DNA of 64,000 bases. Source: Narthecium ossifragum. Lineage: Eukaryota; Streptophyta; Magnoliopsida; Dioscoreales; Nartheciaceae. Both the position numbers and the translations under genes were made by a program. Location of the stretch: the NCBI GenBank assembly GCA_963920575.1, contig OY986966.1:14897297-14961296 (forward strand), given 5' to 3'. This document shows positions 1 through 64,000 of this stretch, one piece after another (within the stretch, counting starts at the first letter, position 1; each line of letters opens with the position of its first letter). Below the pieces are notes generated by a model, which worked only from the letters and a program-made list of their open reading frames with translations, did not search any database and had not been told where the DNA came from.

Positions 1-1
1 C

Positions 2-46
2 CCACCTCCGGTGAATGGCAAGTTTCTCAAACGATATTACTCCTAA
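2..46 (+). pseudogene. C-terminal tail of Tat-type Ty3/gypsy polyprotein (element E0)
   Basis: The window opens inside the last codons of a Tat-type pol frame (PPPVNGKFLK, then RYYS and TAA at 44-46). The same ending closes the intact integrase frame at 35,363-37,262, where the stop falls four codons earlier. This tail follows the integrase core and carries no catalytic residue. The rest of E0 pol lies left of the window. The match in both sequence and position to the second Tat copy makes the call secure. Confidence 0.8.
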
Positions 47-664
47 ACATGTACGCTCCGAGCTTCAAGAGCCTAAACTAATAGCCTGAATAAAGTACTC
101 CGTACTTTGCAAGTTCCCATCCATATATGAGTATAGACTTTACATAAATAATGCTCGTAATTCTATACTCAAATTTTCCTTCTCAAAAGAAAAAAAAGGA
201 GAAAGAAAAAGAAAAATGGAGAGCATCATACACATACATGGTACGGGTGGCTTGCATAAACACGGGAAATGCCTATGCCTATGTAGGTAGGTAAGCATAT
301 CTTATGGTCCCTTTTTGCACGTAGAGCATGAGATCCAATTATACATACATGAGCAAAAGGCAAGCATGCACCTTTGTCTATGTGTAGATAGCCTGGGAAG
401 GTGCTTACGAATATATGGGCAAGCAAACAGGAAAATACTTGTCTCTTTTGATCACATTCCGGAAAAAAAAATGACAAGAAAACATTCTTGTCTCTTTCGA
501 TCACATTCCGGGAAAATGAAATCAAAAGCGTGGGTTTCAAGAACTTCTTGATATATACCATAGATCCAACTCATAAGCGTGAACCATGCACAAATTGTGT
601 TCGAAAGTAAAAGTTGGGCACATCCAACATTGATACTGATAAGAGAGGGAACAAAATAAATGCA
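47..664. other. Non-coding spacer between pol and antisense ORF of Tat E0
   Basis: No reading frame here is supported. The stretch matches 37,263-37,900 in the other Tat copy almost throughout, so it is ordinary element interior. It contains an A-rich run near 186-213 and two imperfect direct repeats of a block with GATCACATTCCGG around 436-520. ORFs on either strand of this spacer are shadows. Confidence 0.7.
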
Positions 665-2109
665 TCATGGATTCTGGGATCTCCATGGGTTCAAAGCATC
701 ATAAATTCTAGCTATTTCGGCCTGAAGCTCGTACGCCTTGCTCATCGCCAGAATAAGGTCTTGATAAGTTGACACCTTCTGGTGCTTCCGCTCCATCCCT
801 TCAATTGTAGATGTCAAAGCGGCTTTCCTCTCCTCAAGAGCGGTACTCTCCTCCATCATATGCTTCAGGGCATGCTCTTCCACTTGCAATTGAACTCTGA
901 GACCGCCGACCAGTTCCCCCTGAAGTCGCTGTCGTTCAAGAGCACGTAGGAGATTTCCTGTGACGACCACTCTCTCGGACTTGGCTGCCTCAGCTTTCTC
1001 AAGATATATGAATGCATTGGCGTCATGCGCCTGTAATAAATCTTTTTCCTGGCAAAGCTCCGTATCACATGAAGTTATTTATGACAGAGGTATTTGCAAG
1101 ACATTTCTTAGAGAAGATGAGCCGAACTCCTGACTAGGCAATGCCGCAAGCAAGCGATTGATGCGCTGCTCTAGCCCCTTAAAGTCTTGAGACACGGCCG
1201 GGTCGGGTAGATAAAGTGACACCAATCGCTTTTCAAGCTCCGCATAGAAACTGACGACCTGCTCATCCAAAGTAGCAAGCTTGGACGAAATAGCTGGCAC
1301 GGTAGAAGCATCAACACCCACGCCGTCCAAAGCAGTCATGACTTCATCAAGAACGGGGGTGCCCACGGTCTCCCCGGGGATCACCACATGGGACGCGCCA
1401 AGTATTGTGTCACCGTAAGGAGCAATATCTTTATTCGTCGCTTCTTCAATAAAAACGTCTTCAGATTCAAGAACAGTACCTACAAAAGCAGGCATGGAAT
1501 GCGCGCCGGATGCTTCGAAGCCAATGGGGACCGCCGTTTCTTCAACAACAACATCATCAGTCACCGCCTCTTCAAAGGCAACATCCCGAGGAGCTGTTTC
1601 TTTAGCAGCACCATCTTCATGCCCAAACACGTCACCAGTTCTTCCTCAGCCTCAACAGTAGTCTCCCTGGAAGCAAGCATTTTAGGAGAATCATACACCA
1701 TCTTATCATCAACAGCAACAATCTCTTAATCGAAATCTCCGACTTCGTCTTCAATTCGAAGTATTCTTGCGGCAGTCTTGACCGGAGCAAGGGAAATACC
1801 TTCGAGAGCGCCTATCACCTCCGTCGCAGCAAGATCCACTGGGGGACCTGTGCAAACCCCCTGGGCGACATCAACCTTGCGCCGCTTTCTTTTGGCACCT
1901 TTTAAAAGCCCTCCGGCTGGGAAAGCGATGACCAGTTGCTCCTTCCAAGAAGCTGGCTGGTTCAAGGAAGAACCAATACTTGGATTCAAGACCCTTCGCG
2001 CTGGCCGACTTGGAGAAGGATCGTTACTAGGATGGGAAGGTTTCCATTTCTTGACGGTTTGACGAGAATGCTCTGACTTCTTCCAGGAGGGAAGCTTGCC
2101 GGCGGTACT
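665..2109 (-). pseudogene. Broken antisense extra ORF of Tat E0 (NLS-like and coiled-coil protein)
   Basis: This ORF is read against the direction of pol and is homologous to 37,901-39,389. Reading on the minus strand, the open frame starts at a likely 3' splice site: a pyrimidine-rich stretch ending TTTCAG with the exon beginning at 2,109. Next come a basic NLS-like patch (KRKRRKV), an acidic Ala/Glu/Asp-rich middle and a heptad-like coiled coil ending ...NPWRSQNP at the TGA at 665. E0 is damaged twice: GAA became TAA at about 1,726, and 13 bp are missing near 1,638 between copies of CTGGTGAC. Its coiled-coil part is intact, unlike that of E2. Antisense extra ORFs downstream of integrase are known in Tat-clade elements such as Grande; calling this one an equivalent is inference and its function is unknown. 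Confidence 0.6.
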
Positions 2110-2419
2110 CTGAAACCAATAGAAATCAAAGATACGAGATCAAGAAAGCCCAAGAGAAATGCAAGAAGATAAAACACGAACTGAGAATGAAAGTGGGAGC
2201 AACGAGCAACCCCCCGCCACCTCTATTCTCTTATCTTTCTTCCCACTGTCTTCTTCTGTTGTTCCTCTCCACCGTTCCTACATACCTCTCGATGAACCCA
2301 TGAACAGAGCATACCCAAAAAAAATCAAAAGAAAGTGTATGCTTGGCACAAAGAAGAAGAAGAAGAGCATGCAAGCCAATATATATAAAGTCAGCAGCAT
2401 CACAGTTAGTGTTACTAAT
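2110..2419 (-). other. Putative intron and promoter side of the antisense ORF, E0
   Basis: Upstream of the splice-site-like TTTCAG (minus strand) lies a CT/AG-biased stretch with no convincing exon, then a TATA-like word at 2,380-2,389. The corresponding E2 region (39,390-39,886) is conserved and contains a tandem duplication of the same TATA-bearing segment. At about 2,420 the sequence changes from Tat-like to Athila pol-like. I could not find the Tat 3' LTR that should stand here, so the boundary may be a deletion. Confidence 0.4.
2380..2389 (-). promoter_or_regulatory. TATA-like box for the antisense ORF of E0
   Basis: On the minus strand this reads CTTTATATAT, about 270 bp upstream of the presumed 3' splice site. 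E2 has equivalent words at 39,671-39,679 and 39,858-39,864. Conservation in two element copies is the only support. Confidence 0.3.
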
Positions 2420-3901
2420 GTTTTTCTCATGGTGCAGTTGAAATTCAAAGTTTAGCCACTTCCAAAATTTTTACGGTGAATGGCCATCGACTTAAACTTT
2501 TCTATGAAGGCATTCAAACATAAAAGGTTGAAAAACTGGACCTTGCGGAGCCAACTTATACTGATTGAAAAAGAAAGCATGAAGTCGAGCCAATGACAAT
2601 AAACAAAGGCACTGCTTGGGAGGCAACCCAAGGGGAGTTTGTTCCTTTCTCTTTTTATTTTCGCATTTCCATTTTAGTTATATTTACCTTTTCTTTGCTT
2701 TCCACCTTACATTGGGGACAATGTCAGTTTCAAGTGTGGGGGAGGAGATTTAGGTTGCATTTGCCATAAGCGAGAACTACTTAAGCTTGACATATTCATA
2801 ACATGATTGAATGAGTGATTTTGCGACTTAGAATTAATTAGTTGAGTTACTTTCCTTGAGATGGTAGTGACTAAATGAGTACACAAAAGCTGGTGAGATT
2901 TTGAGCCTTTAGACTGACACATTCATATCAGTCTCATTACTTTCGTTCATGAGAGATATTATTCCATGGATTTGTTTCTCTAGAACTTGCTTTGATTCTA
3001 TTCAAGGTCACATTGACACATGCGGACATGAATATGATTAAGGCCCTCTTTGTTATAAGCTACATAAGCCAAATAGCCTACCTTGCAATTACTTTTTCCT
3101 TTTGCTAAACACCTTTGAGCTTTATTGACTTCATTGTTAACCTACATTACAAGCTTTAAACCTGAAAAACAATGCCATTACCCAAGCCATAGAACTAGTG
3201 GAGCATTGTGCATCATTATGATATGTATGGGTGTGCAAGTTTCAAGTGTGGGGGTGTTTGGATTTGTGGTATGGCTATTGGAACATGGATCGTGTTTTCA
3301 TTCGCAATTCATGAGTTCTACTGTCTCTGAAAAAAAAAGAAAAAAAAATCAGAAAATGAAAAGAAAGAAAAGAAAAAAAAAGAAGGAAAAAAATGAAGGA
3401 GGAAACTGTTTCTCATGGTACAAAATGTGGTTTTGAATCCACCTAATCCTCCAAGAAAGGGGTATGGTTATGTATGATTTCTACAAAGAAATGTTACATG
3501 GTGTGAGTGCTTTAATGGCATATTGAAGAAGTTCTTGAATGGAGTGATGGGTTATACATGTATTATTGATGTATTTTTGCTCCATTAGTTCCATTGGTTT
3601 TTTGAGTTAAATTCCCAAATATTTCTCACCTTGACCCTAAACCCCGTTACAACCCTTGAAAGTCCTTATGATCCGTGCTATGCATGTGATTCTAGTGGTG
3701 GAGAATGATAAGATATGCAAGCTTATGGTAGATCATTTTTATTGGAATGAATTTGAGTGAAACACATACCCTTCAAACACATGAGAGTCGAGTGTTTATT
3801 TCCGTGAGGGTCTACTTATTTGGTTTGCTCCATATTCAAGTGAAAATGCTTACTAATTGAATAGAGTGAATTTTAGTCTTGCCCGAGGACGAGCAAAAGC
3901 T
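2420..3901 (+). mobile_element. 3' end of an Athila-type element (pol tail plus long non-coding region)
   Basis: A pol C-terminal tail can be read at 2,470-2,523 (FTVNGHRLKLFYEG..., stop TAA at 2,521). Downstream come hallmarks of Athila 3' regions: a block around 2,600-2,640 with GCACTGCTTGGGAGGCAACC, then ACATTGGGGACAATGT and a first AAGTGTGGGGGAGG near 2,735. No env-like ORF survives; 2,524-3,901 is non-coding, with an A/G-rich stretch at about 3,330-3,400. The direction is plus, leading to the polypurine tract and LTR X. Confidence 0.65.
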
Positions 3902-3916
3902 AAGTGTGGGGGAATT
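3902..3916 (+). other. Polypurine tract of the Athila element
   Basis: AAGTGTGGGGGAATT directly precedes an LTR beginning TGATGATGATG. Plus-strand priming tracts of Athila elements have this form and position. Confidence 0.7.
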
Positions 3917-4249
3917 TGATGATGATGCATAATGTTATATTTTTATCCCGTAATACTTAGTCTCCTGTGCTTATTTGGTACCTAAATATACTCATTATTC
4001 TTATATTTTGATTTAGGATGCAATTGAAGTCCTTAAAGATTAAATTGTACCTGATGATGAAGAACCAGATGATGTGTCATATATGGCTAGAAAGCTCTTG
4101 AAGTCTAGTTTCTGGAGAATTTTATGGTTCATGATTTGGAGCTTCCTAAAGAAAGTTACAGTGCTTTTACTACAACCAGCGCAAGGCAGAATAGCAGAAG
4201 AAATATGCAGAGAATAAGCGATCGATCTTCTTCCCATAAAAGATCGATC

Positions 4250-5992
4250 CCTTATGCACCCAGCAGAAGAGCAGCTGGACCGCGTGCAGCAGTTTTCGCC
4301 GTCTCAGCAGCTTCAACAATCACATCAGCAGGCCGTCCCCGAACCTTCCATTCTCCGAGTAGTATGTGTCCGTTGCAGTGGATCGTCGAGATACTCGTCA
4401 GCTCAGAGTTTTGTCGACCTTCTCGTAGGTCAGACTTCATACCAGTTACAATCGGATAAAGACTCGGGATTTTGACATCCCGAGGACAGCTTTTAGTACG
4501 AGATACGGATTGTGTCAGCGGCAGACAGATTAGTTGATCCAGTTGAGCTTGAAGCAGATATGTGACGGCAGAGATCGAAGACTTCATTCGAGTCTCAGTA
4601 TAGACGTCTCTGGGACCGCGGGATCGTTGACCAGATTGACGAGGAGACCGGAGCTCTAGTCTTAAAGTCACTACGTCAGTGCCTTTAAGGGTGATAGCAA
4701 TTGGTAGTTGCTAGAAAGGTCTCGACCTTTCGGGTATATCACCTTTCTGTTTAGGCCAATGCCGTAGATATTACCTCGAGCAGATGGGCCAGAGGAATTA
4801 GGGCAACTTTAGTGGCAGTGGCAACCCGTCAGTAGCAGAGATGGAGGCAGTTATCCAATTTAGACAACACTCATTACCACTCAGAGGATGTCGGTATGTC
4901 AGTCCAGAGTGATGGTGATGTGAAGCAATGACACGAATCTTACGGAGGTCCGTGCCCAGATTGATGCCCAGCGTGTCGATGAGAGTCAGACAGCATCATC
5001 AGATAGCAGATCCATTGCAGCTTTTCCAGTGTCAGCGAAAGTGTAAGCAAAGAATTGGTGGATGTCGTCACCAGATTACCAAGGACTCAGCGGGGATGAC
5101 CCAGATCTCGGAGGACATGCTTAGGGCATGTGTCCTTGATGCAGCATGCAGCTGGAGGAGTACGTCGCTTTGCTGGGGTCTGTCTACTTCAGCAGTCGTT
5201 AGTCCAGACGTACGTACCATTCGGGGCATAGTACGGCAGTTCACGCCGTTCTTCTGATTGCTCAACAGAAGCTGTTGAGGCATCACCCACCATTCTAGAC
5301 GTCATCAGACAACCCTCAAAGAGATTAGCACAGATCAGATAGAGACTCATGACAGCGCAGAGCAGACGAGAGTTATGCAGGTCAGAGGTGCTGACCTTTG
5401 GAGTTTTTCAGTTGGTGATAGTGTTTCTGAAGGTTCATTTGCACAGAGGATTACCGGACGAGGTGGAGGCTGAGGCAGCCCTACTCCGATAGTTTGCACC
5501 AGAGTCATGACGACGTGGAGTGATGATGACACAGAGCCTACGGAGATACATCATGGACTTCGTCATCAGCTTAGTTGGTATCGGTGCAGAGGTCAGAAAA
5601 GAGAATTAGCGCAGATCAGGTCAGAGTTGACAGAAGACTTTGTGCAAATCAGAAGCGACGGCTATTGGAGACACAGTTGGCGACATAGTGTCATTTCAGA
5701 CGATACGGCACATAGATCCATTCAGATGATTGGCAGGAGAGACTAGTCACGAGAGACGGGACGGTTCCGTCAGAGTTAGTCCTTTGAGGTACAGAGGTAT
5801 TGTAGGGGTAACTTGGGAGCGCGAGAGGCGCATGTGCAGTTTGTCCCAGGTGTTCCTCAGTCTTGTGCGGTTGCTCGGGTTATGAACTTGCTAACTTTTC
5901 TTGTCTTGTGCAGGTGATCTTGTTTTTGTTTTGTTATTTTCGACCCTACTCTTATCGAATTTTGGGACGAAATTTCTTTAAGGGTGATAGGT
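4250..5992 (+). mobile_element. Degenerate 3' interior of a chromovirus-like element
   Basis: No frame remains open. The last 50 bp are diagnostic: GGGACGAAATTTCTTTAAGG followed by GTGATAGGT. This is the usual pol-end and polypurine motif of plant chromoviruses, directly preceding an LTR that starts TGTGAGGACC. A short Gln-rich frame at 4,254-4,475 could be decayed gag, but I cannot confirm it. A second copy of TTTAAGGGTGATAG lies at about 4,684. The left edge and 5' LTR are missing. Confidence 0.5.
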
Positions 5993-6381
5993 TGTGAGGA
6001 CCCGTTCCTCCAGCCCGGTCCGACCGCGGTAGGTCGAGGGTCTGGTTTTGTGGTTTGGCTCGGTTGGCCTTGGTTTGCAATCGGTTGATCATATCGCAGC
6101 TTTTGGACCCCAAGGGCAATTTGGTAAATTGCGCCTTGGCGGTCGGTTTCTGTCACACCCCGGCCCAGAAAACCCATCCAGGACGGGGCATGAGGGTTCC
6201 TATCACTATTCATCTTCAATCGGCGCGATACAAAGCGGAAAAGACGGATAATTTAAACAATTATATTCCAGAGGCGAACAGATATTCAATTCTTATAACA
6301 TCAAGTTGTACAATTACAAATTTCCATTCTAATACTTCCAAGGTAAGCTATAATACAAATCCCAAAAGTCCTCAAAAGTTT

Positions 6382-6388
<7 letters not shown>

Positions 6389-6412
<24 letters not shown>
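6389..6412. repeat. (AT)12 microsatellite
   Basis: An uninterrupted AT dinucleotide run inside solo LTR alpha. Confidence 0.9.
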
Positions 6413-7414
6413 CCAAATGTACAACAGGTAATCTTCCAGCAACCTCAAGCGCCTCTGGATGTACTCGCGCCGCCAAAGGCCGATCCTGCCGGCTCCACTG
6501 AAGAAGAACTACCGCCTGCACCTGCAAACGCAGTCCGGGTAGGAGTGAGCGATAAGCTCAGTAGGGTTCTACTCTACAGCACACTGAAAGGAGGAAAACC
6601 ATAACAGTGTTGTCTCCCAGCCTAAGTCTAACGGATGCCACGGGTCCCATAACCCAGTTGATGTCCCAAGGGCTCCTGTCATGAAACCTCTCTCCTGAAC
6701 ATGTTACCAGGAGGCCAAGGAACAGTAACATGCAGGATCACCCTTACCCAAGTTGGAATATCAAGCCTTGGGGAACCACGTCGGGAACACATCAACATCC
6801 ATCCTTAGCACTTGACTTTGGAAGACAACACGACCTCTAAACCTCAAGCACTGATAGAGTCAACTATCGCAAATCCTCAACAACAAGAGATTTCGATTAA
6901 TACAATCACACCCTAATCCTAACTACCCAGCCACGGTCCTAAGGCTAGATCCGAGCTACCCGAGAGCCTCGGATCGGCGACCCAAACCATCGCCCGCCTA
7001 ACCTAAAATGCTTCTAATGCATACAATGCATGAGCCTAGGCAAACATCTATCCTAGGTGTCTCTACATGTCACATCATCAGTTACAAGTCCAACAGATAT
7101 ACAATAGCCCTCGGCACTCGCCGGCAAGAGGCTAAGGTTCCACAATTCCTCATTAGCTAGCACTCATAGCTAGCTAATGGCTAAGCACACCATTAGGCAA
7201 TTAACTAAATCCAAACATGTATTAAAGGCAAATGAAACCATAGATTCGCCCAAAAAGGGAACTTACTCTAATCGATCCTCAAACCCGAAGGAAAACCTTT
7301 GAAAACCCCATAAAATCCACATACGTACTTCCCAACATGTTTAGATATTAATCAAAAATCAAATCTATCTAAGAAAAGCCAGAAAACCAAGCCCAAGGGG
7401 TCACAGACGATGTC

Positions 7415-7751
7415 ACGGTCGATCCGGAGATCGACCGTGAGACCACGGACGATGTCACGGTCGATCCGGCGATCGACCGTGAGACCAAAGTGAAGAAAAC
7501 CAAGGGCGACGATCGATCCACCCATCGACCATGAGAGGCCTACAACCAAACAGCGCCTGACGGTCGATGCGACGGTCGATCCGACGGTCGACCGTCAGGT
7601 AAATGGCAAAAAGAGAAGATCCCGGGGTCGATCCATTGATCGACCATGGGAGTACAAAATCCTGAGAGAGCCCGACGGTCGATGCGACGGTCGACCGTCA
7701 GGCCCAGAAAGAGGAAAACAATACTTGACGGTCGATGCACCGATCGACCGT
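7415..7751. repeat. Type A palindrome array in solo LTR alpha
   Basis: Seven imperfect palindromes share arms ACGGTCGAT and ATCGACCGT around a 6-bp spacer. They begin at about 7,415, 7,457, 7,509, 7,560 (a longer compound unit), 7,624, 7,675 and 7,728. Start-to-start distances are 42, 52, 51, 64, 51 and 53 bp. Linking sequences are mostly unrelated, so this is not a simple tandem repeat. The array lies about 0.5-0.9 kb downstream of alpha's TATA box, so LTR transcripts would include it. Confidence 0.8.
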
Positions 7752-8282
7752 CGAGCCTTGGCATAGTTCATCAGAACAGTGCCGAAAATCCATTTTCTTG
7801 GATTTCAAGGATCAAACCAAGTTGGAAAACAATGAGATTTTGCAAGCAAGTGTATTTAATAATGGGGAAGTTACTGGAATGAAGAAATCCAGTTTTTGAC
7901 GGTTAAATCTCCTATCTAGGTCCAAATGGACGAAAACCGATAAAACGGCGATAATACGGAAACCAACCGTTAGAATACAGAAAATGCAAGATAGGAATAC
8001 TTCAAATTCTTCACACTACATGCACAAAGAGTTGCATAGCATTCTAACATGTATTCCTACAGCGAAAGTGCATAAAACCTATCCTAGGAGAACCCGATCC
8101 AAAGATCGAGGTAGAAACACCTACTTGAGCAAGTAGGGTAGCTCCTCCACGCGTCCCACTGGTCAAGCCGTCAAGATCCGCGCTTCGAAGCCCAAGTCTC
8201 CAACCCTAGCTCAACCAAAGGAGAGAGAGGGAGGAGGAGAGAAAACGACAGGAGAAGAAAGAAAGAGAAGAGAGGGACAGGG

Positions 8283-8290
8283 CTTTTATA
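8283..8290 (-). promoter_or_regulatory. TATA box of LTR alpha
   Basis: On the minus strand TATAAAAG is followed by CCCTGTCCC and a CT-rich leader, the usual layout of a plant LTR promoter. Confidence 0.5.
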
Positions 8291-11200
8291 GAAAATCCGG
8301 ATCTATCTCAGCCGTCCGATTCGATCTTTCCCGATCGAGCTCCGATCTTCCGATCGGACGCACCCTAGAGATTCTAATAAAACACATTCATCAATCCAAG
8401 GCCGTGAGTGCAACGCGGGTGTGAAACCGACCAGAAGAAGGCATATTTACCAAAATGCCCCCGGGGTCCAAACCGCCACACGATCACTCGATCGTGCCCG
8501 GCGCGGAACCAAACCAACAGGAAACCGGCTCTCGACCCACGCGGTCGAGCCAGGTTAGAGGGACGGGCCCTCCCAGTTTCACACCCGCGTAGCGCACACA
8601 CGGCCTTGATTGATGTACGTGATTGAGTAGATCCAGTAGAGATCGCAACTTGGAGCCAGATAGGATTCAGTCCGATCAGTTGGCTCGTCTGAACCGGCTA
8701 AGCCACTTAAGTGGCTTAACCCTCTTCTCTCTCTCCTACTTATTTTCTCTCTCCTTTTTCCCTTTTCTTTCTCTTTCTCTTTCCTTTTCTTCTTTTCCTC
8801 TTCCCAGCCTTCCCGTGCCCGACCCTTACCCCTCCTTCCTTCCCTTCTCTCTTCCACGGCAAGCCTCCCTCTCCCACGGCGACCCCGTCCCTTCCCTAGC
8901 GGCCTGGAGGCGGCAGCGAGGTCCCCCCTTCTCCTTCCTCCTCTCTCTCTCTTCCGCGGGCAGCCTTCTTCCTTCTCCGGCGACGGCTGCGGCTATGGGA
9001 GGCCTCCGGCGGCTCTCCGGCGAGCTGGAGACGACGGCGACGACAGGGGACGGTGGATCACGGCGGATTGAAGCTTGGATTTGCGTTTAAGGTAGGGTTT
9101 CTACCTTGATCTTTAGGATATGCTAGATCTAGGGTTTGATTGTTGGATTAATTGATTTCTATGTGTTAATTAGTCCCTCTAAGCATGCTTAGTAACTGAT
9201 ATGAGCTTGGTAGGATTTTATCTTGGATTTAAGCTTGATTTATACATGTTTTTCCCAGATTTTATTGATGCTCTGTTTTTCTGCGAGCTGAGCCGTTCAA
9301 GCTCAGATCGTGGCTCATATGTGCATGATCTCGTTTGATAATCAACACGAGAGTTGTAGAGCTTTGAATCTACTTTCAATTACAACTGATTTCATAATTT
9401 TCGGAGTTTTCTATGATTTATGGTGATTATTCTTCGGATCTGCGACGAGACCGAAATTAGCGAATTGATTCGTGAATTCCGGGAAGATTAGCCATTAGAT
9501 TAACCCGATTCTTGGGCAGCATGTTCCTAGTATGCTAATATACGTTTTCCCAAGTTTGATTTCCAATTCAACGTCGTTTGGACGTCGAATTGATAAGATT
9601 TCATCGCCTCTAACTAGGGATTAATGTAGAAATCCAGAAATTAGTTTGTTAGTGGTTTTTGGATGTTTTATCGTGTTTGATTCTTCGAGATTGATGCGAT
9701 TGGTATTCCTAGAGATCTCGAGGGCTAGCATTTCTAATTGTAGGTTTTTAGATAATTAATTGTTTGATTTTCGACATGTTTAGTTAGATATAAATCATCC
9801 TTGTTTAATTAGCAATTAATTACATGTCATGCTTATTTACATGTATACTTAGCTTGTGGTTGAACCAAGGGAGTTGTGCCCCTTGGGATGTTTAGCTAAT
9901 TAAATGGCCGAAGGTGTGCCCTAGTTGTGTTAATTTGTAATTGTGGCCTGTTGTATATTGCAGATCTGTTTGATTATTATTTGTGTGGCCGGGGTTGTGC
10001 CCCCGTTGTAGAAATTGCGGTTGATGGCTGTGGACGCCGTTGTAATGCCGAATTTTTATCTGTTGGATGTTTGTTATTATAGCTATGCTAGATAGATCCT
10101 TATTATTTGAACCCTTGCTATGATTACCCTCCGGCAAGCTTGATGCTTCGCCTAGCCCGTGTATGTTGTCTTGGCATATTGTTGCATGCTACTATTCATG
10201 TATTCCTGTGCCTGAGCATTGCATGCATTTGATTTGCATTAGAAGCATTAGGCTAGGTGGTAGACGATGGTTTCGATCGTCGATCCGGGGTTCTCGGGTA
10301 GCAATGATCTAGCCTTAGGACCGGGGTTTGGGTAGTCGAGGATTAGGACGTGATTGTCATCAATGATCATGTTGATATCATTCGAGGATTATTAAGTAGT
10401 CGGACTGGAATATTGTATTGCTTGAGGTTTAGAGGTCGTGTCGCTCTCCCCGACCGTGTGCTAGGGATGTAATCGATGTATTCCCGACGTGGTCCCCAGG
10501 CAGTGGTATCCCTGCTGGGTAAGGGTGATCCTGCATGGTACTGTTCCCCTGTTAGTGCTTAGGGTGATCTTGGTAACATGTTCAAGAGAGAGGTTCATGA
10601 CAGGAGCCCTTGGGACATCGATGGGTTATGGGGCCCGAGACATACCTTAGACTCACGCGGGAAGCGACACTGTTGTGTTCCCTTTCCTTTGTGAGTGACG
10701 TAGAGTAGAACCCTACTGAGCAAGCTTTGTTGCTCACTCCTACCTGGGCAGCATCGGCGATGCAGGTCGATGCAGTCCCTTCTTTTTCAGGTTGTTGCGG
10801 TGTTGGAGGCGGCACTCCCCTTGGTGGTGCGTGAGCTCGAGGATATCATCAGTTTATTCTATTCAATTGATGTACAGCTTTAAATGTATAAATTGTAATC
10901 TGAAGGAGAAATGTATTTGTATTTCAATTTGATGTAAATTGATCAGAGATTGTTGTACTTAGAGGACTTGAATCATTATTGTATCTTCTTAAAGTTAATT
11001 GAGTATTGTAGTCGTTAATTTGTATTATGATTTGATGATAGGATAGTTTAAATTAATTGTGAATATTTTAATCATGCACCAGGTTTAAAAAGTGATGTTT
11101 ACAGGGGAGGCTCTCGCCGTTTGATTTTAGAGTTTAGGACCCTCATGTCCCGGTCCGGATGGGTTTTCTGGGTCGGGGCGTGACATTAAGAGGGGCGAAT

Positions 11201-12058
11201 TCTAAAGGTTTTTGGCTGCTCCTTTCTATTTATTTGATATTTCTAGGGTTCTTCTTTCTTCTTGAAAGGATTGGATTGTTCTTGATGGCCTTGCGTAGCT
11301 AAACCTTAATTCTTGGTCGAGGAGACTGAAACCTCGGAATCAATGAAACTGTGAGATCTAATTTATTTTTATTGTTCAGTTTATACTCGAGTATTGAATG
11401 TTCTTCTGAGATTAAATATTCATGATTGTCTTGTCTAATTGCTACGAGGCCTACTAGTTTATTATTCATTGTGATCTACTGCTAGGTTGGAGATCAAATC
11501 CGTAATTGTTTGATCCCTCTAATTTGCGAAGCAACTGAGATCTATTGATCTACTGCGTTTCAGAGATTGTTAGATCTTAGGAAGAACATTCGACTAAATG
11601 AAATGCAACCGCTTGTGCTTGTGTTGTTTAGCTTCATCGATCTCCCTATTCTTAAGGCTGCTACTAGATTAAATCTACAGCGCTTGTCTTAGGTTGTTTA
11701 GTAGTTAGGGTTAATTAGATCGCTTGTTTCTAATTAACTATGATTGAGGAGAGATTCAAATTTCATTCGAACGGTGAATATTCAAGGTGTAGATTGATTG
11801 ATACTTGCTTCAATGATCAGTTGTTGGATTCCGATGGTGGATGTTGACTCAGACCAAGGTTTGTTCTCTTGATTCAATTCGATTATCCACTTTAGATTGT
11901 TTCTTTATTGTGTTCGTTCTACTCAAAAGCCTCCATCTTTGTTCACATAGCACAAAATTTATATTAGACGCTTTTCGTGGGATCGACTCGTACTCGCACT
12001 ACTACATTTCTTTTGAAGAGTATTGGTTTTATTTTTGGTTGCTTGCGACAGCACACCA

Positions 12059-14506
12059 GGGGTCGGCTTTGGAGACGAGCTGCACTGGATGCTCTAAAAG
12101 GTAGTGCCGGAGCTTTTGGGTGGCAAACACCAGGGATAGACACACCTTCTCCATCTCCGAATAACTGTGCTCGGCTCCGACCAAAGTTCTACTAAGGTAG
12201 TAGAGAGCTCTCTCCTTGCCTTCGTCATCATGTTGTGCAAGTAAAGCTCCTAATGACCCGGGCAAAGTTACCGTATAGAGGATCAAGGGCTTTCCTTTGA
12301 CGGGAGAGGCGAGAATCGGTGGGTTGATGAGATATTCTTTTATACTTTGGAAGGGGTTTTGCCAAGCTTCATCCCATTCCAAGGGTGTCCCTTTCTTCAT
12401 AAGGTGGGAAAATGGTTGGCAACGGCCTGACAGATTGGAGATGAATCTGCATATATAGGCCAGCCGACCTTGAAGACCCTTAAGTTCGCGAAGATTCCGG
12501 GGCGGAGGCATCTCTAGAATCTCTTTAACTTTGGCAGGATCAACTTCAATTCCTCGTTTGCGAACCACAAACCCAAGGAGTTTGCCAGAGGTAACCCCAA
12601 ATGCACATTTCATGGGTTTCATCTTCAAGTTGTGGCATCTGAGCCTCTTAGAGACTTTAGTCAGATGTTCGAAATGCTCTTGTCTGTGTTTTATTTTCAC
12701 CACCAAGTCATCGACGTAGCACTCCACAATATCATGAAGTAAATCGTGGAAGATGACCGTCATGGCTCTTTGGTAAGTGGCCCCGGCATTTTTTAACCCA
12801 AAAGGCAGTACTGTGTAGGAGAAAATGCCTTTCGGTGTGCGAAAAGCAGTGAGCTCTTCATCTTCGGGAGCCATATTTATCTGATTGTATCCCGAATACC
12901 CATCCATGAAGGACAGAATCTCATGGCCGGTAGTGGCGTCGACTATGAGTTCAGTTATGGGTAACGGAAAATCATCTTTTGGACAAGCTTTGTTTAGATC
13001 TCGGAAATCTATACAAAGCCTAAGTTGCCCATTCTTCTTTTTCACAGGAACAATATTTACGAGCCACTTTGGATATTGGACCTCTCGAATAAAGCCCGCC
13101 TTCATGAGTTTGTCGACCTCGGCGATGATTTTTGGAATCAACTCGGGTCGAAAGCGCCTTTGAGATTGCTTGATAGGGCGGACATCTTTTGCTATGGAGA
13201 TATGGTGGACAGCCACATCGACATCCAAGCCTAGCATTTCTTTATAGCTCCAAGCGAACACGTCCCGGTTTTCACGAAGGAAAAGAACAAACTGGTTCTT
13301 CTCGTCCGACGTCATATGTGAGCTAATAAAGGTGGGACGATGATCATCGTTTGCCCCTAGATTAATTTCTTCTAGTTCCTCAATGGTTGCTTGACGACCG
13401 TCTTCGAGCTGTAGCGGCGCTTCTTGAAGATCTACGAACTCAGTAGAAGTGGTGCATACTTGGAACTCGTATCCGAGTCCTGCTCTGTAAAATATTAAGT
13501 TTTCGCCGTAGAGAATGGCTTTTCTTTGTGCTTCTGTAAGAATGTCTTCAAAGGGTTGTCTTTTGCCTCGGCCTTCGCATAAGCCTTCGCCCGAGTTTAT
13601 ATCATATCCCATTTGAGAGATAATATGCAATGGTTTTGGGTCATAAAACTGTATGGGGAGGATTGTGTTTGCGGCATTTGGATCCGACACAATCGGAGAA
13701 ACTTGTACGAACTTGATGTGTTGCTTGTATTCCGCTCCCTCTTCAAGTTCGTCACCCAATTCTTGATCCAGCTGACCTTTCACTTTAGTTGGTGGAGGTT
13801 TGATTTGTGAAGGAAGGATCTTTGGGAGTGGTACTGGAAATTCGTGAAGAAGGGACTTAGAAAGCCTTTCTTCGACAATGGTGAATATTGGGTCTCCGGG
13901 TCTCCTTTGAGTGCTTGGCACATAGCAGTACATCTTTTTCTTATGAGGAGGCTTCTTCCCTTGTTGGACTTCTGTGGTGAATCTTTCCATGAAGCCCATG
14001 TCTGCCGGAGGTGTGGAGTTTGGCTTCTTCGGCTTCAGCGACGGTTCTAGGTAGAACTTGGCATCTGCGAAGAATACTTCTCCCGGGGTGAACGGCTTTG
14101 TGTTTGCGAACACCCTTTTAACATCGCCTTCTGGAGTTTGGTATTTGAAACATTGGTGTAGCGTTGAAGGAACGACCTTATACTCATGGAGCCAAGGTCT
14201 TCCTAGCAACGCGTTATAAGAAGTTTGAGCGTCGATAACATAGAAGACGACACTCGTGGCCAACTCCTGGAATTTTAGTGTTAGATGTATGGATCCTAAC
14301 ACGTGTTGTCCTGCTTGGTTAAAGCCTTGGACCACTATGTTACTCGATGTTAGATCGTTGATATCGTACCCTAAGTCATGGAGTGTTTTGAGTGGCAGTA
14401 AGTTAATAGCTGATCTACAATCTAACATAACTCGTGACGTGAGTATGTCATCGATATCACCAGTCATTAGCAGGGGTCTATTGTGGGGTTTCGTACTGAG
14501 TAACAA
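12059..14506 (-). pseudogene. pol: E1 protease, reverse transcriptase and partial RNase H
   Basis: This single open frame (first 816 residues of a nominal 825) has, in order: an aspartic protease core (DCRSA at 29-33, followed by NLLPLK; the second Tat copy reads DCGSA, so Gly is replaced by Arg), a linker, a Gly-rich G-patch-like segment (about 297-318), reverse transcriptase (about 440-650) with the catalytic YVDD at 597-600, and the first part of RNase H (about 735-816). These convert element RNA into DNA. The frame runs into LTR X after ...VSKADP; the last residues and the stop come from that LTR. RT looks intact, but the protease change and missing RNase H/integrase make a working protein unlikely. 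A frameshift near 14,530 separates it from the upstream frame. Confidence 0.85.
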
Positions 14507-14916
14507 GTCATTGTCGGAGAACTGTATCCTTCTCCCGGGACGCTAGTTTGGAGGATATCTGCCCGGTAGTCGTCATGAAAAGTTAGTGTAGTTATAAGAG
14601 ATTTTCGAAGATCATGAGACAGACACAAAGCATCGTACACACTAAGCAATGCAGGTACTTTCTTTAAGTGAGACATTACATTGTACTTGACAGACTCATT
14701 TGGGTTTACATTATTTTGCACTGCTTGGTGTGGTTCTTGGTCCCTTCCTCTTGGCTGTGAATGTTGGGAATCTGGAAGTCGGAGCCCGGAGCGGGTGATG
14801 ATTTCGTGGACTTCGGCCTTTTTTTCTTCTGGGAAGCAGAGGGACTCATCGTCATCTCCGAAGACTCCGATGGTGCAACATGAGTAGTTGTCCCAAGAGA
14901 CGCCATTTTTTGGCAC
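14467..14916 (-). pseudogene. E1 gag-protease linker fragment
   Basis: The frame is homologous to about 34,640-35,060 in E2. Shared words include YSCCTIGVFGDDDESLCFP and SVYDALCLSHD. It links the gag C-terminus to protease. The upstream neighbour ends at a stop near 14,950 where E2 has His-Gln, and the downstream protease frame is reached only through a shift near 14,530. The last about 18 codons are out of frame. Confidence 0.65.
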
Positions 14917-14949
14917 ATTTGGTTTTCTGGTTTGAAGGTCTGTTGAGAC

Positions 14950-17860
14950 TCAGTGAATGAACGCTTCAATTTCTTCACGGGCCATCACCTTCCTCAAGAT
15001 TTTGTACTTTGGAGGCCTATGCCTCCTCGGCCTCGGCTGCCAGTTTTCAGGAAGCGGAGTTCTCGAGGGAGCGTATCTAGCCGCTTTAATCCTTTGATTG
15101 AAAGCTTGTCTCTTCTTTTGCCTTTTGCTGATATAGGGCCTCCCATAGCGATCATAACTGGGTTCGAAGTCGGATAGTGTATCATCATCATCCAAGCCGG
15201 AATAATACATCTCTTCCAAGGTGGGCCACGAATATCCCTCGACTGGTGTCAGAATGGGAGCTATATGCTCCTCGTCTTGCTCGTATGGAGAGATAGACGA
15301 GTATCTGTTCTCAACGGGCAAATAGGTAGGTGCCTGAGGGACATACTCCATTTCTTCATAAGGAGGTGTTGAGGGGGTGTACTCCTCGTATGGGAATTCT
15401 GGGTGTGCTCCGGTAGTAATCATATGTGTTGATTCTACCCTTTTGCCCTTCTGGAGCTTCTTCAGCAGCCCGGCATCCATGACTCCCTCATCAATTAATT
15501 TCTGGATTTGATCCTTGAGGACGAAACAGTCTTCGAGTGCATGCCCAAATATTCTGTGGTAATGGCAATACTTTGGCTCGTTCACCATGTCCGCTTCATG
15601 AGGACGTCGTGACTCCGGAAGCTCTATGAGTCCGAGATCTAGCAGACCTTTGAAGATGTCAAGGACCTTCTCTCAGGGGAAGGAATACTCCTTTTCAATC
15701 CTCTCCTTGAGGGTTTTCACTCGTCGTTGTGTGGGTTCGGACGAGGGGTCTCTAGATCGAGGCAGCTCTCTGGGAATATAAGTTTCCTTCGATCTTAGTA
15801 TTTGTATTGCCGAAGTCTAGAGCACAACTTTCCCCTTCGGAAGAGCCTTGTCTTTCTATGTGCGGTCAGAAGTTTTGTTCGCGGTATGATTTTTGCGAAC
15901 CATGTGGTGTAAATAATTTTTGATATCGGTAGCCTTGGATGTCAGCTCATCGTAAGAAAGCGGACGAACACCTTGCAGGTAGAGGGCCATTTCTGGCCGT
16001 AGGTTGTTCATGCACATCCGTATGGCTTCAGGTTCAGTAATGGGTTGTCGACAGTGGATACTCAGATTTCTCCACCAGTTGATAAAATCAGCAGCCTTCT
16101 CATGCTGGCTCTGTTCGATCTGAGTGAGCTTTGTAATCCCGACAGTCCTTTGGGTGCTATAAAATCTTTGGAGGAATGTCTCTTGCATCTGCTCCCATGA
16201 ATTGATAGATCCTGGAAGTAGTTTGTTGTACCAAGTGAAGGCCGGTCCTGAGAGTGTTTGGACAAACTAGTGAAGAAGCAGTGCGCCATTGTGAGCCGTA
16301 TCTTGACATGCTGCTAGGAAGTGAGCAATATGCTCATGTGGGGATCCGGTCCCGTTAAACTTGGTGAACTGAGGTTGTCGATAATTTACTGGGTACGGGA
16401 CCAAGTCGATTTTAGCTGGGTACGACTTCATGTACCCAAGCCTCATGGCATACTGTTGCTGCATGTGGAATGCTCTCACGCTCTCGGCGACCATTTTCTG
16501 TACGGTGTCGAGAGGTACCATATTTGGCGGTACATTCTCGTGAGAATGGTTCTCGACATGTGAGTTGTTTTCGGGTATTTGGGTCTTTAGATTGGCTATC
16601 TCTGCATCCTTCAACTTGAGTGTGTTTCGCAGCTGCTCCAGCTCTTCCTCGAGTGTGGTTGCAAGGACTTGATATCGCTCCGGGGATCTAATTGCTGGTG
16701 AAGGCGATCTAATCTCTGGAGATTCAAGCATAACAGGGGATTCTTCTTCATATGATGCTTCGGAGGCTGCATCTTTGCTGCCAAGGGAACGAGTGACGCT
16801 TCTAGTGTGGGGGGCGATTGAGAGGCATATTAATTTGAGGTAGGCCGGCGATGGCAGCATCTCGGGGTTCCTCGACGACAACTTTCTTCTTCCGTCTCTT
16901 GGCAGGGACATTTGAGGAAGTAGACGTTTCATCGTCCTAGACTCCAACAAGCATCGCCATGACGGTGTTAAAGTTGTGCTCCTGGAGGACTCCTTTTGCA
17001 CCACTGTATCTTAGTGACGAAGCTTCGGGATGGTTGGCGCTGAGCGACGACCCATAATATGGATGGCTTGAGCCCGTGGCATGGACATGAGGGCGGTATG
17101 TAATTGCTTTTGAACTCGCCTTCTTCTTCTTCTCGGCGGGTTTCTCCGTCTTGGCAAGAAGATAATTGGTTTGTGGAATGTTGTAGTTTGACTCTGGCTG
17201 AAAAATGTTGTCGCCAATATAGTTGCTACCCTCGCTCACGTCAGAGGTTGCTTCGATTTGAAGACTTTGCAGCTCCTGGGTTATATAATAAGCATAGGCC
17301 GCTCGCATATCAGCGAGGTAAACTTGATGGTTTGGACTCTTCAGGTCCAGACTCCTCCGTTGCCGCTCGTAGTAACTGGACATAACAATGGCGAACATGA
17401 AACGACTATTCATCATTGTCGATTGCATGGAGACCAATCCAAGGTCTATCAGGATAAACTTCGTACCGAGCCTCGTAAGCAAGTTCAGGGATCACCTGTG
17501 CTTTTATAGCAGAGGGAGATGTTAATTTAATAGGGGTTTTCTCGGCCGTTTTAGGCCCTTTTCTGGAGGTGACAAGGGTGAAGCCCTCGTCATCTGTCGG
17601 GATATGTCCGGCGCGATTGGCTGCCCCCAGCTGTTTTTGAGAAATATTTGGTTTCATCGAGTGCTCAACAGTCTTCGGGCGCGCATGAGCGTTTCCGGCA
17701 TTCTGACGAACAGAGGGTCCGAGTATAGGGACCTTGACGTCGTGCCCCCCTTGGTGCGTAGGATAAGCCTTCATCTCCTCGTACGCCCGCTGTGCTGACG
17801 CCTTCACTTGTGCATTGGAAGTAGCCATCTTTTTGGTGCTGGAGGTAGCTGATGCGGGAA
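14950..17860 (-). pseudogene. gag: E1 gag, main part, broken by stops and frameshifts
   Basis: Homology to E2 gag runs through several frames. In minus order: Lys/Thr-rich N-part to about 17,409, then a shift; 17,482-16,937 (GSSHPYYG motif); 17,004-16,267 with a coiled-coil stretch (EEELEQLRNTLKLKDAEIA) and the start of the retrotransposon gag core (GSPHEHIAHFLAACQDTAHN); stop TAG at 16,267 where E2 has CAG; core continuing (FTWYNKLLPGSI) to 15,856; more stops near 15,820 and 15,680; then 15,588-14,950 with a histidine/cysteine motif (YCHYHRIFGHALEDC). Gag would form the virus-like particle. Two of the stops equal CAG or CGA to TAG or TGA changes. Insertion Y separates this block from the gag N-terminus. 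Confidence 0.8.
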
Positions 17861-19444
17861 TTATTTCCACACATCTTCTTAAGATTGATTGTCAGATTCA
17901 AGTGTTTTACATCATTCCTTGCTCTTTTATCAAGAATTTTAGGTGACTTCTGCATTTACTTAATTCTTGGGAATTTTTGGATAATTGCAGGTATTTAGAT
18001 ATTGAATCATTTGAACTTTGGCTGACGGGAAGAAGCAGAATTCGGGCTAGGTCTGGATGCAATTGAATACCTAAAGTGCAAAACGAAGTTAATTGAGCAA
18101 TTCTGGACATTCTGCACAGTAGTTAGTAATTTGAACATAACTTCTTCATACAAACTCTGATTGGGATGATCCAGGATGCGTTGGAAAGCTAAGGAAGAGC
18201 GCTACAACTTTGATGTTTGGAATTTTTGCTGATTCAAGCTGAATAAAGACAGAAAAATTGATGAAGCCATCAGACTCGGAATTGCTGCACCTGCACTTGG
18301 GTTGGACGAGATTCATTTTCTTGGAGTCCAGATTTGATTCATGAAGATCCCAGCTGGGAGCACCACATTTCCTAATTATATTAGGTGTTTATTTGATCTT
18401 TCCTTGATTAGTGGGATTGGTATGTGGTTAATGGAAGAAAGGGTGGACACTTTAGGAAAGATGGCTGGAGGAATAGAGGATAGAGCAGAGAACGGCTGGA
18501 GGAATAGAGGAGATAGAAAATAGAGCAGAGAACAGCTGGAGGCAGAGAGGAAAGAAGGAGAAAAAGAGGAGAACGGCCAGGAAAAAGAAGCAGAAAAGGC
18601 CAGAGAAAGCAGCAGAGAAAGCAGAGAACGGCCAGGAAAAAGAGGCAGAAAAGGCCAGAGAAAGCTGCAGAGAAAGCAGAGGACGGCCAGGAGAAGAGGA
18701 TCAGAGTTTTCATTCTATTCTCTCCATCCTAGTTCTGATTGATGATGTGTATTAATGAAACATTGGTTTTCTTTCTTTCAACCATGAATACCTAGTTTTC
18801 TTATTCTAGGGTTTGGATGAAGTCATTGAGTTTCTGATTTGAATTGAGTTGGGTTGTTGAGAATATTCTTGTTAGTTGCAATTTGATGAAATCGTTTCTT
18901 TTTCTTGCAAGTTACTGGCCATGACTTGTATGTTTCAGATGTTGAACGAAGTAACGAAAGTTGAAGTTTAACATTAGTTCGTGGTTTCATCAAACCTTGA
19001 TAGTATATGTTAGAAATAAATATATGACAAGGTGACCTTTGGTTTAAGGATTCCTAAGAGCCCAATGAATCTAAATTAATTCCTGTGATCACGAAAGTAG
19101 ACATAGAATTAATTTAGGTATTTGAGTTATACCTTGAAAGAGGATTTCACATAAAAATAGGGAATTCAGTCATGATGATTAACAAAGTTCTATTTTCAGC
19201 AACCAGATTTAAATTCATTAAAGAGATTCAATCGATGAAATCCAAATCCTAGAAACCTTTCATACTCCTCTATTTAATATTTATTTGCTTTCAATTCAGA
19301 TTTGTCAGTGTTATATCTCGTTTGGATTGCTTAGATAATATAAGAAATTGGATACATTGGTACTTGAATCATCCTCCTTGTGGAAACGATACTCTTTTTG
19401 CCCTATTCTACTTGTCACGACCCATGCACTTGTGGTAGAGTTTA
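17861..19444 (+). mobile_element. 1,584-bp insertion Y in E1 gag, solo-LTR-like, 5-bp target repeat GGGAA
   Basis: GGGAA flanks it at 17,856-17,860 and 19,445-19,449. Taking out the insertion and one repeat joins the two gag pieces in frame, so the boundaries are firm. The content looks like a plant LTR on plus: U3-like text around 18,120-18,240, a GA-rich region with 55-bp repeats, and a U5-like end near 19,380-19,440 (GTGGAAACGATACTC). The ends are TTATTTCC and GAGTTTA instead of TG/CA. No coding sequence is seen. Family unknown. Confidence 0.6.
18571..18700. repeat. 55-bp tandem repeat, about 2.3 copies
   Basis: Units begin GAACGGCCAG at 18,571 and 18,626 and GGACGGCCAG at 18,681, an exact 55-bp period, inside the GA-rich part of insertion Y. 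A looser repeat of GGCTGGAGGAATAGAGG precedes it at about 18,465-18,515. Confidence 0.85.
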
Positions 19445-19666
19445 GGGAACATCAGTAGCCGCAACCGAAGTGACAACAGGGATTTTGGCGCCAGGTGTAG
19501 ACGCCACTTTTGTGTTGGTGATCATCGTAACTGGAGCTGTAAGTGAAACTTTGGATGGTGCAGTGCGCATCGGGAGTCCGTCAGTACCCATCGGGATGTC
19601 GAACCAAAGATTACCGAAGCGGATAGTCACGAACACCTCCAAAGTTACTTGTGCCATATCCTTCAT
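19445..19666 (-). pseudogene. gag: E1 gag N-terminus, separated by insertion Y
   Basis: A 74-codon frame starts ATG at 19,664-19,666 and ends where insertion Y begins. When Y and one GGGAA copy are ignored, the frame continues directly into the block at 17,860. It contains VTIRFGNLWFDIPMG, a conserved-looking segment whose role I do not know. It lies 270 bp downstream of the primer site, the expected place for a gag start. E2 lacks this part. Confidence 0.65.
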
Positions 19667-19959
19667 TTAAGAAGGAAGACTACTTGTCAGGATATATGTA
19701 TTTTGATTTTGATTTTGATGATGATTTTTTTTTCATTTTCATTTTCTTTAATTTTGATGATGAAATTATTTTTCATCATCATTTTTTTTTAATCGGATCT
19801 AGAGATGGGAGGTAAGGTGTGGTTTCACCGGGCGTGCTAGATTTTGTTCGCGAATAAAACGTCGATCTCGTTGAGATGAGATTTCTATTTTATTTCTTAG
19901 CAAATCATTTTTAATTTCATACAAGGAAATTGCAGGCACCACACCCCTGGATCGCCAAG
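19667..19959 (-). other. E1 untranslated leader with low-complexity ATTTTG/ATGATG stretch
   Basis: The leader between primer site and gag start is non-coding. 19,700-19,795 is a run of ATTTTG, GATGATG and T tracts that repeats itself irregularly. Confidence 0.6.
19939..19957 (-). other. Primer binding site of Tat E1
   Basis: On minus this reads TGGCGATCCAGGGGTGTGG, two bases after the LTR end (19,960). Position and TGG start fit a tRNA 3' end; the tRNA species is not assigned (Tat/Ogre elements often use tRNA-Arg). Confidence 0.55.
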
Positions 19960-21957
19960 TGGGCAAATCCATCATTTACATCACCATAGGAAACACCTCC
20001 GATTCTAGATCCGATAAAATAAACCTCTTACATAAAAAAGAAAAAAATATATGTCTGGGACCGCCACCTTCATCGCCGGGATTTTTTGAAGTCATTGAAG
20101 TTGGCGGGATGTTGTTAGAGTTTTGTTGTCGGAGCTTCAAAACTACCGGAGTTGGGGAAGACGCCGGATAAAATTGGGAAGGCGCCGTCCAAGCTTCAAG
20201 GCAGGTGAAGATAGGGGGAGCCGCGGATAAAACAGGGGACCACCTGGATCTGTACTTCGTTGCTGTGGAGGTATGGCAGCTGGATATCTCCGATCCTGGA
20301 GTCTTGAGACTGCTGGAGTTGAGGGAGCACCGGGTCCGATCTCTGTCGCCATCGAGGGAGCTGGCTGGAAACAGAGAACAGGGGAAGTGCCGTCTGGAAC
20401 AGAGGAAGCCGCTGAAGAAGATATCACGGGACCTTGGATCAGCGATGGACGGTTGGTGATGAATCTCACTGGGTGTTGATGTCGCCGCGAGCTTTAGGCT
20501 ACGCAAGACGGTAGTGACGGATCCGATGGGGATGCGCCGGGTGTTGGAGATGGGGAACGCCGGAGAAGACCTCGCTGGACGAGATCTCGATGGACGTAGG
20601 TGTTGATGCCGCCGCGAGCTTTAGGCTACATACGGCAGTGGGCGACGGATCCGATGGGGATACACCGAGTGCTGGAGATGGGGAACGCCGAAGAAAGTTG
20701 GGGAGGCGCCGGATAATGTTGGGGAGGCGTCCAAGCTTTAGGATAGACTGGAGCAAGGGAAGCCGTGGCGTGGACCTTGCTGGAGGTGTGCTTCACGCTT
20801 TGCGGGTGGCTCGAGGACGGCGACTGGCTTGAGGAAGGTGACGGGGCTTGAGGAAAGTGAACCTGGGGGCTATGTCGCGCCCCGACCTGCGAAAGCCCAA
20901 CCGGGCCGGGCGACGTGAACCGGAACCTAACCAACGCGGAAAAAGAACGACGAGGGTTCCCTCTAACCTATTGGTCTCCCTAGCAATTCACCAAAACACC
21001 CTCAAGAATACAATATTATAAGCAAAACCTCGAACCTCAGATTAAGAACTCAAGTGTTAATATACAAATCCTCGGAGAGGGGAAGATTCAAAATACATCA
21101 TCACTCCCGTAGGAGACTATCTAACATAGGTATAAAAGCAATAAACGATCACCACCTCTCAGAGACCACCAGGCGCCGCCGCATCGCCGACCAACTGCCC
21201 GGTAGGGGCCACAGAAGAGGAACTGACGCCTGCACCTGCAAAACGCAGCCCCGGGTAGGTGTGAGCACTAAGCTCAGTAGGGATGTACACTACGACACAC
21301 AGAAGGAAGAGGGAAACGCAACAGTGTCGCCCTCAAGCCAGACTCGAGTGAGCTACAATGGTCCCATTATCATTCACCGGTGATCTCTAGGCATATCCAA
21401 CCAAGGTCACCCCAACGGACTGAGCTACAATGGTTCCAGCTGTGGTCACCCAACTCGCCATGGGCCCACACTGATGCCCCTACTGACAGGAATGGACACT
21501 GCCCAAAGAATAAGACCCGTCACCGGTGGCATCCTCAACACCTGACTTGAGGCCGACACGACCTCTACAATCATCAAACATCATGTGTACCAGTCCTCTA
21601 AGCCTATCATAAGTTTCGACTGGACACCACAATTCAAACCGGGTCCTAACAGCCCAACCCCGGTCCTAGGGCTAAGTCCGAGCTTCCAGCCTCGGGACGG
21701 CGACCCAAGGATCACCCACGCCCTAACCAATGCAACTAGTGTACAAAACAACAATGCATGCCATGACATACACAAACAGGAGGTAGGCATGCAACAGTAT
21801 GGCAAACATCATGTAAGTCTACCGGACCGCTGCAGCGGTACTACCGACCGCTGCCAGCCGGTCCGCAGCGGGTCCCGGCATTACGACGGTATCACGACCG
21901 TCAACCGCGAACTCCTGGAACGGGAAGCAACCCCGAAAACGATGATGTACAATAAAC

Positions 21958-21993
21958 AATATAATATTATATTTCGAAATATAATATTATATT
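21958..21993. repeat. Perfect 36-bp AT-rich palindrome
   Basis: The two 18-bp halves are exact reverse complements around the centre TTCGAA. It lies inside solo LTR gamma. Confidence 0.9.
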
Positions 21994-22956
21994 CAAACAC
22001 TCAAAGCCTCTACTTAGGGGATAAATGATCTCGTCGATCCGATGTCCAAACGACGTCGGATTCAAGATCCAACTTAACTACCAGTAGGTGTATAAACCAG
22101 AATCATCATATCCAAAAATCATAATCATCCAACGGTTGGATTAACGGGAAACATTAATAAAAAATCGCTGATTAAACCAACTTACCCTTTAATTGCTGCA
22201 ACGCAGCCCTCCAGCAAACAAATCATAAGAACTCGTACATAAATCGGAAAAATACGAAACAAGATGGAATAGAAAGCTAAAGAGTAGTTCTACAACTCTT
22301 ATGTCTATTAAAAGCCAAGTTTATGTACTTGCCGGCCGGAAAACTCGCCGGAAGCCGGCTGTTTCTCAAGAACAGCAGAAAACCAGAAATCCGGGACTAA
22401 TCTTACATAAAACCTACTCAAATCACAACTGATTAACATGAAACTTAAATCAGTTATTCTAACAGGTATAAGGAACCCAAAAAAGCAAGGATCAACAAGA
22501 TCCAACGGCTAGATCTCATGAAAACCCGAAAAGAACATCAGTAGGTATAACCCTACCTAGCTGCGCTTTCCTCGGCTGATTCCCCGCGATTTGATCGCCA
22601 ACAAGCTGCCAAACCACACCAGGAGCCTTCCTCTCGTTGTCATGAATCCAACGAGCCAAAGAACACCCAATTTGGTGGCCGGAGGAGGGAGAACTGAGGG
22701 AAAGAAGCTCGCCGGCGGTAAAGGGAAGAAACAGAGCACCGCGGGAGGAAAGAGAGGAGGAGGGAAGAAGAAGAGAAGGAGAAGGAGGAAGAGGAGGGGA
22801 AGAAAAGAGGGGAAAGGGGGAGGGGAAAGCCGGGAAAGCCGGGAAAGAGGGGAAAAAGCTGGGGGAAAAGGGAGGGGAAGTCTCCCCCCCCCTGACAGGG
22901 GAGAGCGACGGCCGACGGCCGTCCTCGCGAAAGAGAAAACCCACCGACTCGATCAT

Positions 22957-23078
22957 GATCGATCTCCAAGGCATGTGAGATCGATCTCCTTTGCAATCGA
23001 GATCGATCTCCTTGAAATCCAGATCGATATTCTTTGCAAAAAGGGCTAGATCGATCTCCCTAGCCTTCCAGATCGATC
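22957..23078. repeat. Type C palindrome array (GATCGATC about every 22 bp) in gamma
   Basis: GATCGATC, usually as AGATCGATCTCC, starts at 22,957, 22,979, 23,001, 23,022 (ends in A), 23,049 and 23,071. Steps are 22, 22, 21, 27 and 22 bp. Sequences between the words differ. In gamma's own (minus) orientation the array lies near the 5' end of the LTR, in presumed U3. Confidence 0.85.
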
Positions 23079-24400
23079 TCCTTTACTCAGAAAGGCAAAC
23101 TTGGGCTAAAACACAAGCCCAAGCTCAGATCTTCCGATCTCGGGTTCACCTAGCCATTCTAAACAAACACGAACACAGACAAGGCCAGTGTGTGCACACG
23201 CGGGTGTGAAACAAACCAACAAGGCGCAATTTACCAAATTGCCCTTGTGGTCTACAGCGAGCCACAGGGGTAGAGGGGCAGGTCCTCACAGGCTAGGTGT
23301 TAAGATTTGGCATTTGTTGAGATAGGGTAGGTTAGGATTTCCTAACCATCCAGATCAGGGAGTTGAGATATGATGTTTATATTTTGAATGTCCGTTTAAA
23401 TTTCAAGTTCATGTGTGAACTTGTTTGAATTTTAAACGTTTATCCAAATTTCAAGTATTTATCTTGAATTTGAATGATTGTCCAGACATCGAATATTTAT
23501 CCGAATTTCGAATGTCTTATTTGAGTTTTGAATTTCAATATTTCTTATGGTGATTGGAGGATTTATTGAAATACCCCTGGGCAGATCGGGATATAACCAG
23601 AACATCCTTTTTATCGGTCATATGTATTTTGGACCGAAATGTCCCCGGGGTAGAGAAAATACCTCTATTTCAGATTTTCACATCCCTGAAGATGTGGAAC
23701 GACCAAAATGCCTCTTGGAGTTCAATGGCCAAAATACCCTTTTGGTTTGGTTGTTTATGCGCGACGCATGGCGGCATGACTTTTGTGCGTGTCATGGACA
23801 CATGCGCGTATTATGTGACGCGCGTACTTTAGACTCGATGTATGCGAGTCATGTGCGCGTGCATGGTGCGCGTATCGCCTTGGTCGGGACTTAGGCGAAG
23901 ATGGGTATTTATTTGGATTTATTCTGAATTTTCGGATTTTTCTTCTATTTATTTCAGGGAATTTTCTTTAATGTCCCTAGTGTTGTGGAAAATTACCAAA
24001 ACGCCCTTATATTTAGACAGCTTACACAGCTTATTTAGGATGCCGTCAAAGCTCTGTATAAGCTATTTTGGATTGTAGTGGGAGATTTAGACATGTATTT
24101 TAGTCTAAATTCCCAAAATACCCTTGGGTAAGTAAAATTACCAAAATACCCTTATTCCTCCGGCTTGTATAGGATGCCGTCAAAACCATGAATAAGTAGG
24201 GGATTTGGATAAACTCGATTGTGTCTGAGCCAGTTTGGATTTGGTGCATGCGGATTCAGTCGGGGGAGAACTGCAAATGTTGTCCATTTAGCCTTAGCTA
24301 AAATTGATGTCAACACGTATCCACAGAGATTTGTAAAGATTATTAGAGTTAAACGCTAAAGAACAGAGAAGAAAGAAAATAAAGAAGGTCAAGTAAGAAA

Positions 24401-25493
24401 TGAAGGTCCAAGAGGGGGAGAATTGGACTCTTTTCGAAAAACTAGATTAATGGAAAAATCAGGTAGGAACGAACTAACACCTTAAATGCTTGTAGATGAA
24501 ATGAAACTAAAGTAAAATAGCATGTAAGAATTATATCAAAGAGAGGTTAGAGAGATGGCACCGATTTTATAGTGGTTCGACCCAACTCTTGGTTTACGTT
24601 CACTTCTCTCAAGGCTCTCTTTGAGGTTCCACTACTTGCAAATCTTTTACAAGCTTTTCCTCCAAGCTTCCCGGTGCTTGGTGACCTTACAATCACAGCC
24701 AACTGCTGTTTGATAACTCTCAAAGTGCTTCTTCACACTCGAAGTAGATTTACAAAGGTTGTAGCTCTAAAGAGAATAAGTAGTAACTCTTGCTTAGACT
24801 AGCTCAGATGATCTCAATAATATGAATAATATTTGTGGCAAGTTTACAACAAAAAATTACTTATATCTAGCCTTCAACTAGCTCAAAAACGACCGCCAAC
24901 GGCTCTCTGCAACCGTCCAACGGCTAGTTTTTTACTATGCGCATTGCTGGCGATTCATCCATGCATCGTCAGTGACATCGACCGTCATGTACAAAAACTC
25001 ATCCTTTGCGAGCCGCGGTCGATCCACCCATCGACCGTCGCATCATCCGTCAGGCTCTGTTGTGCAAAATACTTCTCAGGGTCGATGCTCCGATCGACCG
25101 TCGCTTCTTCACTTTTCACCAACATCCTCCACGGTCGACCATCGGATCGTTCGTGAGCCTACAACATTTAAAAACACAAAGTCCAAACCTCACGATCGGC
25201 CGGTCCATCGACCGTCAGGCTCTGTCAAGAAAATGGCTTCGCAAGGTCGATGCAACGATCGATCGCGAGCCAACATTTCATTTTGTCAAGTATGGTGCAT
25301 CGTCCGTGCAACGCCGCAGTCGATCCATGGATCGACCGTTGTATTCCCACAGTCAATCCATGCATCGACCGTCAGTACAATAACTCATTAAATATTGAAT
25401 TTGAGACTTTGAATTAAAGGGGTAATAAATATTAAACATATATTTCATCATTTAATGTATATTGGCATCATCAAAACAAGGTTAGGATCAACA
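24401..25493 (-). mobile_element. Solo LTR zeta, Ty1/copia-like, with 5-bp target repeat AGAAA
   Basis: TGAAGGTCC...ATCAACA on plus (TG/CA ends), flanked by AGAAA at 24,396-24,400 and 25,494-25,498. The length is 1,093 bp. In minus orientation it starts TGTTGATCCTAACC followed by TTGTTTTGATGATGCC, a start typical of plant copia (Sirevirus-like) LTRs; the family name is inference. It contains the type A array. Short ORFs across the array are shadows. Confidence 0.75.
24962..25372. repeat. Type A palindrome array in copia-like solo LTR zeta
   Basis: Eight units related to GGTCGAT-6 bp-ATCGACC start at about 24,962, 25,015, 25,078, 25,131, 25,192, 25,243, 25,316 and 25,349. Steps are 53, 63, 53, 61, 51, 73 and 33 bp. 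Two stretches (25,071-25,088 and 25,206-25,233) recur in reverse complement in Athila LTR L3 at 30,768-30,815. Confidence 0.8.
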
Positions 25494-26172
25494 AGAAATA
25501 AGAAGTACCGAACATAGAAGATCTAATAACAAAATAAGAAAATGATAGAAATATAATGGATGAAGACTAAGGTTCCGATTTCACTGTAACATCCTCATTC
25601 TATGCATTGAATCAGCAAAATCTCAGTTTAAATCAAAGGGTTCGTTCTTCCGGCATGATGATCCGTTCGGCCACGGTCTTCACCAAGTACCCTTAATTAA
25701 CTCTTGCTAATGAACCCATAGCTAACTGTTAATAAAAAATCCACTAAGCTCTGAACAACAATTATGAACCAAGAAATGTCTTAGCTTGAACCCGGTTTTG
25801 AGATAAACTCATTCATTCATAGATTCTACAAGATTAGGGAATGAACCCTCGCCCAATCTCACATAAAACAATCTACAATACTTCTATTGGAAAGATAAAG
25901 CTATTTAAGATCTCAGTTATAATAATGAATGCAACAAGGAATATGAACTGATTAAATAAGCATGATTCAATAACATAGAATGATTCTGTTAGGCTACATC
26001 GATACCTTAGAAAAGAAACTAGCCACTTATGTTCATCATGAAGACAACAAAAGTGTTCACGGAAAAATAAAGAAGAAAGATGAAGAAAACAAAACCCTAA
26101 CGCAACTTCCTCTCCTCCAGATGCTCCAGAAAAGTCCTCCCAAAAAGTCCATTTCAATAACCCTAAGTTTCT

Positions 26173-26180
26173 TATTTATA
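26173..26180 (-). promoter_or_regulatory. TATA box of Athila LTR L1
   Basis: TATAAATA on minus, conserved with L2 (27,059-27,066) and L3 (30,636-30,643), next to the palindrome array. Confidence 0.55.
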
Positions 26181-26244
26181 GGCTTCAAAGGTCTTCAACT
26201 CGGATTAGATATGCACCCTTGATTTTGCTCAACAGCTATTTAAA

Positions 26245-26480
26245 GATCGATCTTTTAGGGGTGAAGATCGATCATTTCATCCCATATAAGTGTCACGCTC
26301 TGAGGATGATTGATCATTTTAAAGGTGATGATCGATCATTTGCATCATCGATTTTCTCAATTTTCTCAACTGCGAAGATGATCGATCTTCTTAAGGGAAA
26401 AGATCGATTCGAGTAAGCATAGCTCTCTGTCATCTCCTGGTGAATAAATGATCGATCTTCATAGAGGAAGAAGATCGAAC
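26245..26480. repeat. Type B palindrome array in Athila LTR L1
   Basis: GATCGATC-like words come in four pairs: 26,245/26,266 (21 bp), 26,308/26,330 (22), 26,380/26,402 (22) and 26,450/26,473 (23). Text between pair members is usually a variant of TTC...GAA, making each pair a loose hairpin. The array lies just upstream of the TATA box. Confidence 0.85.
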
Positions 26481-26543
26481 ATCTTTCATGTGTATTTTCT
26501 CTTTTGTCATTAGACTGCGACATTGGTATTAAAAATACCGTAA

Positions 26544-26679
26544 CTTCCTCTAGAAAAATCGGAATCACGAACCGTAAAATTCTCCAAAAATTAGACTTTA
26601 AGAGCTTTCTAATCTTTGTGAAGCAACATATAGCCTAGAGGAATTTTACGGTTCGTGATTCCGATTTTCCTAGAGGAAG
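26544..26679. repeat. Inverted repeat of 39-bp arms at the L1 U3 edge
   Basis: The arm 26,544-26,582 pairs with 26,641-26,679 with one mismatch. The right arm is the same LTR U3 text in opposite polarity, so LTR sequence turns back on itself at about 26,629. Confidence 0.85.
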
Positions 26680-26779
26680 TGGTGCTCTTTGTCGTGATTA
26701 AATGCACTTAGAAGATCAATCTCTTCCTTGGGTGGAGATCGATCTTCTAAGTGCATTTAATCACGACAAAGAGCACCAC
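26679..26779. repeat. Perfect 39-bp inverted repeat at the L1/L2 junction (copy A form)
   Basis: 26,679-26,717 and 26,741-26,779 are exact reverse complements with a 23-bp loop. In copy B the same arms stand about 0.85 kb apart. Copy A lacks 823 bp between two copies of GAGATCGATC, one of which remains at 26,735-26,744. Confidence 0.9.
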
Positions 26780-26786
26780 TTGAAAG

Positions 26787-26994
26787 GATCGATCATCTCA
26801 CTCGAAAGGATCGATCATTTGAGTGAATTTTTACATGACAGAGAGCACGGATTGCAATGATCGATCTTCCTACGGGGCGAGACCAATGACACAAGAAGAA
26901 GATCGATCTTCACATCATACGAAGATCGATCATTTGCGGTCGTCGCCAGCAACTGATGAAGAAGATTGATCTTCCTCCTTCGGAAGGATCGATC
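26787..26994. repeat. Type B palindrome array in Athila LTR L2
   Basis: Pairs of GATCGATC-like words: 26,787/26,809 (22 bp), 26,901/26,924 (23) and 26,964/26,987 (23), plus a single word at 26,859. A further pair, 26,714/26,737 (23), stands at the deletion junction. The array ends about 65 bp upstream of the TATA box. Confidence 0.85.
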
Positions 26995-27058
26995 ATTTGA
27001 TTGCCAGCGAAGAAAATCAAGGGCCCAGATCTAATCCAAGTTAGGGTTACTTGGAGGT

Positions 27059-27066
27059 TATAAATA
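27059..27066 (+). promoter_or_regulatory. TATA box of Athila LTR L2
   Basis: GGTTATAAATAGG, followed by GTTAGGG-type leader text. The same element exists in L1 and L3. Confidence 0.6.
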
Positions 27067-27893
27067 GGCCTTAGGGAAATTTGGGGATCTTTTTGGAGGA
27101 CTTTCTGGAGCATCTGGAGGAGAGGAAGGCGCGTTAGGGTTTTGTTTTCTTTGTCTTTCTTTCTTTATTTTTCTTTGAACACTTTTGTCGTCTTCATGAT
27201 GAACATGAGTGGCTAGTTTCTTTGCTAAGGAACCGATGTAGCCCTAACTGAATCATTCTATGTTATTGAATTAATGTTTTAATCAATTTATATTTCTTGT
27301 TGCATTCATTATTATAATTGTGATCTTCATGCTTTTACTTGGCCACTAGAAGTACTGTAGATTGTTTTATGCGAGATTAGGCGAGGGTTCATTCCCTAAT
27401 CTTGCAGGATCTATGAATGTATGAGTTTATGTCGAAGTCGGGTTCAAGCTAAGACAATTCTTGGTTCATAATTGTTCTTCAGAGCTTAATGGATTCTTGA
27501 TTAACACTTAGTCATAGGTTCATTTGCAAGGGTTAATTGAGGGTACTTGGTGAAGACCGCGATCGAACGGATCATCATACCGGAAGAACGAGCCCTTGAA
27601 ATTAAATTGAGATTTTGTTGATTCAATGCATAGAATGAGAATGTTGTGATGAAATCAGAACCTTAGTATTCATCCATCATATTTCCATCGTTTTCTTATT
27701 TCGTTATTAGATCTTCTATTTTTGATACTTCATATTTCTTACTTTCCCATCCTTATTTTCTTTCTTTTATGTTCTTTAACGTTTTATTCTAATAATCTCT
27801 ACAAATCTCTGTGGGTACGATACTCGTCTTGGTACTATACTGATCACACCGATTCGTATACTTACGAGATATAAAATTTATTCATCAAGTTTT

Positions 27894-27911
27894 TGGCGCC
27901 GTTGCCAGGGA
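27894..27911 (+). other. Primer binding site of Athila copy at L2
   Basis: TGGCGCCGTTGCCAGGGA follows the LTR end by six bases. TGGCGCCGTTGCCGGGGA is the known tRNA-Asp-type primer site of Athila elements; one base differs. Confidence 0.85.
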
Positions 27912-27936
27912 TTTGATTAGAGTTTATTAGTAGTGA

Positions 27937-29420
27937 ATGCAAGGTCGCCAATCATGGAAAGAAAAGTTGTTGCCCATGAACGATAACATATTTCAAATTG
28001 GGAGCAAGAAGGGATCTAAGAAAGATAGCCTGTACACATCAGATCTAGGAGTTCAACAAGAAGAACAAGAGGAGATAGAGCTTAATAACAATGTACGTCC
28101 TTTGGTGGAGTACGCGAGGCCTACTATTTCTACCTCACCTTCATGCATCGTGTTCCCCGCAGAGGCTAGGAATTATGAACTTAAAAATCTACATTTTTCT
28201 ATGCTTCCTGAATTTCATGGTTTACCTTCTGAAGATGCACTGACTTTTGTTAAAGATTATTATGCTACTATTCAGACTTTTCCTCTAGGTGGCATTATTG
28301 AAGGTCAATTGAGGATGTAATGTTTTCCTTATACCTTGAAGGATAAAGCTAAGAGATGGCTGATGTCATTGCCTCCTGGATCACTCACTAATTGGGATTC
28401 AATTTATAACAAGTTTGTGAGCAAATTTTATTCCCATGCCATGACCACCAACTTGAGGAGGTAAATTCCAAATTTTCAGCAAGCTGATGGAGAACCATTC
28501 CATGAAGCATGGGGTAGATTTAAAATGCTTTTGATGCAATGTCCCCATCATAACTTCTCTTTAGAAAATCAGATGCAATATTTTTATGATGGACTAAATC
28601 TTTCTTGTCAGACTATGGCAGATAATGCTGCATGTGGAGCGATGTTCAAAACGACACCACCAGAGGCATATGAAATTTATGAGATACTAGGATCCAACTC
28701 GCAGCAGAAAGACACGAGGAATAAGGCGAGAGGCATCTATGAGCTTAACCAGAAGGACGACATGGCAAGGCAGATCACAACCCTCAACAAGAAGATGGAC
28801 GCGATGATATCCACACAAAGTCCACACAAGCAAAACCAGTTGAGATTTGTTCAATTTGTAATATTGTTGGTCATAATTTTGATTCATATCCTTCTAGTAG
28901 TGAATTTTCGGAATATGTGCAAGAACAAGCTAATTTTATGAATGCTTATAACCCGAGACCTAGATTTGATCCTTATGCAAATACTTACAATCCTGGTTGG
29001 AGGGAGCATCCGAATTTTTCATGGAAAAATATTGCTAATGCTAGTATGCCTTCTGCTAATCAGTCTAACCCACCTGTTAAGTCGTCTTTTGAAGCGACTA
29101 TATTAGCTTTTATGTAGAAAATAGACTCAAAGATGGAACGGCAGGATTCGGCAATTATTGAACATGAAGCAGCACTGAAGAATATGGTAGCTTCCATTGG
29201 GAAGTTTGAAGTTCAAGTAGGACAGATTACGGATGCTGTTCGAGCCCATGTTCCAGGCAAATTTCAAAGCCAACCTGAGCAAGCCAACACAGTTATTGTG
29301 CTTCGTTCAGGTAAAATAATTGAGAATAAGATTAATGCTGAAGTTACTGATGAGTGTAGTGATAAAAAAATTGAGGAAGTCGAGAGGGAGGAGCGCTCGA
29401 AAAGTCCATCGAAGACCATA
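27937..29420 (+). pseudogene. gag: Athila-type gag, broken
   Basis: The frame begins ATG at 27,937 (MQGRQSWKEK). The gag core reads LHFSMLPEFHGLPSEDALTF, then LKDKAKRWLMSLPPGS and FHEAWGRFK. A zinc-knuckle-like CSICNIVGHNFDSY (28,848-28,889) has Tyr in place of the last Cys. LRSGK near 29,300-29,315 marks the gag-protease junction region. Breaks: TAA at 28,318, TAA at about 28,465 and TAG at about 29,116 (each one C-to-T step from CAA or CAG), plus a shift near 28,830. At 29,421 it stops abruptly and opposite-strand gag follows, so no protease or pol is present. Confidence 0.8.
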
Positions 29421-29763
29421 TCTGAATAGTAGCATAATAATCTTTCACAAAAGTCAGTGCATCTTCAGAAGGTAAACCATGAAATTCAGGAAGCATAGAA
29501 AAATGTAGATTTTTCATTTCATAATTCCTAGCCTTTGCGGGTAACGCGATGCATGAAGGTGAGGTAGAAATAGTAGGCCTCGCATACTCCTCCAAAGGAC
29601 GCGCATTGTTATTAACCTCTATCTCCTCTTGTTCTTCTTCTTGAACTCCTAAATCTGATGTGGACATGCTGTCTTTGTTAGATACCTTCTTTCTCCCAAT
29701 TTGATCTATGCTATCGTTCACGGGCAACAACTTTTCTTTTCATGATCGGCGACCTTCCATTCA
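29421..29763 (-). pseudogene. gag: Second Athila gag 5' fragment, inverted
   Basis: On minus, starting at 29,763, it matches the first about 110 codons of the plus-strand gag but with many substitutions (PVNDSIDQIGRKKVSNKDS against PMNDNIFQIGSKKGSKKDS), so it comes from a different family member. An early TGA stands where the plus copy has Trp (TGG). Homology ends at DYYATIQ, at the inversion junction. Confidence 0.8.
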
Positions 29764-29785
29764 CTACTAATAAACTCTAATCAAA

Positions 29786-29803
29786 TCCCCGGCAACGGCG
29801 CCA
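29786..29803 (-). other. Primer binding site of inverted Athila copy at L3
   Basis: On minus TGGCGCCGTTGCCGGGGA, exactly the tRNA-Asp-type site, followed toward higher coordinates by LTR L3. Confidence 0.9.
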
Positions 29804-30635
29804 AAAACTTGATGAATAAATTTTATATCTCACAAGTATACAAATTGGTGTGGTCAGTATAGCAGCAAGACGAGTATCATACCCACAGAGATTTGTAAAG
29901 ATTATTAGAGTAAAACGCTAAAGAACAGAGAAGAAAGAAAATAAGGAAGGTAAAGGAAGAGATAAGAAGTACCGAAAATAGAAGATCTAATAGCAAAATA
30001 AAAAAATGATGGAAATCCTATGGATGAAGATTAAGGTTCCGATTTAACCATAACATCCAAATTCTATGCATTGAATCAACAAAATCTTAGTTTAATCCAA
30101 GGGTTCGTTCTTCCGGTATAATGAACATTTCGATCGCAGTCTTCACCAAGTACCCTCAATTAACCCTAGCTAATGAACCCATAACTAAGTGTTAATCAAG
30201 AATCCATTAAGCTCTGAAGAATAATTATGAACTAAGAATTGTCTTAGCTTGAACCCGGCTTTAACATAAACTCATTCATTCATACATCCTGCAAGATTAG
30301 GGAATGAACCCTCGCCCAATCTCACATAAAATAATCTATAATACTTCTATTGGCCAGATAAAGGTATTTAAAATCTCAGTTATAATAATGAATGAAATAA
30401 GAAACATAAACTGATTAAATGACCATGATTCAATAACATAGAATGATTCTATTTGGCTAAATCGGTACCTTAGAAAAGAAACTAGCCACTCATGTTCATC
30501 ATGTAGACGACAAAAGTGTTCAAGAAAAAATAAAGAAAAAAAGACAAAGAAAACAAAACCCTAACGCAGCTTCCTCTCCTCCAGATGCTCCAGGAAAGTC
30601 TTCCAAAATGTCCCCTTTGATAACCCTAAGTATCC

Positions 30636-30643
30636 TATTTATA
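30636..30643 (-). promoter_or_regulatory. TATA box of Athila LTR L3
   Basis: TATAAATA on minus, at the position conserved in L1 and L2. Confidence 0.55.
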
Positions 30644-30694
30644 GGCCTAAACTCGGGTTAGATCTGGGTCCATTATACGCTCGCTGCTGATCTG

Positions 30695-30882
30695 GCGGTC
30701 GACCGTGAGACCTGACGGCCGACCGTCAACTGTACACATTAATTTAGAAGAGCGGCGGTCGATCATCGCATCGACCCTGAGAAGTGTTTTTCTTGACAAA
30801 GGCTGACGGTCGATGCTACGATCGACCGTGAGAATTTTGAGCGCGATGGTCGATCTCACGAATGATGCGACGGTCAACCGTC
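30695..30882. repeat. Type A palindrome array in Athila LTR L3
   Basis: GGTCGACCGT, GGTCGAT...ATCGACC and related palindromes, four to six units, upstream of the TATA box. 30,768-30,785 matches the reverse complement of zeta 25,071-25,088 exactly, and 30,788-30,815 matches zeta 25,206-25,233 at 26 of 28 positions. Confidence 0.8.
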
Positions 30883-31218
30883 ACTATTCATTCAGCACTA
30901 CGCACTGGTACGAAAAATATTGTAACTTCCTCTACGAAACTCGGAATCATGAAGCGTAAAGTTATCCAGAAACTAGACGTGAAGGGCTTTCCAACTATAT
31001 ATGGTACATCATCTAGTTCTTCATGACCAGGTACAGTTTAATCTTCCAAGTTAACTCATGTAATCTTTTCAGCTTCTTTTAACTCCAATTTCCTGCATTT
31101 TTCAAACAACTATGTAAAGCACATATAAGTGTAAAAATAGTATTAAAGAATAAGGGTGATAATCTATCAATTGAGATGCTTATAAGACTATTCAGAGTAC
31201 ACTTTCATGCACTCATTA

Positions 31219-32400
31219 AACTCCATCTCATCTCTAGAGAAAACTCACATTACGACCACCGTCTACCCCAGGGCACGTGCTCTGTGACCTCCACTGTCAA
31301 CAGAAGTACCTCTCTCTACAACCAAGCACTCCAGCGCTGAAACATTAGGGCGTAGGACACAAGGTGGCACGTAACTTCCTCTAACACAGATACTGAGACT
31401 AGAATCCTGGGCGACCTCTACACCTCAATGAGAAAAATCATACCCAGCTAGACACCATCCTCAAGAATACAAGATTCCAACTTAATACAATCACGCCCTA
31501 GACCTTACTTCCTAGCCACGGTCCTAGAACTAGATTCGAGCTACCCGAGAGCCTCGGATCGACGAAGACCCTATTCACCCACACCCTAACCTTATGCTCT
31601 AATGCAAACAAGATGCATGCAATGCTCAGGCACAAATATAGAGACATAAGCATGCAACAAGATGACATCAATTATACAGGTCGAGGCATAGCCTATAGCT
31701 AGCCAAAGGGGTGAGCATAGCAAGGCTCTCAAATACATATAAGCTATACTAACAATATAACGATTTTAGCATAGCGATAATGATAACACAGATATATAAT
31801 AGTCTTCAGTGCACTCCGGCACCTGACAGACTAAGGTTCCACAGTTACCCCGCACCAACAGCTAAGCAACAACAACAATCGAGCCAATTTCGACATTACA
31901 GCGGTGTCCACAACCGTCAATCGAAATTTGATACAAGGGGATACAACCCCGACCAAACCACACAACAAGATATATAATCTAGCAGTACAACAGGTTATGC
32001 CCCTGGCGCACGCCGACAATCAGTGGGGCTATTAATCAAAGCAGTAAATCTATACTAAGCATGCTGGGCACACCTTCGACCCATTTACTCTACACATTCC
32101 ACAAAGCTGTAAATGGATATGTACAAGGGTTAGGAAAGCTATTAAAGTGATTACAAACTATCTGCACATATATGTATAGCATGTTTATCGGGGAACTGCT
32201 TGAAAATGGTAGAAACCGGTAAATCGATCCGGAATCCAATTCACAGCGTAATCCAAGGATAAACCCGTGAAAATCCCGATTAAAATTTATAATAATCCTT
32301 ACCTATCAACGGGAAAGCCACACGAGAAATTTGTGTCGAAAAGAAACCGAGAACACCAAATTCGAATCAATTATAACAAATCAGCATATAAAAGATAGAC
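31219..32400 (-). mobile_element. Truncated chromovirus-family LTR fragment (epsilon)
   Basis: 31,490-31,660 closely matches alpha at about 6,900-7,060 (GAGCTACCCGAGAGCCTCGGAT and neighbouring text) in the same plus-strand polarity, hence a minus-orientation LTR. Both termini are missing. It lies between L3 and the 5'-truncated Tat E2. No gene is visible. Confidence 0.6.
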
Positions 32401-34266
32401 TCAAGTTCACCCATATCCCTGTCAAGGCAGAGAAGCCCGTCGGAAAGAAGAAGAATACAAAGTCAAAAGCGGCCATGCATCGTCCTCCGTTTCATGCTGG
32501 GGGCTCAAGCCATCCTTATTATGGAGTATCTCTCAAGACCAATTCGTTCGAGGCTCCATCATGGACAAGTCCAAACACAGAGGGGGTCCTTCAAGAGAAT
32601 GAATTTGATATCATTGCAGCAATGCCCGTTGGAATTCAAGATGGCGAGATGTCCACTTCCTCCAATACATCTTCAAATGTTCCGCCGAAAAGACGAAGGA
32701 AGAAAACCGCCGTCGAAGAACCTAAAAAATGCGTCATCGTCAATTTACCAAACCGTCCATGGACTAGAAGCGTCACCCGCTCCCTTGGCAGTAAAGACGT
32801 GGCTTCCGAGGCATCATATGAATGCCAATTTCCTACTCTCCCTGAGTCCTCGGTGAACGAATTGCCTACAAGCATATCCCCTTCACCTAAGCGCTACCAA
32901 GTGTTTGCTACCACAGTCGAAGAGTAGTTGGAGCAATTGAGGAACGCGCTACAACTAAAGGATGCCGAGATAGCCAGCCTCAGGGTTCAAGTACCTCCTG
33001 AAAATAATTCACATGCTGAAAATAATTCTCATGCGAATGTGTCACCCAATATGGTACCTCTTGACACTGTACAAAAATTAGACGCCGAGAGCGTGAGAGC
33101 CTTCCACATGCAAAACTAGTATGCCACAAGGCCGGGATACATGAAGCCATACCCTGCTGATATAGACCTGGTCCCATACCCAGCAAACTATCGACAGCCT
33201 CAATTCGCCAAGTTTAGCGGGAGTGGATCCCCGCATGAGCACATTGCTCATTTCCTAGCAGCCTGCCAGGACACGGCTCATAACGGTGCACTGTTACTAC
33301 GTCAGTTCGTCCAAACCCTCTCTGGACCGGCGTTTACTTGGTACAACAAGCTGCTTCCGGGATCCATCACCTCATGGGAACAGATGCAGGAGGCATTTCT
33401 TCAAAGGTTCTATAGTACCGAAAGAAGCGTGGGGATAACGGAGCTCACCCAAACTGAACAGAGTCCACACGAGAAGGCTGCCGGACTTCATCAACAGATG
33501 GAGGAACTTAAGCATCCACTGCCCGCAGCCCATCACGGAAGCAGAAGCTGTATGGATGTGTATGAACAACCTGCATCCGGAGATGGCACTCTACTTGCAA
33601 GGCGTTCGTCCGCTCTCCTTATATGAATTGGCCTCTAAGGCCACAGACATGGAAAACTACCTGCACCATATAGCCAGAAAAAATCATGCAACAGATGGAG
33701 TCCTAAATCGTGCCAAGAAAGATAAAGCTCCACCAAAGGGGAAGGCAGTACTGCAAACCTCCACAACACATGCGCCTAAACCAAAGGAGACTTACGTTCC
33801 CAGAGAACAATTTCGGTCCAGGGATGGCTCATCGGAACCAACACAGCTGCGGATGAAGACTCTTAAGGAGAGGATAGAAAAGGAGTACTCCTTCCCCCGA
33901 GAAGAGGTCTCTGACATCTTCAGGGGCTTGCTGGATATTGGACTTATAGAGCACCTGGAGCCACGACGCCCTGAAGAAGCAAATAAGGTGGACGAACCTA
34001 AGTATTACCACTACCATGGAATACTGGGACACACCCTCCAAGACTGCTTCGTCCTCAAGGACAAGATCCAGAAGCTGATCGACGAAGGAATCATGGACGC
34101 TGGGCTCCTGAAGGAGCTTCAAAAAGAGAAAAGGACAGAGTCGACACACATGATCACAACTGTGGCCGGATCTGGATCCTTACACGAAGAGTACACACTC
34201 TCGACACTTGCTCTTAGGGAAACTGGGCGTGTCCCTCAAATACTTCCTCCAAGTGACATTGAGAAT
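32401..34266 (+). pseudogene. gag: E2 gag, broken
   Basis: It is homologous to E1 gag from GSSHPYYG onward. Motifs: coiled coil after 32,928 (LEQLRNALQLKDAEIASLR), gag core (HEHIAHFLAACQDTAHNGAL, FTWYNKLLPGSI), and the His/Cys segment YYHYHGILGHTLQDCFVLKD near 34,000-34,060. Breaks: TAG at 32,925 (GAG in E1), TAG at 33,117 (CAG in E1), a frameshift at about 33,480, and TGA at 34,267 (CGA in E1). Particle formation is not possible from this copy. Confidence 0.8.
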
Positions 34267-34272
34267 TGATAT

Positions 34273-35303
34273 ATGTCTATTTCTCCCCCTGAGAAATACG
34301 TGGCTCCTGTCCAGGTGTCCGTCGAGCGAAGCCCTTGGTCTACCTTGGGAGAACTGTGCCCCCCTGACTCGGATGATGAAGAGTCCTGGTCTGACATGGA
34401 GCCGAGTTATGATCACTTCTGGAATACCTACTTCAGCAAGAGACAGAAGAAGAAACAAGCCTTCAACCAAAGGATTAAGGCCGCCAGATATAACCCTCCA
34501 AGACCTCCGCTTCCCCGAGATTGGCAGCCGAGGCCGAAGCGGCATAGATCTCCGAAGTACAAGATCTTGACAAAGGTGATGAATCGTGAAGAGATAGAAG
34601 GGTTCATTCATCAAGTCTCCACGGATCTCCGAGCTAGGAAGCCGCATGTGCTGCAAAATAATGTCCCTTGGGACAGCGAGGATTACTCTTGCTTTACCAT
34701 AGGAGTTTTGGAAGATGATGACGAATCCCTCTGCTTCCCAAAAGAGGAGAAGGCCGAAGTCCACGAGATCGTCACCCACTCCGAGCTCCGACTTCCAGAT
34801 TCCCAACCTTCACGCCCAAGAGGAAGGGACCAAGAACCGCAACAAGCAATGCATGATGTAAACTCGAATGAGTCTGTCAAGTACAATGTTGTTTTTCATT
34901 TAAAGAAAATACCTACATTGCTTAGTGTGTACGATGCCTTGTGTCTCTCACATGATTTTCGTAGGTCTCTTATAACTGCATTATCTTTTCCTGACGACTA
35001 CCGGGCAGAAGTCCCCCAAACTAATGCCCATGTAGCTGAAAGTTTAAACATAGAATTTTCCGATGATGACCTATTACTCGGGGCAAAACCCCATAATAGG
35101 CCGTTATTAATCACCGGTGATATCAATAACGTTCCTACGTCACGGGTAATGTTAGACTGCGGGTCGGCCATTAATCTTCTGCCACTCAAAACGCTTCGTG
35201 ACTTAGGGATATGATATCGATGACTTGAGATCAAGTAACATAATAGTCCAAGGCTTCAACCAAGCCGGACAACATGTGCTAGGTTCTATACATCTAGCAC
35301 TAA
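34273..35303 (+). pseudogene. E2 gag-protease linker and protease
   Basis: The open frame runs from 34,273 to 35,214. The N-part is a Pro/Arg-rich linker (FSKRQKKKQAFNQRIKAARY). The protease core DCGSAINLLP near 35,155-35,185 keeps the Gly that E1 has lost. A 1-bp insertion near 35,206 shifts the frame right after LRDLG. Homology to E1 then continues to SIHLALK (35,303), where it stops at the RT deletion. Confidence 0.75.
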
Positions 35304-35362
35304 AGGCTTCAACCAAGCCGGATAACATAATAGTTCAAGGCTTCAACCAAGCCGGACAACAT
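35304..35362. repeat. 59-bp templated filler at the RT-deletion junction
   Basis: GGCTTCAACCAAGCCGGA occurs at about 35,253 (original) and twice more in the filler, the second time with the preceding TAACATAATAGTTCAA. The filler copies 35,237-35,277 with two changes. Directly after it begins the RNase H region. Confidence 0.8.
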
Positions 35363-37262
35363 GCTACTATCTCAGTTTGACATAATGTATATCCCACAAA
35401 AGGCTGTCAAAGGGAAAGCCATGGCGGATTTTCTCGCCGCTCACCCGGTGCCAAGCAATACGACTGTAGAAGATGACTTACCAGATGAAGAGGTATTCGT
35501 CACCGACATTCGACCACCCTGGGAAATGTACTTTGAAGGAGCGTGCAGACATTCAGGAGCGGGGGCAGGAATATTTTTTGTCACTCCGATGCAAGCGCTT
35601 GCACTAACTTCAGCGTCTTCCAACAACATGGCAGATTACGAAGCCCTCGTTATCGGATTAGAGATAGCACTGGAAATGGGGATGGACCCACTCAACGCTT
35701 ACAGAGACTCTCAACTCATCATAAATCAACTCCTCGGCACCTATGCAATCAAGAAAGAAGAATTAATTCCTTATTTTATCATAGCCAAAGAGCTCATTGA
35801 TTGCTTCAAGGAGTTGAAGATTCAACATATCCCGCGATCCCAAAACCAAAAGGCAGATGCTCTTGCCGGTTTAGCCGCAACCATGGTCCTCTCGCCCTCA
35901 GGAGCATTAGAAGTAAGAGTTGAAGAAAGGCGAGTCCTCACTCCCCTACTTGAAGAAGTTCGAAACAGATATATACCAACTTTCGTCAATGTCGTGTCCA
36001 CATCAGAAATACAAACAACTGACTGGAGAGGCCCCTTCCTTGATTATCTCATGTTCGGGATACTCCCTACCAATCCCCAAGAGAGGTTGAGGCTAAGAAG
36101 AAGGGTGACGAAATACACTTGTGTCAATGACGCATTATACCGGAGGTCGTACGACGGACTCTTACTCCGATGCCTTTCTAATGACGAAGCGGCGTCAGCC
36201 CTCCAAGAAGTCCACTCGGGCATATGCGGAGCACATCAGTCGGGTCCCAAATTGTATCACCAGCTAAAGCATGTGGGATACTACTGGCCTTCAATGGTGC
36301 GCGACTCCATCGAATATGTTAAAAAATGTCATGTCTGCCAAATTCATGCAGACTTCATACATCAACCTCTGGAGCCACTTCATCCTACGAGCATCTCCTG
36401 GCCCTTTGAAGCATGGGGGGTAGACATCGTAGGCCCCATCCAGCCATCTTCGTCGAGAGGTCACTCATACATCCTTACGGCGACAGACTACTTCTCCAAA
36501 TGGGCGGAAGTTGTTCCTTTAAAAAATACGATGGGGGAGACAGTAGTACAGTTCATCAAGATGCACATTATCTACCGATTTGGGATCCCTGCAAAAATTA
36601 CCTCAGACAACGGCACACCCTTCAAAAACAGAAACATGGAGGGATTATGCGCCAAGTACAAAATTAAGCACCGCTTCTCATCGGCATATAACGCCGCGGC
36701 CAACGGACAGGCAGAAGCGTTTAACAAGATCCTCTGCAAACTCCTGAAGAAAGTAGTTCATAAAGACAAGAAAGAATGGCACGAGAAGCTGATGGAGAAT
36801 CTCTGGACGTACCGTACCACAATGAAAACTCCGACGGGGCCAACCCCTTATTCGCTTGTCTTTGGGGGAGAAGTAGTCCTTCCTCTCGAAATCCAGGTCC
36901 CTTCCCTCAGAGTCGCTGTACATGAAGGCTTGACGGAAGACCATGCTGCAAAATTAAGGCTCGACGAGCTCGATAGCCTAGAAGAAAGGCGCATGGAGGC
37001 CCATCAAAATCTAGAAATGTACCAAGCCAGAGTTTCCAGAGCCTTTGACAAGAAAGTGAAGCGCCGCTCGCTCAAAGTCGGAGACCTTGTCCTCGCCGTA
37101 GTTCGACCCATGGTCGTCACCAGAAGAACCCAAGGGAAATTTGATCCTAAATGGGAAGGACCTTTCATAGTTCAAGAGGTTTATACTAATGGAGCTTATA
37201 AAATCATTTCCCCAGATGGTGAATATACCCCACCTCCGTTGAATGGCAAGCTTCTCAAATGA
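35363..37262 (+). CDS. pol: E2 RNase H-integrase frame (RT missing)
   Basis: A 633-codon open frame (nominal ATG at 35,361 is created by the filler). RNase H: residues about 54-175 with MYFEGACRHSGAGAGI (family consensus Asp at the first position is Glu here), DSQLIINQ and NQKADALAGL. Integrase: zinc-binding H285, H292, C323, C326; catalytic D355 (WGVDIVGP), D416 (SDNGTPF) and E452 (GQAEAFN), giving the classic D-35-E spacing; C-terminal domain to PPPLNGKLLK and TGA at 37,260. Integrase inserts element DNA. All catalytic integrase residues are present, but without RT and with no evident start codon of its own it could serve only through fusion or in trans, if at all. Confidence 0.85.
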
Positions 37263-37900
37263 TATTACTCCTAAACATGTACGCTCCGAGCTTCAAGAGC
37301 CTAAACTATAGCCTGAATAAAGTACTCCGCACTTTGCGAGTTCCCATCCAAATATGAGTATAGACTTTACATAAATAATGCTCGTAATTGTATACTCAAA
37401 TTTTCCTTCTCAAAAAAAAAAAAAAAAAAAAAGAGGAGAAAGAAAAAGAAAAATGGAGAGCATCATACACATACATGGTACGGGTGGCTTGCATAAACAT
37501 GGGAAATGCCTATGCGTATGTAGGTCCGTAAGCATATCTTATGGTCCCTTTTTGCACGTAGAGCATGAGATCCATTTATACATACATGGGCAAAAGGCAA
37601 GCATGCACCTTTGTCTATGTGTAGATAGCCTGGGAAGGTGCTTACGCATATATGGGCAAGCAAACAGGAAAATACATGTTTGTTTTGATCACATTCCGGA
37701 AAAAAAATGACAAGAAAACATTCTTGTCTCTTTCGATCACATTCCGGGAAAATGAAATCAAAAGCGTGGGTTTCAAGAACTTCCCGATATATACCATAAA
37801 TCCAACTCATAAGCGTGAACCATGCACAAATTGTGTTCGAAAGTAAAAGTTTGGCACATCCAACATTGATACTAATAAGAGAGGGAACAAAATAAATGCA
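37263..37900. other. E2 spacer between pol and antisense ORF
   Basis: Non-coding and similar to 47-664. It contains a poly-A tract near 37,413-37,432 that is longer than in E0, and direct repeats of a GATCACATTCCGG block. Confidence 0.7.
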
Positions 37901-39389
37901 TCATGGATTCTGGGATCTCCATGGGTTCAAAGCATCATAAATTCTACCTAATTCGGCCTGAAGCTCGTACGCCTTACTCATCGCCAGAATAATGTCTCGA
38001 GAAGCTGACACCTCCTGGTGCTTCCACTCCTTCCCTTCAATTGTAGATGTCAAAGCGGCTTTCCTCTCCTCAAGAGTGGTACTCTCCTCCGTCATATGCT
38101 TCATGGCATGCTCTTCCACTTGCAATTGAACTCTGAGACCGCCCACCAGTTCCCCTGAAGTCGCTGTCGTTCAAGAGCTCGTAGGAGATTTCCTGTGACG
38201 ACCACTCTCTCGGACTTGGCTGCCTCAGCTTTCTCAAGATATATGAATGCATTAGCGTCATGCGCCTGTAATAAATCCTTTTCCTGGTGAAGCTCCGTAT
38301 CACATGAAGTTATTTGTGACAGAAGTAATTACAAGACATTTCTTAGAGAAGATGAGCCGAACTCCTGACTAGGCAATTCCGCAAGCAGGCGAACTCCTGA
38401 CTAGGCAATTCCGCAACCAGGCGATTGATGCGTTGCTCTAGCCCCTTAGAGTCTTGAGACACGGCCGGGTCGGGTAGATAAAGTGACACCAGTCGCTTTT
38501 CAAGCTCCGCGTAGAAACTGACGACATGTTCATCCAAAGTAGCAAACTTGGACGAAACAGCTGGCACGGAAGAAGCATCAACACCCACGCCGTCCAAAGC
38601 AGTCATGACTTCATCAAGAACGGGAGTGCCCACGGTCTCCCCGGGGATCACCACATGGGACGCGCCAAGTATTGTGTCACTGTAAGGAGCAATATCTTCA
38701 TTCGTCGCTTCTTCAATAAAAACGTCTTTAGATTCAAGAACAGTATCTACAAAAGCAAGCATGGAATGTGCGCCGCATGCTTCGAAGCCAATGGGGACCG
38801 TCGTTTCTTCAATAGCAGCATCATCAGTCACCGCCTCTTCAAAGGCAACATCCCGAGGAGCTGTTTCTTTAGCAGCACCATCTTCATGCCCAAACACGTC
38901 ACCAGTTGGAGTCACCAGTTCGTCCTCAACCTCAACATTAGTCTCTCTGGAAGCAAGCATTTGAGGAGAATCATACACCATCTTATCATCGGCAGCAACA
39001 ATCTCTTCATCGAAATCTCCGACTTCGTCTTCAAATCGAAGTATTCTTGCGGCAGTCTTGACCGGAGCAGGGGAAATACCTTCGAGAGCGCCTATCACCT
39101 CCGTCGCAGCAAGATCCACTGGGGGACCTATGTGAAACCCCTGGGCGACATCAACCTTGCGTCGCTTTCTTTTGGCACCTTTAGAAAACCCTTCGGCTGG
39201 GAGAGCGATGAGCAGTTGCTCTTTCAAAGAAGCTGGCTGGTCCAAGGGAGAACCATTAATCGGAGTCAAGACCCTTCGCGCCGGCCGACTTGGAGAAGGA
39301 TCATTGCCGGGATGGGAGTCCTTTCGCTTCTTGGTTGTTTGACGAGGATTATCAGACTTCTTTCGGGAGGAAAGCTTGCTGGCGGCACT
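37901..39389 (-). pseudogene. Antisense extra ORF of Tat E2, mostly intact
   Basis: Reading on minus, the frame is open from a 3'-splice-site-like TTTGATTTCTTTTGGTTTCAG (exon start 39,389) to 38,343: Ser/Lys-rich start, basic NLS-like KRKRRKV, then a long acidic Glu/Asp/Ala/Val-rich middle. In the same phase, a stop lies only 33 nt upstream of the AG, which favours a real exon boundary. A 32-bp tandem duplication (38,359-38,422) throws the end of this frame off. The following coiled-coil exon or segment (38,300-37,901, LEERKAALTSTIEGKE) has a 1-bp loss near 38,150. E0 lacks both of these lesions but has others, so the family probably encoded one protein with an NLS and a C-terminal coiled coil. 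Function unknown. Confidence 0.6.
38359..38422. repeat. 32-bp tandem duplication in the antisense ORF
   Basis: GAACTCCTGACTAGGCAATT starts at 38,359 and again at 38,391. E0 has one copy, so it is an E2-specific, frame-breaking duplication. Confidence 0.9.
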
Positions 39390-39591
39390 CTGAAACCAAA
39401 AGAAATCAAAGATACGAGATCAAGAGAGCCCAAGAGAAATGCAAGAAGAAAAAAAAAATCAAACTTAGAAGAAAGTGGGGAGCAACAAGCGACTTCCCCC
39501 ACCTCTGTTTTTTTCCTCTCTCTTATCATTCTTCCCATTGTCGTCTCCTGTTGTTCCTCTCCACCGTTCCTACATACCTATCAGCGAACCC

Positions 39592-39886
39592 AGGAACAGA
39601 ACATAAAAAAAAAAATCAAAAGAAAGTGTATGCTTGGCACAACGAAGAAGAAGAAGGGCATGCAAGCAAGTATATAAAGTCAGCAACATCACGGTTATTT
39701 GGCAGATTAAGATCGAACAATACCACCATTGCTTGGCAAAAAAATTTTACGCAAGCACTATGGTTGCTCGGTGAACCCATGAACAGAGCATAAAAAAAAG
39801 AATCAAAAGAGAGTGTATGCTTGGCACAACGGAGAAGAAGAAGAGCATGCAAGCCAATATATAGAGTCGGCAACATCACAGTTAGT
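39592..39886. repeat. 187-bp tandem repeat running into the assembly gap
   Basis: TGCTTGGCAC at 39,631 recurs at 39,818 with the surrounding text (GAACA..., AATCAAAAGA.AGTGTA, GAAGAAGAAG, CATGCAAGC, TATATA, CAACATCAC.GTTA). Each unit carries the minus-strand TATA-like word. E0 has a single unit (2,297-2,410). The gap begins inside the second or a later unit. Confidence 0.8.
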
Positions 39887-40086
39887 NNNNNNNNNNNNNN
39901 NNNNNNNNNNNNNNNNNNNNNNNNNNNNNNNNNNNNNNNNNNNNNNNNNNNNNNNNNNNNNNNNNNNNNNNNNNNNNNNNNNNNNNNNNNNNNNNNNNNN
40001 NNNNNNNNNNNNNNNNNNNNNNNNNNNNNNNNNNNNNNNNNNNNNNNNNNNNNNNNNNNNNNNNNNNNNNNNNNNNNNNNNNNNNN
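39887..40086. other. Assembly gap, exactly 200 N
   Basis: A run of 200 N. The exact round size suggests a fixed placeholder, not a measured distance. Any translated product spanning it is not real. Confidence 0.95.
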
Positions 40087-40109
40087 TGGTTGCTTGCGAC
40101 AGCACACCA

Positions 40110-42557
40110 GGGGTCGGCTTTGGAGACGAGCTGCACTGGATGCTCTAAAAGGTAGTGCCGGAGCTTTTGGGTGGCAAACACCAGGGATAGACACACCTTC
40201 TCCATCTCCGAATAACTGTGCTCGGCTCCGACCAAAGTTCTACTAAGGTAGTAGAGAGCTCTCTCCTTGCCTTCGTCATCATGTTGTGCAAGTAAAGCTC
40301 CTAATGACCCGGGCAAAGTTACCGTATAGAGGATCAAGGGCTTTCCTTTGACGGGAGAGGCGAGAATCGGTGGGTTGATGAGATATTCTTTTATACTTTG
40401 GAAGGGGTTTTGCCAAGCTTCATCCCATTCCAAGGGTGTCCCTTTCTTCATAAGGTGGGAAAATGGTTGGCAACGGCCTGACAGATTGGAGATGAATCTG
40501 CATATATAGGCCAGCCGACCTTGAAGACCCTTAAGTTCGCGAAGATTCCGGGGCGGAGGCATCTCTAGAATCTCTTTAACTTTGGCAGGATCAACTTCAA
40601 TTCCTCGTTTGCGAACCACAAACCCAAGGAGTTTGCCAGAGGTAACCCCAAATGCACATTTCATGGGTTTCATCTTCAAGTTGTGGCATCTGAGCCTCTT
40701 AGAGACTTTAGTCAGATGTTCGAAATGCTCTTGTCTGTGTTTTATTTTCACCACCAAGTCATCGACGTAGCACTCCACAATATCATGAAGTAAATCGTGG
40801 AAGATGACCGTCATGGCTCTTTGGTAAGTGGCCCCGGCATTTTTTAACCCAAAAGGCAGTACTGTGTAGGAGAAAATGCCTTTCGGTGTGCGAAAAGCAG
40901 TGAGCTCTTCATCTTCGGGAGCCATATTTATCTGATTGTATCCCGAATACCCATCCATGAAGGACAGAATCTCATGGCCGGTAGTGGCGTCGACTATGAG
41001 TTCAGTTATGGGTAACGGAAAATCATCTTTTGGACAAGCTTTGTTTAGATCTCGGAAATCTATACAAAGCCTAAGTTGCCCATTCTTCTTTTTCACAGGA
41101 ACAATATTTACGAGCCACTTTGGATATTGGACCTCTCGAATAAAGCCCGCCTTCATGAGTTTGTCGACCTCGGCGATGATTTTTGGAATCAACTCGGGTC
41201 GAAAGCGCCTTTGAGATTGCTTGATAGGGCGGACATCTTTTGCTATGGAGATATGGTGGACAGCCACATCGACATCCAAGCCTAGCATTTCTTTATAGCT
41301 CCAAGCGAACACGTCCCGGTTTTCACGAAGGAAAAGAACAAACTGGTTCTTCTCGTCCGACGTCATATGTGAGCTAATAAAGGTGGGACGATGATCATCG
41401 TTTGCCCCTAGATTAATTTCTTCTAGTTCCTCAATGGTTGCTTGACGACCGTCTTCGAGCTGTAGCGGCGCTTCTTGAAGATCTACGAACTCAGTAGAAG
41501 TGGTGCATACTTGGAACTCGTATCCGAGTCCTGCTCTGTAAAATATTAAGTTTTCGCCGTAGAGAATGGCTTTTCTTTGTGCTTCTGTAAGAATGTCTTC
41601 AAAGGGTTGTCTTTTGCCTCGGCCTTCGCATAAGCCTTCGCCCGAGTTTATATCATATCCCATTTGAGAGATAATATGCAATGGTTTTGGGTCATAAAAC
41701 TGTATGGGGAGGATTGTGTTTGCGGCATTTGGATCCGACACAATCGGAGAAACTTGTACGAACTTGATGTGTTGCTTGTATTCCGCTCCCTCTTCAAGTT
41801 CGTCACCCAATTCTTGATCCAGCTGACCTTTCACTTTAGTTGGTGGAGGTTTGATTTGTGAAGGAAGGATCTTTGGGAGTGGTACTGGAAATTCGTGAAG
41901 AAGGGACTTAGAAAGCCTTTCTTCGACAATGGTGAATATTGGGTCTCCGGGTCTCCTTTGAGTGCTTGGCACATAGCAGTACATCTTTTTCTTATGAGGA
42001 GGCTTCTTCCCTTGTTGGACTTCTGTGGTGAATCTTTCCATGAAGCCCATGTCTGCCGGAGGTGTGGAGTTTGGCTTCTTCGGCTTCAGCGACGGTTCTA
42101 GGTAGAACTTGGCATCTGCGAAGAATACTTCTCCCGGGGTGAACGGCTTTGTGTTTGCGAACACCCTTTTAACATCGCCTTCTGGAGTTTGGTATTTGAA
42201 ACATTGGTGTAGCGTTGAAGGAACGACCTTATACTCATGGAGCCAAGGTCTTCCTAGCAACGCGTTATAAGAAGTTTGAGCGTCGATAACATAGAAGACG
42301 ACACTCGTGGCCAACTCCTGGAATTTTAGTGTTAGATGTATGGATCCTAACACGTGTTGTCCTGCTTGGTTAAAGCCTTGGACCACTATGTTACTCGATG
42401 TTAGATCGTTGATATCGTACCCTAAGTCATGGAGTGTTTTGAGTGGCAGTAAGTTAATAGCTGATCTACAATCTAACATAACTCGTGACGTGAGTATGTC
42501 ATCGATATCACCAGTCATTAGCAGGGGTCTATTGTGGGGTTTCGTACTGAGTAACAA
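40110..42557 (-). pseudogene. pol: Copy B of E1 protease-RT-partial RNase H
   Basis: Identical to 12,059-14,506: protease core DCRSA, G-patch-like segment, YVDD of RT, RNase H start. The 23 bases before it (40,087-40,109) are the end of LTR X. Apparent extension of the frame into the N run is an artefact. Confidence 0.85.
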
Positions 42558-42967
42558 GTCATTGTCGGAGAACTGTATCCTTCTCCCGGGACGCTAGTTT
42601 GGAGGATATCTGCCCGGTAGTCGTCATGAAAAGTTAGTGTAGTTATAAGAGATTTTCGAAGATCATGAGACAGACACAAAGCATCGTACACACTAAGCAA
42701 TGCAGGTACTTTCTTTAAGTGAGACATTACATTGTACTTGACAGACTCATTTGGGTTTACATTATTTTGCACTGCTTGGTGTGGTTCTTGGTCCCTTCCT
42801 CTTGGCTGTGAATGTTGGGAATCTGGAAGTCGGAGCCCGGAGCGGGTGATGATTTCGTGGACTTCGGCCTTTTTTTCTTCTGGGAAGCAGAGGGACTCAT
42901 CGTCATCTCCGAAGACTCCGATGGTGCAACATGAGTAGTTGTCCCAAGAGACGCCATTTTTTGGCAC
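42518..42967 (-). pseudogene. Copy B of E1 gag-protease linker
   Basis: Identical to 14,467-14,916, with the same frameshift before the protease frame. Confidence 0.65.
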
Positions 42968-43000
42968 ATTTGGTTTTCTGGTTTGAAGGTCTGTTGAGAC

Positions 43001-45911
43001 TCAGTGAATGAACGCTTCAATTTCTTCACGGGCCATCACCTTCCTCAAGATTTTGTACTTTGGAGGCCTATGCCTCCTCGGCCTCGGCTGCCAGTTTTCA
43101 GGAAGCGGAGTTCTCGAGGGAGCGTATCTAGCCGCTTTAATCCTTTGATTGAAAGCTTGTCTCTTCTTTTGCCTTTTGCTGATATAGGGCCTCCCATAGC
43201 GATCATAACTGGGTTCGAAGTCGGATAGTGTATCATCATCATCCAAGCCGGAATAATACATCTCTTCCAAGGTGGGCCACGAATATCCCTCGACTGGTGT
43301 CAGAATGGGAGCTATATGCTCCTCGTCTTGCTCGTATGGAGAGATAGACGAGTATCTGTTCTCAACGGGCAAATAGGTAGGTGCCTGAGGGACATACTCC
43401 ATTTCTTCATAAGGAGGTGTTGAGGGGGTGTACTCCTCGTATGGGAATTCTGGGTGTGCTCCGGTAGTAATCATATGTGTTGATTCTACCCTTTTGCCCT
43501 TCTGGAGCTTCTTCAGCAGCCCGGCATCCATGACTCCCTCATCAATTAATTTCTGGATTTGATCCTTGAGGACGAAACAGTCTTCGAGTGCATGCCCAAA
43601 TATTCTGTGGTAATGGCAATACTTTGGCTCGTTCACCATGTCCGCTTCATGAGGACGTCGTGACTCCGGAAGCTCTATGAGTCCGAGATCTAGCAGACCT
43701 TTGAAGATGTCAAGGACCTTCTCTCAGGGGAAGGAATACTCCTTTTCAATCCTCTCCTTGAGGGTTTTCACTCGTCGTTGTGTGGGTTCGGACGAGGGGT
43801 CTCTAGATCGAGGCAGCTCTCTGGGAATATAAGTTTCCTTCGATCTTAGTATTTGTATTGCCGAAGTCTAGAGCACAACTTTCCCCTTCGGAAGAGCCTT
43901 GTCTTTCTATGTGCGGTCAGAAGTTTTGTTCGCGGTATGATTTTTGCGAACCATGTGGTGTAAATAATTTTTGATATCGGTAGCCTTGGATGTCAGCTCA
44001 TCGTAAGAAAGCGGACGAACACCTTGCAGGTAGAGGGCCATTTCTGGCCGTAGGTTGTTCATGCACATCCGTATGGCTTCAGGTTCAGTAATGGGTTGTC
44101 GACAGTGGATACTCAGATTTCTCCACCAGTTGATAAAATCAGCAGCCTTCTCATGCTGGCTCTGTTCGATCTGAGTGAGCTTTGTAATCCCGACAGTCCT
44201 TTGGGTGCTATAAAATCTTTGGAGGAATGTCTCTTGCATCTGCTCCCATGAATTGATAGATCCTGGAAGTAGTTTGTTGTACCAAGTGAAGGCCGGTCCT
44301 GAGAGTGTTTGGACAAACTAGTGAAGAAGCAGTGCGCCATTGTGAGCCGTATCTTGACATGCTGCTAGGAAGTGAGCAATATGCTCATGTGGGGATCCGG
44401 TCCCGTTAAACTTGGTGAACTGAGGTTGTCGATAATTTACTGGGTACGGGACCAAGTCGATTTTAGCTGGGTACGACTTCATGTACCCAAGCCTCATGGC
44501 ATACTGTTGCTGCATGTGGAATGCTCTCACGCTCTCGGCGACCATTTTCTGTACGGTGTCGAGAGGTACCATATTTGGCGGTACATTCTCGTGAGAATGG
44601 TTCTCGACATGTGAGTTGTTTTCGGGTATTTGGGTCTTTAGATTGGCTATCTCTGCATCCTTCAACTTGAGTGTGTTTCGCAGCTGCTCCAGCTCTTCCT
44701 CGAGTGTGGTTGCAAGGACTTGATATCGCTCCGGGGATCTAATTGCTGGTGAAGGCGATCTAATCTCTGGAGATTCAAGCATAACAGGGGATTCTTCTTC
44801 ATATGATGCTTCGGAGGCTGCATCTTTGCTGCCAAGGGAACGAGTGACGCTTCTAGTGTGGGGGGCGATTGAGAGGCATATTAATTTGAGGTAGGCCGGC
44901 GATGGCAGCATCTCGGGGTTCCTCGACGACAACTTTCTTCTTCCGTCTCTTGGCAGGGACATTTGAGGAAGTAGACGTTTCATCGTCCTAGACTCCAACA
45001 AGCATCGCCATGACGGTGTTAAAGTTGTGCTCCTGGAGGACTCCTTTTGCACCACTGTATCTTAGTGACGAAGCTTCGGGATGGTTGGCGCTGAGCGACG
45101 ACCCATAATATGGATGGCTTGAGCCCGTGGCATGGACATGAGGGCGGTATGTAATTGCTTTTGAACTCGCCTTCTTCTTCTTCTCGGCGGGTTTCTCCGT
45201 CTTGGCAAGAAGATAATTGGTTTGTGGAATGTTGTAGTTTGACTCTGGCTGAAAAATGTTGTCGCCAATATAGTTGCTACCCTCGCTCACGTCAGAGGTT
45301 GCTTCGATTTGAAGACTTTGCAGCTCCTGGGTTATATAATAAGCATAGGCCGCTCGCATATCAGCGAGGTAAACTTGATGGTTTGGACTCTTCAGGTCCA
45401 GACTCCTCCGTTGCCGCTCGTAGTAACTGGACATAACAATGGCGAACATGAAACGACTATTCATCATTGTCGATTGCATGGAGACCAATCCAAGGTCTAT
45501 CAGGATAAACTTCGTACCGAGCCTCGTAAGCAAGTTCAGGGATCACCTGTGCTTTTATAGCAGAGGGAGATGTTAATTTAATAGGGGTTTTCTCGGCCGT
45601 TTTAGGCCCTTTTCTGGAGGTGACAAGGGTGAAGCCCTCGTCATCTGTCGGGATATGTCCGGCGCGATTGGCTGCCCCCAGCTGTTTTTGAGAAATATTT
45701 GGTTTCATCGAGTGCTCAACAGTCTTCGGGCGCGCATGAGCGTTTCCGGCATTCTGACGAACAGAGGGTCCGAGTATAGGGACCTTGACGTCGTGCCCCC
45801 CTTGGTGCGTAGGATAAGCCTTCATCTCCTCGTACGCCCGCTGTGCTGACGCCTTCACTTGTGCATTGGAAGTAGCCATCTTTTTGGTGCTGGAGGTAGC
45901 TGATGCGGGAA
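43001..45911 (-). pseudogene. gag: Copy B of broken E1 gag
   Basis: Identical to 14,950-17,860, including every stop codon and frameshift. Shared decay marks show that it is the same locus or a very recent copy, not an independent insertion. Confidence 0.8.
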
Positions 45912-47495
45912 TTATTTCCACACATCTTCTTAAGATTGATTGTCAGATTCAAGTGTTTTACATCATTCCTTGCTCTTTTATCAAGAATTTTAGGTGACTT
46001 CTGCATTTACTTAATTCTTGGGAATTTTTGGATAATTGCAGGTATTTAGATATTGAATCATTTGAACTTTGGCTGACGGGAAGAAGCAGAATTCGGGCTA
46101 GGTCTGGATGCAATTGAATACCTAAAGTGCAAAACGAAGTTAATTGAGCAATTCTGGACATTCTGCACAGTAGTTAGTAATTTGAACATAACTTCTTCAT
46201 ACAAACTCTGATTGGGATGATCCAGGATGCGTTGGAAAGCTAAGGAAGAGCGCTACAACTTTGATGTTTGGAATTTTTGCTGATTCAAGCTGAATAAAGA
46301 CAGAAAAATTGATGAAGCCATCAGACTCGGAATTGCTGCACCTGCACTTGGGTTGGACGAGATTCATTTTCTTGGAGTCCAGATTTGATTCATGAAGATC
46401 CCAGCTGGGAGCACCACATTTCCTAATTATATTAGGTGTTTATTTGATCTTTCCTTGATTAGTGGGATTGGTATGTGGTTAATGGAAGAAAGGGTGGACA
46501 CTTTAGGAAAGATGGCTGGAGGAATAGAGGATAGAGCAGAGAACGGCTGGAGGAATAGAGGAGATAGAAAATAGAGCAGAGAACAGCTGGAGGCAGAGAG
46601 GAAAGAAGGAGAAAAAGAGGAGAACGGCCAGGAAAAAGAAGCAGAAAAGGCCAGAGAAAGCAGCAGAGAAAGCAGAGAACGGCCAGGAAAAAGAGGCAGA
46701 AAAGGCCAGAGAAAGCTGCAGAGAAAGCAGAGGACGGCCAGGAGAAGAGGATCAGAGTTTTCATTCTATTCTCTCCATCCTAGTTCTGATTGATGATGTG
46801 TATTAATGAAACATTGGTTTTCTTTCTTTCAACCATGAATACCTAGTTTTCTTATTCTAGGGTTTGGATGAAGTCATTGAGTTTCTGATTTGAATTGAGT
46901 TGGGTTGTTGAGAATATTCTTGTTAGTTGCAATTTGATGAAATCGTTTCTTTTTCTTGCAAGTTACTGGCCATGACTTGTATGTTTCAGATGTTGAACGA
47001 AGTAACGAAAGTTGAAGTTTAACATTAGTTCGTGGTTTCATCAAACCTTGATAGTATATGTTAGAAATAAATATATGACAAGGTGACCTTTGGTTTAAGG
47101 ATTCCTAAGAGCCCAATGAATCTAAATTAATTCCTGTGATCACGAAAGTAGACATAGAATTAATTTAGGTATTTGAGTTATACCTTGAAAGAGGATTTCA
47201 CATAAAAATAGGGAATTCAGTCATGATGATTAACAAAGTTCTATTTTCAGCAACCAGATTTAAATTCATTAAAGAGATTCAATCGATGAAATCCAAATCC
47301 TAGAAACCTTTCATACTCCTCTATTTAATATTTATTTGCTTTCAATTCAGATTTGTCAGTGTTATATCTCGTTTGGATTGCTTAGATAATATAAGAAATT
47401 GGATACATTGGTACTTGAATCATCCTCCTTGTGGAAACGATACTCTTTTTGCCCTATTCTACTTGTCACGACCCATGCACTTGTGGTAGAGTTTA
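45912..47495 (+). mobile_element. Copy B of insertion Y
   Basis: Identical to 17,861-19,444; GGGAA flanks at 45,907-45,911 and 47,496-47,500. The 55-bp repeats lie at 46,622-46,751. Confidence 0.6.
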
Positions 47496-47717
47496 GGGAA
47501 CATCAGTAGCCGCAACCGAAGTGACAACAGGGATTTTGGCGCCAGGTGTAGACGCCACTTTTGTGTTGGTGATCATCGTAACTGGAGCTGTAAGTGAAAC
47601 TTTGGATGGTGCAGTGCGCATCGGGAGTCCGTCAGTACCCATCGGGATGTCGAACCAAAGATTACCGAAGCGGATAGTCACGAACACCTCCAAAGTTACT
47701 TGTGCCATATCCTTCAT
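47496..47717 (-). pseudogene. gag: Copy B of E1 gag N-terminus
   Basis: Identical to 19,445-19,666. The leader (47,718-48,010) and primer site (47,990-48,008) follow. Confidence 0.65.
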
Positions 47718-48010
47718 TTAAGAAGGAAGACTACTTGTCAGGATATATGTATTTTGATTTTGATTTTGATGATGATTTTTTTTTCATTTTCATTTTCTTT
47801 AATTTTGATGATGAAATTATTTTTCATCATCATTTTTTTTTAATCGGATCTAGAGATGGGAGGTAAGGTGTGGTTTCACCGGGCGTGCTAGATTTTGTTC
47901 GCGAATAAAACGTCGATCTCGTTGAGATGAGATTTCTATTTTATTTCTTAGCAAATCATTTTTAATTTCATACAAGGAAATTGCAGGCACCACACCCCTG
48001 GATCGCCAAG

Positions 48011-51000
48011 TGGGCAAATCCATCATTTACATCACCATAGGAAACACCTCCGATTCTAGATCCGATAAAATAAACCTCTTACATAAAAAAGAAAAAAATA
48101 TATGTCTGGGACCGCCACCTTCATCGCCGGGATTTTTTGAAGTCATTGAAGTTGGCGGGATGTTGTTAGAGTTTTGTTGTCGGAGCTTCAAAACTACCGG
48201 AGTTGGGGAAGACGCCGGATAAAATTGGGAAGGCGCCGTCCAAGCTTCAAGGCAGGTGAAGATAGGGGGAGCCGCGGATAAAACAGGGGACCACCTGGAT
48301 CTGTACTTCGTTGCTGTGGAGGTATGGCAGCTGGATATCTCCGATCCTGGAGTCTTGAGACTGCTGGAGTTGAGGGAGCACCGGGTCCGATCTCTGTCGC
48401 CATCGAGGGAGCTGGCTGGAAACAGAGAACAGGGGAAGTGCCGTCTGGAACAGAGGAAGCCGCTGAAGAAGATATCACGGGACCTTGGATCAGCGATGGA
48501 CGGTTGGTGATGAATCTCACTGGGTGTTGATGTCGCCGCGAGCTTTAGGCTACGCAAGACGGTAGTGACGGATCCGATGGGGATGCGCCGGGTGTTGGAG
48601 ATGGGGAACGCCGGAGAAGACCTCGCTGGACGAGATCTCGATGGACGTAGGTGTTGATGCCGCCGCGAGCTTTAGGCTACATACGGCAGTGGGCGACGGA
48701 TCCGATGGGGATACACCGAGTGCTGGAGATGGGGAACGCCGAAGAAAGTTGGGGAGGCGCCGGATAATGTTGGGGAGGCGTCCAAGCTTTAGGATAGACT
48801 GGAGCAAGGGAAGCCGTGGCGTGGACCTTGCTGGAGGTGTGCTTCACGCTTTGCGGGTGGCTCGAGGACGGCGACTGGCTTGAGGAAGGTGACGGGGCTT
48901 GAGGAAAGTGAACCTGGGGGCTATGTCGCGCCCCGACCTGCGAAAGCCCAACCGGGCCGGGCGACGTGAACCGGAACCTAACCAACGCGGAAAAAGAACG
49001 ACGAGGGTTCCCTCTAACCTATTGGTCTCCCTAGCAATTCACCAAAACACCCTCAAGAATACAATATTATAAGCAAAACCTCGAACCTCAGATTAAGAAC
49101 TCAAGTGTTAATATACAAATCCTCGGAGAGGGGAAGATTCAAAATACATCATCACTCCCGTAGGAGACTATCTAACATAGGTATAAAAGCAATAAACGAT
49201 CACCACCTCTCAGAGACCACCAGGCGCCGCCGCATCGCCGACCAACTGCCCGGTAGGGGCCACAGAAGAGGAACTGACGCCTGCACCTGCAAAACGCAGC
49301 CCCGGGTAGGTGTGAGCACTAAGCTCAGTAGGGATGTACACTACGACACACAGAAGGAAGAGGGAAACGCAACAGTGTCGCCCTCAAGCCAGACTCGAGT
49401 GAGCTACAATGGTCCCATTATCATTCACCGGTGATCTCTAGGCATATCCAACCAAGGTCACCCCAACGGACTGAGCTACAATGGTTCCAGCTGTGGTCAC
49501 CCAACTCGCCATGGGCCCACACTGATGCCCCTACTGACAGGAATGGACACTGCCCAAAGAATAAGACCCGTCACCGGTGGCATCCTCAACACCTGACTTG
49601 AGGCCGACACGACCTCTACAATCATCAAACATCATGTGTACCAGTCCTCTAAGCCTATCATAAGTTTCGACTGGACACCACAATTCAAACCGGGTCCTAA
49701 CAGCCCAACCCCGGTCCTAGGGCTAAGTCCGAGCTTCCAGCCTCGGGACGGCGACCCAAGGATCACCCACGCCCTAACCAATGCAACTAGTGTACAAAAC
49801 AACAATGCATGCCATGACATACACAAACAGGAGGTAGGCATGCAACAGTATGGCAAACATCATGTAAGTCTACCGGACCGCTGCAGCGGTACTACCGACC
49901 GCTGCCAGCCGGTCCGCAGCGGGTCCCGGCATTACGACGGTATCACGACCGTCAACCGCGAACTCCTGGAACGGGAAGCAACCCCGAAAACGATGATGTA
50001 CAATAAACAATATAATATTATATTTCGAAATATAATATTATATTCAAACACTCAAAGCCTCTACTTAGGGGATAAATGATCTCGTCGATCCGATGTCCAA
50101 ACGACGTCGGATTCAAGATCCAACTTAACTACCAGTAGGTGTATAAACCAGAATCATCATATCCAAAAATCATAATCATCCAACGGTTGGATTAACGGGA
50201 AACATTAATAAAAAATCGCTGATTAAACCAACTTACCCTTTAATTGCTGCAACGCAGCCCTCCAGCAAACAAATCATAAGAACTCGTACATAAATCGGAA
50301 AAATACGAAACAAGATGGAATAGAAAGCTAAAGAGTAGTTCTACAACTCTTATGTCTATTAAAAGCCAAGTTTATGTACTTGCCGGCCGGAAAACTCGCC
50401 GGAAGCCGGCTGTTTCTCAAGAACAGCAGAAAACCAGAAATCCGGGACTAATCTTACATAAAACCTACTCAAATCACAACTGATTAACATGAAACTTAAA
50501 TCAGTTATTCTAACAGGTATAAGGAACCCAAAAAAGCAAGGATCAACAAGATCCAACGGCTAGATCTCATGAAAACCCGAAAAGAACATCAGTAGGTATA
50601 ACCCTACCTAGCTGCGCTTTCCTCGGCTGATTCCCCGCGATTTGATCGCCAACAAGCTGCCAAACCACACCAGGAGCCTTCCTCTCGTTGTCATGAATCC
50701 AACGAGCCAAAGAACACCCAATTTGGTGGCCGGAGGAGGGAGAACTGAGGGAAAGAAGCTCGCCGGCGGTAAAGGGAAGAAACAGAGCACCGCGGGAGGA
50801 AAGAGAGGAGGAGGGAAGAAGAAGAGAAGGAGAAGGAGGAAGAGGAGGGGAAGAAAAGAGGGGAAAGGGGGAGGGGAAAGCCGGGAAAGCCGGGAAAGAG
50901 GGGAAAAAGCTGGGGGAAAAGGGAGGGGAAGTCTCCCCCCCCCTGACAGGGGAGAGCGACGGCCGACGGCCGTCCTCGCGAAAGAGAAAACCCACCGACT

Positions 51001-52366
51001 CGATCATGATCGATCTCCAAGGCATGTGAGATCGATCTCCTTTGCAATCGAGATCGATCTCCTTGAAATCCAGATCGATATTCTTTGCAAAAAGGGCTAG
51101 ATCGATCTCCCTAGCCTTCCAGATCGATCTCCTTTACTCAGAAAGGCAAACTTGGGCTAAAACACAAGCCCAAGCTCAGATCTTCCGATCTCGGGTTCAC
51201 CTAGCCATTCTAAACAAACACGAACACAGACAAGGCCAGTGTGTGCACACGCGGGTGTGAAACAAACCAACAAGGCGCAATTTACCAAATTGCCCTTGTG
51301 GTCTACAGCGAGCCACAGGGGTAGAGGGGCAGGTCCTCACAGGCTAGGTGTTAAGATTTGGCATTTGTTGAGATAGGGTAGGTTAGGATTTCCTAACCAT
51401 CCAGATCAGGGAGTTGAGATATGATGTTTATATTTTGAATGTCCGTTTAAATTTCAAGTTCATGTGTGAACTTGTTTGAATTTTAAACGTTTATCCAAAT
51501 TTCAAGTATTTATCTTGAATTTGAATGATTGTCCAGACATCGAATATTTATCCGAATTTCGAATGTCTTATTTGAGTTTTGAATTTCAATATTTCTTATG
51601 GTGATTGGAGGATTTATTGAAATACCCCTGGGCAGATCGGGATATAACCAGAACATCCTTTTTATCGGTCATATGTATTTTGGACCGAAATGTCCCCGGG
51701 GTAGAGAAAATACCTCTATTTCAGATTTTCACATCCCTGAAGATGTGGAACGACCAAAATGCCTCTTGGAGTTCAATGGCCAAAATACCCTTTTGGTTTG
51801 GTTGTTTATGCGCGACGCATGGCGGCATGACTTTTGTGCGTGTCATGGACACATGCGCGTATTATGTGACGCGCGTACTTTAGACTCGATGTATGCGAGT
51901 CATGTGCGCGTGCATGGTGCGCGTATCGCCTTGGTCGGGACTTAGGCGAAGATGGGTATTTATTTGGATTTATTCTGAATTTTCGGATTTTTCTTCTATT
52001 TATTTCAGGGAATTTTCTTTAATGTCCCTAGTGTTGTGGAAAATTACCAAAACGCCCTTATATTTAGACAGCTTACACAGCTTATTTAGGATGCCGTCAA
52101 AGCTCTGTATAAGCTATTTTGGATTGTAGTGGGAGATTTAGACATGTATTTTAGTCTAAATTCCCAAAATACCCTTGGGTAAGTAAAATTACCAAAATAC
52201 CCTTATTCCTCCGGCTTGTATAGGATGCCGTCAAAACCATGAATAAGTAGGGGATTTGGATAAACTCGATTGTGTCTGAGCCAGTTTGGATTTGGTGCAT
52301 GCGGATTCAGTCGGGGGAGAACTGCAAATGTTGTCCATTTAGCCTTAGCTAAAATTGATGTCAACA
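48011..52366 (-). mobile_element. Copy B of Tat E1 5' LTR with nested gamma
   Basis: Identical to 19,960-24,315, with gamma at 48,924-51,341. Confidence 0.7.
48924..51341 (-). mobile_element. Copy B of solo LTR gamma
   Basis: Identical to 20,873-23,290; GGCTA at 48,919-48,923 and 51,342-51,346. Type C array at 51,008-51,129; 36-bp palindrome at 50,009-50,044. Confidence 0.9.
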
Positions 52367-54679
52367 CGTATCCACAGAGATTTGTAAAGATTATTAGAGT
52401 TAAACGCTAAAGAACAGAGAAGAAAGAAAATAAAGAAGGTCAAGTAAGAAATGAAGGTCCAAGAGGGGGAGAATTGGACTCTTTTCGAAAAACTAGATTA
52501 ATGGAAAAATCAGGTAGGAACGAACTAACACCTTAAATGCTTGTAGATGAAATGAAACTAAAGTAAAATAGCATGTAAGAATTATATCAAAGAGAGGTTA
52601 GAGAGATGGCACCGATTTTATAGTGGTTCGACCCAACTCTTGGTTTACGTTCACTTCTCTCAAGGCTCTCTTTGAGGTTCCACTACTTGCAAATCTTTTA
52701 CAAGCTTTTCCTCCAAGCTTCCCGGTGCTTGGTGACCTTACAATCACAGCCAACTGCTGTTTGATAACTCTCAAAGTGCTTCTTCACACTCGAAGTAGAT
52801 TTACAAAGGTTGTAGCTCTAAAGAGAATAAGTAGTAACTCTTGCTTAGACTAGCTCAGATGATCTCAATAATATGAATAATATTTGTGGCAAGTTTACAA
52901 CAAAAAATTACTTATATCTAGCCTTCAACTAGCTCAAAAACGACCGCCAACGGCTCTCTGCAACCGTCCAACGGCTAGTTTTTTACTATGCGCATTGCTG
53001 GCGATTCATCCATGCATCGTCAGTGACATCGACCGTCATGTACAAAAACTCATCCTTTGCGAGCCGCGGTCGATCCACCCATCGACCGTCGCATCATCCG
53101 TCAGGCTCTGTTGTGCAAAATACTTCTCAGGGTCGATGCTCCGATCGACCGTCGCTTCTTCACTTTTCACCAACATCCTCCACGGTCGACCATCGGATCG
53201 TTCGTGAGCCTACAACATTTAAAAACACAAAGTCCAAACCTCACGATCGGCCGGTCCATCGACCGTCAGGCTCTGTCAAGAAAATGGCTTCGCAAGGTCG
53301 ATGCAACGATCGATCGCGAGCCAACATTTCATTTTGTCAAGTATGGTGCATCGTCCGTGCAACGCCGCAGTCGATCCATGGATCGACCGTTGTATTCCCA
53401 CAGTCAATCCATGCATCGACCGTCAGTACAATAACTCATTAAATATTGAATTTGAGACTTTGAATTAAAGGGGTAATAAATATTAAACATATATTTCATC
53501 ATTTAATGTATATTGGCATCATCAAAACAAGGTTAGGATCAACAAGAAATAAGAAGTACCGAACATAGAAGATCTAATAACAAAATAAGAAAATGATAGA
53601 AATATAATGGATGAAGACTAAGGTTCCGATTTCACTGTAACATCCTCATTCTATGCATTGAATCAGCAAAATCTCAGTTTAAATCAAAGGGTTCGTTCTT
53701 CCGGCATGATGATCCGTTCGGCCACGGTCTTCACCAAGTACCCTTAATTAACTCTTGCTAATGAACCCATAGCTAACTGTTAATAAAAAATCCACTAAGC
53801 TCTGAACAACAATTATGAACCAAGAAATGTCTTAGCTTGAACCCGGTTTTGAGATAAACTCATTCATTCATAGATTCTACAAGATTAGGGAATGAACCCT
53901 CGCCCAATCTCACATAAAACAATCTACAATACTTCTATTGGAAAGATAAAGCTATTTAAGATCTCAGTTATAATAATGAATGCAACAAGGAATATGAACT
54001 GATTAAATAAGCATGATTCAATAACATAGAATGATTCTGTTAGGCTACATCGATACCTTAGAAAAGAAACTAGCCACTTATGTTCATCATGAAGACAACA
54101 AAAGTGTTCACGGAAAAATAAAGAAGAAAGATGAAGAAAACAAAACCCTAACGCAACTTCCTCTCCTCCAGATGCTCCAGAAAAGTCCTCCCAAAAAGTC
54201 CATTTCAATAACCCTAAGTTTCTTATTTATAGGCTTCAAAGGTCTTCAACTCGGATTAGATATGCACCCTTGATTTTGCTCAACAGCTATTTAAAGATCG
54301 ATCTTTTAGGGGTGAAGATCGATCATTTCATCCCATATAAGTGTCACGCTCTGAGGATGATTGATCATTTTAAAGGTGATGATCGATCATTTGCATCATC
54401 GATTTTCTCAATTTTCTCAACTGCGAAGATGATCGATCTTCTTAAGGGAAAAGATCGATTCGAGTAAGCATAGCTCTCTGTCATCTCCTGGTGAATAAAT
54501 GATCGATCTTCATAGAGGAAGAAGATCGAACATCTTTCATGTGTATTTTCTCTTTTGTCATTAGACTGCGACATTGGTATTAAAAATACCGTAACTTCCT
54601 CTAGAAAAATCGGAATCACGAACCGTAAAATTCTCCAAAAATTAGACTTTAAGAGCTTTCTAATCTTTGTGAAGCAACA
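52367..54679 (-). mobile_element. Copy B of Athila LTR L1
   Basis: Identical to 24,316-26,628, with solo LTR zeta at 52,452-53,544 and the type B array at 54,296-54,531. Confidence 0.75.
52452..53544 (-). mobile_element. Copy B of copia-like solo LTR zeta
   Basis: Identical to 24,401-25,493, with AGAAA flanks at 52,447-52,451 and 53,545-53,549. Confidence 0.75.
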
Positions 54680-54785
54680 TATAGCCTAGAGGAATTTTAC
54701 GGTTCGTGATTCCGATTTTCCTAGAGGAAGTGGTGCTCTTTGTCGTGATTAAATGCACTTAGAAGATCAATCTCTTCCTTGGGTG

Positions 54786-55251
54786 GAGATCGATCCTTTG
54801 AGCATCAGATCAATCTTCTTCTTCCGTAACTGCTTTGTATGCACCTCTCGTACTAAAAATAGCATATCTTCCTCTAGGAAACTCCAAATCACGAACCGTA
54901 AAATTCTCCAAAAACTAGACTTTAAGAGCTTTCAAATCTTTCGGCTTCTTTTCTCCTTTTAATTCCAAATTCCTGCATTTTTCAACCAATCTTTGTGAAG
55001 CAACATATAACGAGTTTTTTATATTTTAAATCTGATTTACTTTCAATTTTACAATATAGGTCCAATTTCGTTTTCAGTTGCAATTTCGGCCAAATTTTAA
55101 TATTTGAGACAATTTTACCCTTTTAAATGCTCTCTCTGTCTCACGGCTGACAGCGCATTTAATACATATCAGTCACCCTCTCTCTCCTGTCTCACGACTC
55201 TCTCTCTCTCCCTGTCATCCTTTCTCTGTATCTCTTCTCTCTCCCCCTATC

Positions 55252-55298
<47 letters not shown>

Positions 55299-55608
55299 AT
55301 GAGTGCATGAAAGTTATTTTTATACTTACATGTTGCTTCACAAAGTTATTTGGAATATGCAGGAAAGTCGAGCTAAAGAAGCAAAGATATGTCATATTCA
55401 ACATCAAATCTCTACCTGCTCAGAATGAACCAGATAATCTTCATGATTGGAAAGCTCTTGAAGTCTAGTTTCTGGAGAATTTTATGGTTCGTGATTTGGA
55501 GTTTCCTAGAGGAAGATATGCTATTTTTAGTACAAGAGGTGCATACAAAGCTGTTACGGAAGAAGAAGATTAATCTGATGCTCAAAGGATCGATCTCCAC
55601 CCAAGGAA
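54786..55608. other. 823-bp block present only in copy B
   Basis: Bounded by GAGATCGATC at 54,786-54,795 and 55,609-55,618. It contains most of an inverted U3 fragment (minus, from 54,730 to about 55,013, broken off at GAAGCAACATATA), about 280 bp of unassigned AT-rich and CT-rich sequence, and the missing start of LTR L2. The inverted arms (about 54,730-54,940 and 55,450-55,653) are near-identical. Copy A has one GAGATCGATC and none of the rest. Confidence 0.9.
55257..55295. repeat. (TC)n microsatellite
   Basis: About 19 TC units directly before the TGATGAG start of full-length L2; looser CT-rich sequence extends left to about 55,125. The Ser/Leu-rich and Arg/Glu-rich ORFs here are its translations. 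Confidence 0.9.
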
Positions 55609-56761
55609 GAGATCGATCTTCTAAGTGCATTTAATCACGACAAAGAGCACCACTTGAAAGGATCGATCATCTCACTCGAAAGGATCGATCATTTGAGTGA
55701 ATTTTTACATGACAGAGAGCACGGATTGCAATGATCGATCTTCCTACGGGGCGAGACCAATGACACAAGAAGAAGATCGATCTTCACATCATACGAAGAT
55801 CGATCATTTGCGGTCGTCGCCAGCAACTGATGAAGAAGATTGATCTTCCTCCTTCGGAAGGATCGATCATTTGATTGCCAGCGAAGAAAATCAAGGGCCC
55901 AGATCTAATCCAAGTTAGGGTTACTTGGAGGTTATAAATAGGCCTTAGGGAAATTTGGGGATCTTTTTGGAGGACTTTCTGGAGCATCTGGAGGAGAGGA
56001 AGGCGCGTTAGGGTTTTGTTTTCTTTGTCTTTCTTTCTTTATTTTTCTTTGAACACTTTTGTCGTCTTCATGATGAACATGAGTGGCTAGTTTCTTTGCT
56101 AAGGAACCGATGTAGCCCTAACTGAATCATTCTATGTTATTGAATTAATGTTTTAATCAATTTATATTTCTTGTTGCATTCATTATTATAATTGTGATCT
56201 TCATGCTTTTACTTGGCCACTAGAAGTACTGTAGATTGTTTTATGCGAGATTAGGCGAGGGTTCATTCCCTAATCTTGCAGGATCTATGAATGTATGAGT
56301 TTATGTCGAAGTCGGGTTCAAGCTAAGACAATTCTTGGTTCATAATTGTTCTTCAGAGCTTAATGGATTCTTGATTAACACTTAGTCATAGGTTCATTTG
56401 CAAGGGTTAATTGAGGGTACTTGGTGAAGACCGCGATCGAACGGATCATCATACCGGAAGAACGAGCCCTTGAAATTAAATTGAGATTTTGTTGATTCAA
56501 TGCATAGAATGAGAATGTTGTGATGAAATCAGAACCTTAGTATTCATCCATCATATTTCCATCGTTTTCTTATTTCGTTATTAGATCTTCTATTTTTGAT
56601 ACTTCATATTTCTTACTTTCCCATCCTTATTTTCTTTCTTTTATGTTCTTTAACGTTTTATTCTAATAATCTCTACAAATCTCTGTGGGTACGATACTCG
56701 TCTTGGTACTATACTGATCACACCGATTCGTATACTTACGAGATATAAAATTTATTCATCA
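55297..56761 (+). mobile_element. Full-length Athila LTR L2 in copy B (1,465 bp)
   Basis: It starts TGATGAGTGCATG and ends ATTTATTCATCA, followed by six bases and the primer site at 56,768-56,785. Type B array and TATA box at 55,933-55,940. It is the only complete Athila LTR in the window, and it shows what copy A lost. Confidence 0.85.
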
Positions 56762-56810
56762 AGTTTTTGGCGCCGTTGCCAGGGATTTGATTAGAGTTTA
56801 TTAGTAGTGA

Positions 56811-58294
56811 ATGCAAGGTCGCCAATCATGGAAAGAAAAGTTGTTGCCCATGAACGATAACATATTTCAAATTGGGAGCAAGAAGGGATCTAAGAAAGAT
56901 AGCCTGTACACATCAGATCTAGGAGTTCAACAAGAAGAACAAGAGGAGATAGAGCTTAATAACAATGTACGTCCTTTGGTGGAGTACGCGAGGCCTACTA
57001 TTTCTACCTCACCTTCATGCATCGTGTTCCCCGCAGAGGCTAGGAATTATGAACTTAAAAATCTACATTTTTCTATGCTTCCTGAATTTCATGGTTTACC
57101 TTCTGAAGATGCACTGACTTTTGTTAAAGATTATTATGCTACTATTCAGACTTTTCCTCTAGGTGGCATTATTGAAGGTCAATTGAGGATGTAATGTTTT
57201 CCTTATACCTTGAAGGATAAAGCTAAGAGATGGCTGATGTCATTGCCTCCTGGATCACTCACTAATTGGGATTCAATTTATAACAAGTTTGTGAGCAAAT
57301 TTTATTCCCATGCCATGACCACCAACTTGAGGAGGTAAATTCCAAATTTTCAGCAAGCTGATGGAGAACCATTCCATGAAGCATGGGGTAGATTTAAAAT
57401 GCTTTTGATGCAATGTCCCCATCATAACTTCTCTTTAGAAAATCAGATGCAATATTTTTATGATGGACTAAATCTTTCTTGTCAGACTATGGCAGATAAT
57501 GCTGCATGTGGAGCGATGTTCAAAACGACACCACCAGAGGCATATGAAATTTATGAGATACTAGGATCCAACTCGCAGCAGAAAGACACGAGGAATAAGG
57601 CGAGAGGCATCTATGAGCTTAACCAGAAGGACGACATGGCAAGGCAGATCACAACCCTCAACAAGAAGATGGACGCGATGATATCCACACAAAGTCCACA
57701 CAAGCAAAACCAGTTGAGATTTGTTCAATTTGTAATATTGTTGGTCATAATTTTGATTCATATCCTTCTAGTAGTGAATTTTCGGAATATGTGCAAGAAC
57801 AAGCTAATTTTATGAATGCTTATAACCCGAGACCTAGATTTGATCCTTATGCAAATACTTACAATCCTGGTTGGAGGGAGCATCCGAATTTTTCATGGAA
57901 AAATATTGCTAATGCTAGTATGCCTTCTGCTAATCAGTCTAACCCACCTGTTAAGTCGTCTTTTGAAGCGACTATATTAGCTTTTATGTAGAAAATAGAC
58001 TCAAAGATGGAACGGCAGGATTCGGCAATTATTGAACATGAAGCAGCACTGAAGAATATGGTAGCTTCCATTGGGAAGTTTGAAGTTCAAGTAGGACAGA
58101 TTACGGATGCTGTTCGAGCCCATGTTCCAGGCAAATTTCAAAGCCAACCTGAGCAAGCCAACACAGTTATTGTGCTTCGTTCAGGTAAAATAATTGAGAA
58201 TAAGATTAATGCTGAAGTTACTGATGAGTGTAGTGATAAAAAAATTGAGGAAGTCGAGAGGGAGGAGCGCTCGAAAAGTCCATCGAAGACCATA
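56811..58294 (+). pseudogene. gag: Copy B of Athila gag
   Basis: Identical to 27,937-29,420, including all three C-to-T-type stop codons and the altered zinc knuckle. Confidence 0.8.
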
Positions 58295-58637
58295 TCTGAA
58301 TAGTAGCATAATAATCTTTCACAAAAGTCAGTGCATCTTCAGAAGGTAAACCATGAAATTCAGGAAGCATAGAAAAATGTAGATTTTTCATTTCATAATT
58401 CCTAGCCTTTGCGGGTAACGCGATGCATGAAGGTGAGGTAGAAATAGTAGGCCTCGCATACTCCTCCAAAGGACGCGCATTGTTATTAACCTCTATCTCC
58501 TCTTGTTCTTCTTCTTGAACTCCTAAATCTGATGTGGACATGCTGTCTTTGTTAGATACCTTCTTTCTCCCAATTTGATCTATGCTATCGTTCACGGGCA
58601 ACAACTTTTCTTTTCATGATCGGCGACCTTCCATTCA
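58295..58637 (-). pseudogene. gag: Copy B of inverted Athila gag fragment
   Basis: Identical to 29,421-29,763. Primer site at 58,660-58,677. Confidence 0.8.
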
Positions 58638-58683
58638 CTACTAATAAACTCTAATCAAATCCCCGGCAACGGCGCCAAAAACT

Positions 58684-60092
58684 TGATGAATAAATTTTAT
58701 ATCTCACAAGTATACAAATTGGTGTGGTCAGTATAGCAGCAAGACGAGTATCATACCCACAGAGATTTGTAAAGATTATTAGAGTAAAACGCTAAAGAAC
58801 AGAGAAGAAAGAAAATAAGGAAGGTAAAGGAAGAGATAAGAAGTACCGAAAATAGAAGATCTAATAGCAAAATAAAAAAATGATGGAAATCCTATGGATG
58901 AAGATTAAGGTTCCGATTTAACCATAACATCCAAATTCTATGCATTGAATCAACAAAATCTTAGTTTAATCCAAGGGTTCGTTCTTCCGGTATAATGAAC
59001 ATTTCGATCGCAGTCTTCACCAAGTACCCTCAATTAACCCTAGCTAATGAACCCATAACTAAGTGTTAATCAAGAATCCATTAAGCTCTGAAGAATAATT
59101 ATGAACTAAGAATTGTCTTAGCTTGAACCCGGCTTTAACATAAACTCATTCATTCATACATCCTGCAAGATTAGGGAATGAACCCTCGCCCAATCTCACA
59201 TAAAATAATCTATAATACTTCTATTGGCCAGATAAAGGTATTTAAAATCTCAGTTATAATAATGAATGAAATAAGAAACATAAACTGATTAAATGACCAT
59301 GATTCAATAACATAGAATGATTCTATTTGGCTAAATCGGTACCTTAGAAAAGAAACTAGCCACTCATGTTCATCATGTAGACGACAAAAGTGTTCAAGAA
59401 AAAATAAAGAAAAAAAGACAAAGAAAACAAAACCCTAACGCAGCTTCCTCTCCTCCAGATGCTCCAGGAAAGTCTTCCAAAATGTCCCCTTTGATAACCC
59501 TAAGTATCCTATTTATAGGCCTAAACTCGGGTTAGATCTGGGTCCATTATACGCTCGCTGCTGATCTGGCGGTCGACCGTGAGACCTGACGGCCGACCGT
59601 CAACTGTACACATTAATTTAGAAGAGCGGCGGTCGATCATCGCATCGACCCTGAGAAGTGTTTTTCTTGACAAAGGCTGACGGTCGATGCTACGATCGAC
59701 CGTGAGAATTTTGAGCGCGATGGTCGATCTCACGAATGATGCGACGGTCAACCGTCACTATTCATTCAGCACTACGCACTGGTACGAAAAATATTGTAAC
59801 TTCCTCTACGAAACTCGGAATCATGAAGCGTAAAGTTATCCAGAAACTAGACGTGAAGGGCTTTCCAACTATATATGGTACATCATCTAGTTCTTCATGA
59901 CCAGGTACAGTTTAATCTTCCAAGTTAACTCATGTAATCTTTTCAGCTTCTTTTAACTCCAATTTCCTGCATTTTTCAAACAACTATGTAAAGCACATAT
60001 AAGTGTAAAAATAGTATTAAAGAATAAGGGTGATAATCTATCAATTGAGATGCTTATAAGACTATTCAGAGTACACTTTCATGCACTCATTA
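58684..60092 (-). mobile_element. Copy B of Athila LTR L3
   Basis: Identical to 29,810-31,218. Type A array at 59,569-59,756. Confidence 0.8.
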
Positions 60093-61274
60093 AACTCCAT
60101 CTCATCTCTAGAGAAAACTCACATTACGACCACCGTCTACCCCAGGGCACGTGCTCTGTGACCTCCACTGTCAACAGAAGTACCTCTCTCTACAACCAAG
60201 CACTCCAGCGCTGAAACATTAGGGCGTAGGACACAAGGTGGCACGTAACTTCCTCTAACACAGATACTGAGACTAGAATCCTGGGCGACCTCTACACCTC
60301 AATGAGAAAAATCATACCCAGCTAGACACCATCCTCAAGAATACAAGATTCCAACTTAATACAATCACGCCCTAGACCTTACTTCCTAGCCACGGTCCTA
60401 GAACTAGATTCGAGCTACCCGAGAGCCTCGGATCGACGAAGACCCTATTCACCCACACCCTAACCTTATGCTCTAATGCAAACAAGATGCATGCAATGCT
60501 CAGGCACAAATATAGAGACATAAGCATGCAACAAGATGACATCAATTATACAGGTCGAGGCATAGCCTATAGCTAGCCAAAGGGGTGAGCATAGCAAGGC
60601 TCTCAAATACATATAAGCTATACTAACAATATAACGATTTTAGCATAGCGATAATGATAACACAGATATATAATAGTCTTCAGTGCACTCCGGCACCTGA
60701 CAGACTAAGGTTCCACAGTTACCCCGCACCAACAGCTAAGCAACAACAACAATCGAGCCAATTTCGACATTACAGCGGTGTCCACAACCGTCAATCGAAA
60801 TTTGATACAAGGGGATACAACCCCGACCAAACCACACAACAAGATATATAATCTAGCAGTACAACAGGTTATGCCCCTGGCGCACGCCGACAATCAGTGG
60901 GGCTATTAATCAAAGCAGTAAATCTATACTAAGCATGCTGGGCACACCTTCGACCCATTTACTCTACACATTCCACAAAGCTGTAAATGGATATGTACAA
61001 GGGTTAGGAAAGCTATTAAAGTGATTACAAACTATCTGCACATATATGTATAGCATGTTTATCGGGGAACTGCTTGAAAATGGTAGAAACCGGTAAATCG
61101 ATCCGGAATCCAATTCACAGCGTAATCCAAGGATAAACCCGTGAAAATCCCGATTAAAATTTATAATAATCCTTACCTATCAACGGGAAAGCCACACGAG
61201 AAATTTGTGTCGAAAAGAAACCGAGAACACCAAATTCGAATCAATTATAACAAATCAGCATATAAAAGATAGAC
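60093..61274 (-). mobile_element. Copy B of chromovirus LTR fragment epsilon
   Basis: Identical to 31,219-32,400. Confidence 0.6.
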
Positions 61275-63140
61275 TCAAGTTCACCCATATCCCTGTCAAG
61301 GCAGAGAAGCCCGTCGGAAAGAAGAAGAATACAAAGTCAAAAGCGGCCATGCATCGTCCTCCGTTTCATGCTGGGGGCTCAAGCCATCCTTATTATGGAG
61401 TATCTCTCAAGACCAATTCGTTCGAGGCTCCATCATGGACAAGTCCAAACACAGAGGGGGTCCTTCAAGAGAATGAATTTGATATCATTGCAGCAATGCC
61501 CGTTGGAATTCAAGATGGCGAGATGTCCACTTCCTCCAATACATCTTCAAATGTTCCGCCGAAAAGACGAAGGAAGAAAACCGCCGTCGAAGAACCTAAA
61601 AAATGCGTCATCGTCAATTTACCAAACCGTCCATGGACTAGAAGCGTCACCCGCTCCCTTGGCAGTAAAGACGTGGCTTCCGAGGCATCATATGAATGCC
61701 AATTTCCTACTCTCCCTGAGTCCTCGGTGAACGAATTGCCTACAAGCATATCCCCTTCACCTAAGCGCTACCAAGTGTTTGCTACCACAGTCGAAGAGTA
61801 GTTGGAGCAATTGAGGAACGCGCTACAACTAAAGGATGCCGAGATAGCCAGCCTCAGGGTTCAAGTACCTCCTGAAAATAATTCACATGCTGAAAATAAT
61901 TCTCATGCGAATGTGTCACCCAATATGGTACCTCTTGACACTGTACAAAAATTAGACGCCGAGAGCGTGAGAGCCTTCCACATGCAAAACTAGTATGCCA
62001 CAAGGCCGGGATACATGAAGCCATACCCTGCTGATATAGACCTGGTCCCATACCCAGCAAACTATCGACAGCCTCAATTCGCCAAGTTTAGCGGGAGTGG
62101 ATCCCCGCATGAGCACATTGCTCATTTCCTAGCAGCCTGCCAGGACACGGCTCATAACGGTGCACTGTTACTACGTCAGTTCGTCCAAACCCTCTCTGGA
62201 CCGGCGTTTACTTGGTACAACAAGCTGCTTCCGGGATCCATCACCTCATGGGAACAGATGCAGGAGGCATTTCTTCAAAGGTTCTATAGTACCGAAAGAA
62301 GCGTGGGGATAACGGAGCTCACCCAAACTGAACAGAGTCCACACGAGAAGGCTGCCGGACTTCATCAACAGATGGAGGAACTTAAGCATCCACTGCCCGC
62401 AGCCCATCACGGAAGCAGAAGCTGTATGGATGTGTATGAACAACCTGCATCCGGAGATGGCACTCTACTTGCAAGGCGTTCGTCCGCTCTCCTTATATGA
62501 ATTGGCCTCTAAGGCCACAGACATGGAAAACTACCTGCACCATATAGCCAGAAAAAATCATGCAACAGATGGAGTCCTAAATCGTGCCAAGAAAGATAAA
62601 GCTCCACCAAAGGGGAAGGCAGTACTGCAAACCTCCACAACACATGCGCCTAAACCAAAGGAGACTTACGTTCCCAGAGAACAATTTCGGTCCAGGGATG
62701 GCTCATCGGAACCAACACAGCTGCGGATGAAGACTCTTAAGGAGAGGATAGAAAAGGAGTACTCCTTCCCCCGAGAAGAGGTCTCTGACATCTTCAGGGG
62801 CTTGCTGGATATTGGACTTATAGAGCACCTGGAGCCACGACGCCCTGAAGAAGCAAATAAGGTGGACGAACCTAAGTATTACCACTACCATGGAATACTG
62901 GGACACACCCTCCAAGACTGCTTCGTCCTCAAGGACAAGATCCAGAAGCTGATCGACGAAGGAATCATGGACGCTGGGCTCCTGAAGGAGCTTCAAAAAG
63001 AGAAAAGGACAGAGTCGACACACATGATCACAACTGTGGCCGGATCTGGATCCTTACACGAAGAGTACACACTCTCGACACTTGCTCTTAGGGAAACTGG
63101 GCGTGTCCCTCAAATACTTCCTCCAAGTGACATTGAGAAT
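61275..63140 (+). pseudogene. gag: Copy B of E2 gag
   Basis: Identical to 32,401-34,266 with the same three stops and frameshift. Confidence 0.8.
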
Positions 63141-63146
63141 TGATAT

Positions 63147-64000
63147 ATGTCTATTTCTCCCCCTGAGAAATACGTGGCTCCTGTCCAGGTGTCCGTCGAG
63201 CGAAGCCCTTGGTCTACCTTGGGAGAACTGTGCCCCCCTGACTCGGATGATGAAGAGTCCTGGTCTGACATGGAGCCGAGTTATGATCACTTCTGGAATA
63301 CCTACTTCAGCAAGAGACAGAAGAAGAAACAAGCCTTCAACCAAAGGATTAAGGCCGCCAGATATAACCCTCCAAGACCTCCGCTTCCCCGAGATTGGCA
63401 GCCGAGGCCGAAGCGGCATAGATCTCCGAAGTACAAGATCTTGACAAAGGTGATGAATCGTGAAGAGATAGAAGGGTTCATTCATCAAGTCTCCACGGAT
63501 CTCCGAGCTAGGAAGCCGCATGTGCTGCAAAATAATGTCCCTTGGGACAGCGAGGATTACTCTTGCTTTACCATAGGAGTTTTGGAAGATGATGACGAAT
63601 CCCTCTGCTTCCCAAAAGAGGAGAAGGCCGAAGTCCACGAGATCGTCACCCACTCCGAGCTCCGACTTCCAGATTCCCAACCTTCACGCCCAAGAGGAAG
63701 GGACCAAGAACCGCAACAAGCAATGCATGATGTAAACTCGAATGAGTCTGTCAAGTACAATGTTGTTTTTCATTTAAAGAAAATACCTACATTGCTTAGT
63801 GTGTACGATGCCTTGTGTCTCTCACATGATTTTCGTAGGTCTCTTATAACTGCATTATCTTTTCCTGACGACTACCGGGCAGAAGTCCCCCAAACTAATG
63901 CCCATGTAGCTGAAAGTTTAAACATAGAATTTTCCGATGATGACCTATTACTCGGGGCAAAACCCCATAATAGGCCGTTATTAATCACCGGTGATATCAA
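63147..64000 (+). pseudogene. Copy B of E2 linker-protease, cut by window end
   Basis: Identical to 34,273-35,126. The window ends before the protease catalytic Asp. Confidence 0.75.

Follow-up and report, generated by a model that had tools for sequence, protein, structure and literature searches.

It is generally assumed that the control regions of LTR retrotransposons evolve inside their respective lineages. A 64,000-nucleotide stretch of the Narthecium ossifragum genome (contig OY986966.1, positions 14,897,297 to 14,961,296), here called the window, raises the question of whether this holds for the arrays of short palindromes that recur in its unrelated LTR families, or whether the arrays have been passed from one family to another. 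The original prediction regarded them as its best candidate for an undescribed system, a mobile or recombining regulatory or hairpin module carried by retrotransposons.

The arrays themselves are real. In the window, the pattern GGTCGAT-N6-ATCGACC was matched 22 times with at most two mismatches, as against 0.17 matches expected from shuffles, and a genome-wide search found 18,660 sites in the 379-Mb plant genome, while the reversed control pattern gave 0. In each dyad unit the half-site YSAC-GGTCGAT faces its mirror across a 6-bp centre. The assignment of types to the individual LTRs was also borne out, with type A in alpha, zeta and L3, type B in L1 and L2 and a type C row in gamma.

4220..4249, plus strand: type B pair of GATCGATC sites with a 22-bp spacing, behind an Athila-like U3 head (4036-4160)
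7417..7749, minus strand: type A array of the chromovirus-type (Ty3/gypsy) LTR alpha; it includes modules with the shared 31-nt linker at 7511-7593 and 7626-7683, in LTR sense
22957..23078, minus strand: row of GATCGATC sites in the gamma LTR, mostly 22 bp apart (type C of the original prediction)
24401..25493, minus strand: zeta, a complete solo LTR of Sirevirus type, identified through its relatives L101 and L102
24977-25370: type A array of zeta
25017..25099, plus strand: zeta module 1, half-sites, 31-nt linker (25049-25079) and dyad (25080-25099), antisense to the LTR
25182..25264, plus strand: zeta module 2, linker (25214-25244) and dyad (25245-25264), with degenerate first half-sites, lying antisense to the LTR
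26245..26480, minus strand: type B array of the Athila-like LTR L1 (R/U5 25493-26183)
26714..26994, plus strand: type B array of the Athila-like LTR L2
30697..30880, minus strand: type A array of the Athila-like LTR L3 (LTR about 29815-31217)
30757..30827, minus strand: shared module of L3, dyad (30757-30776), linker (30777-30807) and dyad (30808-30827)
53068..53421, plus strand: copy of the zeta dyads within the 100% duplicate 40087-54795, an assembly duplicate
59631..59701, minus strand: copy of the L3 dyads within the 100% duplicate 55609-64000, non-independent

The alpha array falls inside 5,993-11,185, an interval that had been given as one without an array. The duplicated stretches were 100% identical to earlier parts of the window (40087-54795 to 12036-26744, and 55609-64000 to 26735-35126) and start directly after a 200-N gap, so that arrays beyond 40 kb are not independent; those at 53-59 kb repeat the arrays at 25-31 kb as an effect of the assembly.

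On either side of zeta (24396-24400 and 25494-25498) stand the 5 bp of its target duplication, which read tttct in LTR sense. In its relative L102, a Copia-type reverse transcriptase (RVT_2, E 7.5e-71) lies between two zeta-type LTR matches about 8.5 kb apart. The LTR end of L101 reads CCAATTCACCCCCTCTTGGACCTTCA-AT-TGGTATCAGAGC, that is, a C-rich signal near the 3' end, the CA end and then the primer binding site TGGTATCAGAGC, the letters of which we take to be a mark of Sireviruses. The C-rich signal and a conserved junction are named for Sireviruses in the available text of PMC2829016. L005, an alpha-type Ty3/gypsy element, encodes RVT_1, RVP_2, RT_RNaseH and Integrase_H2C2, and the DNA read stops before the integrase C-terminus, where a chromodomain would lie. 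The gamma LTR has pieces in common with chromovirus-type LTRs. For the Athila-like LTRs L1, L2 and L3 there was a Retrotrans_gag match (E 6.8e-8), and no reverse transcriptase or env was placed with them. Downstream of the L2 array, TATAAATA occurs at about 27060 and TGGCGCCGTTGCC near 27893, the latter presumably a tRNA-Asp-type primer site.

Two matches between zeta and L3 had suggested exchange, and both were recovered on reading by eye: zeta 25071-25088 is the reverse complement of L3 30768-30785 (18 of 18), and zeta 25206-25233 matches L3 30788-30815 at 26 of 28 positions. Their order differs between the two LTRs because zeta carries two paralogous copies of the module and L3 only one. 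One end of the L3 linker is closest to one zeta linker, the other end to the other.

The module of half-sites and a 31-nt linker was found in Athila-like, chromovirus-type and Sirevirus (Copia) LTRs, and its half-site/linker order is repeated over 83 bp across the LTR groups, L3 being scored as the 71-bp stretch 30757-30827 and not in the wider 83-bp form. It is inverted in Sireviruses, where all 38 rows are antisense, whereas all 31 Athila rows and all 16 chromovirus rows (three reverse readings excluded) are in LTR sense. The chromovirus-type arrays came from seven loci and the window, and 18 of the 38 zeta copies outside the window were used. Among 18 linkers of 31 nt chosen without selection on sequence, reverse-complemented Copia and Gypsy linkers were alike at 10.9 of the 21 core positions, compared to 5.1 in the direct reading and 5.4 in the shuffled control (sd 0.5, maximum 7.3 among 5000). 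A larger set comprised 95 rows, each at least 14/31 like a seed linker, a selection that inflates the values and leaves rejected rows uncounted. Here the likeness was 14.7 between Athila and Sirevirus linkers (column-permuted null 5.4, sd 1.5, maximum 9.6 of 500), 11.0 between Sirevirus and chromovirus (null maximum 9.3) and 8.6 between Athila and chromovirus (null maximum 8.0). The Copia-Gypsy likeness, far above the permuted and shuffled controls, upholds the proposed exchange between superfamilies. Between Athila and chromovirus modules the claim is less firm, since the AU test on an 82-column module tree failed to reject their grouping (p 0.485). In this quick tree, from which the three chromovirus reverse readings of the 95-row set had been removed, 62 of 89 inner branches were open, and the number and direction of transfers are consequently not fixed by it.

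Among the Athila-like LTRs, array type switches between closely related flanks. L1 and L3 are 88% alike in R/U5 and 80% alike in the next U3 piece, and the arrays in between differ. When array type was compared with the R/U5 tree, it did not track it, with 7 changes against a shuffled mean of 7.6, although this tree, built from 20 of 38 R/U5 pieces, had weak resolution, with stars on 3 of its 20 inner branches. A type D array in L044 stands behind a U3 head nearest to copies with A arrays (0.94), and the D array of L045 continues into an A-type promoter-proximal end. It counts against swapping that, among four D heads measured, three are closest to another D copy.

One alternative is convergence, in which arrays of sites for the same host factor evolved independently by local duplication and the similar flanks are simply part of the site. 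The type A half-site is indeed extended, SAC preceding GGTCGAT, the arrays are internally tandem, and the dyad spacing described below is phased in all lineages sampled. However, the 21-nt linker core that matches between Copia and Gypsy elements lies outside the extended site, the same order recurs over 83 bp, and the D array of L045 runs into an A-type end. Convergence without exchange is accordingly considered quite unlikely.

A related cassette is also present outside retrotransposons, within a Mutator-like DNA transposon, the L011 family. Long inverted repeats were aligned at the ends of 11 of 11 copies (178-332 bp, 74-92% identity). The 9-bp flanks matched at 8-9 of 9 positions in 9 of 10 copies, with shifts of at most 2 and 1 bases permitted, as compared to 0 of 90 swapped pairs; without any shift, 7 of the 10 matched. 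The transposon and a Sirevirus-like LTR (L109 and L018) share 115 bp at 87.8% identity (E 4.7e-33). The 29 transposon linker rows, picked by a linker word and including a few off-register readings, gave values of 9.6, 9.2 and 8.3 against Athila, Sirevirus and chromovirus linkers taken singly, within the null (maxima 9.8, 10.0 and 8.9). Pack-MULEs are Mutator-like elements with captured pieces between their terminal inverted repeats, usually genes; the cargo here differs in being an LTR-type palindrome array.

A single small element inserted in several hosts, or copies confused during assembly, could also place one array in many elements, and 100% duplicates following a gap do occur in the window. 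Nevertheless, inspection of A and D LTRs by eye showed neither ends nor a target duplication at the edges of their arrays, and the arrays differ by many substitutions and are spread over many contigs. Nested insertion and assembly artefact were rejected on these respective grounds as the source of the sharing, and this explanation is very improbable. Nothing points to movement of the cassette by machinery of its own.

The spacing of the dyads is close to whole helical turns (about 10.5 bp) in every lineage sampled. The phasing statistic R at 10.5 bp, for which gaps of one family are not mutually independent, was 0.94 for alpha LTRs (50 gaps), 0.62 for the other loci of the first sample (29 gaps), 0.83 for Athila (53 gaps; six D or hybrid loci excluded), 0.75 for Sirevirus (109 gaps) and 0.84 for the DNA transposon (34 gaps), the last arising mostly from one spacing, 63-64 bp and its double (best period 9.15, phase 1.1 bp). 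The spacing of type B pairs had no clear 10.5-bp period (R 0.54, best 9.25). In 35 of the 36 Athila copies measured, from a total of 38, the last half-site lies 59-81 bp upstream of the TATA box, and in one at 120; in the chromovirus-type LTR, TATA was not located after the array. The CpG observed/expected ratio in Athila was 1.53 in the array versus 0.48 upstream (28 of 38 copies), and 1.44 in Sirevirus U3 pieces.

These results bear on a structural or epigenetic reading, in which the palindromes would work through RNA or single-strand hairpins and supply small RNA or a signal for packaging or strand transfer, a role that has been argued for the Sirevirus palindromes of maize. Palindromic Sirevirus regions of maize are small-RNA hotspots according to the available text of PMC10760457 and PMC5311732. 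In agreement with a hairpin, covariation in the spacers of type B is seen at inner positions 1, 2 and 4 (31, 27 and 25 of 42 paired; null 20.3, 17.5 and 13.9); it is weaker at position 3 and at chance in the centre. In type A, by contrast, 106 of 113 changed arm cells were one-sided (98 unique dyads), the centre avoids palindromy and the outer flanks do not covary. Hairpin maintenance was rejected as the main driver of type A on these grounds, with arm positions 4 and 5 dissenting, since they pair above shuffles (z 3.8 and 2.7). Moreover, helical phasing is a property of double-stranded DNA and the Athila arrays lie upstream of TATA. The proposed hairpin module thus keeps some support for type B and is disfavoured for type A; as a general explanation it is unlikely.

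The reading that we prefer, at a probability of roughly two in three, is that the arrays are promoter-proximal regulatory modules, putatively protein-bound, that have been copied between Sirevirus, Athila-like and chromovirus-type LTRs and a Mutator-like element. A candidate dimeric host DNA-binding protein would sit upstream of TATA along a single face of the helix, which the near-whole-turn spacing fits, and would drive or gate transcription of the element, perhaps as an enhancer. The unit of half-sites, 31-nt linker and dyad would derive from one common source, be copied among the three LTR groups and, in a related form, into the Mutator-like element, with vertical spread in each lineage afterwards. 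LTR elements most likely acquired it by template switching or gene conversion between arrays, for which the self-complementary half-sites possibly served as junctions in either orientation, and the DNA transposon most likely by capturing an LTR piece. More tentatively, and with real doubt, the arrays may constitute a selfish regulatory cassette circulating horizontally among both transposon classes of one genome, all dependent on one host DNA-binding protein, with half-sites that double as in-register protein sites and orientation-free junctions shuffling modules between co-expressed elements. A homologous promoter module in Copia elements, two groups of Gypsy LTRs and a DNA transposon would mean that mobile elements trade regulatory parts, and would explain how unrelated families answer the same host signal. 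Half-turn versus full-turn changes of the spacers provide a direct test of array function.

The closest published system is the RM boxes of Sireviruses (Bousios et al. 2010, PMC2829016), described in the available text as palindrome clusters in U3 upstream of TATA, specific to Sireviruses and missing from classic Copia elements. The similarities are several, 1) multiple CpG-rich U3 palindromes clustered before TATA, the CpG-rich clusters being found here upstream of TATA in Athila and in the U3 of Sireviruses, 2) a CGG...CCG signature (the Vitis RM is CGGTCGACCG), 3) an extra cluster 3' of pol, here in L102, and 4) the Sirevirus type of zeta itself. In contrast to RM boxes as described there, the dyads and shared linker extend to two groups of Ty3/gypsy LTRs, with a related form in a DNA transposon, and they are helically phased and homologous across lineages. 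Palindromic U3 boxes are therefore not Sirevirus-specific, and since such clusters were already published, an entirely undescribed system was an overstatement; the core of the original prediction, a cassette exchanged between superfamilies, is largely supported.

In maize, the palindrome CACCGGACNNNGTCCGGTG is the commonest motif in structured regions of Copia and Helitron elements (PMC10760457, available text) and likewise spans two transposon classes, but its sequence is different, and linker homology, phasing and swapping are not described in that text. Template-switching fusion of LTR elements (Sabot and Schulman 2007, PMC1950507, available text) is a similar route, proposed for uniting parts of two LTR retrotransposons, although large elements were fused there and a short U3 module would be exchanged between superfamilies here. 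In the literature searched for the motif, cross-family palindromes, LTR helical phasing and module exchange, which covered few subscription journals and partial texts, there was no account of these arrays. New here are the helical phasing of the dyads and, in Athila, the retention of CpG and the position mostly 59-81 bp upstream of TATA.

The palindrome arrays are probably an exchanged, helically phased promoter module that is common to unrelated transposons and binds protein; the function of the arrays and the mechanism by which they are copied are what we infer. The dyad of the type A arrays, GGTCGAT-N6-ATCGACC, matched the window 22 times when as many as two mismatches were allowed (0.17 expected), and a search of the whole genome (379.4 Mb) returned 18,660 exact matches and 0 for the reversed pattern, in agreement with the original prediction. 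The two identities it had cited between zeta, a Copia LTR, and the Athila-like LTR L3 were both correct (18/18 and 26/28, read from the sequence).

Most of the window's second half duplicates the first half at 100% identity, so that the arrays there add no further evidence. Positions 40087-54795 repeat 12036-26744 and 55609-64000 repeat 26735-35126, with about 800 extra bases (54796-55608) between the two copies and a 200-N gap (39887-40086) directly before the copied half. The stretch 40087-64000 was very probably duplicated falsely where scaffolds were joined.

The host elements were sampled from the palindrome sites listed first, which lie in the first 3.04 Mb of contig C1; all 17 clusters there (L005-L021) were taken and classed by nucleotide similarity.

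Host elements of the type A clusters, by nucleotide similarity
L005, L006, L009, L013, L019, L020, L021: alpha-type LTRs (7)
L008, L014, L015: sister-family LTRs (3)
L010, L012: zeta-type LTRs (2)
L007, L016, L017, L018: divergent Sirevirus-like LTRs (4)
L011: DNA transposon (1)

A Ty3/gypsy polyprotein (RVT_1, RVP_2, RNase H) lies downstream of the L005 array, and the alpha type is a putative chromovirus. The Athila-like label of L1, L2 and L3 rests on a Retrotrans_gag match, together with a putative Asp-type primer site. Between the opposed LTRs L1 and L2, at 26543-26781, lie imperfect inverted repeats, with one alignment of 145 bp at 77% and another of 105 bp at 91%. The Copia LTR is as follows.

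24401-25493: zeta, a solo LTR that is complete and flanked by a 5-bp duplication (tttct)

The assignment of zeta to the Sirevirus type follows from a relative in which two LTR matches are separated by about 8.5 kb; this relative carries RVT_2 (E 7.5e-71), the PBS TGGTATCAGAGC and an LTR end rich in C. A second dyad cluster was observed 3' of pol in a Sirevirus-type zeta relative (L102, sense 2209-2411), resembling the published Sirevirus RM boxes near env.

The linkers between dyads were 10-13, 20, 30-34, 42-44, 53 or 66 nt long in 83 of 86 cases, the other three being 16, 25 and 39 nt, and the 31-nt linker had the consensus gtcag(g/c)ctctgt...cttctcag across lineages. Among 18 linkers of the first sample, compared without a seed-similarity filter after five near-duplicate chromovirus linkers were excluded and two zeta linkers were added from longer or cited stretches, reverse-complemented Copia linkers shared 10.9 of the 21 core positions with those of Gypsy elements, versus 5.1 in direct orientation and 5.4 for shuffled cores (sd 0.5, maximum 7.3). 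In a larger set of 95 rows (31 Athila; 38 Sirevirus; 19 chromovirus, three of them reverse readings; 7 divergent Sirevirus-like, one really the DNA transposon L011), the means were 14.7 for Athila-Sirevirus (permuted maximum 9.6), 11.0 for Sirevirus-chromovirus (9.3) and 8.6 for Athila-chromovirus (8.0), absolute values being inflated by the choice of rows with at least 14/31 likeness to a seed linker, rejected rows uncounted. Judged by their sequence, the 31-nt linkers can firmly be taken as homologous across lineages. The Athila, Sirevirus and chromovirus lineages all contain an 83-bp arrangement made up of three half-sites, the linker and a dyad. Relative to the LTR, the rows are antisense in Sirevirus (38/38) and sense in Athila (31/31) and chromovirus (16/16, reverse readings excluded). 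In a tree of these modules, one of the two Sirevirus paralogues had 30 of 31 Athila modules as its sister group (SH-aLRT 94), L023c standing apart; a tree constraining Athila and chromovirus together was not rejected (p 0.485), and 62 of 89 inner branches were open.

A dyad array was also found outside retrotransposons, in the L011 family, which is dispersed in the genome (40 of 557 candidates scored).

L011:4107-5228 and copies L103-L112: a Mutator-like element, roughly 1.1 kb long, with a central palindrome array

The terminal inverted repeats extended over 178-332 aligned bp in the 11 copies examined, and the 9-bp target duplications matched at 8-9 of 9 positions in nine of ten copies with small shifts allowed, in exact register in seven of ten, and in 0/90 swapped pairs. 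Between the repeats, array units were mostly 63-64 bp apart. The 31-nt linker, in rows selected by a linker word, resembled that of Sirevirus-like L018 (best core 20/21), with one 115-bp match to L018 at 87.8% (E 4.7e-33); compared with Athila, Sirevirus and chromovirus singly, it fell just within the null range.

Successive dyads were separated by distances near multiples of 10.5 bp. The phasing R at this period was 0.94 in alpha LTRs (50 gaps), 0.62 in other first-sample loci (29 gaps, partly dependent; Rayleigh p ~2e-5), 0.83 in Athila (53 gaps; 6 D or hybrid loci excluded), 0.75 in Sirevirus (109 gaps) and, for the Mutator-like element, 0.84 (34 gaps, nearly one spacing and its double), and the phase was within 0.6 bp of zero in all groups but the last (1.1 bp). 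CpG observed/expected, taken over 28 of 38 copies, was 1.53 in Athila arrays versus 0.48 upstream, where the piece compared includes some non-LTR DNA; the last half-site preceded the TATA by 59-81 bp in 35 of 36 copies measured, and by 120 in one. Phasing, CpG retention and TATA-proximal position are consistent with protein on one face of the DNA.

Among 98 unique type A dyads, 106 of 113 changed arm cells were one-sided; arm positions 4 and 5 were paired above shuffles (z 3.8 and 2.7), which runs against this pattern. The centre was less palindromic than column shuffles, its first and last bases pairing in 24/124 dyads versus 56.2, and these bases were mostly G..G, C..C or C..G, with G..C in 0/124. 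The two halves of a dyad therefore tend to be unlike, which hints that an asymmetric complex may bind. Type B arrays (GATCGATC pairs; L007, L009, L015, L020, L023, L024 and the window) had a covariation pattern unlike type A, with inner spacer positions 1, 2 and 4 covarying (42 unique spacers), the 6-nt centre pairing at chance level and a pair spacing that fitted 10.5 bp less well than type A dyads; type B may have a hairpin role. Athila and gamma-type LTRs also had stretches in common within their B arrays (best E 1.9e-10 versus 0.22 in reversed controls), a similarity inflated by the repeated GATCGATC.

The Sirevirus RM boxes (PMC2829016) are alike in position, palindromy, CpG and partly sequence (CGGTCGACCG); they are stated there to be Sirevirus-specific, whereas the present arrays extend beyond Sireviruses. 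Maize palindromes are known from structured regions of Copia and Helitron elements (PMC10760457). A literature search, with most subscription journals outside its scope, returned no account of these arrays, their phasing or linker sharing.

A search with the L3 R/U5, in which 40 of 1,948 candidates were scored, yielded 41 matches. Two of these lie in the window and a third is an additional piece of a locus already counted, which leaves 38 loci, all taken as U3 pieces. Type A arrays, some truncated, were present in 32 of the 38 and type D arrays (tccGATCGATCgga) in five (L044, L050, truncated L051, L053, L055), and in L045 a D array passes into an A-type promoter-proximal end. Array type changes between related LTRs. 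The U3 heads nearest to that of L044, a D-array copy, belong to A-array copies (0.94); for the other three D heads measured, the first neighbour was a D copy. The array of L023c combines B, A and B units, and D arrays also stand beside other R/U5 types (L022, L006/L023b). On a tree of the R/U5 from 20 of the 38 loci with L1, L2 and L3, three of 20 inner branches being starred, array type required 7 changes versus 7.6 with shuffled labels (78/200 as low). The proposal that arrays are exchanged between superfamilies was supported by the Copia-Gypsy linker homology and the change of array type in related LTRs. L022 has LTRs at 587-2388 and 6268-8069, 99.3% identical and with type D arrays, and the internal region between them measures about 3.9 kb; it is a young, short Athila-like element, perhaps non-autonomous.
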